64,000 nucleotides of DNA. Source: Chelatococcus reniformis. GTDB taxonomy: Bacteria > Pseudomonadota > Alphaproteobacteria > Rhizobiales > Beijerinckiaceae. Made by a program: the position numbers and the translations under genes. This document shows positions 1-64,000 of the stretch, piece by piece (position 1 is the first letter of the stretch; each line of letters opens with the position of its first letter). The stretch covers positions 310,001 through 374,000 of the forward strand of contig NZ_BMGG01000002.1 in the NCBI RefSeq assembly GCF_014640075.1, read 5' to 3'. Below the pieces are notes generated by a model, which did not search any database, was not told the DNA's origin, and saw only the letters and a list, made by a program, of their open reading frames with translations.

Positions 1-8
1 TTGGTCAT
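1..8 (-). CDS. 5' end of a gene leaving the left edge (partial)
   Basis: Only the start codon and part of the following codons are inside the window, reading Met-Thr and then off the edge, so no product can be named. The start is supported by a strong Shine-Dalgarno AAGGAG on the minus strand at 20-15, six bases before the ATG. It is also supported by a perfect EcfG-type promoter at 58-34. A transcript from that promoter would have a leader of only about 20 nt. The promoter suggests a general-stress gene like its neighbours. Confidence 0.5.
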
Positions 9-33
9 AACGATCTCCTTGTGATGGCGGGAG

Positions 34-58
34 AACGGCTCCTCGATCCCATTGTTCC
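34..58 (-). promoter_or_regulatory. EcfG-type (general stress sigma) promoter, perfect match
   Basis: Read on the minus strand this is GGAAC, 16 bases, CGTT. That is the consensus recognised by EcfG-family sigma factors, which run the general stress response of Alphaproteobacteria (established knowledge). It lies just upstream of the ribosome binding site and start codon at 20-6, in the right orientation. It is one of four perfect copies in the first 4 kb. Confidence 0.65.
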
Positions 59-551
59 GAGCACCGCCTAAAAGGATCACACGAAGATCGTATTCTTAAC
101 TGTATCTCCGTCATGTTCGAACGGATGGCCGCGCTTGATGAATAACAGGAAGAATAAGATTTGCAAAAAGGGGCAAAGGGGCCAGATCTAGACGATATAA
201 ATAGAACCTAAACCTCAGCGGAATCGGCGGCGACGGGCCGCTGGCGGCGTGTTGTTCATCCTGGCGCCTTAAAGCCCCGCGCGGACGGGATGCGCGTGGC
301 CGCCGGGGAAAGGCGGGTCTGGTCGTCTGCGACGACGACCCACTGGTCGGCCGGGCAGTGTTGTGGCTGACGCTGAGCACATCTGCGAGGCCGGCAGTGC
401 TCCGGCAGGCCGCTTGGGTGTATCGGCAGCCCCTTCCGCTCAGGCCGGCCGATCTGCGCACAGGTGGCGGGACGCGAGGCAAAGGGCGTTGCGGCGAGAC
501 ATACAACAGCAGAGCTTGCAACAGCAGAGCTTGGCAGAAACGATCGGAACC
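59..551. other. Mostly non-coding left-edge interval
   Basis: I see no convincing gene in this stretch. The first part (about 90-230) is less GC-rich than the rest of the window. A plus-strand frame around 322-365 reads like the first strand of a response-regulator receiver domain but has no start codon and no continuation. The only clear structure is the 15-bp tandem duplication at 504-533. An open frame from a GTG at 363 runs through into the hypothetical gene that follows, but has no ribosome binding site. Confidence 0.4.
504..533 (+). repeat. 15-bp perfect tandem duplication
   Basis: The unit CAACAGCAGAGCTTG occurs twice with no gap. If the reading frame open from 363 were translated here, it would give two Gln-Gln-Ser-Leu units. 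The duplication lies just upstream of the ATG chosen for the following hypothetical gene, so it may equally be non-coding. Confidence 0.8.
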
Positions 552-821
552 ATGGTCAACGCAGGGCTGCTCCACGCCTACAGCGACCTGGCCGCCGCCG
601 CATTGCGGGGGCCCCTGACCAACGCGGAAATTGGCCATATCGAAGCCCGCGTTATCGCGCAGATCGGTGAAAGCGGCTCACTGTCCGGTCTTCCGGGCGA
701 GCTGATGCAGCTCGCGATGGAGGCAGCCGAGGACGGTCTGCGGCGGTTCTTCGTCGCGTGTTGCGCGGTCAGGCAAGCGACGCCTTCCAACGCGCCGGCC
801 AGCGTCCACTTCAAGAATTGA
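552..821 (+). CDS. Small hypothetical protein
   Basis: This is an 89-residue product from the ATG at 552. It is a helical, Ala-rich sequence (MVNAGLLHAYSDL at the N-terminus) with no signal peptide and no family I recognise. The frame stays open upstream to a GTG at 363, giving 152 residues, but that extension is low complexity, includes the duplicated QQQSL units and lacks a ribosome binding site. The ATG at 552 is itself only weakly supported by a Shine-Dalgarno sequence. It sits among stress-type small genes but has no EcfG promoter of its own. The call rests on amino-acid composition and an open frame. Confidence 0.4.
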   Translation: MVNAGLLHAYSDLAAAALRGPLTNAEIGHIEARVIAQIGESGSLSGLPGELMQLAMEAAEDGLRRFFVACCAVRQATPSNAPASVHFKN

Positions 822-914
822 GGCGGGAGGGGCGATCAGCCGCCCAACCACGCCCGATCTGTTTTGGTCCACCCTGCTCGCCGGGTGGACCCGCCCTTCG
901 CCGTAGTTGGGCCG

Positions 915-1145
915 TCACCCGTTTCGCGCGCCAGGCATGGGGCCATGAACGCGGGCGTCGTCTTGCGTCTTCCTCGGTGCGGGCGCGATCGTCTGTCGAT
1001 CGAGCAGCGCAGCAATAGCCGTGAGCTGCTCGCGCAACGCGGCCAGTTCGGCCATGACGTCGACGAGCGCCGGCTCGGGCCTGGGCGCGGGCGCGGCTTC
1101 AGCGGCAGCTTCGGCCGCACGGATGTGCTCGGTCAGGTCCTGCAT
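915..1145 (-). CDS. Small hypothetical protein, second gene after DUF3309
   Basis: A 76-residue protein starting MQDLTEHIRAAEAAAE. It has an Ala/Pro-rich linker (residues 11-28), then an amphipathic helix (about 29-50, MAELAALREQLTAIAALLDR) that could form a short coiled coil, and a polar C-terminus. It has no signal peptide and I do not recognise a family. It begins 11 bp after the end of the DUF3309 gene on the same strand, so the two are probably co-transcribed and share the stress-type promoter suggested upstream. Codon positions look like real coding sequence, but no function is assigned. Confidence 0.55.
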   Translation of the reverse strand: MQDLTEHIRAAEAAAEAAPAPRPEPALVDVMAELAALREQLTAIAALLDRQTIAPAPRKTQDDARVHGPMPGARNG

Positions 1146-1156
1146 GGTCGCCGCTC

Positions 1157-1315
1157 CTATAGCCTGCCCATCAGGAGCAAGATGAGCACGACGACCAGCA
1201 GAACGCCGATGATGCCCGACGGATAGTATCCCCATCCTGCCGAGTACGGCCACGACGGGAGGCCGCCGACCAGCAGAAGAATGAGGATGATAAGGAGGAT
1301 GGTGCCGAGACCCAT
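1157..1315 (-). CDS. DUF3309 family small membrane protein
   Basis: A 52-residue protein made of two hydrophobic segments, residues 4-18 (GTILLIILILLLVGG) and about 35-50 (IIGVLLVVVLILLL). Between them is the conserved loop LPSWPYSAGWGYYPSG, which is diagnostic of DUF3309. The family is widespread in Alphaproteobacteria and many members are stress-induced; the biochemical role is unknown. The ATG at 1315 is preceded by an AAGGA-like site on the minus strand. A near-consensus EcfG promoter lies at 1373-1349. The 76-residue gene follows 11 bp downstream. Confidence 0.85.
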   Translation of the reverse strand: MGLGTILLIILILLLVGGLPSWPYSAGWGYYPSGIIGVLLVVVLILLLMGRL

Positions 1316-1348
1316 GGGGCGTGTCCTTGTCGTTGAGGGCTCGCTCAT

Positions 1349-1373
1349 AACGCGCGAGAAACGATCCAGGTCC
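1349..1373 (-). promoter_or_regulatory. Near-consensus EcfG-type promoter
   Basis: The minus strand reads GGACC, 16 bases, CGTT, one mismatch from GGAAC-N16-CGTT. It lies about 34 bp upstream of the DUF3309 ATG in the correct orientation. Because the -35 element has a mismatch this is less certain than the four perfect copies nearby. Confidence 0.35.
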
Positions 1374-1591
1374 GCCCAGCGCGTGGGTGTCATGGCATGG
1401 GGCGCCCACCTGACCGTCGATGCGGCGACGTATTGAGAGCCAGATTGGAAATGTCGGGCGGGTCGGTCCGATGGGTCTTTCACGCTCTGGTGCGTCGGCG
1501 ATCTTTGCCGATACCGGCTGAGATCGCTTGCCGCCGGACCGCGAAAATCCCTCGCCGGCCGTCCGCCGCCGAATTCCCAAACAGGCTCATA

Positions 1592-1617
1592 GGAACAAGC
1601 CGGTGTTGGCAGCCGTT
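1592..1617 (+). promoter_or_regulatory. EcfG-type promoter, perfect match
   Basis: GGAAC at 1592-1596, a 17-base spacer and CGTT at 1614-1617 match the EcfG consensus exactly. The expected transcription start near 1624 leaves a leader of about 40 nt before the ATG at 1664. Confidence 0.65.
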
Positions 1618-1663
1618 GGATACCTGCGCCGGGCTGCGCAACGCGCCGGGTGAGGAGTTCGAT

Positions 1664-1864
1664 ATGGCCGACCTTGAACCCAGCGTGCCCCTGGCCGAAA
1701 ATGTGAATAACGTGCCACCGGGATTGGATGCGTCCGAGCAGATGCTGCTCTACAGCGCCGCGCTTCAGAGGATCGCCGGTGGTGTCTACGATCCTGCCCT
1801 GGTCGCCAAGCAAGCCCTGGCGGCGGCCGAGAGGCACGTGCGGGGGCTGCCGCACGGTGCATAG
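1664..1864 (+). CDS. Small hypothetical protein, likely general-stress gene
   Basis: A 66-residue acidic protein (MADLEPSVPLAENVNNVPPG at the N-terminus) with a predicted helical second half rich in Ala and no signal or membrane segment. I do not recognise a family. The start is well supported: GAGGAG lies at 1652-1657, six bases before the ATG, and a perfect EcfG promoter lies at 1592-1617. Longer upstream reading in this frame is not supported by a ribosome binding site. The promoter implies expression with the trehalose and YciE-type stress genes. Confidence 0.6.
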   Translation: MADLEPSVPLAENVNNVPPGLDASEQMLLYSAALQRIAGGVYDPALVAKQALAAAERHVRGLPHGA

Positions 1865-1997
1865 GTCCTGGCGCAGCACAGAGACGGCGCCCGTGTGGGC
1901 CCTCGCGACGCGCTCGGGCTTTCAGTTGGATGAGGTCAAAGGTCAACCCACGAGGCTGAGCTAGCTCCAGGCAGCTCTGCCCGTCGAGAGCCGACCT

Positions 1998-2022
1998 GGA
2001 ACCGCGCTCTCCGCCCATCGTT
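1998..2022 (+). promoter_or_regulatory. EcfG-type promoter, perfect match
   Basis: GGAAC at 1998-2002, a 16-base spacer and CGTT at 2019-2022. The predicted start of transcription (about 2029) falls after the TTG at 2021 and just before the ATG at 2033. This favours the ATG at 2045 as the translation start of the proline-rich gene. Confidence 0.65.
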
Positions 2023-2044
2023 GGTCCAAACAATGGAGACCGCG

Positions 2045-2338
2045 ATGAGCCCTCAGCCTAATTCCCCGTACGACCCGCAGCCGGTGCCGCCTCAGCCGAC
2101 GCCGCCACCGTCTCCGCCCGGCCACACGCCGCAGGAGGTGCCAGCGCCACAGCCGGTCGAGGTGCCGGCGACTGAGCCGGACCGACCCCCGGCCGTGCCG
2201 GGTCCGGGACCTGCGCCCGGGCCCGGGCCGGGGACGCCGTCGGCCGGGCAAGGCGGCGAGGACCCTGGTGCCTCGTTGACGCGTCCCGCCGCGTTCGCGC
2301 GCGGCCCGGGCGCCATGCCCATCCTACGCGGAACATAA
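2045..2338 (+). CDS. Proline-rich low-complexity small protein
   Basis: A 97-residue protein dominated by Pro, with Gln, Val, Glu and Thr (PQPVPPQPTPPPSPPG near the N-terminus; a PG-rich run about residues 58-72). It has no signal peptide, no membrane segment and no catalytic motif, and is expected to be disordered. Such Pro-rich peptides occur next to stress genes in rhizobia, but their role is unknown. The ATG at 2045 has GGAGA upstream; an in-frame ATG at 2033 is possible. The perfect EcfG promoter at 1998-2022 ties it to the stress island. Part of the composition could reflect GC-rich DNA rather than function. Confidence 0.5.
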   Translation: MSPQPNSPYDPQPVPPQPTPPPSPPGHTPQEVPAPQPVEVPATEPDRPPAVPGPGPAPGPGPGTPSAGQGGEDPGASLTRPAAFARGPGAMPILRGT

Positions 2339-2502
2339 GCCATCCCAGTCGCTTTAGCCCGGGCAGGATAGGGCGGGCCGACAGGTCGCGCCGCTGCCGC
2401 CGTCCTTGATCGTCGTTTCACACGCGGCACCGCGCAGTGTCGCGTTGCAGGCGGTTGCGCCCGTGGTCCTGCTTGTCAAACCGGTCAAACGAGGAGGCTG
2501 AC

Positions 2503-2985
2503 TTGAAAGATCTCAACGAACTGTTTCTGCATACGCTCAAGGACATCTATTACGCGGAGAAGCAGATCCTGCGGGCGTTGCCCCGCATGGCGCGTTCCGC
2601 CGCGTCGCCGGAGCTGAAGAAGGCGCTGGAACATCACAAGGAGGAGACCCAGGGCCAAGTCGAACGCCTGGAGCAGGTTTTCGAGAGCCTAGACAAGCGC
2701 GCCCGCGGCGTGCCCTGCGAGGCGATCCAGGGCATCATCGAGGAGGCCAAGAGCGTCATGGACGAGGCCGACGATCCCGCTGTGCGCGACGCGGGCATTG
2801 TCGCCGCGGCCCAGGCGGTCGAGCACTACGAGATCGCCCGCTACGGCACCTTGTGCGAGTGGGCGGCCCAACTCGGCCACACCGACATCAAGGCGCTACT
2901 CGGCCAGACGCTCCAGGAGGAGAAGAATGCCGATGCGACGCTGACGAAGCTGGCGACCACCAAGGTCAACAAGAAGGCAGCCTGA
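2503..2985 (+). CDS. YciE/YciF ferritin-like stress protein (DUF892)
   Basis: A 160-residue all-helical protein beginning MKDLNELFLHTLKDIYYAEK, typical of the DUF892 (YciE/YciF) ferritin-like family. Carboxylates and histidines that could bind a metal pair are visible in helices 1-2 (the E of YAEKQ, EHHKEE) and helices 3-4 (EHYEIARYGTL, LQEEKNAD). These proteins are induced by osmotic and general stress in enterobacteria and Alphaproteobacteria; their chemistry is not settled. The start is a TTG at 2503 with GAGGAGG at 2491-2497, which rules out the upstream ATG frame. Length is normal for the family. Confidence 0.88.
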   Translation: MKDLNELFLHTLKDIYYAEKQILRALPRMARSAASPELKKALEHHKEETQGQVERLEQVFESLDKRARGVPCEAIQGIIEEAKSVMDEADDPAVRDAGIVAAAQAVEHYEIARYGTLCEWAAQLGHTDIKALLGQTLQEEKNADATLTKLATTKVNKKAA

Positions 2986-3016
2986 CCGGCGGCGGCGCGC
3001 AAGGCGGGGCGTTGTG

Positions 3017-3032
3017 CGATCGTCGACGATCG
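3017..3032. promoter_or_regulatory. 16-bp perfect palindrome upstream of otsB
   Basis: CGATCGTCGACGATCG is a perfect 16-bp inverted repeat, 87 bp before the otsB start. It could be an operator or a chance palindrome in GC-rich DNA. A separate hairpin with two 8-bp arms (GCCCGGAC and GTCCGGGC, loop of two) lies at 3062-3079 and could act as a weak terminator for the YciE gene. Confidence 0.35.
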
Positions 3033-3118
3033 GCGATGCTCCGCCCGTCGCCGCAAGGGGCGCCCGGACCTGTCCGGGCACCCTGGCGGCGAGTCTGTGA
3101 GACGCTGGAAGAGGCTGC

Positions 3119-3862
3119 ATGACGCAGATTGCCTACGACATGGATGCCGTCGGTTTGTTTCTCGATATCGACGGCACCCTCCTGGATATTGCTGCCAAGC
3201 CGCACGAAGTGGTCGTTCCCGACGAGCTGGTCGCCGACCTGGCGGCCCTGTCCAAGCAGCTGGACGGGGCACTGGCACTGGTCAGCGGCCGCACCATCGC
3301 CGACATCGATTCGCTGTTCGGCTCACTGAGGCCGCGCGCATCGGGCGGCCACGGAGCTGAATTGCGCGCCAATCCGGGCGGACACGTCGAGCTCGCGACC
3401 GAGCCGGTGCCGGACACCGTGCGGGAGGAGCTGGAGGAACTGGCTTCGCGAAACAAGGGCGTGATGGTCGAGGACAAGGGGGTGTGCATCGCCGTGCATT
3501 ATCGGGAGGAGCCAACGATCGGTACGGCGCTCCATCTGGAGCTGGCGGCCATCCTCGACGGCCTCGGCGATCGCACCCTCGGCATCCTGCCCGGCCGCTT
3601 GGTCTACGAGATCAAGCACGTCAGCCACGACAAGGGCACAGCCGTCCGGGCCTTCATGGCGACACCCCCGTTCCACGGTCGGCGTCCGATGTTCATCGGC
3701 GACGATGTCACCGACCAGGCAGGATTCGCCGCAGCCCAGGCCGCGGGGGGCTTCGCATACTCGGTGGGCCGCGACTATCCGGGCGTGAAGCGCGGCTTCG
3801 ATACCCCGGCCGATGTGCGCGCCTGGATCGGCGCCACCGTCGGAAAGGCCGAGGCCGCTTGA
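3119..3862 (+). CDS. otsB: Trehalose-6-phosphate phosphatase
   Basis: OtsB removes the phosphate from trehalose-6-phosphate to release trehalose, a cytoplasmic compatible solute. The 247-residue HAD-superfamily protein shows motif I as DIDGTLL with nucleophile Asp16 and general acid Asp18. A Lys-containing motif III is near KHVSHDKG, and motif IV is GDDVTDQAGF with Asp195, Asp196 and Asp199 for magnesium. Length matches typical bacterial OtsB. It precedes otsA with a gap of about 230 bp that contains otsA's own stress promoter, so the two genes need not be fully co-transcribed. Confidence 0.93.
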   Translation: MTQIAYDMDAVGLFLDIDGTLLDIAAKPHEVVVPDELVADLAALSKQLDGALALVSGRTIADIDSLFGSLRPRASGGHGAELRANPGGHVELATEPVPDTVREELEELASRNKGVMVEDKGVCIAVHYREEPTIGTALHLELAAILDGLGDRTLGILPGRLVYEIKHVSHDKGTAVRAFMATPPFHGRRPMFIGDDVTDQAGFAAAQAAGGFAYSVGRDYPGVKRGFDTPADVRAWIGATVGKAEAA

Positions 3863-3957
3863 CGAAAATCGTGCAGGATGGGGCCGCCGAAAGGAAGCCC
3901 GTGACAATGACGGCACAACGGGGGCATCATCGCGTCACTCCGATGTTGCATTGCGGT

Positions 3958-3982
3958 GGAACTTTGATCGCGAGACGACGTT
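3958..3982 (+). promoter_or_regulatory. EcfG-type promoter of otsA, perfect match
   Basis: GGAAC at 3958-3962, 16 bases, CGTT at 3979-3982. The predicted transcript starts near 3989 and has a leader of about 100 nt before otsA. Control of trehalose synthesis by the alphaproteobacterial general stress response is established in rhizobia and Methylobacterium-like species; here the site is seen directly. Confidence 0.7.
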
Positions 3983-4089
3983 GGTATCGTGGAGGGGTGG
4001 GCGGCGCACAGGCTCGGTGAGCCTCGGCGGCTGGTCCGATCCGAGGCAACGCAGGCTGGCCACCCCCGTCGCAGGACAGGAGAGTGGCA

Positions 4090-5511
<1,422 letters not shown>

Positions 5512-5535
5512 GCCGGCGCGGCCCGGTTGCCGAGC

Positions 5536-6796
5536 CTACAGCGCCCGGTGACGGGGCGGCCTGACGCCGTTCAGATAGAAATTGCCTACGTGGTGGTACT
5601 TCCAGCGCACCGGATCGTGCAGCGTGTGGGTGCGCGTTGCGCCAGTGGCGGTCGAGTCCGAGTTTTTGCGAGGTCGAGCGGGAGCCGGCGAGCTCGAAGA
5701 GTTTGCTCGCGACGTGCAGTGACGTGGCGGTCGCATAGGCCTTCGCTTCGGCCACCGCGATCGATGCTTCGGCCACGCTGTCCTCGGTTGGATCGGCGCC
5801 GGCGATATCGGTGAAGCGGCCGGCCCTGGCGAGCAGTGCATCTGCGGCGTTCACGCGGATGGCGAGTTCGCCCACCGCGTGGATGATATGCGGATCCTCA
5901 TAGCCGTGTTGGTAGGTCGTTTCGAACCACGGCCGCGCGAAGCCGCGCACGTGGGCGACGGTGTCATCGAGTGCCGCTCGTGCGATGCCGACATCGACGG
6001 CCGCATGAATGAGCTGGGCCACGGGCCCCTGAGGCGTCGGTGCCTCGAAGACCTGCTCATGTGGCACCACCTGGAACGCGGACCCCTCGATGCGGTCGAA
6101 ATAGGTGGAACCAGAGACTGTGGTCCGCTGGCCGAAGCCTGACCAGTCGTCGATCAGCGTCAGCCCTGGGGTATTGCGCTCCAGGAAGACGATGTGCTGG
6201 CGCCGCGCGTCGTCGATCGCCACGACGACGATCACGTGGGCAAAGAGTGCGCCGGTCGAATAGAATTTCTGGCCGTTCAGCACAAATCCGTCGCCAGCCC
6301 TGCCGAGCTTGGTCTGGTAGTCCACGGGCGTGCGCGTCCCGATTTCGGTGAAGGCGTTGCCGAGGCGGTCGCCATCGAGCACGCGCCGGAAGTAGCGCCG
6401 CTTCTGTTCCGGCGAACCGCCGAGCCGCAGCGCCTCCACCATGTAGAAATGGTTCTGGGGGATCTGGCCGAGGTTTGCGTCCGCCGCCGAGATGACGGCG
6501 ACGACCTCTGCGAGCGTGACGTTGGAGACACCGGCGCCGCCGAACTCCTTCGGCACCGTGATGGCCCAGAGTCCGCTCTGAGAGAAGCGGTCGAGTTCGG
6601 CCAGCGGCAGGCGCCGCTCACGGTCTCGCTCGGCCGCGCCGACGCGAAATTCGGCGGCGAGCGTGCGGGCCGCGGCGATGGCGGCCTCGTCGGAGCCGAT
6701 GCGCAGGGCGGGCTCGCGTCGCGGCGGAATATGCGGCGGCGGCCGGCCCCGCTCGGGGGCCGCGGCCTGGTGCCGCTCGCGGTCGAGGCTCGTCAT
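5536..6796 (-). pseudogene. SfnB-like flavin oxidoreductase, frameshifted near its 3' end
   Basis: An acyl-CoA-dehydrogenase-fold protein of the SfnB family (FMNH2/FAD-linked enzymes tied to sulfur acquisition from dimethylsulfone and related compounds). The frame starting at 6796 reads in register through ELAGSRSTSQKLGLDRHWRNA. It then leaves frame, while the expected tail (RTHTLHDPVRWKYHHVGNFYLNG) continues in another frame to a TAG at 5536. Compared with the intact paralogue next door, two bases are missing from a GCGCGC run near 5632-5637. Unshifted, the protein would run on with a spurious tail to about 5300, into otsA. Either a real inactivation or a sequencing error is possible. It starts 5 bp after its paralogue ends. 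Confidence 0.8.
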
Positions 6797-6801
6797 CGCC
6801 G

Positions 6802-8061
6802 TCAGAGCCAGGGATGACGGGCCGGCTTGATCCCGTTCAGGTAGTAGTCGCCGACGTGAAAATACTTCCAGCGCACCGGATCGTGCAGCGTATGGGTCCG
6901 CGCATTGCGCCAGTGGCGATCCAGACCGTGCGCGGCCAGGGTCGAGCGGGCGCCGCCCAGCTCGAACAGCTTGTTGGCGGCCTGGATGGCGACTTCGGTG
7001 GAGAGCACCTTGGCTTCCGCCGTCGCCACGGCCGCCTCGGCCACCGTCTGCTCGTCGGGAGCGATGAGGGCGGCGTCGATCAGCCGTGCGGCCTTCTCGA
7101 GAATGGCCTCGGCTGCGTGCAGGCGGATTTCCAGATCACCGATGGCAGCAATGGTAAAATGATCCTCCCACGCTTTGCTCTGCCCAGAATCCACCCACGG
7201 CCGCGCGGTGGTGCGCACGAAGGCGATGGTGTCGACGATCGTGCCCTTGGCGATGCCCGTGTCGACGGCGCCTTGGATGATCTGCGAGATCGGCCCGGCC
7301 GCCGTCGGCCGGTCGAAGGCACGGTGGGCCGGCAGCACCCGCTCGGCCGGCACGCGGACATTGTCGACGATGACCGTTCCGGATGCGGTGGTGCGCTGGC
7401 CGAAGCTCGACCAGTCGTTGACGATGGTGAGGCCCGGCGCATCGCGATCGGCGAAGGCGAGGTGGGGTTGGCCCTGCGCGTCGACGGCCACGATCGGTAC
7501 GATATGGGCGAGCAGAGCGCCCGTCGCGTAGAACTTTCGGCCGTTGACCACGTAGTCGTCGCCGCTCTTCGTCAGCTTGGTTTCGAACTCCGTGACCACG
7601 CGGCTGGCCGCCTCGGAAAAGGCGTTGCCGAAGCGCACGCCCCGCAGCACCTCGCCGAACAGGAAGCGCTTCTGCTCATCGGTGCCGTCAGCCACGATAT
7701 GCTCGACAATGGCGAGGTGGTTCTGCGGGATCTGGCCAAGGGAGGGATCGGCGGCCGAGATGATCTTGATCACCTCGGTCAGGGTCACGTAGGACACGCC
7801 AGCGCCACCGTAGGCCTTCGGCACGGTGATGCCCCAGAGCCCGCTCTGCGAGAAGGCGTCCAGTTCGGCGAGCGGGAGCAGGCTCTCGCGGTCGCGCAGT
7901 GCGGCGTCCTTGGCGAACTCCTCCGCCAGTTGATGGGCGATGCGGATCGCCTCCGCATCGGTCTCGATCACATGGGCGGGAATGGCGGGGCGCGGCCGGG
8001 CCGGAAACGCTACATCGGGCGTGTTGACGCGCGGCGCCTTGTGCAGATCGTGGACGGTCAT
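6802..8061 (-). CDS. SfnB-family sulfur acquisition oxidoreductase
   Basis: A 419-residue protein of the acyl-CoA dehydrogenase fold. It has an N-terminal helical domain with LDAFSQSGLWGITVPKAYGG, a central FAD/FMN-binding beta domain (WSSFGQRTTASG) and a C-terminal helical domain ending LHDPVRWKYFHVGDYYLNG. This architecture and the neighbours (an NtaA/SnaA/DszA-type monooxygenase) fit the SfnB group, which act in desulfurisation of organosulfur compounds. The substrate cannot be read from sequence. The ATG at 8061 has GGGAG just upstream; an upstream extension to 8175 is AT-rich promoter DNA. The intact copy precedes the frameshifted one and probably shares its transcript. Confidence 0.8.
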   Translation of the reverse strand: MTVHDLHKAPRVNTPDVAFPARPRPAIPAHVIETDAEAIRIAHQLAEEFAKDAALRDRESLLPLAELDAFSQSGLWGITVPKAYGGAGVSYVTLTEVIKIISAADPSLGQIPQNHLAIVEHIVADGTDEQKRFLFGEVLRGVRFGNAFSEAASRVVTEFETKLTKSGDDYVVNGRKFYATGALLAHIVPIVAVDAQGQPHLAFADRDAPGLTIVNDWSSFGQRTTASGTVIVDNVRVPAERVLPAHRAFDRPTAAGPISQIIQGAVDTGIAKGTIVDTIAFVRTTARPWVDSGQSKAWEDHFTIAAIGDLEIRLHAAEAILEKAARLIDAALIAPDEQTVAEAAVATAEAKVLSTEVAIQAANKLFELGGARSTLAAHGLDRHWRNARTHTLHDPVRWKYFHVGDYYLNGIKPARHPWL

Positions 8062-8136
8062 GGGAGCTCCCGCTGGATCGTTGATCGAATGCCGGCCGCT
8101 GACCGATGCCGCATGGTAAGGGCGACCGGATACTAT

Positions 8137-8150
8137 ACTTTTATAAAAGT
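8137..8150. promoter_or_regulatory. 14-bp palindrome in AT-rich promoter region of the sfnB-like pair
   Basis: ACTTTTATAAAAGT is a perfect palindrome about 76 bp upstream of the sfnB-like start, within a markedly AT-rich stretch (about 8128-8230). It is a plausible operator, for example for a LysR-type sulfur regulator, but no regulator gene is adjacent. The AT-rich block also supplies candidate promoter elements for the minus strand. Confidence 0.45.
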
Positions 8151-8307
8151 TGATTATATTATAAAACGTTGTCAATTTCGTTTATGTAGAAAATTTAGCA
8201 TAATATTATCTATTGGTTTTGCTGTGCAGATATTCTGAGTCTTTGAGTAGGATGGAGAGTCGGGTCATGACGCTGCTGGAACGGAAAAGCCCTTAACCTC
8301 CAACGTC

Positions 8308-8330
8308 ATGGCCGGGCTTGACCCGGCCAT
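8308..8330. repeat. Short dispersed hairpin repeat (copy 1)
   Basis: ATGGCCGGG, loop CTTGA, CCCGGCCAT forms a perfect 9-bp stem. The same core recurs at 27911-27931. Such GGCCGGGCTTGACCCGGCC elements are common intergenic palindromes in rhizobia. Function is unknown. Confidence 0.75.
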
Positions 8331-8356
8331 CCATCCACTCAGGGAACGCAACGGCT

Positions 8357-8456
8357 AGAGCACTTCCGCGTTTCTTCGAAACGCCGAAGCTCTATCTGTT
8401 TGATTCATCGCGTTTTCTTCACGCGATCCGGCGTCCACTTCGCTCGAAAACGCACT
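8357..8456. repeat. ~100-bp mosaic intergenic repeat (copy 1)
   Basis: This stretch is nearly identical to the reverse complement of 19031-19131, with only a handful of differences over about 100 bp. It contains internal inverted repeats (GTTTCTTCGAAAC; GCGTTTTCTTCACGCG), as expected of palindromic mosaic elements in rhizobial intergenic regions. Between the sfnB-like start (8061) and the livF-like stop (8474) nothing else codes. Confidence 0.8.
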
Positions 8457-8473
8457 AGCGACGAACCAACCTG

Positions 8474-9259
8474 TCAAAATTGCTGTGCAGAGCTACTGGT
8501 TGCGGCTGCCGCGCCGGGAGCGTCGCCGAGGTAGAGCGCCTCGACCCCCTGGGCGGCGAGGTCCGCCGCCGTGCCGGCGGCGGCAAGGCGGCCGGTCTCC
8601 AGCACGTAGGCATGGTCGGCATAGCGCAGCACCAGCGCCGCATTCTGCTCGGCCAGAAGGAAGCTCACCCCTTCGTCCTCGTTCAGGGTCCGGATGATCT
8701 CGAAGATCTCCTGCACGATGATCGGCGCCAGGCCCATGGACGGCTCGTCGAGAAGCACCAGCGTGGGGCGTGTCATGAGGGCCCGGCCGATGGCGATCAT
8801 CTGCTGTTCGCCGCCCGAGGTAAGGCCCGCGCGGATCCGGCGCTTCTCCTTGAGGCGCGGAAACCACGTGTAGATCCGCGCCAGATCGTTGCCGACCTCG
8901 GCGCGGCTGGGGCGGCGCAGATAGCCGCCGGTCAGCAGGTTCTCCTCGACCGTCAACTGCGGAAACACCCGCCGTCCCTCGAGCACCTGCACGATGCCGC
9001 GGGCGACAAGCTCGGCCGGGTCGAGCCGTGCCGTCGACCTGCCCTTCCAGATGACGCTGCCGCGGGTGAGGGCGCCGCGCTCGGACGCCAGCAGGTTGGA
9101 GATCGCCTTGAGCGTCGTCGTCTTGCCGGCGCCGTTGGCGCCGAGCAGGGCGACGATCGCACCTTCCTCCACCCGGAGCGACACCCCGCGCAGGGCGAGG
9201 ATGACGTCCTCGTAGGTGGCTTCGATGTCGTCGACCTCGAGGAAAGGCGCAGCGGCCAT
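8474..9259 (-). CDS. Branched-chain-type ABC importer, ATP-binding protein (LivF-like)
   Basis: One of the two ATPases of a LIV/HAAT-family importer. The 261-residue protein has Walker A GANGAGKTT, the signature TSGGEQQMAIG-like segment before a clear Walker B LVLLDEPSMGLAP, and the switch region LLAEQNAALVL, where LivF proteins carry Gln in place of the usual His. Length is slightly above the 230-240 of typical LivF because of a C-terminal tail. It starts 19 bp after the binding-protein gene ends and is the last importer gene of the cluster. The substrate is unknown; the context suggests an organosulfur compound. Confidence 0.88.
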   Translation of the reverse strand: MAAAPFLEVDDIEATYEDVILALRGVSLRVEEGAIVALLGANGAGKTTTLKAISNLLASERGALTRGSVIWKGRSTARLDPAELVARGIVQVLEGRRVFPQLTVEENLLTGGYLRRPSRAEVGNDLARIYTWFPRLKEKRRIRAGLTSGGEQQMIAIGRALMTRPTLVLLDEPSMGLAPIIVQEIFEIIRTLNEDEGVSFLLAEQNAALVLRYADHAYVLETGRLAAAGTAADLAAQGVEALYLGDAPGAAAATSSSAQQF

Positions 9260-9278
9260 GGCGATCTCCCCTGCGCGC

Positions 9279-10628
9279 TCAGTTCGACGTCGGGTCGGGC
9301 CGGGGCGTGATGCGCTTCTCCTTGGCGTAGGCGGCCGCCCGTTCGTAGATCAGCGGCAGCAGCAACTCACGGTCCGACTTGACCCAGCCGTCGCTGACGA
9401 TGGCCCACGCCTCGCCGTCCCATTGCAGCACCTTGCCGGCGCCCCCGCCCTCGTGGTCCCGGACCGAGAGCTTCAGCGGCTGCTGGAGGCCGTAGGCACC
9501 GATCTCCTTCAGCCGCGCGTCGTCGAGGTTGAGGTTCTCGAGGCCCCATTGGCCCTCTTCGCCGTTGATCGGACGGGCGCCGAACTTCTTCTGCGCGGTG
9601 CGGATGGCCTCCACCGCGATGATCGCCTCGTTGACGCCGGAGTTGTAGTAGACGGAACCGAAGCTCTTGAGGTCCTTCAGGTCGCTCTTGCCCTTGTCGA
9701 CGATGTGCTCCTTGATCTTCTTGAGGATCTCGAAGTCGGCCCCGGCGGGAAATGGCGTGATCGCGAGATAGCCTTTGCCCACCTTGCCGGCGGGCCGCAC
9801 GTCCTCCTCGGACCCGGACCAGACGCCGCCGATGATGCGGTCGACGGGGAAGCCCACCTTGGCCGCGGTCTTGATCGCCACCGGCGTCATCACGCCCCAG
9901 CCGCGCAGGAACACCCAGTCGGGCTTCAGCTGACGGATGCGCGCCCATTGCGCCGACTGGTCGTTGCCCGGGTGCGGCACGGGGATCTGGATGTCCTCGA
10001 AGCCGTAGGTCTTGGCGAGCAGCGCCAGCGGCGTCTGCGTCTCCTTGCCGTAGGGACTGTCGTGATAGACGGTGGCGATCTTGAGGCCCTTGAGCTTGTC
10101 CTTGCCGCCCGCCCGCTCGGCGATGAAGTTGATGGCCGAGGAGGCCTCGCTCCAGAAGGTGAACACGGCCGGAAAGCTGTAGGGGAAGACGCGGCCGTCG
10201 ATCGCTTCGGTGCGGCCGTGAGCGATGGTGACGAGCGGGATCTTGTCGGCCACCGACTTCTCCGTCAGCGCCTTGGTGATCGGGTCACCGTGCGGCAGGA
10301 AGATCGGCACCGGCGAACCGTTCTTGCCGCCCTTGACGCGCTCGTAGCACTCGACGCCCTTCTCCACCGCCCATTCGGTCTCGCACTCGTCCCAGAACAG
10401 CTTGACGCCGTTGATGCCGCCTTCGACCTCGTTGATGTAGCGGAGGTAGTCGATGGTGCCGGCCCACACCGGAATGCCGCTCGACGCATAGGCACCGACG
10501 CGGAACGTGGCCAGCGGGAAGTATTGCTGCTTGGCATCGTCCGCTGCGGCTGGGAGGGCTGCGCCGACGCCGGCCGCGACGGCGAACAGCGCTGCCGCTC
10601 GCCTGATCCTCTGTCTCAGAATGTTCAT
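9279..10628 (-). CDS. ABC importer periplasmic binding protein (branched-chain type)
   Basis: A 449-residue LivK-type binding protein with a Sec signal peptide (basic MNILRQRIRR, hydrophobic core, cleavage likely after LPAAA near residue 29). The mature protein keeps the two-lobed fold signs: YLRYINEVEGGINGVKL, the first-lobe GDPITKALTE region and the hinge-type YHDSPYGKE. It is longer than E. coli LivK (about 370) through a C-terminal extension. It would capture the substrate for the LivHMGF-like importer encoded around it. A 92-bp gap separates it from the livM-like gene upstream, enough for an internal promoter. Confidence 0.87.
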   Translation of the reverse strand: MNILRQRIRRAAALFAVAAGVGAALPAAADDAKQQYFPLATFRVGAYASSGIPVWAGTIDYLRYINEVEGGINGVKLFWDECETEWAVEKGVECYERVKGGKNGSPVPIFLPHGDPITKALTEKSVADKIPLVTIAHGRTEAIDGRVFPYSFPAVFTFWSEASSAINFIAERAGGKDKLKGLKIATVYHDSPYGKETQTPLALLAKTYGFEDIQIPVPHPGNDQSAQWARIRQLKPDWVFLRGWGVMTPVAIKTAAKVGFPVDRIIGGVWSGSEEDVRPAGKVGKGYLAITPFPAGADFEILKKIKEHIVDKGKSDLKDLKSFGSVYYNSGVNEAIIAVEAIRTAQKKFGARPINGEEGQWGLENLNLDDARLKEIGAYGLQQPLKLSVRDHEGGGAGKVLQWDGEAWAIVSDGWVKSDRELLLPLIYERAAAYAKEKRITPRPDPTSN

Positions 10629-10720
10629 GGATGTGTCCCCTCGAAAAAGCCCCGTGAAGATGTCGTGATCAGCAGGATGTCTCAGTCAATTTGATGCACG
10701 TTCTTGGAACAACGGAATAT

Positions 10721-11833
10721 TCAGAAGATCTTTCCTGTATTTCCCGGACGAGAGCCGCGTTCCGGCCCGGCGGTTCCGCTCGGGCGCAGGCGCCGCCAGC
10801 CGCGCTCGGCCAGCGCTGCCAGGCCGGCCGGCTCCTTGATCAGGAACCAGATGATCAGCGCGCCGAAGGCGATGCGCTGGAGATTGGCGAGCTGGCCCGC
10901 GTCGACGGTGCCGCCGAACAGGCGGTCGGAGACCTGGGAGAGCAGGATCGGCAGCAGCACGATGAAGGCCGAGCCGATGAAATTGCCGGCGATGCTGCCC
11001 ATGCCGCCGACGATGATGATGAACATCACCTGGAAGGAGCGATCGAGGCCGAAGCTGCGCGCATCGACGGTACCGAGGTAGGCGAAAGCCCAGAGCGCGC
11101 CGGCCACGCCGCAGACGGCGGCACCGACGAAGAAGGCGCTGAGCTTGCTGCGCGCCACGGGCACGCCGATGACGGCAGCCGCCGTATCCATGTCGCGGAC
11201 CGCGCTCCAGGCGCGGCCCGTCTGGCTCTTCACCAGCCGTGCCGCCACGGCGGCGATCGCCACCACGGCGGTCAGCGTCATGAGGTAGCGGCCGACCGGC
11301 GAGGACAGGTCCTGGCCGAGGATCGCCAGCTTCGGTGCCGAGATGGAGCTCGACGTGGAATAGTTGGAGAACCAGCCGTACTGGTTGAAGATCCACTCCA
11401 GCAGGAACTGAGCCGCCAGAGTCGACGCCAGCAGGTAGAAGCCTTTGATGCGCAGGCTCGGCAGCCCGACGACGACGCCGACGGCGCCGGCGATCAGGCC
11501 GCCGAGCACGAGGCTGATCGGCAGTGGGATATCCGGCAGCCGCAGCAGCAGGTTGTAGGTGGCGTAGGCCCCCGTCGCCATGAAGGCGCCGGTGCCGAGC
11601 GACGCCTGCCCGGCATAGCCCATGAGCAGATTCAGCCCCAGCCCGGCCAGCGCCATGATCAGGAAGGGGATCAGGATGGCGTTGAACCAGTAATCGGTGC
11701 CGGCCAGCGGCACGATGACGAAGGCGACAGCCAGCAGCAAGCCAAGCGGCAGCGCCCGTCTGAGGCCGCGCCAGTCGCGTGCGGCACCTGGCGCGACGAA
11801 ATCCGCGGCGGCTTCCGTTTCGGCCGACGACAT
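10721..11833 (-). CDS. Branched-chain-type ABC importer permease (LivM-like)
   Basis: A 370-residue inner-membrane permease with about ten hydrophobic segments. Family marks include LGLNLLMGYAGQASLGTGAF after the first segments, LRIKGFYLLASTLAAQFLLE, and the ATPase-contacting loop GRAWSAVRDMDTAAAVIGV with the EAA-like spacing. It starts 3 bp after the livH-like gene, so the two are translationally linked. Long open frames on the opposite strand here are GC-rich shadows. Confidence 0.9.
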   Translation of the reverse strand: MSSAETEAAADFVAPGAARDWRGLRRALPLGLLLAVAFVIVPLAGTDYWFNAILIPFLIMALAGLGLNLLMGYAGQASLGTGAFMATGAYATYNLLLRLPDIPLPISLVLGGLIAGAVGVVVGLPSLRIKGFYLLASTLAAQFLLEWIFNQYGWFSNYSTSSSISAPKLAILGQDLSSPVGRYLMTLTAVVAIAAVAARLVKSQTGRAWSAVRDMDTAAAVIGVPVARSKLSAFFVGAAVCGVAGALWAFAYLGTVDARSFGLDRSFQVMFIIIVGGMGSIAGNFIGSAFIVLLPILLSQVSDRLFGGTVDAGQLANLQRIAFGALIIWFLIKEPAGLAALAERGWRRLRPSGTAGPERGSRPGNTGKIF

Positions 11834-11836
11834 GGG

Positions 11837-12718
11837 TCACACCCTCTCGATGGCGCGTTCGCCGAACAGTCCGGCAGGGCGGATGAGCAGGAAGGCAACG
11901 GCGAGCACGTAGACGAACCAGGTGGAGACGCTGCCACCGAGCAGTGGGCCGACATAAATTTCGGCGAGGGCGTCCGCCGCACCGACGATCAGCCCGCCGA
12001 CGATCGCGCCGGCGATGGAGGTGAAGCCGCCGATGATCAGCACCGGCAAGGCCTTCAGCACCACGAAGGTCAGCGAGAACTGGACACCTTGCCTGGAGCC
12101 CCAAAGCAGGCCGGCGACGAGAGCGACGAAGCCGGCGACGCCCCAGACGATGCGCCACAGCCGTTGGAGCCGGATGCCGATGGACAGAGCCGCCTGCGGA
12201 TCGTCGGCGATCGCTCGCAGCGAGATGCCGATGCGTGTCACGTTGAAGAACACCGACAGGGCGAGGACCAGGATCCCAGCCGCCGCGGCGGCGACCAGGT
12301 CGAACTGACTGACCAGGATCGGTCCGACCTCGACGGGCGTGTCGACGATGCCGAGATCCAGCTCGTGAACGCTCGCGCCCATCACAAGCTGCGACATGCC
12401 TTCTATGACGAAGCTCAAGCCCAGCGTCGCCATGAACAGCGTGATCTGCGACTGGTTCATGAGCGGGCGCAGCACCACGCGCTCCACCGCGATGGCCAAA
12501 ACCACCATGATGGCGAGGGTGACGAGGGCAGCAAACCAGAAGGCGAGGCCCTGGTCGCGCAATGTGACGAAGGTCAGCGCGGCGCACAGGACCATGGCGC
12601 CCTGGGCGAAGTTGAAGACGCCGGACGCCTTGTAGATCAGCACGAAACCGATGGCGACGAGGGCGTACATCACGCCTGACAGCAGGCCGCCGATCAGAGT
12701 TTCGATCAGGAAGGCCAT
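11837..12718 (-). CDS. Branched-chain-type ABC importer permease (LivH-like)
   Basis: A 293-residue permease beginning MAFLIETLIGGLLSGVMYAL, with about eight membrane segments and the family motif FVLIYKASGVFNFAQGAMV. The cytoplasmic coupling loop is GISLRAIADDPQAALSIGI. It partners the LivM-like protein to form the channel. The ATG at 12718 lies 7 bp after the livG-like stop; an upstream in-frame extension overlaps that gene and is rejected. Confidence 0.9.
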   Translation of the reverse strand: MAFLIETLIGGLLSGVMYALVAIGFVLIYKASGVFNFAQGAMVLCAALTFVTLRDQGLAFWFAALVTLAIMVVLAIAVERVVLRPLMNQSQITLFMATLGLSFVIEGMSQLVMGASVHELDLGIVDTPVEVGPILVSQFDLVAAAAAGILVLALSVFFNVTRIGISLRAIADDPQAALSIGIRLQRLWRIVWGVAGFVALVAGLLWGSRQGVQFSLTFVVLKALPVLIIGGFTSIAGAIVGGLIVGAADALAEIYVGPLLGGSVSTWFVYVLAVAFLLIRPAGLFGERAIERV

Positions 12719-12725
12719 GGCCGGC

Positions 12726-13508
12726 TCAATGGACCGTGCCGAGGTAGGCGGCGATGACGTCCGGATCGTTGCGCACCTGCCGGGGCGTCCCGTCGCCGAC
12801 CTTTCGGCCGTAGTCGAGCACGACGACGTGGTGCGAGAGATCCATGACCACGCCGATGTCGTGCTCGATGAGGACCACCGTCGCGCCGAGCACCGCATTG
12901 GCCTCGGTGACGAACCGGCTCATCTGGCGCTTCTCGTCCTGGTTCATGCCGGCCATCGGCTCGTCGAGCAGGAGCAGGGAGGGGCGGCCGACGAGCGCAC
13001 GGGCGAGATCGACGCGCTTCTGCACGCCGTAGGGCAGCGTCGACACCACCGTGCCGCGGTGGGGCGTCAGCTCGAGATGCTCGATGATGTCTTCGGCTCG
13101 CGCCCGGAGCGCGCGCGACTCGGCCAGGTCCCGCGGCAGGCCGAAGGCGTGCTCGACGAGGGTGGTGCGGCTGTGGCGGGTCAGTCCGGCGAGCACGTTG
13201 TCGATGACGCTCAGCCGCTTGAATAGCGCATTGTGCTGAAAGGTGCGGCCGATGCCGCGCCGGGCCGCCTCGAGCGGGCGAATGCGCCGAAACGGGGCAC
13301 CGTCGAACACCACTTCGCCCTCGTCGGCGCGATAGACCCCGTTGATGATGTTGAGCAGCGAGCTCTTGCCGGCCCCGTTGGGGCCGATCAGCGCGCAGAT
13401 CTCGCCGCGCGCAACGGCGAAGCTCAGGGCGTTGAGCGCCTTGACCCCTTTGAACGACAGCGAGACGTCGCGCAGCTCGAGGATCGGCCCGGCCGATGAA
13501 GCGCTCAC
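12726..13508 (-). CDS. Branched-chain-type ABC importer, ATP-binding protein (LivG-like)
   Basis: The second ATPase of the importer, 260 residues. It has Walker A GPNGAGKSS, Q-loop region IGRTFQHNALF, a signature-type LPYGVQKRVDLARAL, Walker B LLLLDEPMAGMN and switch His in VLIEHDIGVVM. The start is a GTG at 13508 that overlaps the stop of the upstream monooxygenase gene by 4 bp (GTGA), a typical translational coupling. The frame upstream of that is a shadow of the monooxygenase gene. LivG-like and LivF-like subunits together power uptake. Confidence 0.9.
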   Translation of the reverse strand: MSASSAGPILELRDVSLSFKGVKALNALSFAVARGEICALIGPNGAGKSSLLNIINGVYRADEGEVVFDGAPFRRIRPLEAARRGIGRTFQHNALFKRLSVIDNVLAGLTRHSRTTLVEHAFGLPRDLAESRALRARAEDIIEHLELTPHRGTVVSTLPYGVQKRVDLARALVGRPSLLLLDEPMAGMNQDEKRQMSRFVTEANAVLGATVVLIEHDIGVVMDLSHHVVVLDYGRKVGDGTPRQVRNDPDVIAAYLGTVH

Positions 13509-14932
13509 TCGCCGACGGCCTCGAGCCGACGGGGCTCCACCTGGCGCGCCACCGCCTCGGCACGCTTGACCGCCTCGATGTCGCGAAAGAGGGCGGCCGG
13601 GTGGTTCGCCGGCAGATGGGCGCCCGCGCCGAACAGCTTCTCCCGCAGGGTGCCGGGGCGATAGGCCGTCGGGTAGACGCCGCGCCTCTGGAGCTCCGGG
13701 ACCACAAGGCCGACGATACTTTCGAAGGTCTCCGGCGTGACCGCGTAGGCCAAGTTGAAGCCGTCCACGTCGGTCTCGTCGACCCATTCCTCGAGGATGT
13801 CGGCGACGGTCGAGGGCGAGCCGACGAACACGGGTCCCAATCCGCCGATGCCGCCGAATTGCGCCAGCTCCTCGATGGACCACGCCTTGCCGCCGCCGGC
13901 CAGATGCTCGACAGCCGAGACGATGGCGTTGGTCTCCACCCGCCGCACCAGGTCGGTCGGCGCATACTGGCCGAAATCGATGCCGGTCCAACCGGACATG
14001 AAGACCAGTGCGCCGTCATAGGACGCGTAGGATTTGTACTCCTCGAACCGCGCCTGAGCCTTGGCGTCGGTCTCGTCGACGATGATGGTGACGAGGTTGT
14101 AGGTGAGAATCTTGCGCGGATCGCGCCCGGCGGCCTCCGCCAGCCGCCTGATGTCGGTGACATAGGACTTCAATACCGGCTTGATCGGCGCCGCAACGAA
14201 CACGCATTCGGCGTGCCCCGCCGCGAATGCCTTGCCCGGTCCCGACGCGCCGGCTTGGTAGAGCACGGGGGTTCGCTGCGGTGAGGGCTCGCACAGGTGG
14301 TAGCCGGGCACCTCGAAGTAGCGGCCCTTGTGGCCGATCTCGTGCACCTTGGCAGGGTCGGTGAAGATGCGCCGGGCGCGATCGCGCACGACCGCCCCGT
14401 CCTCCCAACTGCCCTCGAACAGCTTGTACAGGACCTCCACGTATTCGGCGGCAACGTCGTAGCGGTTGTCGTGCTGCTTGAGGCCGCCCTGGCCGATGTT
14501 CTTCGCGCCGCTCTCCAGGTAGGACGTGACGATGTTCCAGCCGACCCGGCCCTTGGTGTGGTGGTCGGCGGTCGAGAGGCGCCGGGCGAAAGTGTAGGGG
14601 TGCTCGAACGAGGTCGAAGCGGTGATGCCGATGCCCAGATGCTCGGTGGCGAGCGCGATCGGAGCGGCGAGCTGGAGCGGATCGTTGACCGGAATCTGCG
14701 CGGCCTGATGAATGGCGTGGTGGTTCGAGCCCTTGTAGACGTCGTAGTAGCCGATCACGTCGGCGATGAAGATCCCATCGAAGACGCCGCGTTCGAGCGT
14801 GCGCGCCAGATCCTGCCAATAATCCAGGTCCTTGTAGGTCCAGGATCGGTCGCGCGGATGGGCCCACAGGCCGGGGGACTGGTGGCCCACGCAATTCATG
14901 TCGAAGGCGTTGAAGTGGATCTGCCGGGCCAT
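13505..14932 (-). CDS. FMN-dependent monooxygenase, NtaA/SnaA/DszA family
   Basis: A 475-residue luciferase-like (LLM class) monooxygenase beginning MARQIHFNAFDMNCVGHQSP. The FMNH2-site landmarks are FDGIFIADVIGYYDVY, ASTSFEHPYTFARR, the RVGWNIVTSYLESGAKN segment and LYQAGASGPGKAFAAGHAECVF. These mark the NtaA/SnaA/DszA/SoxA subgroup, two-component enzymes that use reduced FMN from a separate reductase to oxidise aminocarboxylates, thioethers or sulfones. It is the first gene of the importer operon (GTGA overlap with livG-like), and SfnB-like proteins lie downstream, so an organosulfur substrate is the best inference. GAGGTGAG precedes the ATG. No flavin reductase gene is adjacent. Confidence 0.87.
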   Translation of the reverse strand: MARQIHFNAFDMNCVGHQSPGLWAHPRDRSWTYKDLDYWQDLARTLERGVFDGIFIADVIGYYDVYKGSNHHAIHQAAQIPVNDPLQLAAPIALATEHLGIGITASTSFEHPYTFARRLSTADHHTKGRVGWNIVTSYLESGAKNIGQGGLKQHDNRYDVAAEYVEVLYKLFEGSWEDGAVVRDRARRIFTDPAKVHEIGHKGRYFEVPGYHLCEPSPQRTPVLYQAGASGPGKAFAAGHAECVFVAAPIKPVLKSYVTDIRRLAEAAGRDPRKILTYNLVTIIVDETDAKAQARFEEYKSYASYDGALVFMSGWTGIDFGQYAPTDLVRRVETNAIVSAVEHLAGGGKAWSIEELAQFGGIGGLGPVFVGSPSTVADILEEWVDETDVDGFNLAYAVTPETFESIVGLVVPELQRRGVYPTAYRPGTLREKLFGAGAHLPANHPAALFRDIEAVKRAEAVARQVEPRRLEAVGE

Positions 14933-15364
14933 TCGCGTCTCACCTCGGTTTCTTCGATATGCGTATGCTGACCAAATAACAATTTAATCTATCGGACCAA
15001 ATAGTATTGAAGACGCCTATCCGCGTCAAAAATAGCTATTTTCCGGCAGAATTATCTGATATTGAAAGTAAAATAGATCGGAAATTTCGCCATTGGCCGC
15101 CGTTATATTTATTTGCGGCCACGATCGTCACGCATTAACGTAACGATGAATACGATGGAGCTCTTGTGCTTGTCAACGCGTCAGCATTCGAAAGAAATAA
15201 ATAACCACAATAGATGGAGCTCGGGTTATCTATCACCCGTTTTCGTTAGCAACAGAGAAAAACGTCCTGTATTCTCTAAGCTTCCGCGGATATCCTTACT
15301 CGCGGCGGGTCGGCCACACGCCCCGGCGCAGGCAAGCGGGCACGCACGGGCCGAGAAAGGCGTG
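14933..15364. other. AT-rich control region, no gene
   Basis: About 430 bp without a supported gene, upstream of the monooxygenase-importer operon and downstream of the unknown 412-residue gene. It is strikingly AT-rich from about 14950 to 15300 against the GC-rich surroundings. This is unusual for the window and suggests either a complex promoter or imported DNA. It contains the direct repeat and palindrome listed separately. Short frames here lack ribosome binding sites. Confidence 0.6.
14970..15042. promoter_or_regulatory. Direct repeats and palindrome upstream of the monooxygenase-importer operon
   Basis: GACCAAATA occurs at 14970-14978 and again at 14995-15003, 25 bp apart. AAAATAGCTATTTT at 15029-15042 is a perfect 14-bp palindrome. 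All lie within about 110 bp of the monooxygenase start. They are candidate sites for a sulfur-responsive activator; the regulator is not identified. Confidence 0.45.
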
Positions 15365-16603
15365 TCAGCGACGCCAGAGGCGATCGAGCAGCGAGGGGCG
15401 CCGCGGCGCGGTGGGTTCAGCGCCCAGAAGCCGCTCGATCCGGCCCATGCGCACGGCCGCCGGGCTCGCATAGGTCTCGAGCCGCTCGGCGAAGGGCCAG
15501 TCGAGGTTCATCAGCGCCCACGCGGTGATCGCCTCCGGCGAACGAAGCCAAGCCAGTTGCTCCAGATCGAAGGCCGCGTATCGCAGCCGCTCGCGCGCGG
15601 CAGCGTTGTCTTCGAAATAGCGGGCGAGCTTCTCCTTCAGCGCGTCTGCCGCTCCGGGCGCGCACGCCATGTCGGGCTTGGCGATGGGGACGACCGCGAC
15701 CGGCTCGAGTGTCTGCCGCTGGCCGCCTTTGACGATGCGGACGACGTGCTTGGCCTGCAGACCGAGCCGCGCCTGGTCGCGCATGCGAGAGAGGCCGTTC
15801 GCCCTGCCGAGGGCGGCGAACCCGTTGCTGCGGAATGATGGTGCCGCCACGAACATTTCGCTGCGCTGCTGCCGGGCGCTCCGGTCCGACGGGAACGCCA
15901 CCTCCGCCACCGCCTCGGCGACCGGCAGCCGCACCTGCTGGCCGGGCAGAAGGGCGACCGTTTCTTCGACGACGAGGACCGGCAGCGAGGCCGCCGCTTC
16001 CGGCGCCGTGGCCGGCCAGGTGAAGGCCCGGTCGCCATCGCTCGCCGGCAGCATTCGCGCGGTCCAATCCCGTCGGCCGCGCAGATCCGGGGGGGCGTGG
16101 GCAACGGCGATGCTAGCGATGTCGGTGACCGGCGCGAAGGTGACCACATAGCTGGGCAGCGCCGCGGGCGAGCTCTTGCCGTTGTCGACTGCGTCGGGCT
16201 CGGCGGCCCACTCGAGGGGGTGCACCGTGACACGGTAGGGGCCGTTGGCGACCTCGTACCAGTCGTCGGACGACGCCGGATCGGTCATCTGCTCCTGGCC
16301 CGGCAGTGCGTCGGTGTTGTCGAGCAGGACGCGGCCGTGGCGCACGATCAGCGGAAAGTCCCACGGCGGGCAGGCATACGCCGCCTCTCGCGGCGTCAGC
16401 GCCCCGGTGGTGAGCCGCACCGTGTAGCCGCCATCGGCGCCGGTGCCGAAGGCGACGAGGCGGCCAGAGGCCGATTCCTTGCGGTAGATGAAATCGTAGC
16501 TGTACCAGGCGATGGGATCGGAGTCGCGGTGGGCGAGATCCTCGGGGTGGAAGAGGACGAGCGTGGCAACGTCGGTGCCCAGTCTGATCGTCTTGCTGCT
16601 CAT
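15365..16603 (-). CDS. Hypothetical protein of unknown family
   Basis: A 412-residue protein starting MSSKTIRLGTDVATLVLFHP. The N-terminal part (about 1-150) reads as a beta-rich domain with conserved-looking aromatic pairs (AWYSYDFIYRKE, ACPPWDFPLIVRHG). The middle (150-260) is another beta-rich region, and the C-terminal part (260-412) is helical and basic, ending SLLDRLWRR. There is no signal peptide or membrane segment, so it is probably cytoplasmic. I do not recognise it with confidence. The ATG at 16603 follows CAGGAG; an ATG 10 codons upstream is less well placed. It stands alone between the sulfur cluster and the VOC gene. Confidence 0.6.
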   Translation of the reverse strand: MSSKTIRLGTDVATLVLFHPEDLAHRDSDPIAWYSYDFIYRKESASGRLVAFGTGADGGYTVRLTTGALTPREAAYACPPWDFPLIVRHGRVLLDNTDALPGQEQMTDPASSDDWYEVANGPYRVTVHPLEWAAEPDAVDNGKSSPAALPSYVVTFAPVTDIASIAVAHAPPDLRGRRDWTARMLPASDGDRAFTWPATAPEAAASLPVLVVEETVALLPGQQVRLPVAEAVAEVAFPSDRSARQQRSEMFVAAPSFRSNGFAALGRANGLSRMRDQARLGLQAKHVVRIVKGGQRQTLEPVAVVPIAKPDMACAPGAADALKEKLARYFEDNAAARERLRYAAFDLEQLAWLRSPEAITAWALMNLDWPFAERLETYASPAAVRMGRIERLLGAEPTAPRRPSLLDRLWRR

Positions 16604-16809
16604 GCCGCTCCTGCCGGGTGCCGAATTGAACATTGGGCCATGATCGTGCCGCCGCGTGCATCGGCGATGACAGCGTCATCGGTGCGGTGCAGGCGGCCCG
16701 TCAAGCGGCGGCCGGCTCCGGCAGACGCGCCGCTGCTTCACGAGGTTGCGTGGATCGTCAGAACGCCTTTTGATCAACGCCACGTGTTTCCCGAACTTGG
16801 AGCGCGGGA

Positions 16810-17181
16810 ATGTTGGATCACGTCACCGTCGGCGTCGACAACCTGGAGCGCGCCAAGGCGTTCTACGACACGGCATTGCGCCCGCTCGGGATCGAGCGCT
16901 TGGCCGGCGACGACGAGTCGGCAGGCTATGGGATCGGGCCGCGGGCGTTCTTCTGGATCGGGCTGCGGCGGCGGGGAGGGCGATCGGGCGTGCATGTGGC
17001 CTTCGCGGCCCGTGATCGCGCAGCCGTCGACCAGTTCCATGCAGCCGCGCTACGGGCCGGAGGCGTCGACAATGGTGCCCCCGGGCTGCGGCCCCGATAT
17101 CACCCGGATTACTACGGCGCCTTCGTGCTCGACCCGGACGGACACAACATCGAGGCCGTCTGCCGCACATCTGCGGGGTGA
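16810..17181 (+). CDS. VOC family protein (glyoxalase/bleomycin-resistance fold)
   Basis: A 123-residue single-unit VOC protein. It starts MLDHVTVGVDNLERAKAFYD, with His4 as the first metal ligand, and ends with LDPDGHNIEAVC, where Glu115 is the usual last ligand. The central GVHVAFAARDR gives another His. Such proteins are metal-dependent lyases, dioxygenases or resistance proteins; the substrate cannot be predicted. The gene is monocistronic, followed by a strong hairpin at 17251-17284. Confidence 0.85.
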   Translation: MLDHVTVGVDNLERAKAFYDTALRPLGIERLAGDDESAGYGIGPRAFFWIGLRRRGGRSGVHVAFAARDRAAVDQFHAAALRAGGVDNGAPGLRPRYHPDYYGAFVLDPDGHNIEAVCRTSAG

Positions 17182-17250
17182 GGGGCCCGCGCCGGCGACC
17201 GTGGAATTGCGTCCCCAGGGCGACAACGGCCCAGGGAGACATCGGGAGCG

Positions 17251-17284
17251 CTCGCCGATCGGGTGCCACGACCCGATCGGCGAG
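17251..17284. terminator. Bidirectional hairpin between convergent genes
   Basis: CTCGCCGATCGGGT pairs perfectly with ACCCGATCGGCGAG over 14 bp, with the six-base loop GCCACG. It sits between the plus-strand VOC gene and the minus-strand helicase gene, so it can serve both. There is no T-run, as is common in high-GC genomes. Confidence 0.6.
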
Positions 17285-17387
17285 ACGGCTCCCGAGGCGG
17301 ATGGATGAGCCTGTTCATGCGATCGGACGGGCTACCCGATCGAGTTGGGCTCAAGGCCGCACGGCCGACACGCCGTGCGGCGCGCGC

Positions 17388-18758
17388 CTACCGCGACCGC
17401 GGCGGACGGCCTCGGCCGGCCCGCATGAACGACACCTGCGACAGGTCCGCGCTGCCGGCCTCGGCCGGAGCGCTACCGTGCGGGCGCTGCGCCGGACGCC
17501 GGCCTGGCGGGCGGGCGCGGCCCCTGGCCTGCTCGCCGTCGTGCTGCCGGGCCGGATGGGCACCGCGCGGCGCCGGGCGACGCTGCTGCTGCTGGGGCTG
17601 CCGGGGCGGCTCGGCCGGCGCGTCCGGACCGGACGATTGGCGCGGCACGACGTCGATCTTCTGGCGAATCAGCCGCTCGATGGCGGTGAGCAGCGACCGC
17701 TCCTCGCTGGCGCAGAACGAGATGGCGGCGCCGCTGGCGCCAGCCCGTGCCGTGCGGCCGATGCGGTGGACGTAGGTCTCGGGCACGTTCGGCAGGTCGA
17801 AGTTGACGACGTGGGTGACGCCGTCCACGTCGATGCCGCGTGCCGCGATGTCGGTCGCCACCAGGATGCGGGTCGAGCCGTCGCGGAAGCCGTCGAGGGC
17901 GCGCTGACGCTGGGACTGGCTCTTGTTGCCGTGGATGGCGGCGGCCGTCAGGCCCACCTGCTCCAGGTGCTTCACCACCCGGTCGGCGCCATGCTTGGTG
18001 CGGGTGAACACGAGCGTGCGGCCGTCGGTGTCGTGGGCCAGTACGTGGGCGAGCTCGTTGCGCTTCTGTGCCGTCTCGACGTGGACCACGCGCTGCGCGA
18101 CCTTCTCGGCCGTCGTCGCCACCGGCGTCACGGCGACACGCTCGGGCTTGTCGAGCATCTCGCCGGCCAGCGCCGCGATCTCCTTGGGCATGGTGGCCGA
18201 GAAGAACAGCGTCTGCCGCGCGCGGGGCAGGGCCCGCACGACGCGGCGGATCGCGTGGATGAAGCCGAGGTCAAGCATTTGATCGGCTTCGTCGAGCACC
18301 AGGATGCGGACGCCGTCGAGGCGCAGAGCACCGGTCGACATGTGGTCGAGGAGGCGGCCCGGGGTCGCCACGAGCACGTCGACGCCGCGGTTGAGCTGCT
18401 GCGCCTGAGGCCCGGTGGAGACGCCGCCGAAGACGACGCACACCGAGAGCTTCACATGCCGCGCATAGGTGCGGAAGGAATCGGCGATCTGGCCGGCGAG
18501 CTCGCGGGTGGGCGACAGGATCAGCGTGCGGCAGGTGCGCGGCTGGGCCTTGACGTTCTCCTCCGCCAGCCGATGGATGATCGGCAGCGCGAATGCCGCC
18601 GTCTTGCCGGTGCCGGTCTGCGCGATGCCCATGAGGTCCCGGCCGGCCAGAACGAACGGGATCGCCTGGGCCTGGATCGGGGTGGGCGTGGTATAGCCCT
18701 CGTCGGCCAGCGCCGTGAGGATGGGCGCGGACAAGCCGAGTTCGGTAAACTGTGTCAA
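17388..18758 (-). CDS. DEAD-box ATP-dependent RNA helicase (RhlE-like)
   Basis: A cytoplasmic RNA helicase of 456 residues. All core motifs are present: the Q motif around FTELGLS/TPIQ, motif I AQTGTGKT (46-53), PTRELA, TPGRLLDH, DEAD (156-159), SAT (187-189), VFTRTKHGAD, ATDIAARGIDV and YVHRIGRTARAG. A basic, Gln/Pro/Arg-rich tail of about 90 residues follows, typical of RhlE proteins and likely to bind RNA. I place the start at the TTG at 18758 (reading M-T-Q-F), which fits the family N-terminus. The frame is open upstream to 19007 but that part has no family match and no good ribosome binding site. Confidence 0.9.
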   Translation of the reverse strand: MTQFTELGLSAPILTALADEGYTTPTPIQAQAIPFVLAGRDLMGIAQTGTGKTAAFALPIIHRLAEENVKAQPRTCRTLILSPTRELAGQIADSFRTYARHVKLSVCVVFGGVSTGPQAQQLNRGVDVLVATPGRLLDHMSTGALRLDGVRILVLDEADQMLDLGFIHAIRRVVRALPRARQTLFFSATMPKEIAALAGEMLDKPERVAVTPVATTAEKVAQRVVHVETAQKRNELAHVLAHDTDGRTLVFTRTKHGADRVVKHLEQVGLTAAAIHGNKSQSQRQRALDGFRDGSTRILVATDIAARGIDVDGVTHVVNFDLPNVPETYVHRIGRTARAGASGAAISFCASEERSLLTAIERLIRQKIDVVPRQSSGPDAPAEPPRQPQQQQRRPAPRGAHPARQHDGEQARGRARPPGRRPAQRPHGSAPAEAGSADLSQVSFMRAGRGRPPRSR

Positions 18759-19159
18759 AATGGATACTTTCGCCGCCGGCTCGGGACGATGACGCCGGCC
18801 TTTGCGGAGCGCCCTGCGTGTCGGGGCCCCCAGGTTCTCTTGGGCGTCGGCGGGGTGGAGCTGGTCGCTCCGCACGCGCGGCACGCACGCCATCGGCGCG
18901 CCTGTCCGTCCGGGTCGGAGTGACCGATTCCCGAACGATCTTCTCGACCGCCGTGGCGGCATGTGCGCGTTCAAAGCGGCGAAGTCAAGGCTGATGTTGC
19001 ATCGCACCGCTCGTCCTGCGCCGGTACCTTAGAGCGTTTTCGAGCGAAGTGGACGCCGGTTCGCGTGAAGAAAACGCGTAAATCAAACAGATAGAGCATT
19101 TCGGCGATTCGAAGAAGCGCGGAAATGCACTAGGAAAACGCAACCGCGAGCGGCGCCGC
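18759..19159. other. Intergenic region upstream of the helicase
   Basis: About 400 bp with no supported gene. It would carry the helicase promoter on the minus strand (long 5' regions are usual for cold-inducible RNA helicases) and the second copy of the ~100-bp mosaic repeat at 19031-19131. No further structure is seen. Confidence 0.5.
19031..19131. repeat. ~100-bp mosaic intergenic repeat (copy 2)
   Basis: The inverted second copy of the element at 8357-8456: it starts AGAGCGTTTTCGAGCGAAGT and ends in a hairpin around TTTCGGCGATTCGAAGAAGCGCGGAAA. The two copies lie in opposite orientation and both sit outside genes. They resemble the mosaic palindromic elements seen in many rhizobial genomes. 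Confidence 0.8.
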
Positions 19160-20629
19160 TCACGGCGATCCTGTCGGCCCGCACTCTACGGCGACGAGCG
19201 CCGGCGCCCATGCGGCCGCGATCGTGCCGGCGGTGAGCCCGTCCGCGGTGGCCTCCGCAGCCGCGGGCGCTACGCCTGCGGCGGTGAGAAAGGCTGCGAT
19301 GGTGGCCGCCGGCACCACCGCATAACTCGTCTGCGGCACCACGCCGGCGATGCGCCGCGGCGCAGCCGCGGCCGCGACGATACCGACGAGTTGCCCCCTG
19401 CGGTCGACGACCGGGCTGCCGCCGGCCTGGGCCTGCAGGGGGGCGATGATGCGGAGCGCCGGCTGCTCGGTGGCGACGGTCGCGCTGGCGACGCCGAGCG
19501 TCGGCACCGAAGGGCCCCCGCTCGCCGCCGCCGGCGCTTCGGCGAAGCCTGCAACGGCGAGACTGTCGCCGGCCGCCGGCTCGCGGCTGGCCGGTGCCAC
19601 CGGCGCGGCCTTGGCCGCGCCCGCCTCCAGGAGGGCGAGGCCGCTCTCCGCGGAACTTCTGAGGATCTGCGCCCTGGCGCGCCCGATCAGCGGGGCAGGG
19701 CATTCGGCCGCAGCCGCGGCGGTGGTGAGCACGCGCCCGGGCGCGACGATGAGACCGGTGCCGACGAGGCGCGGGCCGGCAGGCGTCTGCGCCACCGGCG
19801 CCGGGGGCGCGGCGGGCGTGGGCGCCGTGCCCCCGCTCGGGCGGGCCGGGAAGGGGTCGAAGCTGTTGGTGATGGCAATGGTCAGCTTATCGAAGGCGGC
19901 ACCCGCGTCGTCCGGATAAGTGAAGGTGAAGCCACGCAGACCGGCCTCTCCCTTGGCGATGCGGGTGAAGAAGCGGCGACCGGAGTCGGTCCCGGTGACG
20001 ACGAGGAAATCCGGCCGCAGCACCTTGTAGCTGACGCGGCGCGTCGGCGGCCCGTCTACGCCCAGCTTGTCGAATAGCTCCGGCAGGGTCGCCGCGGGGT
20101 CTGCGACGAAGAGGGCGAGCGCCGTGCGATCGCGGCTGCTGGCATAGACGGTGCCGGATCTGGCCTGGGATGACTTGTCCAGGACCCGCGTCGGCAGGCC
20201 GATGCGGATGCCGCTCACCGGGTCGGTCACCAGCCTGAAGACGACGGCTTCGCGCGCCCGCGTTGCGGCGTGGGCCAAGTGGGCGCGCTCTTGGGGGGCG
20301 AGGATGCCGTCGGCGGTCAACTTCGCGCGGGTCTCGAAGGTCGTGATGGCGTCGTAGGTGCGCTTTCCGAACGAGCCGTCGGTGACGCCGTTGTAGGTGC
20401 CGGCCCACACCAGCGCATCCTGGATCGATTTGCGCTCGGTCTCGGGCAGCGCCTCGAAGGCCTTGCGAGACGCCTCCAGCTTCGGGTTCGGCCCCGTCGG
20501 GGCTGCCGCCGGGATCTGGGCCCCCGCCACGCCGCCGGCGAGAACCAGCATGGCGCAGGCCAGGGCGCCCCTGGCGACGGTGCGCCTGGGCCGGCCGGCA
20601 CCGGCCTGTGCGGCGAGGGCGGTCATCAT
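19160..20629 (-). CDS. Secreted peptidoglycan-binding protein with degenerate trypsin-like domain
   Basis: A 489-residue protein with a twin-arginine-containing N-terminus and signal peptide (hydrophobic ARGALACAMLVLAGGVAGA). A peptidoglycan-binding-like repeat follows (ETERKSIQDALVWAGTYNGV, FGKRTYDAITTFETR). After a middle domain and a Pro/Ala linker comes a trypsin-like region (about 300-489). In that region VLTTAAAAAEC stands where active proteases have the catalytic His, and ESGLALLEA stands where Asp is expected; only AGGSPVVDRRGQLVGIVAA keeps the serine. It is therefore probably a non-catalytic binding protein in the periplasm. Start ATGs are at 20629 and 20626. The frame is open well upstream, overlapping paaX, which I reject. 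Confidence 0.7.
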   Translation of the reverse strand: MMTALAAQAGAGRPRRTVARGALACAMLVLAGGVAGAQIPAAAPTGPNPKLEASRKAFEALPETERKSIQDALVWAGTYNGVTDGSFGKRTYDAITTFETRAKLTADGILAPQERAHLAHAATRAREAVVFRLVTDPVSGIRIGLPTRVLDKSSQARSGTVYASSRDRTALALFVADPAATLPELFDKLGVDGPPTRRVSYKVLRPDFLVVTGTDSGRRFFTRIAKGEAGLRGFTFTYPDDAGAAFDKLTIAITNSFDPFPARPSGGTAPTPAAPPAPVAQTPAGPRLVGTGLIVAPGRVLTTAAAAAECPAPLIGRARAQILRSSAESGLALLEAGAAKAAPVAPASREPAAGDSLAVAGFAEAPAAASGGPSVPTLGVASATVATEQPALRIIAPLQAQAGGSPVVDRRGQLVGIVAAAAAPRRIAGVVPQTSYAVVPAATIAAFLTAAGVAPAAAEATADGLTAGTIAAAWAPALVAVECGPTGSP

Positions 20630-20764
20630 GCGATCACCGTCATGTGCGGGGCCCCCTCTACACGCCCATTCGGGGGCAATGGTAGGCGGGTTGCCGACGA
20701 ACTTCCAGAAATCGTCGCGGCGAGGCGGGTTTGCGCGCGGCACGGCTGGCCTTAAACAGTCGCT

Positions 20765-21664
20765 ATGCCGCCTCTTCTCACCGACGATGCAGCGGGTCCG
20801 GACGCGCTGGGCCCGATTCTGGCGCAGCTTCGGGCTGCGCCCTCGCGCACCTGGTCGATCATCATCACCGTCTATGGCGATGCCATCGTGCCGCGCGGCG
20901 GCAGCGTCTGGCTCGGCACGCTGCTCGCTTTCTTCAAGGCTCTCGGCGTGGGCGAGGGGGTGGTGCGGACGGCCATGTCGCGCCTGGCCTCCGACGGCTG
21001 GCTGGAGCGGCGGAAGGTTGGGCGCAACAGCTTCTATCGACTGGCCGACAAGGGACGGGCGACCTTCGCCGAGGCGACCCGCCATATCTATGGCGCGCGC
21101 CCGCGCCCGTTCGCCGGCCATTTCGATCTCGCTCTGCTCGGCAACGGCGCCGAACGGGCGGTCAGGGCGGCGCTCGAGGAGGCCGGCTTCGGAACGCCGG
21201 CGCCCGGCGTCTGGGTGGCCCTGGCCGGGCAGCCGCTGCCCGCGCCGGCAGACGCTGCGCTGCGGCTCGAGGTCCATGGGGAACTGGACACGTTGCGCCG
21301 GCTCGCCGCCCGCAGTTGGCCGCTGGCCGCGACGGCCGACGCCTACCGGCGGTTCGTCGCCACGTTCGCGCCCATGCGCGCAGCCCTCGGCCGCGACGCC
21401 GCGCTGACCGATGCCGATGCCCTGGTAGCGCGCGTGCTGCTCATCCACGAGTACCGCCGTGTGGTGCTGCGCGATCCCCTGCTGCCGGCCGACGTGTTGC
21501 CGGCCGATTGGCCCGGCGAGACGGCCCGCACATTGTGCGCCAGCCTCTATCGGGACCTCGTCGCTCCCTCCGAGCGCTGGCTCGACGCCCACGCCGTGGA
21601 CGAGACGGGTGCGCCGCTGCCGGCCGCCGCCGCGGTGTTCCGGCGCTTCCAGGACGGCGCGTAG
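20765..21664 (+). CDS. paaX: Phenylacetate catabolism repressor PaaX
   Basis: A 299-residue PaaX-family repressor, GntR-like winged helix at the N-terminus (SVWLGTLLAFFKALGVGEG, then VRTAMSRLASDGWLERRKVG as recognition helix and wing). The C-terminal effector domain ends LYRDLVAPSERWL. PaaX represses paa operons and is released by phenylacetyl-CoA (established). It sits immediately upstream of paaABCDE in the same direction, with 112 bp between its stop and the paaA start. That gap holds a strong promoter with two TGTTACA repeats, its likely target. Confidence 0.92.
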   Translation: MPPLLTDDAAGPDALGPILAQLRAAPSRTWSIIITVYGDAIVPRGGSVWLGTLLAFFKALGVGEGVVRTAMSRLASDGWLERRKVGRNSFYRLADKGRATFAEATRHIYGARPRPFAGHFDLALLGNGAERAVRAALEEAGFGTPAPGVWVALAGQPLPAPADAALRLEVHGELDTLRRLAARSWPLAATADAYRRFVATFAPMRAALGRDAALTDADALVARVLLIHEYRRVVLRDPLLPADVLPADWPGETARTLCASLYRDLVAPSERWLDAHAVDETGAPLPAAAAVFRRFQDGA

Positions 21665-21709
21665 AAGGGGAAGGTCAGCGCCGCTCGTCGCTCTCTGTGC
21701 AGCGCAACA

Positions 21710-21753
21710 TGTTACAGAATTTTGTTGTCATCCAGTTTTGTGTTACATATAAT
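21710..21753 (+). promoter_or_regulatory. paa operon promoter with repeated TGTTACA operator
   Basis: A sigma-70-like promoter is seen with -35 TTGTCA (21725-21730), a 17-bp spacer and a perfect -10 TATAAT (21748-21753). TGTTACA occurs at 21710-21716, just upstream of the -35, and at 21741-21747, touching the -10. The two copies are 31 bp apart, close to three helical turns, and so lie on the same face. AACATGTT (21706-21713) adds a small palindrome. A repressor bound to both would block the promoter; PaaX is the obvious candidate. Confidence 0.65.
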
Positions 21754-21776
21754 CATTCAAAATGTGGGAGGAGCCG

Positions 21777-22766
21777 ATGTACACGCAGGCTCTCAATGCC
21801 GGTGCAGTCGGAGCGGGCCAACCGCCTGGCGAGGATGCGGCCTTGCTGGCGCGCTTCCAGGAGCGCGTCGACGCGGACCAACGCATCGAGCCCAACGATG
21901 CGATGCCGGAGGCTTACCGCCGCACGCTGATCCGGCAGATCTCGCAGCACGCTCATTCCGAGATCATCGGCATGCAGCCGGAGGGCAACTGGCTCACCCG
22001 TGCCCCGTCCTTGCGGCGCAAGGCGGCCCTCCTTGCCAAGGTGCAGGACGAGTGCGGGCACGGCCTCTACCTCTACGCTGCGGCAGAGACGCTCGGCATC
22101 GCGCGCGAGGAACTGGTCGACCAGCTGCTCACCGGAAAGGCCAAGTATTCGTCCATCTTCAATTACCCGACGCTGAGCTGGGCCGACATCGGTGCCATCG
22201 GCTGGCTGGTAGACGGGGCGGCGATCATGAACCAGATTCCGCTCTGCCGCTGCTCCTACGGGCCTTACGCGCGCGCCATGATCCGCGTGTGCAAGGAGGA
22301 ATCGTTCCACCAGCGCCAGGGCTTCGAGATCATGCTGACGCTGGCGCGCGGCACGTCGGCGCAGAAGGCGATGGCCCAGGACGCGCTCGACCGCTGGTGG
22401 TGGCCATGCCTGATGATGTTCGGTCCGCCCGATGCCGCCAGCCAGCATTCCGACACCTCCACCCGCTGGAAGATCAAGCGCTTCTCCAATGACGAGCTGC
22501 GTCGGAAGTTCGTCGACGCGACGGTGCCGCAGGCCCATTTCCTCGGTCTGACGCTGCCGGATCCGGATCTGCGCTTCGATGCCGACAGCGGGCACTGGGA
22601 GTTCGGCGCCATCGACTGGGATGAGCTGCGCCGCGTCATCGCCGGCGACGGGCCGTGCAACGCCGACCGCATCGCGGCCCGCCGCTGCGCGCACGAGGAC
22701 GGCGCCTGGGTGCGTGAGGCAGCCCTGGCCTTTGCCGCGAAGCGCCAGGCCAAGCAGGCGGCCTGA
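21777..22766 (+). CDS. paaA: 1,2-phenylacetyl-CoA epoxidase, catalytic subunit PaaA
   Basis: The di-iron subunit that epoxidises the aromatic ring of phenylacetyl-CoA. The 329-residue ferritin-like protein carries the iron-ligand motifs DECGH (Glu92, His95) and EESFH (Glu175, His178), plus further carboxylates such as the E of AHSEIIG. The ATG at 21777 is chosen because GGGAGGAG lies directly upstream; a GTG 15 bases earlier is less likely. It is the first gene of the operon and precedes paaB by 14 bp. Confidence 0.95.
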
Positions 22767-22780
22767 GGGGGAGGGTGCTG

Positions 22781-23068
22781 ATGACCGAACCGAAGATTCC
22801 GCTGTGGGAGGTGTTCATCCGGTCGCGCAACGGCCTCGCCCACAAGCACGTCGGGTCGTTGCACGCGAGTGATGCCACGTTGGCCTTGCAGGCGGCGCGC
22901 GATCTCTACACCCGCCGCGGCGAGGGGCTGTCGATCTGGGTGGTGCCGTCGCACGCGATCACCGCCTCGGATCCGGCGGACAAGGGCATGATGTTCGAGC
23001 CTGCCGCCTCGAAGATCTACCGCCATCCGACCTTCTACGACGTGCCCGACGAGGTCGGACACATGTGA
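22781..23068 (+). CDS. paaB: 1,2-phenylacetyl-CoA epoxidase subunit PaaB
   Basis: A 95-residue subunit of the epoxidase complex, typical length. It begins MTEPKIPLWEVFIRSRNGLAHKHVGSLHA-type sequence and ends with YRHPTFYDVPDEVGHM, both characteristic. PaaB has no catalytic residues and bridges PaaA/PaaC to the reductase. The ATG at 22781 follows GGGGGAGGG; a GTG 6 bases upstream is too close to that site. Confidence 0.93.
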   Translation: MTEPKIPLWEVFIRSRNGLAHKHVGSLHASDATLALQAARDLYTRRGEGLSIWVVPSHAITASDPADKGMMFEPAASKIYRHPTFYDVPDEVGHM

Positions 23069-23098
23069 GCGGGCCGCGCGCCCCGGGAGGAGAACGCC

Positions 23099-23875
23099 AT
23101 GGCTCCGGGCCCTATCCGTGTCGCCGAGACGCCGCTGGTGTCCTACCTGCTGCGACGGGCCGACGACGCGCTGGTCCTCGGCCACCGCCTGTCGGAATGG
23201 GCGGGGCGGGCGCCGACCATGGAAGAAGACATGGCGCTCGCCAACATGGGCCTCGATCTCCTGGGCCAGGCGCGGATGCTCTATGCCCACGCCGGCGAGG
23301 TGGAGGGCCGCGGCCGCGACGAGGACGCCTTCGCCTATTGGCGCGACGAGCGCGGCTATCGCAACCTGCTGCTGGTCGAGCAGCCGAACGGCGATTTCGC
23401 CGTCACCATCGTGCGCCAGTTCCTCTACGCTGCGTATGCCGAGCCCTATTGGCGCGCCATGATGGCCTCGGGCGACGCGACCCTGGCCGCGGTCGGCGCC
23501 AAGGCCGAGAAGGAGATGGCCTACCACGTGCGCCATTGCGCCGAGTGGGTGGTGCGCCTCGGCGACGGCACTGCCGAGAGCCGGGCGCGGGCGGCAGCGG
23601 CGCTCACCGAACTCTGGCCCTTCACCGGCGAGCTGTTCGAGGTGGATGGGACCGACCGGACGCTCATCGCCGCCGGCATCGCCGTCGATCCGCAGACGCT
23701 CCGCGAGCCGTGGCAACGCACGGTCATCCAGGTCCTCGCCGAGGCGACCCTCGAGGCGCCGCCGGCGGGCTTCATGCGCCGCGGCGGGCGTAGCGGGCGG
23801 CACAGCGAGCATCTCGGCCATCTGCTGGCCGAGATGCAGCACCTGCAGCGCTCCAACCCGGGAGCGGCCTGGTGA
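23099..23875 (+). CDS. paaC: 1,2-phenylacetyl-CoA epoxidase subunit PaaC
   Basis: The structural ferritin-like partner of PaaA, 258 residues. LLRRADDALVLGHRLSEWAG near the N-terminus, NMGLDLLGQARMLY and AEKEMAYHVRHCAEWVVRLGDG are family marks. PaaC lacks a full di-iron site and stabilises the PaaA catalytic subunit. A GGAGGAG-like site precedes the ATG. It overlaps paaD by 4 bp (GTGA). Confidence 0.94.
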   Translation: MAPGPIRVAETPLVSYLLRRADDALVLGHRLSEWAGRAPTMEEDMALANMGLDLLGQARMLYAHAGEVEGRGRDEDAFAYWRDERGYRNLLLVEQPNGDFAVTIVRQFLYAAYAEPYWRAMMASGDATLAAVGAKAEKEMAYHVRHCAEWVVRLGDGTAESRARAAAALTELWPFTGELFEVDGTDRTLIAAGIAVDPQTLREPWQRTVIQVLAEATLEAPPAGFMRRGGRSGRHSEHLGHLLAEMQHLQRSNPGAAW

Positions 23876-24396
23876 CGGTCCGTCGATCCCCGCCGCCGAC
23901 CCCGGCCGCCGCCTCGTCCGCTCGGCTGACGGCGGCCCGGCGCGCGGCGGCGACCGTCGTCGATCCGGAGATCCCGGTATTGACCATTGCCGACCTCGGC
24001 GTGCTGCGCGACGTGCGGCTCGGCGACGAGCGGGTCGAGGTCGACATCACGCCGACCTATTCGGGGTGTCCGGCCATGAACATGATTGCGCTGGAGCTCG
24101 AGGTTGCGCTGGCGCGTGCGGGCTTTGCCGCCGTCAAGGTCAACACCATCCTGGCGCCGGCCTGGACGACGGATTGGATGAGCGAGGAGGGGCGGCGCAA
24201 GCTGCGGGACTACGGTATTGCGCCGCCGCGCCGGGGTGCCGGCCGCCGCGCCCTGTTCGGCGTGGAGGAGGTTGCCTGCCCGCGCTGCGGGTCCGAGGAC
24301 ACGGCCGAGATTGCCGCTTTCGGCTCGACCTCGTGCAAGTCGCTCTGGCGCTGCCGGGCCTGCCGCGAGCCGTTCGACGCCTTCAAATGCCACTGA
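23872..24396 (+). CDS. paaD: PaaD, epoxidase iron-sulfur/assembly protein
   Basis: A 174-residue protein with a MIP18/DUF59 domain (VVDPEIPVLTIADLGVLRDV, YSGCPAMNMIALELE with its conserved Cys). A C-terminal zinc ribbon follows (CPRCGSEDTAEI ... CRACREPFDAFKCH). PaaD is needed for epoxidase activity, probably in iron-sulfur cluster maturation of PaaE (family knowledge). The start is a GTG overlapping the paaC stop. The N-terminus has a Pro/Ala extension. Confidence 0.93.
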   Translation: MTVRRSPPPTPAAASSARLTAARRAAATVVDPEIPVLTIADLGVLRDVRLGDERVEVDITPTYSGCPAMNMIALELEVALARAGFAAVKVNTILAPAWTTDWMSEEGRRKLRDYGIAPPRRGAGRRALFGVEEVACPRCGSEDTAEIAAFGSTSCKSLWRCRACREPFDAFKCH

Positions 24397-24419
24397 CCGG
24401 CGCATCGACAGGTGAGGCC

Positions 24420-25559
24420 ATGACCCCCCAGTTCGTCACCGCAGCGCCGGACCAGCCCCCGCCTCCCCCGCACCTGCCGGCCAGCGCCGCCCCGCGCTTC
24501 CACCGCCTCCTCGTCGCCGACGTGCGGCGGGAGACGGCCGACGCCGTCTCCATCGCCTTCGACGTGCCGCCGCCTCTCGCGGATGCCTTCCGCTTTGTTC
24601 CCGGCCAGTATCTCACGCTGCGCACCACCCTCGACGGCGAGGAGGTGAGGCGGTCCTATTCCATCTGCTCGGGCCCGGGGGACGGCGAATTGCGCATCGC
24701 CGTGAAGCGCGTCGACAGTGGCCTGTTCTCGGCGTGGGCGAACGGGGAGCTCACCACGGGCGACGCGATCGAAGTGATGAGCCCGGCCGGCCGCTTCGGG
24801 CTCGCCGCCCTTCCGGGCGACGGCCGCATCCACATCGCCTTCGCGGCAGGCTCCGGCATCACGCCGGTGCTGTCGATCCTGCGTGGCGTTCTCGCCTGCG
24901 AGCCGACGAGCCGCTTCTTCCTGTTCTACGGCAACCGCTCCACCGCCGACGTGCTGTTTCGCCGTGAGCTGGAGGAGCTCAAGGATCGCTTTCTCGGCCG
25001 CCTGTCGGTGTTCCACGTCCTGAGCCAGGAGGAGCAGGACCTGCCGATCCTCAGCGGCCGGCTCGATGCGGACAAGGCGCGTCGCCTGCTGACGGCGCTG
25101 GTGCCTGCCGCGGCCGTCGACCACGCCTTCCTCTGCGGCCCCGAGACGATGATCGACGATCTGACCACGGCGCTGACCGATCTCGGCATGTCGCCCGAGG
25201 CCATTCACGTGGAGCGCTTCGTCTCTGCCTACGGGGGGCAGGCGCGGGCGCACGCGCCGCTGCGGCCGGACGCGCCGGCGAAGTGGCACGCCGACCTGAT
25301 CATCGACGGCAAGCGCCGCAGCGTGCCGGTCGCGGACGGCGAGACGATCCTCGACGCGGCCCTGCGCGCCGGCCTCGATATGCCTTTCGCCTGCAAGGGA
25401 GGCATGTGCTCGACCTGCCGCGCCAGGCTCGCCGAGGGGGAGATCGAGATGGACGTCAATTATTCGCTGGAACCGTGGGAGCTGGCGGCCAATTTCGTGC
25501 TGACCTGCCAGTCGCGGCCGCGCAGCGCACGGGTGCTCGTCGACTTCGACCAGATGTGA
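24420..25559 (+). CDS. paaE: 1,2-phenylacetyl-CoA epoxidase reductase PaaE
   Basis: The NADPH-dependent reductase of the epoxidase, 379 residues. An FNR-type flavin domain comes first (PGQYLTLRT, RRSYSICSGPG), then the NAD(P) domain (AFAAGSGITPVLSILRG, FLCGPETMIDDL). The C-terminal plant-type [2Fe-2S] ferredoxin domain has ligands Cys325, Cys330, Cys333 and Cys363. The N-terminal 25 residues are a Pro-rich extension. The ATG follows GGTGAGG, 23 bp after paaD. All electron-transfer residues are present. Confidence 0.95.
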   Translation: MTPQFVTAAPDQPPPPPHLPASAAPRFHRLLVADVRRETADAVSIAFDVPPPLADAFRFVPGQYLTLRTTLDGEEVRRSYSICSGPGDGELRIAVKRVDSGLFSAWANGELTTGDAIEVMSPAGRFGLAALPGDGRIHIAFAAGSGITPVLSILRGVLACEPTSRFFLFYGNRSTADVLFRRELEELKDRFLGRLSVFHVLSQEEQDLPILSGRLDADKARRLLTALVPAAAVDHAFLCGPETMIDDLTTALTDLGMSPEAIHVERFVSAYGGQARAHAPLRPDAPAKWHADLIIDGKRRSVPVADGETILDAALRAGLDMPFACKGGMCSTCRARLAEGEIEMDVNYSLEPWELAANFVLTCQSRPRSARVLVDFDQM

Positions 25560-25651
25560 GCGCCGGCCGGCCCTTTTTGCCCCGAGGAGATGCCCGATGC
25601 GATCGCGCTGCTTGCGCCCGGAATTGAACGGTCGGCCGCGAGGACTGCGGC

Positions 25652-26119
25652 ATGGCGCGTGACGCCATGACTGATGCGCCCGAGCCGCAAGCGACTCTCG
25701 CGCATACGGCCCAGCGCAGCGCCCGCGAGATGTGGGCGAGCGACCGGGCGAGCCACGCCCTCGGCATGACGCTGGAGCGCATCGGGCCTGGCGAGGCGGT
25801 GATGGCGATGCCCGTGCGCGAGGACATGACCAACGGCCACGGCATCTGCCACGGCGGCTTCATCTTCACGCTGGCGGATTCGGCGTTCGCTTTCGCCTGC
25901 AACTCCCATGGCCAGCGCACCGTCGCGCAGCATTGCGCGGTCACCTTCATCCGGCCGGTCATGGGCGGCGAATTGCTGCGCGCACACGCGGTCGAGCGGT
26001 CGCGCCAAGGGCGCGGCGGCATCTACGACGTCACGGTGCGCGATGGCGGCGGCGAGACCGTCGCCGAGTTCCGCGGCCATTCTCGCACCATTGCCGGCCG
26101 CTTGGCCGGGGAGGGCTGA
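25652..26119 (+). CDS. paaI: Hydroxyphenylacetyl-CoA thioesterase PaaI
   Basis: A 155-residue hot-dog thioesterase. NGHGICHGGFIFTLADSAFAFACNS carries the family signature, with the catalytic Asp in LADSAF. PaaI hydrolyses dead-end CoA thioesters formed when epoxide turnover stalls, protecting the CoA pool. It lies 92 bp after paaE, which is the widest gap in the operon. Starts at 25652 or 25667 are both possible. No paaG, paaZ or paaJ lies between, so the lower pathway is encoded elsewhere. Confidence 0.92.
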   Translation: MARDAMTDAPEPQATLAHTAQRSAREMWASDRASHALGMTLERIGPGEAVMAMPVREDMTNGHGICHGGFIFTLADSAFAFACNSHGQRTVAQHCAVTFIRPVMGGELLRAHAVERSRQGRGGIYDVTVRDGGGETVAEFRGHSRTIAGRLAGEG

Positions 26120-26164
26120 CGCCAAGCCAAAGCAGAAGAACAACAAGACAAACGGGAGGATGAG

Positions 26165-27499
26165 ATGTTGGACATTCCTCTGCGCAAGCTCGAGGAGCTG
26201 GCGCCGCGCCCCGTGGACCTCGATCCGTTCGAGATCTCGTCCGTGGACCGCCTCAGGGCCCACCAGCTCGAGCGGCTGCTGTGGACGTTGCGGCACGCCT
26301 ACGACAACGTCCCGCACTACCGCGCCGCCTTCGATGCCGCCGGGGTCCACCCCGACGACCTCAGGTCGCTGGATGATCTCAAGCGGTTTCCGTTCACCAG
26401 CAAGGCGGACCTGCGCGACAACTATCCCTTCGGCATGTTCGCCGTGCCGCGCTCGCAGGTGCTGCGCATCCACGCCTCGTCCGGCACCACCGGCAAGCCC
26501 ACCGTCGTCGGCTACACCCGCGCCGATATCGATGCCTGGAGCGACGTCGTGGCGCGCTCCATCCGGGCGGCCGGCGGCCGGCCGGGCATGATCGTGCACG
26601 TGGCCTACGGCTACGGGCTGTTCACGGGCGGGCTCGGCGCCCACTACGGGGCCGAACGGCTCGGTTGCACGGTCGTGCCGGTCTCCGGCGGCATGACAGA
26701 ACGGCAGGTGCAGCTGATCAACGACTTCAAGCCGGACATCATCATGGTGACGCCGTCCTACATGCTCGCGATCCTCGACGAATTCCGCCGACAGGGGCTC
26801 GATCCGCGCCGGTCCTCGCTCCGCGTCGGCATCTTCGGGGCCGAGCCGTGGACCAACGCCATGCGCGAGGAAATCGAGGAGGCGTTCGATCTTCATGCCG
26901 TCGACATCTATGGGCTGTCGGAGGTCATGGGCCCGGGCGTCGCCAGCGAGTGCGTGGAGACGAAGGACGGCTTGCACGTGTGGGAGGATCACTTCTACCC
27001 CGAGGTGATCGATCCGATCAGCGGCGACGTGTTGCCCGACGGCGAGCTGGGCGAGCTGGTATTCACGTCGCTGGCCAAGGAAGCGATGCCGGTGGTGCGC
27101 TATCGCACGCGGGACCTGACGCGGCTGCTGCCGGGCACGGCGCGCCGGCTGCGCCGCCTGGAGAAGGTCACCGGCCGCTCCGACGACATGATCATCGTCC
27201 GCGGCGTCAACGTCTTCCCGACCCAGATCGAGGAAAAGCTCCTGGGCATACCGGAGCTGTCGATGCACTATCAGATCGTGCTGACGCGCACCGGGCGGTT
27301 GGACGAGATGGAGGTGCACGTCGAAGCCAGGCCCGAGGCCATCGAGCTCGCGGCGCGCGAGGCGGCGGCCCGTCGGCTGGAACGCATGGTGAAGGACACG
27401 ATCGGCGTCTCGGCGAGCGTGCGCGTGCTCGATCCCGAGAGCATCGAGCGCTCGTTGGGCAAAGCCAAGCGGATCGTCGACCGCCGGCCGAAAGAATGA
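26165..27499 (+). CDS. paaK: Phenylacetate-CoA ligase
   Basis: PaaK activates phenylacetate to phenylacetyl-CoA with ATP, the entry step of the pathway. The 444-residue ANL-superfamily enzyme shows the ATP-binding loop HASSGTTGKPTVVGYT, the adenylate motif YGLSEVMGPGVA, the hinge VTGRSDDMIIVRGVNVFPTQIEE and a C-terminal subdomain whose GKAKRIVDRR contains a likely catalytic Lys. Length is typical. GGGAGGATG precedes the ATG. It closes the paa run started by paaA. Confidence 0.95.
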   Translation: MLDIPLRKLEELAPRPVDLDPFEISSVDRLRAHQLERLLWTLRHAYDNVPHYRAAFDAAGVHPDDLRSLDDLKRFPFTSKADLRDNYPFGMFAVPRSQVLRIHASSGTTGKPTVVGYTRADIDAWSDVVARSIRAAGGRPGMIVHVAYGYGLFTGGLGAHYGAERLGCTVVPVSGGMTERQVQLINDFKPDIIMVTPSYMLAILDEFRRQGLDPRRSSLRVGIFGAEPWTNAMREEIEEAFDLHAVDIYGLSEVMGPGVASECVETKDGLHVWEDHFYPEVIDPISGDVLPDGELGELVFTSLAKEAMPVVRYRTRDLTRLLPGTARRLRRLEKVTGRSDDMIIVRGVNVFPTQIEEKLLGIPELSMHYQIVLTRTGRLDEMEVHVEARPEAIELAAREAAARRLERMVKDTIGVSASVRVLDPESIERSLGKAKRIVDRRPKE

Positions 27500-27553
27500 T
27501 GCGGCGGCGGTCGATAGTGGTGCATAGAACACATAATTTACAAGGAGGAAGCA

Positions 27554-27865
27554 ATGATCCAGGTAACGGTGATGTACCCGGCCGACGATAAGACCAAGTT
27601 CGATCTCGATTATTACATGAAGACACATATTCCGTTGCTCAAGGAGCGTTGGACCGAATTCGGGCTCAGCAACGTGCAGGTGCTGCGCGGCGCCGGCAAG
27701 CCCGACGGCAGCCCGCTGGACTATCGGGTGATTGCGCTGCTGACCTTCGGCTCACTTGACGATTTCAAGAATGCCGGCAAGGCTCACGGCCGCGAGATCT
27801 TTGCGGATATTCCAAAGTTCACCGACGGCCAGGCCGTTGTCCAGATCAACGACGTCGTCGGCTAG
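27554..27865 (+). CDS. EthD family protein
   Basis: A 103-residue dimeric alpha-beta barrel protein. MIQVTVMYPADDKTKFDLDYY and HIPLLKERWTEFGL are the EthD-family start, and GSLDDFKNAGKAHGREIFADI the conserved second half. EthD-type proteins accompany P450s in ether degradation and other catabolic clusters; their exact role is unclear. AAGGAGGAA lies seven bases before the ATG. A P450 gene follows about 95 bp downstream, which matches the classic pairing. Confidence 0.88.
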   Translation: MIQVTVMYPADDKTKFDLDYYMKTHIPLLKERWTEFGLSNVQVLRGAGKPDGSPLDYRVIALLTFGSLDDFKNAGKAHGREIFADIPKFTDGQAVVQINDVVG

Positions 27866-27910
27866 TGGCGCATGGCGAATCTGGCGGCGGCGAGACCGCC
27901 TCAGCCGTCG

Positions 27911-27931
27911 TGGCCGGGCTTGACCCGGCCA
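27911..27931. repeat. Short dispersed hairpin repeat (copy 2)
   Basis: TGGCCGGG, loop CTTGA, CCCGGCCA: the same palindrome as at 8308-8330, here between the EthD and P450 genes. As a transcript it would fold into a stable hairpin and might attenuate reading into the P450 gene. Confidence 0.7.
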
Positions 27932-27959
27932 TGACGTCGCTCATGTGAAGGCAACGCTC

Positions 27960-29225
27960 ATGATCCCGCAGCAACATTCCGCCTCGGCCGCAGTTCGGGC
28001 GGGTTCGGGCGATGGTGCCGCGTCGGCGGCCTTTTCCCTGCAGGACCTGCCTGCGTCGTTCTACGATGATCCCTATCCGACCTATCGCGCCTTGCAGGAG
28101 AACGACCCGGTCCACCGCATGCCGGACGGAACGCTGTTCCTCACCCGCTACCGGGACCTGGAGGCGATCTACAAGGATACGGTCCGGTTCAGCTCCGACA
28201 AGAAGGTCGAGTTCGCCCCGAAATACGGGGTGGGCTCGCGGCTGTTCGAACACCATACCACCTCGCTGGTCTTCAACGACCCGCCGCTGCACACCCGCGT
28301 GCGCCATCTGATCGCCGGCGCGCTGAGCCCGCGGGCCATCGCCGAGATGGAGCCGGGCCTGACCGAGCTGGTCGACCGGCTGCTCGATCGCATCCAGTCG
28401 CGCGGCGAGGTCGACCTTATCGAGGATTTCGCGGCGGCCATCCCCGTGGAGGTGATCGGCAATCTTCTGAACATCCCTCATGAGGAGCGAGGCCCCCTGC
28501 GCGGCTGGTCGCTGGCCATCCTGGGCGCGCTGGAGCCGGTGCTGAGCGACGAGGTGCAGCAGGGCGGGGAGCGCGCCGTGGCAGATTTTCTGGATTATCT
28601 GCGCCGCCTGGTGGCCGACCGCCGCCGCCGTCCCGGCGATCCGGAGCACGACGTGCTGACACGCCTCATCGCCGGCGAGAGCGATGGCGGCCACCGCTTG
28701 AGCGAGGTCGAGCTGCTGCAGAACTGCATTTTCATCCTGAACGCGGGCCACGAGACGACGACCAACCTGATCGGCAACGGGCTGGAGCTGCTGCTGCGCT
28801 ATCCGGGCGAACGGCAGCGCCTGATCGACGACCCAGCCCTGATCCGCACCGCCATCGAGGAATTCCTGCGTTTCGAGAGCTCCAACCAGCTCGGCAACCG
28901 GCGCGTGGTCGAGGCAGCCGAGATCGGCGGCACCGCCGTCGCGGAAGGCACGCTGGTGACGCTCTGCATCGGCGCCGCCAATCGCGACCCGGAGCAGTTC
29001 GCCGCGGCAGATCGGCTGGATGTCGGGCGCACGCCGAACCGCCACCTCGCCTTCGCCTCGGGGCCACACGTCTGCGCCGGGCTGAACCTGGCCCGGCTCG
29101 AGGGGCGGGTGGCGATCGGACGGTTTCTGGCGCGCTTCCCCGCCTTCACCGCCGCGGCGCCGGGGCGGCGGGCGCGGAGGGCACGGTTTCGCGGCTTCGT
29201 CGCGCTGCCCGCGCGGCTGGCGTGA
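27960..29225 (+). CDS. Cytochrome P450
   Basis: A soluble bacterial P450 of 421 residues. The I-helix oxygen-binding motif is AGHETT (262-267), the K-helix has EEFLRF, and the haem loop is FASGPHVCAGLNLARLEG with Cys372 as axial ligand. No membrane anchor is present. Substrate is unknown; position after paaK and EthD suggests an aromatic or ether compound. The ATG at 27960 has GAAGG upstream; a GTG at 27945 is the alternative. No ferredoxin gene is adjacent, so electrons must come from elsewhere. It overlaps the next gene by 4 bp. Confidence 0.9.
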   Translation: MIPQQHSASAAVRAGSGDGAASAAFSLQDLPASFYDDPYPTYRALQENDPVHRMPDGTLFLTRYRDLEAIYKDTVRFSSDKKVEFAPKYGVGSRLFEHHTTSLVFNDPPLHTRVRHLIAGALSPRAIAEMEPGLTELVDRLLDRIQSRGEVDLIEDFAAAIPVEVIGNLLNIPHEERGPLRGWSLAILGALEPVLSDEVQQGGERAVADFLDYLRRLVADRRRRPGDPEHDVLTRLIAGESDGGHRLSEVELLQNCIFILNAGHETTTNLIGNGLELLLRYPGERQRLIDDPALIRTAIEEFLRFESSNQLGNRRVVEAAEIGGTAVAEGTLVTLCIGAANRDPEQFAAADRLDVGRTPNRHLAFASGPHVCAGLNLARLEGRVAIGRFLARFPAFTAAAPGRRARRARFRGFVALPARLA

Positions 29226-29689
29226 TCGACATCAATGGGGCGAAGGGCGAGGGGATGTTGATGGGGGCTTTCGACAAGGCGGCCGGCGACGAGTTGCTGG
29301 CGACGGTGTTTGCCGGCTGGGTGCAGGATCTGGCATTGACGGTCGAAGAGCTTCGATCGGATGGTGCCGTGCTGCGCCTGCCGTTTTCCGACAAGCTGTG
29401 CCGCGACAACGGCGTCGTCTGTGGCCAGGCGCTGATGAGCTTCGCCGACACGGCCATGGTCCTGGCGATCTCGGCCGCCGCGGGCGGCTACCTGCCGATG
29501 ACCACGGTCGACCAGACCATCCACTTCCTGCGGCCGGCTGCCCGGGTCGACCTCCTCGCCGCTGCGCAGGTCGTCCGCCTGGGCCGCACCATGGCGTTCG
29601 GCAGCGTGTCCATCACGGCTGCCGACGGGGACCGGAAACCGGTGGCACTGGCACAGACGGCTTACGCGCTGATGCGGGACGGTAAGTAG
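29222..29689 (+). CDS. PaaI-type hot-dog thioesterase
   Basis: A 155-residue hot-dog protein: NGVVCGQALMSFADTAMVLAIS is the PaaI/YigI-like signature with the active-site Asp in FADTAM, then TTVDQTIHFLRPA. The usual HGG is replaced by VCGQ, so substrate preference may differ from true PaaI. The GTG start overlaps the P450 stop (GTGA); an ATG at 29255 with GCGAGGGG upstream is also plausible. Coupling to the P450 suggests it acts on a CoA thioester of the same substrate. Confidence 0.82.
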   Translation: MIDINGAKGEGMLMGAFDKAAGDELLATVFAGWVQDLALTVEELRSDGAVLRLPFSDKLCRDNGVVCGQALMSFADTAMVLAISAAAGGYLPMTTVDQTIHFLRPAARVDLLAAAQVVRLGRTMAFGSVSITAADGDRKPVALAQTAYALMRDGK

Positions 29690-29880
29690 CGTGCAGCGCA
29701 GATCTGCGCCAGCTCGCGGTGGCGAAAGAATAAACCGTTGAGGTTCAAATAGTTGGGGGATCTATCTCGGCGATGGATGAGGCCCCCGTTGCACAGAGAG
29801 CAGCTCCTTATTGACGCCCGGTTCGGTACCGGGTGCGGCGCCGCGACGCTGCCATGATCGCGCTCGATCCATGACAATCG

Positions 29881-29896
29881 CTATAACGTGTTATAG
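29881..29896. promoter_or_regulatory. Palindromic operator candidate
   Basis: CTATAAC-GT-GTTATAG has perfect 7-bp arms around two central bases, 57 bp upstream of the binding-protein gene. Its AT-rich arms stand out and suit a dimeric regulator. No regulator gene is adjacent. Confidence 0.5.
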
Positions 29897-29952
29897 GTTG
29901 CCCCCAACCGTCCGCCACGAAACAGGGCGGAGCAGCCGGGAGGAACACGAAT

Positions 29953-31152
29953 ATGCGCGCACACGCTCTTGCCGTTGCCGTCGCCCTGACGATCGGCGCG
30001 GCCGGCCCTGCCGCGGCCGCCGAAAAGAAATACGACCAGGGCGCCAGCGATACGGAGATCAAGCTGGGCCAGACCATGCCCTACAGCGGCCCGGCCTCCT
30101 ATGTCGGCATGGTCGGCCGCACGCAACTGGCCTATTTCCGCATGATCAACGAGAAGGGCGGCATCAACGGGCGCAAGGTGGAGTTGATCTCCCTCGACGA
30201 CGCCTACAATCCGGCCAAGACCGTGGAGGCGACGCGCCGGTTGGTCGAGGGTGACGGCATTCTCGCCACCATGTCCTCCAACGGCACCGTGACCCAGGCG
30301 GCAGTCCAGAAATACCTCAACAGCAAGGGCATCCCGCAACTGCTGATCGGCTCGGGCTCATCGCGCTGGAACGAACCCAAGACCTTCCCGTGGTCGACCG
30401 GCGCGCTTTCGCTTTATTTGACCGAGGGGCGGATTTTCGGCCGTTGGCTCTTGGCCAACAAGCCCGACGCCAAGCTCGGCATCCTGTCCCAGAACGACGA
30501 CCTCGGCCGCGACTTTCTGCGCGGTATCAAAGAAGGTCTCGGCGACAAGGCTGCCACGATGATCGTCGCCGAGCAGACCTACGATCTGACCGAGCCGACC
30601 GTCGACTCCCAGATCGTCACGCTGTCGAAGTCGGGGGCAAACGTCTTCTTCAACATCACCACGGGCAAGTTCGTCACCCAGTCCGTCCGCAAGGTGAAGG
30701 AGCTCAACTGGCCGGTGCTGCACTACCTGATGAGCGCCTCGGCGACCTATTCGCTGCTGGCGGCGGCCGGGCTCGAAAACGCCAAGGGCCTGATGACCGT
30801 CCAGACGGTGAAGCGCCTCGCCAGCCCGGAATGGAACAACGACCCGGAGGTCAAGACCTACGAGGCATTCCGCGCCAAGTATGCCGCCGACATCCCGGCG
30901 CAAGAGGAAGTGGGCTTTTATGCCTATTCCAGCGCGGTGATCATGCATCGCATCCTCGAGGCCTGCGGCGATGACCTGACGCGCGCCAACATTCTCAAGC
31001 ACGCCACCAACCTCAAAGGCCAGACGAGCCCGATTTTGCTGCCGGGCATCACCCTCAATACGTCCCCGAGCGACTACGAGCCCGTCACGGTGTTCTACAT
31101 GGGTGTGTTCAACGGCACCGGTTGGGAGATCTCGAAGGATCCCATTCGCTAG
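29953..31152 (+). CDS. Orphan branched-chain-type ABC binding protein
   Basis: A 399-residue LivK-type periplasmic protein with a clear signal peptide (MRAHALAVAVALTIGAAGPA, cleavage probably after AAAA near residue 23). Mature landmarks are DTEIKLGQTMPYSGPASYVG, GGINGRKVELISLDDAYNP and YDLTEPTVDSQIVTL. This subgroup often binds aromatic acids. There are no permease or ATPase genes beside it, so it must use an importer encoded elsewhere. GGGAGGAA precedes the ATG. A strong hairpin follows the gene. Confidence 0.88.
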   Translation: MRAHALAVAVALTIGAAGPAAAAEKKYDQGASDTEIKLGQTMPYSGPASYVGMVGRTQLAYFRMINEKGGINGRKVELISLDDAYNPAKTVEATRRLVEGDGILATMSSNGTVTQAAVQKYLNSKGIPQLLIGSGSSRWNEPKTFPWSTGALSLYLTEGRIFGRWLLANKPDAKLGILSQNDDLGRDFLRGIKEGLGDKAATMIVAEQTYDLTEPTVDSQIVTLSKSGANVFFNITTGKFVTQSVRKVKELNWPVLHYLMSASATYSLLAAAGLENAKGLMTVQTVKRLASPEWNNDPEVKTYEAFRAKYAADIPAQEEVGFYAYSSAVIMHRILEACGDDLTRANILKHATNLKGQTSPILLPGITLNTSPSDYEPVTVFYMGVFNGTGWEISKDPIR

Positions 31153-31166
31153 GAAGTAGGTGGGCG

Positions 31167-31199
31167 GAGGACGCCCGCCCGTCACGGGCGGGCGTCCTC
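31167..31199 (+). terminator. Terminator hairpin after the binding-protein gene
   Basis: GAGGACGCCCGCCCG and CGGGCGGGCGTCCTC pair perfectly over 15 bp around the loop TCA, 14 bp after the stop codon. There is no T-run, but the stem is very stable. It separates the aromatic-catabolism region from the alpha-2-macroglobulin gene. Confidence 0.75.
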
Positions 31200-31303
31200 A
31201 TCCGCCTCACACGCGCGCGTGTGGCCGGTCCAGGTCGCTTCGCGTATGATCCGCCGAAGGTCCCGGACGCTTCGCGTCGTCCGATTGCCGGCGGGAGGAT
31301 TCG

Positions 31304-34300
31304 ATGCGCGGCCTGCGTCTCACATGTCTCAACGGCCCGGCTGTTCGAGCCGTTGCGGCCGCCGCGGCCCTGGCCTTTGCCTGCCTCCTCGGCCAGCAGG
31401 CGCGCGCGGAGAAGAGCTTCGTCCGCGAAGAGCTGGCCAGCGGCGCCGTGCGCCTCGAGACGACTCTCAGGAGCGAGAGCGGACGCACCGCGCAAGCCGC
31501 GCTCGCCGCCGGCCGCGATGCGGATCTGCTAAAGCGCGAGTCCGCCGCGCAGCTCGGACGCGATCCCCGCGTCGCCCTAACGCGGGCGTCTGAAGCCATC
31601 GCGCTGGCCGGCAAGGATCCCGGCGCCTGGATTGCCTACAGCAAGGCCGCGCTCCAGGTGCAGCGCGAGGGCGTCCGCGACCGCTATCTGCTGCGCGAAC
31701 GGGCCACCATCGCCGCCTATGCCGCCTATCAGGCCGCGACGACCAAGGCGGACGAGGCCGCGGCGCTCGCCCAACTGGGCGCCGCCTTCGAGACCCGCGA
31801 GATCTGGCGCCCGTCGCTCGATGCCTACGCGGCGTCGCTGGCTCTGGCCGACAACGGCCGGTTGCGCACCACCTACGAGGAGCTGCGCTCCAAATACGGT
31901 TTCCGCATCACCGACTATAAAGTCGATTCCGACTCGGCGAGCCCCCGCGTCTGCTTCGAGTTCTCCGACCCCCTGGCGCGCAAGACCGATTTTGCGCCTT
32001 ACGTGGCTCTCTCGGGCGCTGCCAACGCCGCCGTCTCCGGCGAGGACCGGCAGTTGTGCGTCGACGGGCTCAAGCACGGCGAGCGCTACGCCATCGTGCT
32101 GCGCCAGGGCTTGCCGTCGTCCGTCGGCGAGAGCCTGCTCAAGAGCGCCGACTACGAGATCTACGTCCGAGACCGCTCGCCCCAGGTGCGCTTCACAGGC
32201 CGCAACTACGTGCTGCCGCGAGCCGGGCAGGAGGGCATCCCGGTCATCACCGTCAACACCCCGAAGGTGAAACTGGACATCGCCCGCATCGGCGACCGCA
32301 GCCTGCTGCCGACCGTGCGCTCCGAGGATTTCCTCGCCCAGCTCAGCCAGCAGGGCATCGACGCCATCCTGACCGAGAAGGGCTTCAAGGTCTGGAGCGG
32401 CACCCTCGATGCGAAGTCCGAGCTGAACAAGGACGTCGTCACCGCCTTCCCGATCGTGGAGGCGGTCAACGGCAAGCTCGATCCGGGCGTCTACGTGATG
32501 ACGGCGCTGCCGGCGAACGCCGACGGCACGGCCGACGGCGGCGACGACTACAGCCAGCGCGCCACCCAGTGGTTCGTCGTTTCCGACATCGGTCTCACGG
32601 CCATGAGCGGCAAGGAGGGCGTCGACGTCCTCGCGCGGTCGCTGGCGAGCGCCGAACCGCTGGCGGGCATCGAGATCAAGCTGGTGGCTCGTAACAACGA
32701 GGTGCTGGCCACCAGGGCGACCGACACGGCCGGCCGGGTGCGCTTCGATCCCGGGCTGGCGCGCGGCGAGGGAGGTCTGGCGCCCGGCCTCGTCGTCGCC
32801 AGCGGGCCCGAAAGCGACTACGGCTTCCTCGACCTGCAGCAGAACGCCTTCGACCTCACCGATCGGGGCGTCAGCGGCCGGGCGGCGCCGGCGGCGCTGG
32901 ATGCCTTCCTGTTCGCCGAGCGGGGCGTCTACCGGTCGGGAGAGACCGTCCATCTCACCAGCCTGCTGCGCGACGGCAAGGGCATAGCGGTGCCCCGGGT
33001 GCCGCTGACGCTCGTGGTCAGGCGTCCGGACGGGGTCGAGTACCGGCGCTCCCAGGTCGAAGACCAGGGGCTCGGCGGCCGGGCACTCTCCATACCGTTG
33101 CTGTCGGGCTCACAGTCGGGCACCTGGCGCGTGCTGGCCTACACCGATCCCAAGGGCAAGCCGGTCGGCGAGACCAGTTTCCTGGTCGACGACTACGTGC
33201 CGGAGCGCCTGGAGGTGAAGCTGACGCCCAAAACGGCGGTGCTGCGCCCGGGCGAGCCCGCGACCATCGCGGTGGAGGCGCGCTACCTGTTCGGCGCCGC
33301 CGGGTCGGACCTGGCGGTGAGCGGCGAGGTGGCGGTCTCCGAGGCGGACGGGACGGCGGTGCCCGGCCTCGACGGCTACGAGGTCGGCGTTGCCGACGAG
33401 GACTACGAGGACGGCAGTTCCGAGATCGAGGCCGGCGTCAAGACCGATGCCAAGGGGCACGCCTCCATCGACGTGCCGATGGAGGAACTGCCGCAGGACA
33501 GGCCCTTCCAGGCGACCCTCACGCTGCGCGTCGGCGAGGAGGGAGGCCGTGCCGTGGCGCGCTCGGTGACGCTGCCGATCCTGCCGCGCGATCCGGTCAT
33601 CGGCGTCAAGAAACTGTTCTCGCAACTGGCCGAGGGCAGCGCCGCAAGCTTCGACGTCGTGGTGGCGGATCCGGACGGCCGGCGCCTGGCCAAGCCCCTG
33701 CAATGGAGCCTCTACCGAATAGACCGCCGCTACCAATGGTACAGCAGCGACGGCCGCTGGACCTCCGAACCGACCGAGCAGCGCCGGCGCGTCGCCGACG
33801 GCACCGTCGACGCGCCAGCCGATGCGCCGGCCCGCATCAGCAGCCCGGTGGAGTGGGGCTCCTACCGCCTCGATGTGGCCATGGCGGGTCAGCAACCGGC
33901 GCTGACCAGCGTCTCGTTCACGGTCGGCTACTCCGGCGAGGTGGCGGCCGATGCCCCCGACGTGCTCGACGTGAAGCTCGACAAGGCCGCTTACCGGGCG
34001 GGGGACGACCTCACCCTGCACATCAACTCGCGCTTTTCAGGCAGCGCCACTGTCGCCATCGTGGGTGATCGTGTCTACCAGGAGCGTACCGTAGCGCTTG
34101 CGGCCGGAGGCACGACGGTGAGCCTGCCGGTCGAAGCCGGCTGGGGCGCGGGCGCTTATGCCATGGCCTTTGCCTACCGACCGCTCGACAGGGCCGCCAA
34201 CCGCATGCCGGGCCGGGCCATGGGGCTGTCGTGGTTCTCGATCGACCGGGAAGCGCACGAGCTCAAGGTGGCGCTCGATGCGCCGGCCACCATGCGCCCG

Positions 34301-36571
34301 CGCGGCAAGCTCGCCATCCCCGTCAGCGTCACGGGCCTGGCTCCGGGGGAGGTGGCCTTCATCACCGTCGCCGCCGTTGACGTGGGCATCCTCAACCTGA
34401 CCCGCTACGAGGCGCCGCAACCGCAGCAGTTCTATTTCGGGCAGCGCCAGCTCGCGACCGACGTGCGAGACCTCTACGGCTTCCTCATCGATGGCATGCA
34501 GGGCGCCCGCGGCGCCATCCGCTCCGGCGGCGATTCCGGCATGAGCCTGTCGGGCGATGCGCCGACCCAGCCGCCGCTGGCCCGCTACTCCGGCGTCGTC
34601 AAGGTCGGGCCTGACGGCAAGGCCACCGTCTCGTTCGACATCCCCGACTTCAACGGCAGCGTCCGCATCATGGCCACGGCCTGGGCCGGTGGGAAAGTGG
34701 GCAGCGGCACGCAGGACGTGACGGTGCGCGATCCGGTGGTGCTGACGCCGACGGCGCCGCGCTTCATGGCTATCGGCGATCGCTCACGCCTTTTCGTGCA
34801 GGTCGACAATGTGGAGGGCCCGGCGGGCGACTACACATTCGACCTGGACATGCGCGGTCCGATCGTCGTGCCGGCGGACGCCGCGCACAAGCAGATCAGG
34901 CTCGCCGCCGGCGGCCGGGCCGCGATCGCCATTCCGCTGACGGCGGCCGGCACCGGTACGGCGAGCTTCGAGGCGCGTCTTAGCGGCAACGGAGTCGACT
35001 CCCGTCAGACGGTTCAGTTCAGGGTACATCCCGGCACGCCCGCGCTGGTGCGCCGTACCGTGCGGCCGCTGCCGGCCGGCGCCAGCGTTGCCCTGTCGAG
35101 CGACCTATTCGCCGATATGATCCCCGGTTCCGGCCGCCTGTCGGTGACGGTCGCCTCAAACGCGGCCTTCGACGTCCCGGCGCTGCTTCAGGCGCTCGAC
35201 CGCTATCCCTACGGCTGCACCGAGCAGACGGTCAGCCGCGCTCTGCCGTTGCTCTATGTCAATCAGTTGGCCCAGGCCCAGCAACTCGCCATCGATCCGG
35301 ACGTCACCCCCCGCATCACGGATGCGATTGCCCGCGTGCTGTCGCGGCAGGACGGCAACGGCTCGTTCGGCCTGTGGTCGGTGGGCGGTGACGACATCTG
35401 GCTCGATGCCTTCGTGGGCGATTTCCTGACGCGGGCGCGCGAGCGGGGGTTCGCCGTGCCGCAGCGGTCGCTCGACCTGGCGCTGGAGCGGCTGCGCAAC
35501 ACCGTGGCCAACGCGGGCGACTTCACGGCCAGCCAGTCCGAAGGGCTGGCCTATGCGGTCTACGTGCTGGCGCGAAACCGCCGTCCGGTGATGGGGGACC
35601 TGCGTTATTTCGCCGACACCAAGCTCGGCGATTTCGCGACGCCCCTGGCGCGCGCCCAGATCGGCGCAGCGCTGGCGCTGCTCGGCGATCGCGGCCGGGC
35701 GCAGACGGCGTTCGGGGCGGCGGCCGACGCCCTGGCTGCGGCGCGCGACGGGGGCGTCTCACGGCCCGACTACGGCTCGCGCCTGCGGGACGGCGCCGCC
35801 CTGATTGCTCTGGGCGCCGAGGCCGGCGTCGCGCGTGATACCATCCAGAAGGCAAGTTTCGTCGTCGAGCAGGCGCGCGCGGCCGTGCAACACACGAGCA
35901 CCCAGGAGAATGCCTGGATGGTGCTCGCGGCCGAGGCCGCGGGCCGCGATGCCAACGCCCTGTCGGTCGCCGTCGACGGGCAGGCGAACTCCGGGCCGCT
36001 GTTCCGCAGCTTCGGTGAGAGCGACCTCGCCAAGCCGGTGACGATCGCCAACGCGGGCCAGGAGCCGGCGCAACTGGTGATGTCGGTCGGCGGCAACCCG
36101 GCGACGCCGGAGGGCCCGGCCGCCCAGGGCTATACGGTGGAGCGCAGCTACTATCGGCTCGACGGCAGCAAGGTCGATCCGACCAAGGTGCAGCAGAACG
36201 ACCGGCTTGTGGTGGCGCTGAAGATCACCGAGGCGACGGCCGCCTATGCCCGCTTGCTCGTCGTCGATCACCTGCCGGCGGGCTTCGAGATCGACAATCC
36301 GAACCTGGTCGACGGCAGCTCGATGGAGGCCTTCGCCTGGCTCAAGCAGGACGGGGTTGCGCCGGTCGCCACCGAATACCGGGACGATCGCTTCGTCGCG
36401 GCCTACAACCGCGACAAGGGGCAGCCGGCGTTCATCAACGTGGCCTACATCGTGCGCGTGGTCTCGCCCGGACGGTTCATGCATCCGCCGGCGACTGCCG
36501 AGGACATGTACCGGCCCGACCGCTATGGGCGGACCGGCTTCGGCGTCGTCGAGGTGGCGAAGGCGCCATGA
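31304..36571 (+). CDS. Bacterial alpha-2-macroglobulin family protein
   Basis: A 1755-residue periplasmic protease-trapping protein. A Sec signal peptide (cleavage near QQARA, residue 28) has no proper lipobox. It is followed by an N-terminal helical region and a chain of macroglobulin beta domains. The thioester domain near the C-terminus has the reactive motif CTEQ at 1305-1308 (YPYGCTEQTVS), so covalent trapping is possible. The bait region should lie roughly around 1090-1120 (SGGDSGMSLSGDAP, near residue 1075, is a flexible stretch). In E. coli and others such proteins pair with PBP1C to guard against proteases after outer-membrane breach. GGGAGGATT precedes the ATG; pbpC overlaps by 4 bp. 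Confidence 0.9.
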   Translation: MRGLRLTCLNGPAVRAVAAAAALAFACLLGQQARAEKSFVREELASGAVRLETTLRSESGRTAQAALAAGRDADLLKRESAAQLGRDPRVALTRASEAIALAGKDPGAWIAYSKAALQVQREGVRDRYLLRERATIAAYAAYQAATTKADEAAALAQLGAAFETREIWRPSLDAYAASLALADNGRLRTTYEELRSKYGFRITDYKVDSDSASPRVCFEFSDPLARKTDFAPYVALSGAANAAVSGEDRQLCVDGLKHGERYAIVLRQGLPSSVGESLLKSADYEIYVRDRSPQVRFTGRNYVLPRAGQEGIPVITVNTPKVKLDIARIGDRSLLPTVRSEDFLAQLSQQGIDAILTEKGFKVWSGTLDAKSELNKDVVTAFPIVEAVNGKLDPGVYVMTALPANADGTADGGDDYSQRATQWFVVSDIGLTAMSGKEGVDVLARSLASAEPLAGIEIKLVARNNEVLATRATDTAGRVRFDPGLARGEGGLAPGLVVASGPESDYGFLDLQQNAFDLTDRGVSGRAAPAALDAFLFAERGVYRSGETVHLTSLLRDGKGIAVPRVPLTLVVRRPDGVEYRRSQVEDQGLGGRALSIPLLSGSQSGTWRVLAYTDPKGKPVGETSFLVDDYVPERLEVKLTPKTAVLRPGEPATIAVEARYLFGAAGSDLAVSGEVAVSEADGTAVPGLDGYEVGVADEDYEDGSSEIEAGVKTDAKGHASIDVPMEELPQDRPFQATLTLRVGEEGGRAVARSVTLPILPRDPVIGVKKLFSQLAEGSAASFDVVVADPDGRRLAKPLQWSLYRIDRRYQWYSSDGRWTSEPTEQRRRVADGTVDAPADAPARISSPVEWGSYRLDVAMAGQQPALTSVSFTVGYSGEVAADAPDVLDVKLDKAAYRAGDDLTLHINSRFSGSATVAIVGDRVYQERTVALAAGGTTVSLPVEAGWGAGAYAMAFAYRPLDRAANRMPGRAMGLSWFSIDREAHELKVALDAPATMRPRGKLAIPVSVTGLAPGEVAFITVAAVDVGILNLTRYEAPQPQQFYFGQRQLATDVRDLYGFLIDGMQGARGAIRSGGDSGMSLSGDAPTQPPLARYSGVVKVGPDGKATVSFDIPDFNGSVRIMATAWAGGKVGSGTQDVTVRDPVVLTPTAPRFMAIGDRSRLFVQVDNVEGPAGDYTFDLDMRGPIVVPADAAHKQIRLAAGGRAAIAIPLTAAGTGTASFEARLSGNGVDSRQTVQFRVHPGTPALVRRTVRPLPAGASVALSSDLFADMIPGSGRLSVTVASNAAFDVPALLQALDRYPYGCTEQTVSRALPLLYVNQLAQAQQLAIDPDVTPRITDAIARVLSRQDGNGSFGLWSVGGDDIWLDAFVGDFLTRARERGFAVPQRSLDLALERLRNTVANAGDFTASQSEGLAYAVYVLARNRRPVMGDLRYFADTKLGDFATPLARAQIGAALALLGDRGRAQTAFGAAADALAAARDGGVSRPDYGSRLRDGAALIALGAEAGVARDTIQKASFVVEQARAAVQHTSTQENAWMVLAAEAAGRDANALSVAVDGQANSGPLFRSFGESDLAKPVTIANAGQEPAQLVMSVGGNPATPEGPAAQGYTVERSYYRLDGSKVDPTKVQQNDRLVVALKITEATAAYARLLVVDHLPAGFEIDNPNLVDGSSMEAFAWLKQDGVAPVATEYRDDRFVAAYNRDKGQPAFINVAYIVRVVSPGRFMHPPATAEDMYRPDRYGRTGFGVVEVAKAP

Positions 36572-38700
36572 CCGGGGTCGAGCCGCGCGCACCGACGCCC
36601 GGCGCGCGGCCGCGACGGCCTTGGCGGTGGCTTGTCCTTGGCGGCGCCGGCCTCCTCGTGGTCGGCGCGATCGCCGCGGCGCTGACGTTCGCCCGCTTCG
36701 TCGAGGCGATGGGGCCGCTCGACCTCGTCGCGCTGGAACAGCGCTCCACGGTGGTGCTCGACCGCGATGGGCGCCTGCTGCGGCCGTTCACCACCGCCGC
36801 TGGGCGCTGGCGCCTGCCGGTCACGGCGGCGGAGGTCGACCCGCGTTATCTCGCCATGCTCGAGGCCTTCGAGGACGGCCGATTCCGCGCTCATCCCGGC
36901 GTCGATCCCTTGGCGCTGCTCCGCGCCGCGGGTCAATGGCTGAGCCATGGCCACGTCGTGTCCGGAGCGTCGACGCTGACGATGCAGGTGGCGCGCCTGC
37001 TCGAGCCGCGTGAGGACCGCACGCTGGGGGCCAAGCTGCGCCAGATGGTGCGCGCCGTCGAGCTCGAGCGGCGGCTTTCGAAGACCGAAATCCTCTCCGC
37101 CTATCTCACGCTGGCGCCCTACGGCGGCAACATCGAGGGGGTGCGAGCGGCGAGCTTCGTCTATTTCGGCAAGGAGCCGCGGCGGCTCTCGGTGGCCGAG
37201 GCGGCGCTGCTGGTGGCGCTGCCGCAGTCGCCCGAGACGCGCCGGCCCGACCGCGGTCCCCGTCTGGCCCGCGCTGCGCGCGACCGGGTGCTGGCGCGGG
37301 CGGTCCGTGCCGGCGTACTCGGCGAGGCGGAAGCTGCGGCGGCGCGGCTCGAGCCGGTGCCGCGGGCGCGCCGGCCGCTGCCCATGCTGGCGCCGCACCT
37401 GAGCGAGCAGGCCCTTGCCGCCGACCCCACGAGCCGGGTGATCCGCCTGACGCTCGACGGCCGGCTGCAGGCGAGCCTTGAGGCGCTGCTCTCTGAGCGG
37501 GTCGCCGCCGCCGGCCCGCTGCTGTCGGGCGCGATCGTCGTCATCGACAACGCGACCGGCGAGGTTCGGGCTCACGTCGGATCGCCCGATTACTTCGCCG
37601 CAGAGCGAGCTGGCGCGGTCGACGCTGCGCGCGCCCTGCGCTCGCCGGGGTCGGCCTTGAAGCCGTTCATCTATGCGCTCGCCTTCGAGAACGGCATCGC
37701 CCATCCGGAAACCATGATGGACGATCGGCCTTCGCGCTACGGCGGCTACGTGCCCGAGAACTTCGACATGGCGTTCCAAGGCACGGTGACGGCGCGCAAG
37801 GCATTGCAGCAGTCGCTCAACCTGCCGGCGGTGGAATTGCTGTCGGAACTCGGGCCGCCCCGGCTGCTGGCGCGCCTGCGGGGCAGCGGCGCGGCCGTCG
37901 CCGTGCCCAAGGACAGCGCGCCGGGACTGGCCATCGGGCTGGGCGGGGTTGGCATTCGCTTGGTCGACCTGGCCCGCCTCTACGTGGCGTTTACCCGTGG
38001 CGGGTCGGTGCCGCCTCTGCGCTGGCGCGCCGACCGGGTGGCCGAGCCGGGGACCGAGAGGCGCCTATGCGATCCGGTGTCCGCCTGGTACGTCGCCGAC
38101 ATCCTGCGCGGTGCGCCGCCGCCGCTCAACGCCGCACCCGGACGCATCGCCTACAAGACCGGCACGTCCTACGGCTACCGCGACGCCTGGGCGGCCGGCT
38201 TCGACCGTCGCCATACCATCGCCGTCTGGGTTGGCCGGCCGGACAATGGCGCCGTTCCCGGCCTGGTGGGCCGTCTGGTCGCCGCGCCGGTCCTGTTCGA
38301 CGCGTTCTCCCGCATCGGCAGCGATCCGGAGCCGATCCCCGCGCCGAAGGGCGCGCTCATTGCCACCAACGCCAATCTGCCGCCGCCGCTGCGCAGCCTG
38401 CGCAAGGACGAGTCGAAGTCCGCCGGCGCGTCGCTGGTGGGGCCGCTGCGCATCGCCTTCCCGCCCGACGGGGCGCGCGTGGATCTCGGGGCATCGCGTC
38501 CGGGGCGTGACGTGGCGGCGCTGGCGCTCAAGGCGACGGGTGGTCTTCCGCCGCTGATCTGGCTCGTCAACGGCGTTCCGGTGGGTGGGCCGCAGCCGCG
38601 GCGTCGATCGGAATGGATGCCGGACGGCGCTGGGTTCGCACGCGTCTCGGTCATGGATGCCCGCGGGCTCACCGACAGCGTCTCGGTGCGGATCGATTGA
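36568..38700 (+). CDS. pbpC: Penicillin-binding protein 1C
   Basis: A bifunctional peptidoglycan synthase of 710 residues anchored by one N-terminal membrane helix (about 21-42). The GT51 glycosyltransferase motif is FEDGRFRAHPG with catalytic Glu102. The transpeptidase has SALK (Ser362, Lys365), SLN (416-418) and KTG (530-532). A C-terminal PBP1C-specific beta domain (about 610-710) follows. All catalytic residues are present. The ATGA overlap with the alpha-2-macroglobulin gene is the conserved arrangement of this defence/repair pair. Confidence 0.94.
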   Translation: MTGVEPRAPTPGARPRRPWRWLVLGGAGLLVVGAIAAALTFARFVEAMGPLDLVALEQRSTVVLDRDGRLLRPFTTAAGRWRLPVTAAEVDPRYLAMLEAFEDGRFRAHPGVDPLALLRAAGQWLSHGHVVSGASTLTMQVARLLEPREDRTLGAKLRQMVRAVELERRLSKTEILSAYLTLAPYGGNIEGVRAASFVYFGKEPRRLSVAEAALLVALPQSPETRRPDRGPRLARAARDRVLARAVRAGVLGEAEAAAARLEPVPRARRPLPMLAPHLSEQALAADPTSRVIRLTLDGRLQASLEALLSERVAAAGPLLSGAIVVIDNATGEVRAHVGSPDYFAAERAGAVDAARALRSPGSALKPFIYALAFENGIAHPETMMDDRPSRYGGYVPENFDMAFQGTVTARKALQQSLNLPAVELLSELGPPRLLARLRGSGAAVAVPKDSAPGLAIGLGGVGIRLVDLARLYVAFTRGGSVPPLRWRADRVAEPGTERRLCDPVSAWYVADILRGAPPPLNAAPGRIAYKTGTSYGYRDAWAAGFDRRHTIAVWVGRPDNGAVPGLVGRLVAAPVLFDAFSRIGSDPEPIPAPKGALIATNANLPPPLRSLRKDESKSAGASLVGPLRIAFPPDGARVDLGASRPGRDVAALALKATGGLPPLIWLVNGVPVGGPQPRRRSEWMPDGAGFARVSVMDARGLTDSVSVRID

Positions 38701-38932
38701 GCCGGCCGCAACGGTCGGCCGCAGCCGCCTGTCAGCAGTCTCGGTAAGCGCAATCGTCCGCATCAAGCGGAGGCTGAAGCATAATGTCACTCGCCTAAAA
38801 TAATGGTTCGCCGTATCTCCCATAAACGGCCGATGGCCACCACAAGCTATGCGGAACAATTGCGCGAACTCGTGGATTATTTCTGCAAGCGTGACCCTGC
38901 GCTTACGATTTTGCATTCGACGGAGCATGAAC

Positions 38933-39463
38933 ATGCGTAAACATCTGATTCTGGCAACGGCGATGCTGACGCTAGCGGGCGCTCCTGCGTTCGCTCAGAC
39001 GACGATGACGCCGGCTCCCTCCGAGCCCAAGCCGGCTGAGCCGAGCACGGCCCCTGCGGCGCCGGGCCCGAAGGCCGGCGTCGGTCATATGTCGGAGCAG
39101 GGGGCCAGCCAATGGATGGCATCCAAGGTCATCGGCGCGTCGGTGGTCGGCCCGGACGGCAAGACCGTCGGCGACATCAACGATATCGTGCTCGAGCAGA
39201 GCGGCTCCGCGCAAGCGGCGGTGATCGGGGTCGGCGGCTTCCTGGGCGTCGGCGAGAAGCGGGTCGCCGTGCCGTTTTCGCAGCTCCAGGTGGCGCGCGA
39301 CGGCAATGGTGAGATCGACAAGATCACCCTCGGCATGACGAAGGACGAGCTGAACAACGCGCCGACCTTCCAGACCATGGCGGAGAAGAACGCCGCGACC
39401 CGGTCGGCAGCCAAGCCCGACTCCTCCGGCATGACGACGGGCTCGACGCGCCCGGCGCAATAA
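38933..39463 (+). CDS. Exported PRC-barrel domain protein
   Basis: A 176-residue secreted protein. A signal peptide (MRKHLILATAMLTLAGAPAFA, cleavage before QTT) is followed by a Pro/Ala linker. A PRC-barrel domain follows (ASKVIGASVVGPDGKTVGDI, IVLEQSGSAQAAVIGVGGFLG, KRVAVPFSQLQV) and a short tail. PRC-barrels mediate protein contacts; periplasmic versions are common in Hyphomicrobiales and their role is unclear. GGAG lies seven bases before the ATG at 38933; an ATG two codons earlier is possible. An intrinsic terminator follows. Confidence 0.88.
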   Translation: MRKHLILATAMLTLAGAPAFAQTTMTPAPSEPKPAEPSTAPAAPGPKAGVGHMSEQGASQWMASKVIGASVVGPDGKTVGDINDIVLEQSGSAQAAVIGVGGFLGVGEKRVAVPFSQLQVARDGNGEIDKITLGMTKDELNNAPTFQTMAEKNAATRSAAKPDSSGMTTGSTRPAQ

Positions 39464-39516
39464 GTCGGCCGCTTCGATTGGTGTCCGATCGAAGGAATAT
39501 CCGATCGGCGTGAAGG

Positions 39517-39544
39517 GGCCCGCTCCGGCGGGCCTCTTTTATTG
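39517..39544 (+). terminator. Intrinsic terminator
   Basis: GGCCCGC, loop TCCG, GCGGGCC, then TCTTTTATT: a classic stem with a T-rich tail, 54 bp after the PRC-barrel stop. It also lies just past the end of the convergent topoisomerase gene. Confidence 0.8.
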
Positions 39545-39560
39545 TGGGCTTGCGTGATTG

Positions 39561-40703
39561 CTAGCTCTGGGCGGCGGCGCGCACCACGCAGAGCAGCAGC
39601 CGTTCGCGCCGCGGCGAAAATGGCTTGGCCTTCATGCGCTTTCGCAGCCGCATCAGGCGGCCGGCTTCGAACGCGTCGATGACGCTGGCGTGGATATAGC
39701 TCTTGCGCGCCACTGCCGGCGTGTTGGACAGCCCATCGGCCACCTGTCGCACCGCCTCAAGGATCTGCGATTTCCGGCGCCGCTCGCTTGGTGCCGGAGC
39801 CATCTCGGACAGCGCCTCGACCGCCTCGGAGGACGCGATCAGGGTGCGGAAATCCTTGAGCGAGATGACGCGGCCCGCGGCCTGGCGCAGATAGGTGTTC
39901 ACGTCGCCGGGGTCTAGCGGGCGCACTTGCTCCCTATCGTCGAGATATTGGAATATGCGCTCGCCTGGCAGCTGCATCAGGCCGCGCAGTGAGGCCGCCA
40001 GCACATCGTCCTCGAAGCTGCGCTCCGTCGCCTTGCCGCCCTTGCCGCTGAAGCTGAGGCTGATGCGCTGCCCGCGCAGCCGGATGTTCGACTTGCATAG
40101 GGTCGTGGCGCCTCGGCTACCGCTGAGGCGTTCATAGCTCTGGTTGCCGGCACGTATGGCGGTTCGCTCGACCAGTCGCACGATGCTCGCCAAGGCTCGC
40201 TCGCGGCTTGGCCTGATGTCAGCGATATCACGCAGTATTTGCCGGCGGATCGCCGGCAAGGCCTCGACCAAATGCACGAGGCGGCGGGCCTTCAGGGCTT
40301 CGCGAACGTCGGTCCAATCCGCATGGTAACGGTATTGTAGGCGTCCCGCCGCATCGGTGCCGATGGCCTGGATATGGGCGCGCGGATCTGCGGCATAGAA
40401 TACGTTGGTGTAGGCCGGCGGCACGGCGAGCTTGTCGAGGCGCCGGCGGGCCGAGCGGTCCTTAAGTGACGCATCGCCCAGATGGCGCCCGGACTTCAGC
40501 ACGTAGACGAAGCGATCGCCGTCGCGGAGCCGCTCGATGGTCAGATCTCCGGGCGTGACGAGTTTTAGGCCGGCCGCGGCAGCGAGCCGGGCAATGAGAT
40601 TCTTGCGCGCTCGGGCGGAGGCGCTGTCGCGGCTCGGGGCTGGGGGAACGCCGCGACGCCGAGACGTCGCCTCTGTGGTGCCAGCAAATGCACTGTCGGA
40701 CAT
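39561..40703 (-). CDS. DNA topoisomerase IB (poxvirus-like)
   Basis: A type IB topoisomerase of 380 residues that relaxes supercoils through a 3'-phosphotyrosine. The N-terminal domain (GLKLVTPGDLTIERLRDGDRF, PPAYTNVFYAADPRAHIQAIG) is followed by the catalytic domain, with the active Tyr336 in TPAVARKSYIHASVI and the catalytic basic residues in SFSGKGGK and the VISLKDFRTL region. Bacterial homologues are frequent in Alphaproteobacteria, often with stress genes. The ATG at 40703 follows GAGGTCACGGC. A near-consensus EcfG site (CGAAC-N16-CGTT, one mismatch) lies upstream on the minus strand at 40780-40756. Confidence 0.9.
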   Translation of the reverse strand: MSDSAFAGTTEATSRRRGVPPAPSRDSASARARKNLIARLAAAAGLKLVTPGDLTIERLRDGDRFVYVLKSGRHLGDASLKDRSARRRLDKLAVPPAYTNVFYAADPRAHIQAIGTDAAGRLQYRYHADWTDVREALKARRLVHLVEALPAIRRQILRDIADIRPSRERALASIVRLVERTAIRAGNQSYERLSGSRGATTLCKSNIRLRGQRISLSFSGKGGKATERSFEDDVLAASLRGLMQLPGERIFQYLDDREQVRPLDPGDVNTYLRQAAGRVISLKDFRTLIASSEAVEALSEMAPAPSERRRKSQILEAVRQVADGLSNTPAVARKSYIHASVIDAFEAGRLMRLRKRMKAKPFSPRRERLLLCVVRAAAQS

Positions 40704-40905
40704 GCCGTGACCTCGATGCTGCGCCGGGGAACGTAACGATGCCGGGGCAGAGGACAACGCGGCGACCCGCCTTCGGTTCGGTCATCCTCGGAGGCTGGTT
40801 TTCGGGCTTCGGAACGGGCAGTGTGCCCGTGGTGACGAACCAAAGCGAAAGCCGTGATCCCCGCTCGCCACCGAATGCCAGGATGTCACACGCGCCCGGC
40901 CGGCG

Positions 40906-41358
40906 TCAGGCGCCCGCCAACGCCTCCGACAGGTGAGGCTCCCGTTCGATCAGCACCTGGCGCAGGGCTTCGCCGACCGGCACTGTCTTGTGGGTGCGCT
41001 GGTCGGTATAGACCCAGACGATCTCTCCCGTCGTGTAGAGGTCGTCGGTGCCCTTGCCGAAGATGGCGAGATCGAAGCTAAGGCTGGAGCGGCCGATGCG
41101 GCCCGTGCGCACGGCGACGTCGATCTCCTGGTCGAACACGACGGGCGCCTTGTACTCCACGAGCGACTTGACGGTATGAAAGTCGATGCCAGTCTCCCGC
41201 GCTTCACCGGTGATGTCGTGGTCGAGTTCACGAAAGTATTCAGTGATGGCGGTGTCGAAGAATGTCAGATAGTGGGCGTTGAAGACGACCATCTGGCCGT
41301 CGATTTCCGAATAGCGGATTCGGAATGGATGCCAGAACGTGAAATCGGAACGCTTCAT
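40906..41358 (-). CDS. Acyl-CoA thioesterase (4HBT/YbgC-like)
   Basis: A 150-residue hot-dog thioesterase. RYSEIDGQMVVFNAHYLTFFD is the 4HBT signature; in most members the Asp of the D-x-x-G/D-x-V-x-x-N block is catalytic, here IDGQMVVFN. EYKAPVVFDQEIDVAVRTGRIG follows as the central strands. The substrate is probably a short or aromatic acyl-CoA. GGGAGGAC precedes the ATG. It stands divergent from the DUF4153 gene and is not in an operon. Confidence 0.85.
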   Translation of the reverse strand: MKRSDFTFWHPFRIRYSEIDGQMVVFNAHYLTFFDTAITEYFRELDHDITGEARETGIDFHTVKSLVEYKAPVVFDQEIDVAVRTGRIGRSSLSFDLAIFGKGTDDLYTTGEIVWVYTDQRTHKTVPVGEALRQVLIEREPHLSEALAGA

Positions 41359-41556
41359 AAGTCCTCCCGCCGCCGGCCTGACGCCGCGCCGTCTGCTTGA
41401 ACCACAATTGTGCGTCGATTCACGTCGGAATCAAGTCGGTAGGTTGAGACGCCAGATGCGTCTCGGACAGCCGCGCGGCCAGGTTGCGCAAAGCCGAAAG
41501 GGCTGCGAAGAGGCAGCTGAGCCGCGTCACGTCGATCTGCGGCGCAGAGGGTGCCG

Positions 41557-43341
41557 GTGCTCAGCTTCTCCTCCTTCGGTCGTGGTGCGCGCGACGCAGC
41601 CATCCGTTTTCCGGTTCCCATCCTCATCGCCGCCGCCTTTGCCGCCGCCGCCGTTGCGCGCGAGGCGGGCTGGTCGGGCGGCGTCGGGGCGCCATGGAGT
41701 AAGCTGTTCGCCGCCCGATTTCCGAGCGACTACCAGGCGGCGTTCTTGGCCACTGTTGCATCGACCCTTTGGGCAGAGGGGCGCGGCTGGCCTGCGGCGG
41801 GCCGCATCGCCGTCTCGGTGGTGGCGGCCGCCGCCACTTTCGCTCTGCTCTGGTTTTCCGAGGCGACGCAGCCTTCGCGCGTCCTGGTCTTCGTGGGCTT
41901 CGGCCTTGCGGTCGTGGTCGCCCCGTTCGGTGTCCGGCGCGCCGACGGGTCCGCGGTGTGGGCCTTCGGTGCGGGCGCCGCGAGCGGCGCCGTTGTCGCG
42001 CTGCTCGGCTTTCTGGTCCTCGTCTCCGGCGCTTTCGCCATCGAGCAGGCGATCCGCGTCCTGCTGCTGGACGGCGTGTTGCGCTTCGGCTCGACGACCA
42101 CGCGCTTCGGCATACCGGTCTTCCTCGCGCTGGCGCAGATGGGCTGGCTGCGGACGCTGCCGCGCCACGATGCGCAGCCCGCTCCGTCGCTGCCCCTCAC
42201 CGCACCGGTGGTCATCGCCAAATGGGTGCTGGTGCCCGTGCTTGCAGTGTATGCGCTGGTGCTGCTCGCCTACGCCGGCCGGCTGGCCGTGGCAGGCTCA
42301 CTTCCCAAAGGGCAGATCGGAACCATCGTGCCCTGGTTTGGTGCCATCGGCACCGTCGTTTTCCTGGGCTTGCAGCGGGAGCGCGATCGTGGCCAACGGG
42401 TAGCCGATTGGTTTTGCCGGCTCTGGTTTCCATCACTGGTGATCCCGGTCGGCTTGCTGGTGATCGCGCTGGGGCACCGCATCGAGCCGCTCGGACTCAC
42501 CGAGCGGCGTGGTATCCTGTTGGTTTTCACCGTTTGGCTCGTCGTGCTGGTCGCGCTGTTCGCACCGCGCCTCGGCCGCGGCGATATCCGTCTGATCCCC
42601 GGCGTGCTGCTCGTCTTGTCCGTGGTGTTCGCGGCGGGCCCCTTCGGCCTCGTTGCGCTGGGCAACAGGGATCAGGCGGCGCGGCTGACGGCCGTGCTGG
42701 AGCGCGAGGGGATGATCGAGGGCGGCCGTATTCGGCAGGCTGGCGACGGCATGCTCGGGGCCAAGGTCAGGGTCGAGGCGATGTCCATCATCCGCTACCT
42801 GGGCCGCCATCATGGCCTGACCTATCTGGCACCCTTGTTTGCGGGGCGCGGCGACGATCCGTTCAGGCAGGGCAAGGAGGTTGCCGCCGCCGACGTGGAG
42901 CGCCGCATAACCGGCTTTCCCAACGATGCGGGACGGGCCGACGCGGCGGCCGATCCCACCCTGGTGTTCTCGATCAAGCAGGAGCCGGCGGTGCTGCATG
43001 CGGGCGCGGTGCGCGTTCTCGGGCCGTTCCGCATCGGTTTCGGCAGCCAGGACGTCGCCCGAAGCATCGGTGGGATCACGGCCAGCACCGACGGCAAGAC
43101 GGTGACGGTCACGGCAGGTGACGGCCGCAGCGCTCGTTTCGAGCTCATCCCCGCGATCCAGAAGCGTGCGGGCGAGTCCGCCGGCCGGCAAACCGTCATC
43201 GAGCAGCCGGTCGAACTCGACGCGCCGTTCGGCTCCGAGCGTCTGAGGATCCTGCTGCAGGGCGGCGTGCTGACCGTGCGGCGGAGCGAAAGCACCTACA
43301 GCGGTGGCAGCTTCTACGTCGTGATCGAGCCCGCGGTGTAG
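41557..43341 (+). CDS. DUF4153 multi-pass membrane protein
   Basis: A 594-residue inner-membrane protein. The first two thirds (to about 390) contain about ten hydrophobic helices. The last third (about 395-594) is a soluble, probably periplasmic beta-rich domain rich in charged residues. The helical part, with FEATQPSRVL-like and PVVIAKWVLVPVLAVYALVLLA-type segments, fits DUF4153, a family of unknown function. I prefer the GTG at 41557 because AGAGG lies six bases before it; a GTG at 41551 abuts that site. It converges on the LysR gene. Confidence 0.75.
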   Translation: MLSFSSFGRGARDAAIRFPVPILIAAAFAAAAVAREAGWSGGVGAPWSKLFAARFPSDYQAAFLATVASTLWAEGRGWPAAGRIAVSVVAAAATFALLWFSEATQPSRVLVFVGFGLAVVVAPFGVRRADGSAVWAFGAGAASGAVVALLGFLVLVSGAFAIEQAIRVLLLDGVLRFGSTTTRFGIPVFLALAQMGWLRTLPRHDAQPAPSLPLTAPVVIAKWVLVPVLAVYALVLLAYAGRLAVAGSLPKGQIGTIVPWFGAIGTVVFLGLQRERDRGQRVADWFCRLWFPSLVIPVGLLVIALGHRIEPLGLTERRGILLVFTVWLVVLVALFAPRLGRGDIRLIPGVLLVLSVVFAAGPFGLVALGNRDQAARLTAVLEREGMIEGGRIRQAGDGMLGAKVRVEAMSIIRYLGRHHGLTYLAPLFAGRGDDPFRQGKEVAAADVERRITGFPNDAGRADAAADPTLVFSIKQEPAVLHAGAVRVLGPFRIGFGSQDVARSIGGITASTDGKTVTVTAGDGRSARFELIPAIQKRAGESAGRQTVIEQPVELDAPFGSERLRILLQGGVLTVRRSESTYSGGSFYVVIEPAV

Positions 43342-43359
43342 GCGCCCGAAGGCATGGGG

Positions 43360-44214
43360 TCACGGCGATGCGGTCGCGCGGATGGCGGCGGTCAGCGTCC
43401 TGAGCGAACTGCGGGCCTGCCGATCGGCGAGGTTGGTGTAGAGCATCACGTCCCGTTCGGGCAGCGGCGGCAGACCCAGCCGCGGCCCCACGTCGACCGT
43501 TCCCCGCGGCGCTACGCGCCGGCCCAGTGCCGCCACCGCGAGACCGGCCGAAACGGCAGCGCCGATCGTCGCGACGCCGCCGCCGACGAACACCTCCGTC
43601 CACGCGATGGCGGCGCCGTCGAGCGCGGCGACGGCCATGGCGCGGACGCTGCAGGGCTCGGCCTGCGTCGCCAGGCGCAGGGGCTCTCCCGGCCGGCGCT
43701 CGAAATCGGGGGCGGCCATCCACCCAAACGCCTCCTGGAGCACGATCTCGCCGTCGCGGCGGTCATGATCGTGGCGCAGCACGATCGCCGCGTCGAGGCC
43801 GCCGCGCTCGAAATCCGCCACTACCTCGCGCGAGGTGGCGACGTGGAGCTCCACCACCAGGCCGGGTTCGGCCTGGCTCATGCGCTTCAGCAGGAGGGGC
43901 AGCTCGGCGCCGACGATGTGGTGGCTGATGCCGATGATCAGGCGCCGCTGCTCGATGTCGAACGCCGCCACGGCGCTCTGGTGCGCCGCAACCAGCGCCC
44001 GGGCCGGTCCGAGGAACACGGCACCATCGGCAGACAGCCGCACCAGGCGCGGGGTCCGCTCGAACAGGCGGCGGCCGAGAGCATCCTCCAGGCGCTTGAT
44101 CTTCAGACTGATGGACGACTGCGTCGTGGCCATCGCCTCGGCGGCCCGCGTGAAGCTCTTCAGGTCGGCGACCAGCACGAATGCCTGCACCGAGTCCGTA
44201 TCGACGGCCTTCAT
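43360..44214 (-). CDS. LysR family transcriptional regulator
   Basis: A 284-residue regulator. The N-terminal winged helix is typical (VQAFVLVADLKSFTRAAEAM, TTQSSISLKIKRLEDALGRRLFER). An effector-binding domain follows (LIIGISHHIVGAELPLLLKRM, GGLDAAIVLRHD). It may regulate the divergent small gene at 44316 or distant targets. The 101-bp divergent space holds an AT-rich segment but no clear T-N11-A box that I can single out. Short C-terminal domain, otherwise intact. Confidence 0.9.
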   Translation of the reverse strand: MKAVDTDSVQAFVLVADLKSFTRAAEAMATTQSSISLKIKRLEDALGRRLFERTPRLVRLSADGAVFLGPARALVAAHQSAVAAFDIEQRRLIIGISHHIVGAELPLLLKRMSQAEPGLVVELHVATSREVVADFERGGLDAAIVLRHDHDRRDGEIVLQEAFGWMAAPDFERRPGEPLRLATQAEPCSVRAMAVAALDGAAIAWTEVFVGGGVATIGAAVSAGLAVAALGRRVAPRGTVDVGPRLGLPPLPERDVMLYTNLADRQARSSLRTLTAAIRATASP

Positions 44215-44315
44215 CGATCTACCATTTACGTTTGCGATCGCTGAAATATCCTCGCATCTGATTTTTTCATGATCAATGGCGGCCTACCTTCCCCTTGAGT
44301 GAAGGAGGTGAAGCC

Positions 44316-44498
44316 ATGACTTTTGCTGGCCACAGTTGTCGATCGACGCATGGGGCCGCGTTGCGGAGTGCCACTCGGGAGGCGTGCATCAATGAGGGGG
44401 ACGCCTTGCGTGCCCATCTGTTCGGCCTCGCCTTCGCCGCCGTCCTCATCATCGGCCTTACGGGGGTGGTCGCCCTGGCACTGCGGGCGTTCGTTTGA
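44316..44498 (+). CDS. Small single-pass membrane protein
   Basis: A 60-residue peptide with a polar N-terminal half (MTFAGHSCRSTHGAALRSAT) and one strong hydrophobic helix (about 39-58, LFGLAFAAVLIIGLTGVVAL) near the C-terminus. The ribosome binding site GAAGGAGGTGA, five bases before the ATG, is almost a perfect anti-16S match, which is the main evidence for translation. It is divergent from the LysR gene. Family and function are unknown. Confidence 0.55.
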   Translation: MTFAGHSCRSTHGAALRSATREACINEGDALRAHLFGLAFAAVLIIGLTGVVALALRAFV

Positions 44499-44519
44499 GG
44501 GTGCAGGGGCACACCGTTC

Positions 44520-45212
44520 TCAGGGTTCGCTCGCGTTCAGCATCGCGAGAGTCTCGGTCGAGGGTGCACACGTGATGGTGCCTTCCAAGGTATCGAGGAT
44601 GTTCTCGACCGTGAAGCGCTGGTCCCACAGCCGGTTGCGCCGGCGGGGGCGCGCCTCCAGGGCCGCGTCCTGGGCCGAGAGGATGGCGTTGGCGTAGATC
44701 GACACGATCGACAGCCGCTGCTCGACCAAGGGCGCCGGCAGGGGCAGCAGGCGCTTTAGGTGATCGAAGCAGGCGACGTAGCCCGCATTCCAACGGCCGC
44801 CCAGGGCTTCGCGCAGCGCCTCCCGGTGGGACGCCTGGAGGCTCGCGATGAAGCGGATGTAGCCACGCCAGCGCTCGTCGTTGCTGAGCTCGACGACGGG
44901 CATCACCAACACGAGCAGCACCTCGCGCACGGTCGCCGGGCCGCCCCGCGCATCGAGCACGCGCAGCATCTCCTGCCGGCGCTCGTCGAGCACGGCCGCA
45001 CCGTCGACGACGAGCTGGCGGATCAGCTCCTCCTTCGAGCCGAAGTGGTAGTGCAGCGCGGCGTTGTTGCGCTGGCCGGCCGCGGCGACGATCTGCTGGA
45101 TCGTCACCGCGTCGACGCCGTGCCGCGCGAACAGCAGCCGGGCCGCCGTCTTGATCTGACTCTTGGTGTCCGCCGGCGCAGCACGCGCGGCCGATCGGCC
45201 CCTGCTTGACAT
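44520..45212 (-). CDS. TetR family transcriptional regulator
   Basis: A 230-residue TetR-type repressor. DTKSQIKTAARLLFARHG, then TIQQIVAAAGQRNNAALHYHFGSKEELI is the DNA-binding helix-turn-helix. The C-terminal ligand domain is all helical. It is divergent from the monooxygenase-hydrolase fusion gene, and the 56-bp gap holds a near-perfect palindrome. This makes that gene the probable target and its substrate or product the probable inducer. Confidence 0.92.
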   Translation of the reverse strand: MSSRGRSAARAAPADTKSQIKTAARLLFARHGVDAVTIQQIVAAAGQRNNAALHYHFGSKEELIRQLVVDGAAVLDERRQEMLRVLDARGGPATVREVLLVLVMPVVELSNDERWRGYIRFIASLQASHREALREALGGRWNAGYVACFDHLKRLLPLPAPLVEQRLSIVSIYANAILSAQDAALEARPRRRNRLWDQRFTVENILDTLEGTITCAPSTETLAMLNASEP

Positions 45213-45232
45213 GGTTTCGGCGCCCGTCCAGT

Positions 45233-45250
45233 TTAAGCGAAATCACTTAA
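45233..45250. promoter_or_regulatory. TetR operator candidate
   Basis: TTAAGCGA-AA-TCACTTAA has 8-bp arms with a single mismatch. It lies between the divergent TetR gene and the fusion gene, 19 bp before the latter's ATG and 21 bp before the regulator's. A bound dimer would block both promoters. Confidence 0.6.
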
Positions 45251-45268
45251 TCGGGGAGGAGATACGAC

Positions 45269-47425
45269 ATGCGTGTTCTGGTCGTCGGCGGTGGCATTGG
45301 TGGGTTGACCGCTGCGATTGCACTGCGCCGCCACGGTATCGACGTGCTGGTGCTGGAACAAGCCGAGGTCATGGCCGAAGTCGGTGCCGGCATCCAGATC
45401 GCCGCGAATGCGGCGATCGTGCTGCGGGAGATCGGCGTCGAGGACGCGATCCGTGCCGTCGGCGTCAAGCCGCTGTCGTACGACTACCGCGACCTGCATA
45501 GCGGTCGCCTGCTCTACCAGGCTCCGCTCGGCGACGAGGCGGCCGCGCGCTATGGCGCGCCGATGTACAATGTTCATCGCGCGGATCTCCTCGATATCCT
45601 GTCCGCCGCGCTTCCGGCGCGAGCGGTGCGATTTGGCGCACGATGCGTCGGCGTCTCACAGTCCGACGACGGCGTCGAGGTCCGCCTCGATACCGGCGAG
45701 ACGCTGCGGGCGGATGCGCTCGTCGGCTGCGATGGCATCCATTCCCTCGTGCGCGAGCATCTGCGTGGGCCGGAGGAGAAGCATTTCGCCAACATCCTGA
45801 TGTGGCGCTCGCTGATTCCGGCCGCGCGCCTGGATGGCCTGGGGCTCGAGGAGCGGGGCAACTATTGGTTCGGTCCGGGGCGGACACTGATCACGTATTG
45901 GGTACGGCCGGCGAATCTCTACAGCATCCTCGCGTCCGTCCCGGCCGACGAGGTCCACCGCGAATCATGGAGCGAGAGCGGAGATATCGAGGAGATGCTC
46001 CGCTCGTTCGAGGACGCCGAGCCCCGCGCCCGCGCCATGCTCGAGCAGGCGCAGACCGCGTTCGTCACCGGCATGTACTACCGGGACCCGATCGACAGCT
46101 GGACCGCGGGGCGGATCACGTTGCTCGGCGATGCGGCGCATCCGATGGTGCCTTTTCTGGCCGCAGGAGCCGGCCAGAGCATTGAGGACGCCTGGACGCT
46201 GGCGCGCGTGCTGTCGCGGCGACAGAATGACGTCCCCGGCGCGCTGCTGGAGTACGAGCGTCGACGCCTGCCGCGCACCACCCGCATCCAGGCCGGCGCG
46301 CGCGCGGTCGTCAAGCTCGTGCATGAGAGCGAGCCGCGGCGCCTGCGCGACCGCAACGCCCGCTGGAAGGGCATGGCGCGCATCGACCCGATGGCCGAGA
46401 CCAGTTGGGGGCTCGCCTGGGACTACGATGTCGTCAGGGCGACGGAAGGGCCTCCGGGCGAAGTACTCAACGTGACCGGCCTGCGCGAGGGCAAGCGATT
46501 GCGCCGCCCTGAGGCGCAGCGCGCTTTCGATCTCTGGAAGTACGCGTTCCGACCGGAGGATGTCGCGCGCGGGCACGACGGCCTGCGTGAGGCTTACGAC
46601 CGGTTCCTGGCCACCAACTTCCCGCTGCCGGACGCCGTCAGGGCGACGGAGCTTGAACTCGGCGACGTGAGGGCCTGGCGGGTTGCAAGCCCCGGCGCCG
46701 ACAGCGCGCGCGTGGTGCTTCATTTCCACGGGGGCGGCTATCTGATCGGTTCGGCCAAGGGCTCGCTCGAATATGCCAGCCGTCTGGCGGCAGCGATCGA
46801 TGGTACCTGCTACACGGTCGACTACCGGCTGGCTCCGGAGCATCCCTACCCGGCGGCGATCGACGATGCAGTCGCTGCCTATCGGGCGCTGTTGCGGCAG
46901 GGGATCGGGGGCGCGTCGATCCTGCTGTCGGGGGAATCGGCCGGCGGTGGCCTCGCACTGGCCTTGGCGCTTGCGCTCCGCACCGCCGGCGATCCGCTCC
47001 CGGCGGGGATCGTCGCCGCAGCCCCCTTCACCGACCTCACACTGTCGGGTGCAAGCGTGCGCGCGTTCAGCGGGGAGGACCCCGCCGCCAACCGCGACCT
47101 GCTCACCTTCATGGCCGCATCCTACTTCCAGGGCCACGAGCCGACCGATCCCCTGGTCTCGCCGCTGTTCGGGGACTTGAGCGGGCTGCCGCCCCTGTTC
47201 CTGACGGCGGCGCAGGGCGAGGTGCTGCTGGACGACACGACGCGGCTGGCGGAGAAGGCGAGCCGAGCGGGCGTCGACGTGACCCTCAGACTCGTCGAGG
47301 ATTCCGTCCACGTCTACACGATCTTCCCGTTCCTGCCGGAGACGGTGAGCACCATGGAAGCGGTGGCCGCATGGGCACGGCATCGGCTGGGACGCCCCGG
47401 TGCAGGCGCCCGGGCCGCTGGTTAG
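45269..47425 (+). CDS. Fusion: FAD-dependent monooxygenase + alpha/beta hydrolase
   Basis: A single 718-residue frame encodes two enzymes. Residues 1 to about 390 are a group A flavin monooxygenase of the salicylate/6-hydroxynicotinate hydroxylase type: GGGIGG (7-12) binds FAD, VGCDGIHSLVRE is the DG motif, and LLGDAAHP (Asp288) closes the FAD site. Residues about 430-710 are a hormone-sensitive-lipase-type hydrolase: oxyanion HGGG (487-490), GESAGG with nucleophile Ser557, and a C-terminal VHVY with His681. The two may hydroxylate an aromatic ring and hydrolyse an ester or lactone in sequence. GGGGAGGAGA precedes the ATG. No frameshift or stop separates the halves, so the fusion is real in this DNA. 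Confidence 0.9.
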   Translation: MRVLVVGGGIGGLTAAIALRRHGIDVLVLEQAEVMAEVGAGIQIAANAAIVLREIGVEDAIRAVGVKPLSYDYRDLHSGRLLYQAPLGDEAAARYGAPMYNVHRADLLDILSAALPARAVRFGARCVGVSQSDDGVEVRLDTGETLRADALVGCDGIHSLVREHLRGPEEKHFANILMWRSLIPAARLDGLGLEERGNYWFGPGRTLITYWVRPANLYSILASVPADEVHRESWSESGDIEEMLRSFEDAEPRARAMLEQAQTAFVTGMYYRDPIDSWTAGRITLLGDAAHPMVPFLAAGAGQSIEDAWTLARVLSRRQNDVPGALLEYERRRLPRTTRIQAGARAVVKLVHESEPRRLRDRNARWKGMARIDPMAETSWGLAWDYDVVRATEGPPGEVLNVTGLREGKRLRRPEAQRAFDLWKYAFRPEDVARGHDGLREAYDRFLATNFPLPDAVRATELELGDVRAWRVASPGADSARVVLHFHGGGYLIGSAKGSLEYASRLAAAIDGTCYTVDYRLAPEHPYPAAIDDAVAAYRALLRQGIGGASILLSGESAGGGLALALALALRTAGDPLPAGIVAAAPFTDLTLSGASVRAFSGEDPAANRDLLTFMAASYFQGHEPTDPLVSPLFGDLSGLPPLFLTAAQGEVLLDDTTRLAEKASRAGVDVTLRLVEDSVHVYTIFPFLPETVSTMEAVAAWARHRLGRPGAGARAAG

Positions 47426-47471
47426 ATGTCGCTGGGATGATGGCCGGGCCTCGCCAGCCCATCCTCCCGCT

Positions 47472-48659
47472 CTAATGATAGGGGTCGGCCGCATCTCGCA
47501 GGCCGTCGCCCATGAAGTTGAACGCCAGGACGACGATGACCACCGGCGCGATCGGCGCCAGCAGCCAAGGATAGAGGTTCACCGACGCCAGATTCTGCGC
47601 CTCGTTGAGCAGCACGCCCCAACTGGTGATCGGTGGCCGCAGCCCGAGGCCGAGGAACGACAGCGCCGTCTCGCCGAGGATCATCGACGGGATCGACAGG
47701 GTCGCCGAGGCGATGAGGTGGCTCATGAAATTCGGGATCAGGTGCTTGCCGATGATGCGGGCGCGTGAGGCGCCCATGAGCTCCGCCGCTTTGACGAAAT
47801 CCTCCTCGCGCAGCGCCAGCAGCTTGGAGCGCACGGCCCGGGCCAGCCCCGGCCAGTCGAGCAGGCCCAGGATGATGGTGATGCCGAAGAAGACCAGCAA
47901 CGGGCTCCAGTTCGCCGGCAGTGCCGCCGACAGCGCCAGCCACAGCGGCAGCTCGGGCAGCGAGCGCAGGATCTCGATGACGCGCTGGATGACGTTGTCG
48001 ACCCAGCCGCCGAGGTAGCCGGCAAGGCCGCCGAACAGCAGGCCGAGCGCGAACGACACCGCGATGCCCAGCAGGCCGACGGTGAGCGAGATGCGCGCAC
48101 CGTAGATGATGCGCGACAGCACGTCCCGGCCCAGGCGGTCGGTGCCGGCGAGGAACATGGTGCCGCCCTCCGGCGCGCAGACCAGGTGGAAGCTGGCGTC
48201 GAACAGGCCCCAGAAGCTGTAGGTGTCGCCCTTGCAGAAGAAGCGGATCGGCTGCGGCGTGCTGCGGTCGACCTCGTAGTCGCGCGTGAAGGTGTCGAGG
48301 TTGAACTTGAAGCTGTAGGGGTAGACGAAAGGCCCCACGAAGCGGCCTTCGTGCATCAGGTGCACAGGCTGCGGCGGCGCATAGAGAAAGTCGCCATGGC
48401 GCTTGGTGAGCGGGTAGGGTGCCACGACCTCGACGAACGGCAGCATCGCATAGAAAACCAGCAGCACGATGGCCGAGGCGAGGGCGACGCGGTGGCGCTT
48501 GAATTTCCACCAGATGAGCGTGAGGGCCGAGGCGCGCCAATAGCGCTCGTCCTCATTGGCCATCGGCTCGCTGGCGCCGGGATCGAATGGCCGCGGGTCG
48601 ACGAAGTGCGGCGTGCTGCCGGCGTCCGCCGGGGCTTTGGTGTGGGTGATGACGTTCAT
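47472..48659 (-). CDS. Peptide-type ABC importer permease (OppC/YejE-like)
   Basis: A 395-residue permease and last gene of the importer operon. After a first membrane helix (about 58-78) comes a long periplasmic insert with a Pro/aromatic-rich stretch. The transport core follows (GTDRLGRDVLSRIIYGARIS, the EAA loop EDFVKAAELMGASRARIIGKH) and ends NFMGDGLRDAADPYH. The N-terminal 50 residues are a polar cytoplasmic extension. It starts 6 bp after the OppB-like gene ends. The substrate may be a peptide, sugar or opine; not determinable here. Confidence 0.9.
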   Translation of the reverse strand: MNVITHTKAPADAGSTPHFVDPRPFDPGASEPMANEDERYWRASALTLIWWKFKRHRVALASAIVLLVFYAMLPFVEVVAPYPLTKRHGDFLYAPPQPVHLMHEGRFVGPFVYPYSFKFNLDTFTRDYEVDRSTPQPIRFFCKGDTYSFWGLFDASFHLVCAPEGGTMFLAGTDRLGRDVLSRIIYGARISLTVGLLGIAVSFALGLLFGGLAGYLGGWVDNVIQRVIEILRSLPELPLWLALSAALPANWSPLLVFFGITIILGLLDWPGLARAVRSKLLALREEDFVKAAELMGASRARIIGKHLIPNFMSHLIASATLSIPSMILGETALSFLGLGLRPPITSWGVLLNEAQNLASVNLYPWLLAPIAPVVIVVLAFNFMGDGLRDAADPYH

Positions 48660-48665
48660 CGCGAC

Positions 48666-49682
48666 CTACCGTGCCCCGAGCCGGATGCGTGGATCGAGCC
48701 AGGCCAGCAGCAGATCGGAGATCAGCATGCCGATCACGGTGAGGATCGCCACGAACATGAGGATGAAGGCGGCCAGGAACTGGTCCTGGCTGCGCAGCGC
48801 GCCGAGCAGGATCGGTCCCACCGTGGGCAGGCTCAGCACCAGCGACACCAGGATCGAGCCCGAGACGAGATGGGGCAGGATGTTGCCGATGTCGGCGACG
48901 AACGGATTCAGCGCCATCCGGAAGGGGTATTTGAGCAGCGCCTTGGTCGGCGGCACGCCCTTGGCCTTGGCCGTCACGTAATATTGCTTGCTGAGCTCGT
49001 CCAACAGGTTGGCGCGCATGCGTCGGATCATGGCGGCCGTGCCGGAGAGCCCGATGACGAGGGTCGGCACGATCAGGTGCTGGCCGAGCGACACCACCTT
49101 GTTCCACGACCACGGCGCGTTGGCGTATTGCGGGTCATAAAGACCGCCGATGGAAATGCCGAACCAGCGGTTGGTATAATAGAGCAGGATCAAGGCCAGC
49201 AGGAAATTCGGCATTGCAAGGCCGATATAGCCGATGAAGGTGGCCAGGTAGTCGCCCCACGAGTATTGACGTACGGCCGAGAAGATGGCGATCGGGATCG
49301 ACACGACGTGGACGAAGATGAGCACGGCGATGTTGACCAGCAGCGTCAGCCAGAGTGTGTCGCCGACGACCTCGTTGACCGGCCTGTCGAATTCGAACGA
49401 CCAGCCCCAATCCCCTTGCAGCAGGCCAGAGAAGCCGTTGGGGCCGGGCCACACGCCGATCCACACCAGGTATTGCTTCCAGACCGGCAGATCGAGGCCG
49501 TACTGCTTGATGAGGAACGCCGCCTTGGTGGCGGCGGCTTCGCCGCCCTGGGAGCGCAACTCGGCGATCTGGTTGGTCAGGAAGTCGCCCGGCGGCAACT
49601 TGATGATGACGAAGACCAGCGCGCTGATGATCAGCAGCGTGCCGGCCATGGTGAGCAGGCGGCGAGCGATGTAAGCGATCAT
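48666..49682 (-). CDS. Peptide-type ABC importer permease (OppB/YejB-like)
   Basis: A 338-residue permease beginning MIAYIARRLLTMAGTLLIIS, the standard OppB N-terminus, with six membrane helices and the EAA loop QYYVTAKAKGVPPTKALLKY. It ends WLDPRIRLGAR. The periplasmic loop after helix 1 (about 40-100) is longer than in E. coli DppB. The start overlaps the binding-protein stop by 4 bp (ATGA). Confidence 0.92.
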   Translation of the reverse strand: MIAYIARRLLTMAGTLLIISALVFVIIKLPPGDFLTNQIAELRSQGGEAAATKAAFLIKQYGLDLPVWKQYLVWIGVWPGPNGFSGLLQGDWGWSFEFDRPVNEVVGDTLWLTLLVNIAVLIFVHVVSIPIAIFSAVRQYSWGDYLATFIGYIGLAMPNFLLALILLYYTNRWFGISIGGLYDPQYANAPWSWNKVVSLGQHLIVPTLVIGLSGTAAMIRRMRANLLDELSKQYYVTAKAKGVPPTKALLKYPFRMALNPFVADIGNILPHLVSGSILVSLVLSLPTVGPILLGALRSQDQFLAAFILMFVAILTVIGMLISDLLLAWLDPRIRLGAR

Positions 49683-51625
49683 GGGGCTTTGGCGATCCGG
49701 CGGTCCTGGCGATCCCAGAAGATTTCGTCGATGCGGTAGATGCCGAGGAGGGACGTGGGGGCCCAGCTGTAGAGCGCCTCGGCCGGCAGGTTGGCGAGGC
49801 CGTCGCGCAGCACGATCGGCTGGAGGGCGCCGGCGACGGTGCCGATGATCCACTGGTTGTCGGCGTGCAGCGCCAGCATGGCATGCCAGGCCGCCGCCTG
49901 CTGGGCGGAATCGGTGGAGCGAAGCCAGGCGGTGTACGCCTCGAGGAGCTTTTTTGCCTCCGGCATGTCCACCGGCTCGCCGCTGGTGCCTTTCGTCTCG
50001 ACGTACTGGCCCCACCGCGGCCAGGCGAGATTGTCCTGATGCACCGGCGCGAGCTCGCCCGGCACCATCCCGGCGGTCGGGATGGCGTTGTCGAGCCCTT
50101 GGCTGGCCACCATCACCGTCTGCCCCTCGTAGGCCCGATTGCGCAGGATGGTGCGGTCCTGAGGCTTGATGAACAGCTTGAGGCCGACCTCACGCCAGAA
50201 CTCGGTGATCAGCTCGAGCGTGTCCACGGCAAGCCCGGTGTCGCCGTCGACCTCGACGACGATTTCAGCCGGGCGCCCGTCGGGCAGGTTGCGGATGCCG
50301 CCGCTCCCCTTGGCGAGCCCGACATCATCGAGCAGCTTGGCGGCCGCGGCACTGTCGTGTTGCGCCCACTTGCTGCGGTACGACGGCTCGAACAGGGCCG
50401 AGCCCTCGCGCACGGTGTTGTTGCCCTCCTGGCCGAGACCGAAGAGCAGCGCATTGTTGATGGTGTGGCGATCGATGGCGAGCGAGAGGGCGCGCCGAAA
50501 GCGCACGTCGCGGTTCAGCTGGCGCCAGACCGGATCGACCGTCGTGAGATTGGGATAAAGCGCCACCTCGGAGCCCCGGGCCAGCCGCCACAGCAGCGTC
50601 TTGTAGCCCTGCGCCCCCTCGCCCTGCTTCAGCACCGGGATGTCGTTCATGACGAGCCCGCGGGCGAGGAAGTCCACTTCGCCGGCGTTCGATTTGGCCG
50701 CGAACAGGCTGGCGGAGGCGACGTCGGCGAGCACCTGGTCCACATAAGGCAGCTGCTGGCCGGCGGTGTCGATGCGATGGAAATAAGGGTTGCGCTCGAA
50801 CACGATACGGGCGCCCGAGCTTGCCGGCACGGCGCGCCAGGGAAACAGCGTCGGCAGCTCTGGATTGGAGTTTTCCAGCATGCTGTCCATGCGGTTGTGA
50901 AGCGGGGCCCACGAGCGCACCTTGGCCTTCGCCACCAACTGGTCGAGCTTGTCCTTGTCGGCGTATTTTCCGTGGTAGTTCCTGAGAAAGTGGGCCGGCC
51001 GGTAGATGAAGGGGTCCTGCGGGGCGGCCATCGTCGGCAGGAACAGCGGGTTCGGCGTCGCCCAGGTGTAGCGCACCGTATGCTCGTCCAGCACCTCGAA
51101 GGTCGGCGGCTTGCCGTCGGCGAGCATGTAGGTCGGCACGCCCGCCGGACTGAGCTGCTTGTTGTTGACGATGTCTTCCCAATAGTAGCGAAAGTCCTCC
51201 GCCGTGAAGGGATACCCGTCCGACCAGCGATGGCCTTCACGCAGACGCAGCGTGAAGACCCGGTTGCCCTCGTTGTCGAGGGCCGAGAGAATATCCGGCC
51301 GCAGCACGAGCTTGTCGGTGTAGCCCACCAGGCGGGTGTAGGCGTTGGCCGAGAGGTAGCGCACGTCGCGCAGCTTGGCGATCAGGGTGGTCATCGAGCC
51401 CCCCGGCTTGCCGATGACGCGGCCGTTGGCGGCCAGATCGGAGACGAAGGGCTGCTTGGGCAGCCGCTGGGCGATCGGCGGCAGCTTGCCGGCCGCGACC
51501 TGCTCGGCGAACAGGGGCGCCTCCTGCAAGGCGATGTCGGCCAGCGCCCGGGTCGCCAGCGGCAGCACCGCGAGCGTGGCACCCGCCTGAAGCAAAAGCT
51601 CGCGCCGGTTGAGCACACGGGTCAT
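49679..51625 (-). CDS. Peptide-type ABC importer binding protein (family 5)
   Basis: A 648-residue solute-binding protein of the OppA/DppA cluster. The N-terminus [23 protein letters not shown] has an RR followed by a hydrophobic stretch, so export could be by Tat or Sec. RLREGHRWSDGYPFTAEDFRYYWED is the family signature. Large size and the WATPNPLFLP / RNPYFHRIDTAGQQLPYVD segments match the long subgroup (600 or more residues) often paired with a fused ATPase as here. It overlaps the ATPase gene by 4 bp. Confidence 0.9.
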   Translation of the reverse strand: MTRVLNRRELLLQAGATLAVLPLATRALADIALQEAPLFAEQVAAGKLPPIAQRLPKQPFVSDLAANGRVIGKPGGSMTTLIAKLRDVRYLSANAYTRLVGYTDKLVLRPDILSALDNEGNRVFTLRLREGHRWSDGYPFTAEDFRYYWEDIVNNKQLSPAGVPTYMLADGKPPTFEVLDEHTVRYTWATPNPLFLPTMAAPQDPFIYRPAHFLRNYHGKYADKDKLDQLVAKAKVRSWAPLHNRMDSMLENSNPELPTLFPWRAVPASSGARIVFERNPYFHRIDTAGQQLPYVDQVLADVASASLFAAKSNAGEVDFLARGLVMNDIPVLKQGEGAQGYKTLLWRLARGSEVALYPNLTTVDPVWRQLNRDVRFRRALSLAIDRHTINNALLFGLGQEGNNTVREGSALFEPSYRSKWAQHDSAAAAKLLDDVGLAKGSGGIRNLPDGRPAEIVVEVDGDTGLAVDTLELITEFWREVGLKLFIKPQDRTILRNRAYEGQTVMVASQGLDNAIPTAGMVPGELAPVHQDNLAWPRWGQYVETKGTSGEPVDMPEAKKLLEAYTAWLRSTDSAQQAAAWHAMLALHADNQWIIGTVAGALQPIVLRDGLANLPAEALYSWAPTSLLGIYRIDEIFWDRQDRRIAKAP

Positions 51626-53496
51626 GCGGCGGCCCTTTCGCTGGTGGTGGTGCGGACCCAGTGGTCGGGCTCGATTTCCTCCATCTGGCTCGGCCTGTCA
51701 TTGCCGAGGCCGAACGGGTGCGGCCAGGCGGTCGGATCGGAGAAGCGGCCGGTGCGCAGGGTGTCGAAGTCGAGCGGATGGTCGAGGTCGGGGTCCGGAA
51801 CCGCCGCCAGCAGCGCCTGCGTGTACGGGTGCACCGGGTTGCGGAACAGCAGCGCCTTCGGCGCCTGCTCCACGATGTGGCCGCGGCACATGACGGCGAT
51901 GGTGTCGGCGATATAGTCGACGACTGCGAGGTTGTGCGACACGAACAGGTAGGAAAGCCCCAACGCCGCCTGCAGGTCCTTGAGCAGGTTGAGGATCTGT
52001 GCCTGGACCGAAACGTCGAGCGCCGACACCGGTTCGTCGCAGAGCAGCACCTTGGGCGACAGCGCCAGGGCGCGGGCGATGCCGAGGCGCTGGCGCTGGC
52101 CGCCGGAGAAGGAGTGCGGGTAGCGGCGCAGGTGGCGCTTGTCGAGACCCACCATCTCGATCAGCATCTTGGCCTTGGCGAATTTCTCCGCCTCGCTGAT
52201 CTGCTCGTGGATGCGCAGCGGCTCGGTCAGCAGCTGATAGACCGTCATGCGCGGATTGAGTGACGAGAACGGGTCCTGGAAAATGAACTGGACGGCACGC
52301 CGGTAGCGCAGCAGATCCTCGCCCTCGAGCGATTGGACGTCGCGCAGGCCGGTGCCGTCGTCGAAGCGGATGCGACCCTCGTCCGGCTTCAGCGCCCGCA
52401 TGATCATCTTCGAGACGGTGGTCTTGCCACAGCCCGACTCGCCCACCAGTCCCAGCGTCGTGCCCGGCATCAGTGTCAGGTTCACGTCGGAGACGGCGCG
52501 CACCTGGCGCAGGTTGCCCGAGAACCAGCCGGCGCGGAGCGTGAACACCTTGGAGATGCCGGTGACGTCGAGCACCGGGCCCTTCGGGGTGGGGCCGACG
52601 GTGATCGGGGCCGCGGCGATCAGGTCGGCGGTAGCGATCTCGCGCAGCGGCGTCAGCCGTTCCCCCGGCTCCATGTCGAAGCGCGGCACGGCCCGCATCA
52701 GCGCCTTGAGATAAGCATGCTGCGGGTCGCGGAAGATGGCCTCCCGCTCCCCCGATTCGACGATGCGGCCGCGGTACATCACCACGACCTCGTCGGCCAT
52801 GTTGGCGACGACGCCCAGGTCGTGGGTGATGAGCAGCACCGACATGCCGGTTTCGGCCTGCAGGTCCTTGATCAATTCGAGGATCTGGGCCTGCGTGGTC
52901 ACGTCGAGCGCCGTCGTCGGCTCGTCGGCAATGAGCAGGGCCGGCTGGCAGATCAGCGCCATGGCGATCATGGCGCGCTGGCGCATGCCGCCGGACAGCT
53001 CGAACGGATAGGTCACGAAGACGCGTGCCGGATCGGGCAGCCCGACGCGGGCGAACACCGCCTCGGCCGCCCGGCGCGCCTCGGCTCGCGAGCCGCCCTT
53101 GTGCAGCAGGTAGGCCTCCGTGACCTGGTCGCCCACGGTGTGGAGCGGCGACAGCGAGCTCATCGGCTCCTGGAAGATCATGGCGATGCTGCCGCCGCGC
53201 AGGCCCAGCATCTGACGCCCGGAGGGGTCGAGCCGCGTGATGTCCACCGCCTCGCCATCCTGCGTCTCCTGGAAGACGATCGAGCCGCCGGCGATGGTCG
53301 CGGCCTTCGGCAGGATACGCAGGATGGCCTGGGCGGTCACCGATTTGCCCGAGCCGGACTCGCCCACCAGCGCCACGGTCCTGCCGCGCGGAATGGTGAA
53401 GGACACGCCGTCGAGGGCCCGTGTCGTCGTGCCGTGACTCGCGAAATTGACCGCAAGATCGCTGACGGCAAGCAGCGCGGGGCCGCTCACACCCAT
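51622..53496 (-). CDS. Peptide-type ABC importer, fused double ATPase (DppD-DppF-like)
   Basis: Two complete ATPase domains in one 624-residue chain, equivalent to OppD plus OppF. Domain 1 (about 5-270) has GESGSGKS, signature LSGGMRQR and Walker [13 protein letters not shown]. Domain 2 (about 300-590) has [17 protein letters not shown] and [12 protein letters not shown], both with switch His (LITHDLG, FVSHNLA). Both sites look functional. The ATG at 53496 follows GGGAGAGG. It is the first gene of the operon ATPase-binding protein-permease B-permease C, all with 4-6 bp spacing. Confidence 0.93.
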
Positions 53497-53686
53497 GGGC
53501 CTCTCCCTGACCGACCATGCCGCCGGCCGTCGCAGCCCGCAGCGTCGTTTCTCTTGTCCTGCGCGCGCGGCCACCACCGCGTGCTCGCGTTTGTCGTTGC
53601 CGCCCGCCGCTCCGAGCGGCCGAGCACCGTCACGCCGGTCGACCGGACGCGCGCCATACTACATCGGCTATCCGCAAGATGGATCA

Positions 53687-55651
53687 TCAAAAAAGCCTAC
53701 TCCGGCCGTCATCGACAGGGCCCGGTCCGGGCAGGGGCGCCGCGAACATGGACGGGGCGCTAGCAATCCGCGCGCCAGCGTGACCGGCGAGGGTGGCGAG
53801 CAACTCCTCGACGAAGGACCAGATCATATCGTCGTGCACCAGATGGTGGGTGAGCAGGCCGATCGGCTCAGGCTCGGCGGCGCCGGCGCGGTGCGCGACG
53901 GCCCGCGCCAGATCGGCGACGATCCGCTCGGGGTCAGCCAGGCTGCGCGTGCCGTGCCAGTCGATGGGGTCGATGTGGGTGTTGACCTGGCGCAGCCCCG
54001 GCACCGGCTCGGGCGCGGTGCGATCGTTGGCCGTGGACAGCCCGCCGTAGCCGAGGCCCGGCAGCCGCTCGACCAGTGCGGGCGCCACCCGGTTCCACGG
54101 TGGCACGAACACCGGCAGCAGGGCGGCGCCGAAGCGCCGGCGGGCCAGGTTCAGGGCGCCGGCGGCCTCGGTGGCGAGCTCGTCGATGCCGCGGTGGGCG
54201 CCGAACTCCGCCTTCTTCTGATCGGGGGGCGCGTGATTGGCGTGGGTCAGCCCGTGCACGAGCACGGTCACCATGGGCTTCCCGGCGAGCGCCTCGGCTA
54301 GCTCCGCCTGCGCACGGCCCGGGATCGAGGCGACGGCGAGCGGCGCGGCGTAGCGCCGGGCGACCGCAATGAGCCGCGTCAGCGCCCGGGTGGTCACGAT
54401 GGCGTCGTCGTCGCGCCACCAGAACGGCAGCGGGCCGGTGCCGGGATGGCGCTCGATCGCCGCCACGAGGGGGGTAAAGTCGAAGCGGCGCAGGCGCGCC
54501 GGCGCCCGGGCCGGGCGGGCGGCGACCCATTTCTCCACGATCTCGGCCGTACGCGTGGCGCCGTCGATAGCGATGCCGGAGGCGTCGGGGGCAGGACGGC
54601 GCAGCGCCGCATCGACGCCAGCAAGCAGCGTCCCCGGGTCGAGGCTGGCGCCATCGAGCGCCGTCACCAGGCCCCGCGCGGCGAACAAAGCGGCGCGCTC
54701 GCTCTGTTCCGTCTCGCCACCGTCGGCGAAGGGCACGACAACGGCCCGGGCGCGGGTGGCGATCAGGTCCAGTGCCGTGTTGTAGCCGAACTGGCTTACC
54801 GAGACGGCGCAACGTGCCAGCAGGGCGCGGAAATCCGGCCGGGCGCGCTCGACGGCGACGTTGGCCGCTTGCGCCTGCCAGGCGGCGAAGAGATCCGCGC
54901 CGACCCCCTGGCCGACGAGCAGGCGCCAGCGGCGGGCGGGGTCGCGCGCCGCCGCCGCGAGCGCCGTCGCAAAGAGCGTCTGCCCCGCCGCGCTGCCGCC
55001 CCCCGAGACGACGATTTCGCCGCTGGGCACCGGCTCTGCGGCCATGCCCGGCGGCGGGTCGTCGACATAGCCGGTGTAGCGCAGGCGTTCGGCAAGATCG
55101 GCGGCGACGGGCCAGGACGCGGTGAGCGGCACCACCGCCGGATCGGCGTGAACGAGGACACCGTCGTAGAAGCTGCGCAGAATGTCGTGGGCCTGGACCA
55201 GCCGGGCGGCCTTGCTCGGAGCCGCCAGGATGTCGCGCACAGAGGCCAGCACCAGCGGGCGCACGGCGGATGCCCGCGCCGCCTCCAGCAGAACCGTGAA
55301 CTCGTCGGCAAGCACGCGCCGGCCCAATGGGTATAGCTCGGTGATGACGACGTCGGGCTGCACGGCGTCGTAGGTGGCCCGCAGCACCGCACGCCGGCGC
55401 GCGGCCGCGGCGGCCGTGAGCGGGGTACCCGCCGCGTCGAGGAGAGTGGCGAAAGCGGTGCCGCGGACCTGCACCGGCTCGAGCTGCACCAGCCGCAGCC
55501 CGTCCGTGCGCACGAGGGGCGCCGGGCGTCCGCCCGATACCAGCGTCACCGCATGGCCGCGACCGGCGAGTCCCCGGCCGATGGCCGCCGCACGGGTCAG
55601 ATGACCGACGCCGAGGAGGTGCGTGACGGCGATCAGGATCCGGAGGCTCAT
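53687..55651 (-). CDS. Fusion: GT-B glycosyltransferase + polysaccharide deacetylase
   Basis: A 654-residue protein with two modules. Residues 1 to about 370 are a MurG/UGT-like GT-B glycosyltransferase (HLLGVGHLTRAAAIGRGLA, SGGGSAAGQTLFATAL, VSQFGYNTALDLIATRARAV for the donor side). Residues about 390-654 are a NodB-type deacetylase: PFWWRDDDA (Asp414-416) and HGLTHANHA supply the metal-binding Asp and His residues. The two could act on the same nascent glycan, adding a sugar and removing an acetyl group. The gene overlaps the preceding GT4 gene by 4 bp and ends the operon. The upstream open frame overlaps that gene and is not coding. Confidence 0.85.
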   Translation of the reverse strand: MSLRILIAVTHLLGVGHLTRAAAIGRGLAGRGHAVTLVSGGRPAPLVRTDGLRLVQLEPVQVRGTAFATLLDAAGTPLTAAAAARRRAVLRATYDAVQPDVVITELYPLGRRVLADEFTVLLEAARASAVRPLVLASVRDILAAPSKAARLVQAHDILRSFYDGVLVHADPAVVPLTASWPVAADLAERLRYTGYVDDPPPGMAAEPVPSGEIVVSGGGSAAGQTLFATALAAAARDPARRWRLLVGQGVGADLFAAWQAQAANVAVERARPDFRALLARCAVSVSQFGYNTALDLIATRARAVVVPFADGGETEQSERAALFAARGLVTALDGASLDPGTLLAGVDAALRRPAPDASGIAIDGATRTAEIVEKWVAARPARAPARLRRFDFTPLVAAIERHPGTGPLPFWWRDDDAIVTTRALTRLIAVARRYAAPLAVASIPGRAQAELAEALAGKPMVTVLVHGLTHANHAPPDQKKAEFGAHRGIDELATEAAGALNLARRRFGAALLPVFVPPWNRVAPALVERLPGLGYGGLSTANDRTAPEPVPGLRQVNTHIDPIDWHGTRSLADPERIVADLARAVAHRAGAAEPEPIGLLTHHLVHDDMIWSFVEELLATLAGHAGARIASAPSMFAAPLPGPGPVDDGRSRLF

Positions 55652-56772
55652 GACGGGCTCCCGCCGAGGAGGCCGAGCAGGCTCTCGCGCAATATGCCGG
55701 CCGTGGCCTGGAGGCTGCGCTCCTGGACGACGAAGCGGCGCGCGGCGACGCCCATGGCTCGCCGCTGGGCCGGCGCGGCGATGAGGGCCGCCGTGGCGGC
55801 GGCGAAGGCCGGCGCGTCCCCGGGGGGCGTCAGCCGTCCGGTTATGCCGTCGCGGACGACGCCGGCGACGCCGCCGAAGTGCCCGGCGACAACCGGGCAT
55901 CCGGCCGCCTGGGCCTCCAGCAGCACCATGCCGAAGGCCTCGTTGACCGCCGGCCAAAGCAGCAGGTCGTGGCTTGCATAGGCGGCATCGAGCGCAGCAC
56001 CGCTCATCGCCCCGCACAGCGCGACGCGCGCGCCGAAGGCGGCAAAGAGGCGTTCCACCTCGGGCTTGGCTGGTCCATCGCCGACGATGTCGAGGGTCCA
56101 GCTCGCGGGCTCGAGGTGACCGAGGGCATCGGCGAGCAGCCGGTAGGAAGCGAGCTTGTCGCCCTCGCGCATCATCGCCACCGCGAGCAGCCGCGCCGGC
56201 CCCGCCGCCGCGGTTCGGGCCACCGGCTCGGCGGGGAGGGTAGTGACGAACGGCGGCAGCGCGACCAGCCGCTGGCCCGGCGGCCGGGCCCGCGCCAGGC
56301 CGTCGCGGTCGGCTTCGTTGAGCACGAACACCAGCGCCGCCTGATCGAGCGCCGCTTCGGCGCCAGCGTGGCCCAGTCGCCAGGGGCTGGCTGCGCGCTT
56401 GCCGGCCCGAGACCCCTCGGCGACCACGTAGGGCAGCGCCATGGCACGCGCCACGGCGGGGCCGATCCAGTCAGGCGCCTTGTAGTAGACGTGATAGGTG
56501 AACCACAGCCGCGGCCGGGCATGCTCCGGCGCCGCTCGGCAGCGGGCGACGATGGCTCGCGCCTCGGCTTCCGCCTCGACCTGGATGGCGTGCTGCCGGT
56601 CCCCGTCGCCGGCCGGATCGTGCGAGCGCAGGCGCGAGAAGACCTCCGGAGCGAAGCCGGCCGCCGAGAGCCCACGCAGGAGATTGCGCGCCACCGTCCT
56701 GTCCCCGGAGGGCACCGGATGGTCCGGCGCCTTGAGCGGCGCATAGAAGGCCATGGGGATCGGCCCGGTCAC
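55648..56772 (-). CDS. Glycosyltransferase family 4
   Basis: A 374-residue GT-B enzyme. The acceptor-domain start is MAFYAPLKAPDHPVPSGDRTVARNLL-like, with GDRTVARNLLRGL typical of GT4. The donor domain has LDIVGDGPAKPEVERLF and the EX7E motif in NEAFGMVLLEA. No membrane segment; it works at the cytoplasmic face. The GTG start overlaps the upstream gene's stop (GTGA) and its own stop overlaps the next start (ATGA), so three genes are translationally coupled. Sugar specificity is not predictable. Confidence 0.9.
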   Translation of the reverse strand: MTGPIPMAFYAPLKAPDHPVPSGDRTVARNLLRGLSAAGFAPEVFSRLRSHDPAGDGDRQHAIQVEAEAEARAIVARCRAAPEHARPRLWFTYHVYYKAPDWIGPAVARAMALPYVVAEGSRAGKRAASPWRLGHAGAEAALDQAALVFVLNEADRDGLARARPPGQRLVALPPFVTTLPAEPVARTAAAGPARLLAVAMMREGDKLASYRLLADALGHLEPASWTLDIVGDGPAKPEVERLFAAFGARVALCGAMSGAALDAAYASHDLLLWPAVNEAFGMVLLEAQAAGCPVVAGHFGGVAGVVRDGITGRLTPPGDAPAFAAATAALIAAPAQRRAMGVAARRFVVQERSLQATAGILRESLLGLLGGSPS

Positions 56773-58064
56773 GGCGCGGCGCCATGGGCGCGGCGCGCCG
56801 CCGGTGCCGCCGCGGCCGGCGATCCCAGCGCTGTCCTGAGCCTGGATTCGATCAGGTCGATCCCCTCGGCCATGCCGAACCGGCCTTCCAGCCGGGCGAA
56901 GGCCGAGCGCCCGAGCGCTTCGCGGCGCTCGGGCTCGCGCGCCAGGAGATTGACGGCGTTGGCGAGCGCCTCCCAGTCTTCGGGCGGCACCAGCACGCCG
57001 TCTTCGCCGTCGCGCACGAACTCGGGAATGCCGGCAAAGGCGGTGGCGACGATGGCCAGCGCCTGGCTCGCCGCCTCCATGACGACGTTGGGCAGGCCGT
57101 CTTGGTCGCCGGAGCGCGCGCGCTTGGCCGGCAGCACGAAGATGTCGGCCTCGCGCAGCAGGGCGACCACGTCCGGCTGCGGGCGCGCCCCGAGGAACGC
57201 CGTTCGGCCCGCGATGGCGAGCTCCGCGGCCTGTGCCTTGAGCTCGCCGAGCATCTCGCCACCGCCCACATGGGCGAACTGCCAGTGCAGGTCGGGCGGC
57301 AGGGCCGCGAGCGCCCTCAGCAGGTCGCCGAACCCCTTCTTGGCGACCGCTCGCCCCACCGACACGATCCGCACCGGATCGGCCGGCTCCGCGCCCGTGC
57401 GCGGCGGCCGTGCCTCCGGCGGTGCGGGGAAACGCGTGAGGTCGAGGCCGTGATAGGCGAGCGCAACCCGCTCCGGCTGCGGCGCCAGCGCGGCCAGCAC
57501 GCGGTGGCCGGCCGCCGTGCAGGTCACGCCGAAGGTCGAGGCGGCAATCTTCTCCCGCTTTTCCCAGTCCGGCGTGGTCCAGATGTCTTTGGCATGGGCC
57601 GAGAAGCTCCAGCCGAAGCCGCGCAGCAGGGCTGCGTAGCGAACCACCGAGGCGGGCGTGTGCAGATAGTGCACGTGCACGTGCTGCGCTGTCGCCGGCA
57701 ACTCGCGGGCGAAGACGAAGGCTTGTCCGAGCCGCCGCACCCGATTGACGGTGAAATCGCGCCGCAGGTCGGCGAGGAAGGTGCGCAGCAGCGTGCCGAA
57801 GCCGGGCCGGCGGACCGACCAGGCCGTCCCGCGCAGCACGCGCAGGGGCGCCCGATGCAGGTACTCCGGCAGGTAGGTCACGGGCGCTGTGATCTGGCGG
57901 TGCATGGGATGCACGGCCTTGTCCGTCGGCCGTCGCAGCGACCAGATCGCCAGCGCCAGCCCGCGCCGCTCCAGCTCGAGCAACTCCTGGGCGATGAAGG
58001 TCTCGGACAGGCGCGGATAGCCCTTGACGACGACGGCGACGTGCGCCCCGGCTGGTGTGCGCAT
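56769..58064 (-). CDS. Glycosyltransferase family 4 (WcaL/exopolysaccharide type)
   Basis: A 431-residue GT4 enzyme. VVKGYPRLSETFIAQELLELE at the N-terminus is the hallmark of exopolysaccharide GTs such as colanic-acid WcaL. VHVHYLHTPASVVRYAA, SVGRAVAKKGFGDLLRAL and DGLPNVVMEA (EX7E-equivalent region) follow. It ends in an Ala-rich tail. I use the ATG at 58064 (MRTPAGAHVAV); a TTG at 58088 would add eight residues. It lies about 55 bp after the upstream GT gene ends. Confidence 0.9.
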   Translation of the reverse strand: MRTPAGAHVAVVVKGYPRLSETFIAQELLELERRGLALAIWSLRRPTDKAVHPMHRQITAPVTYLPEYLHRAPLRVLRGTAWSVRRPGFGTLLRTFLADLRRDFTVNRVRRLGQAFVFARELPATAQHVHVHYLHTPASVVRYAALLRGFGWSFSAHAKDIWTTPDWEKREKIAASTFGVTCTAAGHRVLAALAPQPERVALAYHGLDLTRFPAPPEARPPRTGAEPADPVRIVSVGRAVAKKGFGDLLRALAALPPDLHWQFAHVGGGEMLGELKAQAAELAIAGRTAFLGARPQPDVVALLREADIFVLPAKRARSGDQDGLPNVVMEAASQALAIVATAFAGIPEFVRDGEDGVLVPPEDWEALANAVNLLAREPERREALGRSAFARLEGRFGMAEGIDLIESRLRTALGSPAAAAPAARRAHGAAP

Positions 58065-58118
58065 CTCAGTGTGCGGCCCGCGCGCCAAGCGAATGTCGGC
58101 TCCGCCCCATCGGCTGGG

Positions 58119-59339
58119 TCACTCCGCCGCGTGGCTGCGCGCGATCGGCGGCTGGCGATGGTCGAGCCATCGGGCGAAGTCCCGCCGCACCGCGTCGGTG
58201 CCGTCGAGCAGCCCCGGCACGATGGCATCGCCGGGGCGGCGCTGGTTCGGCAGCCGCAGCAGGGCCTCGGCCATGCGCAGGGGGTCGCGGCGCCCGCCCT
58301 GCTCGACGATCATGCTGACGAGGCCGAGCCGCTCGGCCGCCACGGCGCGGATGTACTGTTCGAGCCGCGGCTTGCATCGTGGCACGATCAGGGCCGGCTT
58401 GTTGAACGAAAGCACCTCGCAGAAGGTGTTGTAGCCGCCCATGGCGACCACGGCGGTGGCCTTGTTCATGAGGGTTTCGAGCTTGCTGTCGAACGACAAC
58501 GCCTCCAGGCAGGGGTGCCTGGCGATGCGCTCCATGAACGCCTTGCAGCGCTCCCGCGCCATGAACGGGCCGAACACGATGAGGGCGGGCACGGAGAGCC
58601 GGGGATCGGCTTCGTAAGCGCTGATCACCCAGTCCAGCATGTCCTCGCCGTCGCCGCCGCCGCCGCTGGTGACGAGGATGAACGGGCGCTTCGTGATCTT
58701 CGGGTGCGGGTTGAGCTCGGGGTCGCGCGGCAGTCCGCGGCGCAAATAGCCGGTGTAGGTGATGCGGTCGAGGATATGCCGGGGCAGGTCGAAGGCGGCG
58801 AGCGGCTCGTAGATGTCCTTGAGGCCATAGACCCAGATGTCGTCGTAATAGGCCTTCAGCGCCTCGACCGCCCCCTTGCGCTCCCATTCGGGCACCAGGC
58901 GCGACGGCTCGTCCATGATGTCGCGGATGCCGAGCACGATACGGGCGCCGCGCGCCTTGGCCCGGTCCAGCGCGCCCATGACCTCGCCGCGGAAGCCGGT
59001 CGGCTCCTTGTCGATGATCACCATGTCGGGCCGGAAGCTCTCCACCGTCTGGCGAATGATGTCGCCTCGCAGCGCGGCCGCTTCGTCGATGCCCATGCCG
59101 AGGTTGAGCGTGCGGTAGTCGCCGTTGGCGAGCTTCACGACGCCCGGGATGCGGACATAGTCGACACCCGAGCGGAACTCGAAATTGCCGATGACCGGCG
59201 AGCCGGAAATGATGATGACCGAGACGTCGGGTTGGCCCGCGACGAGCGCATTGGCGATGGCACGGGAGCGTCGCAGGTGGCCCAGCCCGAAGGTGTCGTG
59301 GCTGTAGATCAGAACGCGGGCAAGACTCGTTGCATCCAC
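58119..59339 (-). CDS. MurG-like glycosyltransferase
   Basis: A 406-residue GT-B enzyme resembling the N-terminal module of the GT-deacetylase fusion (LIYSHDTFGLGHLRRSRAIA versus the HLLGVGHLTRAAAIG block), so the two are probably paralogues. The donor half has TSGGGGDGEDMLDWVI and MGGYNTFCEVLSFNKPALIVPR. It is probably peripheral to the inner membrane. I choose the GTG at 59339, which has GAAGAG upstream and gives the family-like start; ATGs further upstream add non-conserved sequence. First gene of the four-gene GT operon. Confidence 0.85.
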   Translation of the reverse strand: MDATSLARVLIYSHDTFGLGHLRRSRAIANALVAGQPDVSVIIISGSPVIGNFEFRSGVDYVRIPGVVKLANGDYRTLNLGMGIDEAAALRGDIIRQTVESFRPDMVIIDKEPTGFRGEVMGALDRAKARGARIVLGIRDIMDEPSRLVPEWERKGAVEALKAYYDDIWVYGLKDIYEPLAAFDLPRHILDRITYTGYLRRGLPRDPELNPHPKITKRPFILVTSGGGGDGEDMLDWVISAYEADPRLSVPALIVFGPFMARERCKAFMERIARHPCLEALSFDSKLETLMNKATAVVAMGGYNTFCEVLSFNKPALIVPRCKPRLEQYIRAVAAERLGLVSMIVEQGGRRDPLRMAEALLRLPNQRRPGDAIVPGLLDGTDAVRRDFARWLDHRQPPIARSHAAE

Positions 59340-59718
59340 GGGAAACTCTTCGGGCAAGACGAACGGAGCTCTTTGGTTACGGCGTGCGGACCGGACGCAA
59401 GCGTGCATGTCGACGCATGATCGCCGCCGCATGAAAGACCGGGCCGGGCCCTGCGGGTCCGAGCGCACCGGCTTCGGCATGGCAGGGCATATGCCATGTC
59501 CGATGGCTCGGACACGTCCACCCGAGCGCAAGCGCTCCTTGTCGGCCGTCCGTCATCGCGCCCCCCGCGTGTGTTCGGATCGTGGAAGCATCGGCTTCCC
59601 TCACGCTCCACGTTAGCACGTCTCCCGACCGGCGCATCCCCCCGACAGGGCCCCCTTTGCATTCGCCCATTTTGCCTTTAACTCAGCCAGTCGGCTGTCG
59701 AAACCCGCGGAGAGGGCT
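59340..59718. other. Divergent control region of the glycan locus
   Basis: About 380 bp between the GT operon (minus) and the ABC-like gene (plus). It should hold both promoters. The minus-strand frame of the GT gene stays open into it but without conserved sequence. I find no strong palindrome or EcfG motif. GGAGAGGG at 59709-59716 is the ribosome binding site of the ABC-like gene. Confidence 0.5.
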
Positions 59719-62478
59719 TTGGAGCGAAGCCTGTTCCGGTACATCTGGCGCCACTCCCGCCGCGATCAGCTCGTCATTTTCGCGGTCGTGCTCGCGTCGT
59801 TGCCGTTCTACTACTGGTCGCTGGATCTGCCCAAGCGCATCGTCAACGAGGCGATTCAGGGCGGCGCCTTCAAGAGCGGCAAGACCTCCACCACGTTCTT
59901 CGAGATCAGCTTCGATCTCCCGGGGTTTCTCGGCGGCCGTCACGTCGAGCTCTTTCACGGCCTCGACGTGGGCCAGCTCGGGTTGCTGTTCGGCCTGTCG
60001 AGCCTGTTCCTGTTCTTCGTGCTGATCAACGGCGCGTTCAAGTATTGGATCAACGTCGCCAAGGGCGCGCTGGGTGAGCGCATGTTGCGCCGGCTGCGCT
60101 TCGACCTGTTCGCCATCACGCTCCGGTTTCAGCCGGAGACGCTGCGTACGGTCAAGTCGTCGGAAACGGCGACGATGATCAAGGACGAGGTGGAGCCAGT
60201 CGGCGGCTTCATCGGCGATGCCCTGGTGGCGCCCATGCTGCTGGGCTCGCAGGCGCTCACTGCGATGGCCTTCATCCTGATGCAGAACCTCTGGCTCGGC
60301 ATCATCGCGGGCAGCATCGTAGCGGTGCAGTTCACGGTCATTCCGCGGATGCGCCGCATCCAGCTGCGCCTCGGCAAGCAGCGGCAGCTGCTCTCGCGGC
60401 GCCTTGCCGGCAAGGTCGGCGAAGTGGTGGACGGGCTGGAGGCCGTCCACGTGCATGATGCCACCGCCTGGGAAAAGGCGGACATGGGGCAGCGCCTCTA
60501 TGAGCTTTTCGACCTGCGCTTCCGCATCTATAAATGGAAGTTTCTGGTCAAGTTCCTGAACAACCTGCTGGCGCAGATCACGCCGTTCTTCTTCTACGCG
60601 GTCGGCGGTTACTTCGCGCTCAAGGGCACGCTCGACATCGGCCAGCTCGTCGCCGTCATCGCCGCCTATCGCGATCTGCCGCCGCCGCTCAAGGAGCTGA
60701 TCGACTGGGATCAGCAGCGTCTCGACGTCCAGATCAAATACGACCAGGTGGTCCAGCAGTTCTCGCCGGACCGGCTGTTCCCGACGGAGATGTTCGAGCC
60801 CGCCGAGGAGGCGCCACACCTCACCGGCCCGGTCAAGGCCGAAGACCTCCAGATCACCGATGCGCACGGGACTCCCATCCTCGAGCATCTGAGCTTCGAG
60901 CAGCAACTGCCCGTGCATCTGGCCCTCGTCGGTGACGGGACGCTGGCAGCCAGTGCCGTGGCGAGGGTGCTGGCGCGGCGCATCACCGACTACCGCGGCC
61001 GCATCCTCTATGGCGGTCAGGATCTCTCCCGCATCCCCGAATCGGTCATCGGCCGGCGCCTGGCCTATGCCGGTCCCGACCCGGTGCTGTTTCCCGGATC
61101 GCTCCGCGACAACCTGATCTACGGCCTGCGCCGCCAGCCCAAGTCCGGCGGCGACGCTGACAGCGCGGCGGAGCGCATCCGCCGCAGCGAGGCCCTGCGA
61201 ACCGGCAACCCTCTGCCTACGCCCGGCGCGGAATGGGTCGACTTCGCCGCGGTCGGCGTCTCCGACGAGGAGGAGCTCGACCAATATCTGATCAACATCC
61301 TCAGCATGGTCGGGCTGCACGACACGCTGTTCCGGTTCGGTCTGCTCGGCCGGGTCGATCCGCACCGCTATCCCGAGCTTGCCGAGCGCCTGATCGAGGC
61401 GCGCCATCAACTGCGCGACCAGATGGCCGACGCCGGCGTCGCCCATCTCGTCGAGACGTTCGATATCGACCGCTACAACACGCAGGCGACGATCGGCGAG
61501 AACCTGCTCTTCGGCGTGCCGCTCGGGCAGCCGTTCAAGGGACGGGGCCTCGCCGCCAATCCGGTCGTTCGCAAGGTCCTCGATGCCGGTCGGCTGACCC
61601 CGGACCTGCTGCGCATCGGCGCTCGCATCGCCACCACCATGTCGGAGATCTTCCGCGACCTGCCGCCCGGCCATCCGCTGTTCGAGCAGTTCTCGTTCAT
61701 CGCCGCCGACGAGCTCGACGAGTATGACGAGATTGTGCGCCGCTGGACGGTTCGGGGCGAAGCTGGCCTCGTCGGCGACGACCGCAGCCGGCTGATCGCG
61801 CTGCCGCTCGACTATATCGAGCCGCGCCACCGTCTCGGCATGCTCGACGACGGCCTGCGCGAGCGCATGCTCCAGGCCCGCCATGCCTTCCACGAGGCGC
61901 TCGAGGACAGCATCTGGAAGGGCATGGTCGAATTCTACGACGACCAGGCCGTCTGCGGCGCCGCGCCCTTGCGCGACAATCTGCTGTTCGGCCGCGCCGC
62001 TTACAACGTCGCCGACGCCCAGCCGCGCGTGACGGCCATGATGACCACCCTGATCGACGAGCTCGGGCTCAGGCTCGACGTGGAGCGCGTCGGCCTCGAC
62101 TATCAGATCGGGCCGGCCGGCCGGCTGCTGTCGCAGCCACAGCGCGCTGCGGTTTATCTCGGCCGCTGCCTTGCCAAGCAGCCCGACGTGCTCATCCTGG
62201 ACGGCGTGTTCTCGGCTTTCGGTGATACACAGATCAAGCCGATGCTCGAGGCGATCGTGGAGCGTTTCCGCGACAGGTCGATCGTCGCCGTGCTGCGTCG
62301 CGAGGATCAGGCCGATCCACGTCACTTCGAGATGCTCGTGCGCTTCGAAGGGACACAGCCGCATATCGTCCGCGGAGGCCGTGCCGGCGCGAACGGGCAG
62401 AGCGAGCCCGATGATCAGGACGGGCAGGAGCGGGGGGGCGCCGAGCGCGAGCCCGCCATTGTGGGGAATCGGATATGA
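59719..62478 (+). CDS. ABC-exporter-like protein with degenerate, expanded nucleotide-binding domain
   Basis: A 919-residue protein. Residues 1 to about 340 form the six-helix exporter membrane domain. The following ATPase domain is recognisable but all key residues are lost. Walker A reads GDGTLAAS (405-412, Ala411 for Lys), the Q-loop Gln is Pro453, LSGGQ is LSQPQ (804-808), the Walker B Glu is Gly829 and the switch His is Arg860. The stretch between the Q-loop and the signature is about 350 residues instead of about 60, and its NL-x-x-G element occurs three times (465-469, 595-599, 754-758). The start is a TTG with GGAGAGGG upstream. ATP hydrolysis looks impossible; it may be a scaffold, channel or regulated exporter. 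It overlaps the cNMP-binding gene by 4 bp. Confidence 0.85.
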   Translation: MERSLFRYIWRHSRRDQLVIFAVVLASLPFYYWSLDLPKRIVNEAIQGGAFKSGKTSTTFFEISFDLPGFLGGRHVELFHGLDVGQLGLLFGLSSLFLFFVLINGAFKYWINVAKGALGERMLRRLRFDLFAITLRFQPETLRTVKSSETATMIKDEVEPVGGFIGDALVAPMLLGSQALTAMAFILMQNLWLGIIAGSIVAVQFTVIPRMRRIQLRLGKQRQLLSRRLAGKVGEVVDGLEAVHVHDATAWEKADMGQRLYELFDLRFRIYKWKFLVKFLNNLLAQITPFFFYAVGGYFALKGTLDIGQLVAVIAAYRDLPPPLKELIDWDQQRLDVQIKYDQVVQQFSPDRLFPTEMFEPAEEAPHLTGPVKAEDLQITDAHGTPILEHLSFEQQLPVHLALVGDGTLAASAVARVLARRITDYRGRILYGGQDLSRIPESVIGRRLAYAGPDPVLFPGSLRDNLIYGLRRQPKSGGDADSAAERIRRSEALRTGNPLPTPGAEWVDFAAVGVSDEEELDQYLINILSMVGLHDTLFRFGLLGRVDPHRYPELAERLIEARHQLRDQMADAGVAHLVETFDIDRYNTQATIGENLLFGVPLGQPFKGRGLAANPVVRKVLDAGRLTPDLLRIGARIATTMSEIFRDLPPGHPLFEQFSFIAADELDEYDEIVRRWTVRGEAGLVGDDRSRLIALPLDYIEPRHRLGMLDDGLRERMLQARHAFHEALEDSIWKGMVEFYDDQAVCGAAPLRDNLLFGRAAYNVADAQPRVTAMMTTLIDELGLRLDVERVGLDYQIGPAGRLLSQPQRAAVYLGRCLAKQPDVLILDGVFSAFGDTQIKPMLEAIVERFRDRSIVAVLRREDQADPRHFEMLVRFEGTQPHIVRGGRAGANGQSEPDDQDGQERGGAEREPAIVGNRI

Positions 62479-62912
62479 CCCTCGAAACGGAAGTGCAGAC
62501 GTTGCGTCTGGTGCCGATGTTCAAGGACATCGATGCCGCGCGCCTCAAGCTGCTCGCCTTCACCAGTGAGCGGGTGAACTTCGCCCCGGACCAGCGCTTC
62601 TTCTCGCAGGGGGATGCGGGCGATGCCGCCTACGTGATCCTCGACGGTGTCGCGCACGTGCTGCTGGAAACGCCGAACGGTCAGCTCAAGGTGGCCGAGT
62701 TCGGCCGCAACGACCTGGTCGGCGAAATGGCGGTGCTGGCCGAAACTCCTCGCTCGGCGACGGTGACGGCCCAGGGCGAGGTCATCGCTTTGCGCATCGA
62801 CAAGCACGTCTTCATCGAGCTGCTCAGCCAGTTCCCGCAAATGGCCATCGCCGTGATGCGCGAGCTCGCCAAGCGCCTGGAGCGCACCAACGCCCGCCTG
62901 GCGCGGCAGTAG
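62475..62912 (+). CDS. Stand-alone cyclic-nucleotide-binding domain protein
   Basis: A 145-residue protein consisting of one CRP-type cNMP-binding domain and a short helical tail, with no DNA-binding helix-turn-helix. The phosphate-binding cassette is intact: VGEMAVLAETPRSATV with Glu84 for the ribose and Arg93 for the cyclic phosphate. It therefore probably senses cAMP or cGMP and acts through protein contact. The ATGA overlap with the degenerate exporter gene makes that protein the obvious partner. Confidence 0.9.
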   Translation: MTLETEVQTLRLVPMFKDIDAARLKLLAFTSERVNFAPDQRFFSQGDAGDAAYVILDGVAHVLLETPNGQLKVAEFGRNDLVGEMAVLAETPRSATVTAQGEVIALRIDKHVFIELLSQFPQMAIAVMRELAKRLERTNARLARQ

Positions 62913-63011
62913 ACGGCGCCGTCCCCGGTCTGTCCGACTGACGGTGTCGTGCCCGCCCGGTGCGTCCCTCAAATCGAGGGGCTTGATCCGATCGCGACGC
63001 GCACAAGCCGA

Positions 63012-63797
63012 TCAGTCGAGCAGCCCGGCGATCAGCCGATCCGAGGTCTTGCCGACCTCGCGCAGCGTAGCCAGCCCGGAATCGACGAGCGCGCGGGGTG
63101 ACACCGCATCGAAGTTCACCCGGAAGCCGCCGTCGCGGGGGCGCTCCCGCTCGGCGACGGCGAGCGGGCTGGGGATCGGCCGCGGCGGCCTGAGCGCGGC
63201 ATTCGTTCTCCCGAGCGTGATCCGGGTCGGCTCGACTGCCCGCTGCGGCGCCGGCTTACCGGAGCCGATCTGGTCGTCGATCATCGCCAGCATGCGATCG
63301 CTGAAGCTGGTCAGGCTGTCGGGCTCGGGCGCCGGCGGCGATATCGGCGTCCGCTGTGGGGGAAGCGGCGCCAGCGCCGGCGATGAGGCGACGACCGGGG
63401 CCGCAGCAGGCGCCCGCGCCGGCGCGGGCTTGGGGCCCAGTGACACGGCCGCGGCCTCCACAGACCTTCTCGCCACCGCCACCCGCACGGCCTGGGCGGG
63501 AAAATCTCGGCCCCCGAGATCGCCGGCGAAGCTGAACGTGGTCGGTGGCTGGGGCAGGAGGTTCAGGCCCCGCCCCACGTCGAAGGCGAAGGTGCCGTTG
63601 GAGCGGGCCTCGAACTTGCCGTCGGCCGCAACCGAGGTGAACGACGGCAGCGTCCGCGGCGGCTTTCCCGCGCGGGCGAGGTTGTGCTGCACCATGGCGG
63701 CCGCGAACAGCGCCGAGGCGCCGATGAACAGGTGCACGGCAAACCGCGGCGTCTCAACCTGAATTCGGCGTGCCAGTTCGAGCACGGGGCCTCGCAA
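63012..63797 (-). CDS. Hypothetical membrane-anchored Pro/Ala-rich protein
   Basis: A 261-residue protein with one probable N-terminal membrane helix (about 19-37, FAVHLFIGASALFAAAMVQ) and a mature part that is largely Pro/Ala-rich and disordered (about 115-165). Short ordered segments include SFSDRMLAMIDDQIGSG and the C-terminal LREVGKTSDRLIAGLLD. I recognise no family. The start is uncertain: TTG at 63797 or GTG at 63785. It converges on the cNMP-binding gene, 99 bp away. Confidence 0.5.
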   Translation of the reverse strand: MRGPVLELARRIQVETPRFAVHLFIGASALFAAAMVQHNLARAGKPPRTLPSFTSVAADGKFEARSNGTFAFDVGRGLNLLPQPPTTFSFAGDLGGRDFPAQAVRVAVARRSVEAAAVSLGPKPAPARAPAAAPVVASSPALAPLPPQRTPISPPAPEPDSLTSFSDRMLAMIDDQIGSGKPAPQRAVEPTRITLGRTNAALRPPRPIPSPLAVAERERPRDGGFRVNFDAVSPRALVDSGLATLREVGKTSDRLIAGLLD

Positions 63798-64000
63798 GCG
63801 GATACCACGTTGGGTTGTCCGCTACTCTGCCGAGCTTTCAGGCAGAAATCGGGCCTGTCCGAGGCGGCAAGGGGCCATGTGGCGGGCCGTTTCGGGCCTC
63901 TGTCCCGAGCGGCTGCGGCAGGCATCCGCGGCCGCCGTGCCACTGCGGCTCGGCGCGTCATCCGTCGCGGTCGGCGCGCTCCATCCAGCGGATGAGCGGC
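63798..64000. other. Right-edge interval, possible 3' end of another minus-strand gene
   Basis: No complete gene is seen. On the minus strand the last bases read ...RWMERADRDG followed by TGA at 63960-63958, which has the look of a protein C-terminus from a gene entering from the right. Only about 14 codons are visible, so this is tentative. Between 63798 and 63957 nothing is supported. Confidence 0.3.

Follow-up and report, generated by a model that had tools for sequence, protein, structure and literature searches.

What can a protein with the fold of an ABC exporter do once its ATPase residues are gone? The question is raised by an open reading frame (59719..62478, + strand; 919 aa, TTG start) in a 64,000-nucleotide stretch of the Chelatococcus reniformis genome, hereafter the window. 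The original prediction, made from the sequence alone, held that all five landmarks of the ABC ATPase are substituted in this one protein, and the residues are all as claimed: the Lys site of the pseudo-Walker A, GDGTLAAS (residues 405–412; 60931..60954, +), is A411, the Q-loop Gln is P453, the pseudo-signature reads LSQPQ (residues 804–808; 62128..62142, +), the pseudo-Walker B reads D828-G829 (62200..62205, +) and R860 occupies the column of the switch His (62296..62298, +). None of the five ATPase motifs, Walker A, the Q-loop, LSGGQ, the Walker B Asp-Glu and the switch His, is intact, and 4 of 10 catalytic residues are left in a same-column alignment. Its membrane domain and fold signals were said to be retained, and indeed the Pfam matches to ABC_membrane (37 bits, cut-off 28) and ABC_tran (28.7 bits, cut-off 25) both exceed their cut-offs. 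The structure model of the protein (pLDDT 88.1, pTM 0.82) matches the nucleotide-binding domain (NBD) of ComA with a Z-score of 25.9 over 223 residues at 2.1 Å, and Pfam, model and structure comparison all place an exporter-type transmembrane domain (TMD) and an NBD fold in the protein.

The loss extends to the relatives of the window protein. We aligned it with 80 homologues (81 rows, of which L162 breaks off within the NBD) and, as controls in the same columns, with eight ordinary exporters that this genome also encodes. A contig scan for relatives kept the best 80 of at least 578 confirmed ones, a choice that favours close relatives. Family rows keep 1–5 of the 10 catalytic residues, the control exporters 9–10. 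Neither a full Walker A nor a full LSGGQ occurs in any of the 81 rows, and none has a competent set. K411 is present in 18 rows, mostly on one branch with Kiloniella and Reyranella, and the residue after it, the S/T site, is Asp or Glu in all 18; the other 63 rows, the window among them, lack the Lys. Q453 persists in 7 rows, E829 in 13 and H860 in 2, and Asn replaces D828 in 27. The near relative Camelimonas is among the rows in which individual sites survive, and one row (L115) has LTGGQ at the signature site. A regular-expression search for Walker B gave three apparent DE matches, which lie outside the motif. Because single catalytic sites survive in some relatives, no single substitution is universal; what is universal across the family rows is the loss of the catalytic set. 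Thus, the window protein has indeed lost every site, as predicted, whereas for the family the claim has to be restated in these terms. Six close pairs of relatives have dN/dS ratios of 0.01–0.25 in the membrane domain and NBD, and the motif loss in the window is more than chance or decay. Pseudogene decay is ruled out by purifying selection and wide conservation, and a frameshift or recoding artefact by the open frame and by homologues that align over nearly the whole length, so that the reading as changed function, already proposed for the window, now has family-wide motif loss and dN/dS behind it.

The membrane domain of the exporter type (residues 1–350; 59719..60768, +) is the most conserved part of the protein, with 63 of 350 columns invariant among 63 sequences. 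Its third transmembrane helix (TM3) carries a signature, ExEPxGGFIG...P (residues 157–172; 60187..60234, +), in which E157 and P172 are invariant in 113 rows of the window's own type (type A); the lineage form ExEPxGGFxG is found in none of the eight control exporters. The conserved E157 and E159 lie in TM3, and in the model the helix is broken along the signature, at low confidence. The NBD bears an insertion of about 300 residues containing extra copies of its own Q-loop-downstream segment. The first copy, R1 (residues 446–545; 61054..61353, +), has P453 in the Gln column followed by FPGSLRDNLIYG; R2 (residues 576–640; 61444..61638, +) contains ATIGENLLFG and R3 (residues 735–792; 61921..62094, +) AAPLRDNLLFG. 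Match probabilities are 98.5% for R2–R3, 92% for R1–R3 and only 25% for R1–R2. This insertion does not figure in the original prediction. New here are the NBD insertion with its repeats, the TM3 signature, the relatives that consist of a TMD only, and the linkage to cyclase and glycosyltransferase genes.

The next gene (62475..62912, +), which shares the 4 bp ATGA with the end of the exporter-like frame, encodes, as anticipated, a stand-alone cNMP-binding domain of 145 aa with no other Pfam domain (PF00027, 69.7 bits); a helix-turn-helix of the CRP/FNR type is absent, cNMP_binding being the only match at E up to 1. Its phosphate-binding cassette, GEMAVLAETPRSATV (62721..62765, +), retains E84 and R93, in agreement with the predicted intact ligand pocket: position 84 is Glu in 103 and Asp in 8 of 111 rows and R93 is kept in 105 of 111, the rows including 7 repeat loci. 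We followed the pairing over 113 distinct loci, that is, 120 examined minus 7 repeats, with the window not counted and with two type A loci (L016 and L026, each with a cNMP match close by) and the plasmid loci L171–L180 left out. The cNMP gene comes next on the same strand at 96 of these loci and is fused in frame at 7, in two separate clades, the fusions requiring two changes on the tree; at one locus it would fall off the contig, and at nine it was not found. Eight of the nine genomes lacking linkage carry an unlinked cNMP orthologue of 59–63% identity, and eight Methylobacterium genomes hold the two genes apart. The pairing is therefore conserved, as the original prediction required, and coupling of the pseudo-ABC protein to a cyclic-nucleotide sensor is well supported. 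In the model of a fused protein (L134), the cNMP part is mostly below pLDDT 50, with no confident pose, and for this reason we claim no docking pose.

The surroundings of these loci suggest a possible source of the ligand and a possible cargo. A class III cyclase gene occurs at 30 of the 113 loci and in 26 cases lies downstream in the same orientation; the count of 30 is a minimum because the flanks searched were about 6–8 kb or less per locus, and the flanks examined at the other 83, as well as the window, contain none. From the cyclase density of the own genome, about 0.4 would be expected, the loci not being independent of one another. The window's genome itself has 19 cyclase-domain frames. 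Of the 113 loci, 80 have glycosyltransferase genes, and a glycan link may therefore fall short of universal. In the window they are represented on the minus strand by a divergent GT28-like gene (58119..59531), two GT4-type genes (56769..58088 and 55648..56772) and a gene with a GT28-like domain (53687..55660), whose product is, over approximately residues 400–630, 42–47% identical to the products of genes annotated as polysaccharide deacetylase at three plasmid loci and has no Pfam match in its C-terminal part. Beyond them lie genes of a peptide-type ABC importer (fused tandem ATPases, SBP_bac_5 and two permeases; 47472..53577, −); a strong match to the importer ATPase is present in the flanks, again about 6–8 kb, of 23 of 113 loci. 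On pRL11 of Rhizobium johnstonii, cyclase, ABC importer, glycosyltransferase, pseudo-ABC and cNMP genes stand on one strand. PMC11103875 names pRL110056, an O-antigen enzyme that is required to colonise roots; judged by its number, this gene may be close to the glycosyltransferase genes at the pRL11 locus. A neighbour of MBL fold might be a cyclic-nucleotide phosphodiesterase, but in sequence it matches only a ribonuclease structure, and weakly (E 9e-4), so that this is no more than an idea.

The family is present in 132 of 385 sampled alphaproteobacterial genomes, a few of which have just type B or fragments, and on 262 plasmid records among Rhizobium and Sinorhizobium replicons. Besides type A, it comprises the paralogous type B and type C, the latter TMD-only and devoid of an NBD. 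A TMD profile matches 6/6 type C and 11/13 type B proteins and 0/8 ordinary exporters, and type C joins type A with a support of 98/100 in a tree built without sequences of SbmA-like peptide transporters (SLiPTs). Apparently, then, from these TMD-only relatives, the membrane domain does not need ATP. No cNMP match was detected in the regions examined for type B (0/13) or type C (0/6), and hence the lineage can do without the sensor. A heterodimer of types A and B is not favoured: in two genomes (G010 and G050) the only match is to type B, and for most genomes with type A none to type B is among the matches listed, with nine candidates scored per genome. A search of open-licence literature for the pair and its parts gave no description of the pair, and this is apparently an undescribed, widespread family of bacterial membrane proteins.

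Collectively, these data are best explained by a conserved two-part signalling device, in which a membrane protein of ABC-exporter fold that does not hydrolyse ATP is controlled by a cyclic nucleotide; we put the probability of this reading at roughly 0.58. Its nearest competitor, which we consider unlikely, dispenses with transport and makes the protein a scaffold or pseudo-enzyme, on which, depending on a cyclic nucleotide, the glycosyltransferases would be gathered or regulated at the inner membrane. The lost catalytic set and the 80 loci with glycosyltransferase genes suit such a platform, but conservation is centred on the membrane domain and includes acidic TM3 residues, neither of which a mere anchor would need. 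Less probable still is that the protein is the dead half of a heterodimer whose ATP-competent half is encoded elsewhere, the cNMP protein being only a modulator. Exporters with one degenerate site are well known (PMC7756269 and PMC12038006); against this, no competent half was recognised among the 30 most widespread neighbour clusters from 89 loci, each judged by the N-terminal 60 residues of a single representative, and, as the TMD-only relatives show, proteins of the lineage need not carry an NBD of their own. It is very improbable that ATP is bound without hydrolysis as a structural ligand and the cyclic nucleotide is a secondary regulator: binding of this kind is possible in the 18 rows, mostly of one branch, that keep K411 followed by Asp or Glu, but that acidic residue itself, the Asn at D828 and the many rows without the Lys speak against it. 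That the two genes are ordinary neighbours sharing only their regulation, with the cNMP protein acting elsewhere, is equally improbable, since their separability in Methylobacterium is outweighed by in-frame fusion in two clades and by 103 of 113 loci linked or fused.

Under the two-part device, the pseudo-ABC protein is most likely a cyclic-nucleotide-controlled, ATP-independent membrane protein serving surface-glycan synthesis or export, for which we infer ligand binding, transport and its direction. A class III cyclase, whose gene belongs to the locus in some members and would lie at another genomic site in the others, would make cAMP or cGMP, and the 145-aa protein, whose cassette residues are in place, would bind it. 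The cNMP protein may then dock on the C-terminal pseudo-NBD side, where fusion is observed in two clades, unfused pairs presumably making the same contact. The pseudo-NBD, enlarged by segment repeats, could substitute for ATP-driven closure by relaying the signal to the membrane domain, and the membrane domain, with its broken TM3 and acidic ExEP, might open, or move a substrate by means of ion or lipid gradients, the substrate perhaps being a glycan made by the neighbouring glycosyltransferases; this last membrane-domain step is the weakest of the series. The prediction of a membrane device governed by a cyclic nucleotide instead of ATP is thus upheld in part, by the lost ATPase set, the pairing, the fusions, the unlinked partners and the cyclases in part of the family; binding of the nucleotide, contact between the two proteins and its action by gating or by scaffolding are putative.

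A bolder version, which we offer tentatively, sees here a distinct class of bacterial cyclic-nucleotide effector, in which an ABC exporter once driven by ATP turned into a channel gated by cAMP or cGMP, or into an ion-coupled transporter, with surface glycans or their lipid carriers as cargo, its NBD being rebuilt by segment repetition into a signal relay and later shed in type C. Since type C would have lost its NBD within the same lineage, successive stages of the conversion would survive side by side. Alphaproteobacteria have many class III cyclases, and to our knowledge few cyclic-nucleotide effectors have been recognised in them; the family supplies a concrete, genetically tractable candidate in roughly a third of sampled genomes. 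If correct, it would also add to the SbmA-like transporters a second case of an ABC exporter fold that works without ATP, with intermediates still visible.

Compared with known systems, the protein resembles the type IV (B-family) exporters MsbA, TmrAB and P-glycoprotein in its TMD and NBD folds (residues 2–887), but differs in the lost catalytic set, the NBD insertion with repeats, the cNMP partner and the TM3 motif. In degenerate-site exporters and SUR, too, an ABC fold carries an impaired nucleotide site, which in SUR-type proteins serves regulation; in these proteins, however, one site or more still works or binds ATP, whereas a competent set is found in 0/81 family members. The Pfam family SbmA_BacA (PF05992) had no match to the whole window protein at E up to 1, nor at E up to 10 to its TMD or to two type C proteins, in searches whose HMMER filters drop weak matches. 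For the SLiPTs (SbmA, BacA), an origin from full-length ABC transporters through loss of the NBD has been proposed (PMC13316013). Type A shares with them a membrane domain of the ABC-exporter type, the apparent abandonment of ATP and conserved acidic residues, E157/E159 in TM3 being at most candidate counterparts of the glutamates in the proton-coupled ladder of SbmA; unlike them, it keeps a dead NBD fold and has a cNMP partner. Type C resembles SLiPTs in layout, yet joins type A in the tree lacking SLiPT sequences. The pair also recalls cyclic-nucleotide-gated channels such as SthK, in which a membrane protein is controlled by a cNMP domain that the 145-aa protein matches in sequence, and cNMP control is likewise predicted for the pseudo-ABC protein; its membrane part, in contrast, has the ABC exporter fold, with ABC_membrane and ABC_tran but no channel pore domain among Pfam matches at E up to 1. 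Finally, the cNMP protein weakly matches TIGR03896 (38 bits, cut-off 161), a model for cNMP proteins of cyanobacteria that occur with ABC operons of the bacteriocin type; there too a cNMP domain protein stands beside an ABC exporter, a likeness of gene layout.

The pseudo-ABC gene of the window (59719-62478, forward strand) encodes a 919-residue exporter-like protein with Pfam ABC_membrane and ABC_tran domains, and its 3' end is overlapped by 4 bp (ATGA) by a 145-residue ORF with a Pfam cNMP_binding domain (62475-62912, forward strand). The host genome is 6.8 Mb in size, and among the matches listed the closest named relative of the pseudo-ABC protein is that of Camelimonas lactis (67% identity). 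The catalytic substitutions on which the original prediction rested are all present: A411, P453, LSQPQ at 804-808, G829 and R860. Of ten catalytic positions scored across 81 aligned rows (80 relatives plus the window protein), each row retains 1-5, whereas 9-10 are intact in every one of eight ordinary exporters from this genome; in another set, of 41 rows and in part overlapping the first, the range is 0-5. A full GxxGxGK[ST] or LSGGQ was found in none of the 81 or the 41 rows. The expectation that homologues share the substitutions holds for the set as a whole but not for every site, since K411 survives in 18 of the 81 rows, Q453 in 7, E829 in 13 and H860 in 2; LTGGQ occupies the signature site at one locus, L115. 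In the K411 rows, which come mostly from the branch with Kiloniella and Reyranella, GK is followed by D or E and Walker B often reads N-E; judged by these residues, they look like a less eroded state. The dN/dS ratio is 0.01-0.25 in both protein halves for six close pairs, and 0.18 and 0.44 for the two halves in the more distant comparison of the window with Camelimonas.

The predicted structure of the pseudo-ABC protein (AlphaFold2, 63 sequences; pLDDT 88.1, pTM 0.82) aligns over residues 2-887 with type IV exporters (Foldseek and VIA-align). The core of the nucleotide-binding domain (NBD) matches ComA (Z 25.9, 223 residues, 2.1 Å) and the whole protein aligns with complete chains such as MsRv1273c (397 residues, 3.6 Å); whole-chain Foldseek TM-scores reach only 0.2-0.4, for which a different arrangement of the domains is the probable reason. 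The NBD carries an insertion of ~300 residues that separates the Q-loop segment from the pseudo-signature and contains repeats of the exporter segment downstream of the Q-loop (TIRENLLFG and helices). Profile comparison of the copies R1 (446-545), R2 (576-640) and R3 (735-792) gives 98.5% for R2-R3, 92% for R1-R3 and only 25% for R1-R2, so that the R2-R3 duplication is firm and the membership of R1 in the series rests on R3. The transmembrane domain (TMD) is the best-conserved region, with 63 invariant columns of 350, and TM3 carries the motif E157-x-E159-P-x-G-G-F-x-G. Among 113 rows of the window form (type A), E157 is found in all and E159 in 110. The motif is absent from all eight ordinary exporters, and L196 alone has E in the E157 column. 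In the model, the TM3 helix is interrupted at residues 164-175, where confidence is low.

Type A is one of three apparently ATP-less forms. TMD-only relatives (type C, L085-L090) have about 320-380 residues, one open frame reaching 490; all six have E157 and an acidic residue at position 159. Type B is a paralogue with an NBD more eroded than that of type A, represented in the same genome by C7 (L071) and elsewhere by L072-L083; little of the TM3 motif is left in it except P172 and G166. P172 is kept throughout (113/113 type A, 13/13 type B, 6/6 type C). The type A TMD profile matches 6/6 type C proteins, 11/13 type B and 0/8 ordinary exporters, and in the TMD tree types A and C group together (support 98/100), with long branches in the exporter part. 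In the 4 of 6 type C loci whose immediate neighbours were read, no gene for an exporter NBD was found; downstream of L086 comes a gene for a soluble tandem ATPase, read as a putative ABC-F. No cNMP match was detected in the fetched 18-kb regions of type B (13/13) or around type C (6/6). Genes near type B read as polysaccharide-type, putatively, and an MBL-fold hydrolase gene follows type B in 10/13 loci.

Pairing with the cNMP gene, as originally proposed, is conserved in type A. The gene lies downstream on the same strand in 96 of 113 distinct loci, starting -4 to 260 bp from the stop codon (4-bp overlap in 36 of the 96), and is fused in frame in 7 more; on the tree, two changes are required to account for the fusions. 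In the Azospirillum and Ruegeria plasmid loci (L173, L174), outside the 113, the cNMP match likewise lies within a long pseudo-ABC gene. The contig ends at one locus, and no cNMP gene was found at nine. Eight of these are Methylobacterium genomes with an unlinked orthologue (59-63% identity to that of the window); the remaining exception is a Phreatobacter MAG, where the match is no better than 33%. Across 111 cNMP rows the cassette is conserved (G83 in 111, E84 in 103 with D in the other 8, R93 in 105), and the closest solved relatives include PKA regulatory domains, with SthK also among the matches.

A class-wide survey with a profile built from 34 rows gave matches (E <= 1e-60) in 132 of 385 evenly sampled genomes, including some, such as G010, matched through type B or fragments alone. 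In a phylum-wide sample, 31/398 genomes were positive, every one from the same class or closer; a scan of genome contigs also lists Betaproteobacteria MAGs and Plasticicumulans among the relatives.

Homologues of the glycosyltransferase genes at 53687-59531 are present at 80/113 loci, at least two such genes at 75, and a class III cyclase domain at 30, all lower bounds given fetched flanks of about 6-8 kb or less. Of the 30 cyclases, 26 lie downstream on the same strand, against about 0.4 expected; since the loci are related to one another, a P value for this excess carries no meaning. One cyclase type combines a Pfam Fer2 (2Fe-2S ferredoxin) domain with a hydrophobic N-terminus reminiscent of the redox-regulated CyaC of Sinorhizobium meliloti. 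Genes for cyclase, ABC importer, glycosyltransferases, pseudo-ABC and cNMP proteins are consecutive on one strand of Rhizobium johnstonii pRL11; S. meliloti pSymB is similar, but with an opposite-strand methyltransferase gene in between. A DUF3095 gene (L171, 10-1236), first in the fetched stretch, lies ~2.4 kb upstream of the R. johnstonii cyclase. In the window, no cyclase gene adjoins the pair; 19 cyclase-domain frames occur in the genome, and those closest on the same contig lie ~22 and ~32 kb beyond the window. A hydrolase gene of the same MBL-fold family as that next to type B, a possible cyclic-nucleotide phosphodiesterase, occurs at 14/113 type A loci (L051, L058, L061-L063, L065, L066 and others), at 8 of them with a cyclase. 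Elsewhere, the window encodes a eukaryotic-type Topoisomerase IB (39561-40757) and a 718-residue protein joining FAD-dependent monooxygenase-type and alpha/beta hydrolase domains in a single frame (45269-47425).

That the catalytic set has been lost, and that some relatives consist of a TMD alone, argues for a membrane domain that has ceased to use ATP. In type A, the conserved cNMP protein with its fusions in two clades, together with the cyclases encoded at the loci, argues for control by a cyclic nucleotide, and the neighbouring glycosyltransferases argue for a role in surface glycans. The membrane part may transport, conduct or scaffold. SbmA is the closest precedent for an ABC exporter fold that works without ATP (PMC13316013). 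The pseudo-ABC family differs from SbmA in belonging to another sequence family, in carrying a dead NBD and in having a sensor.
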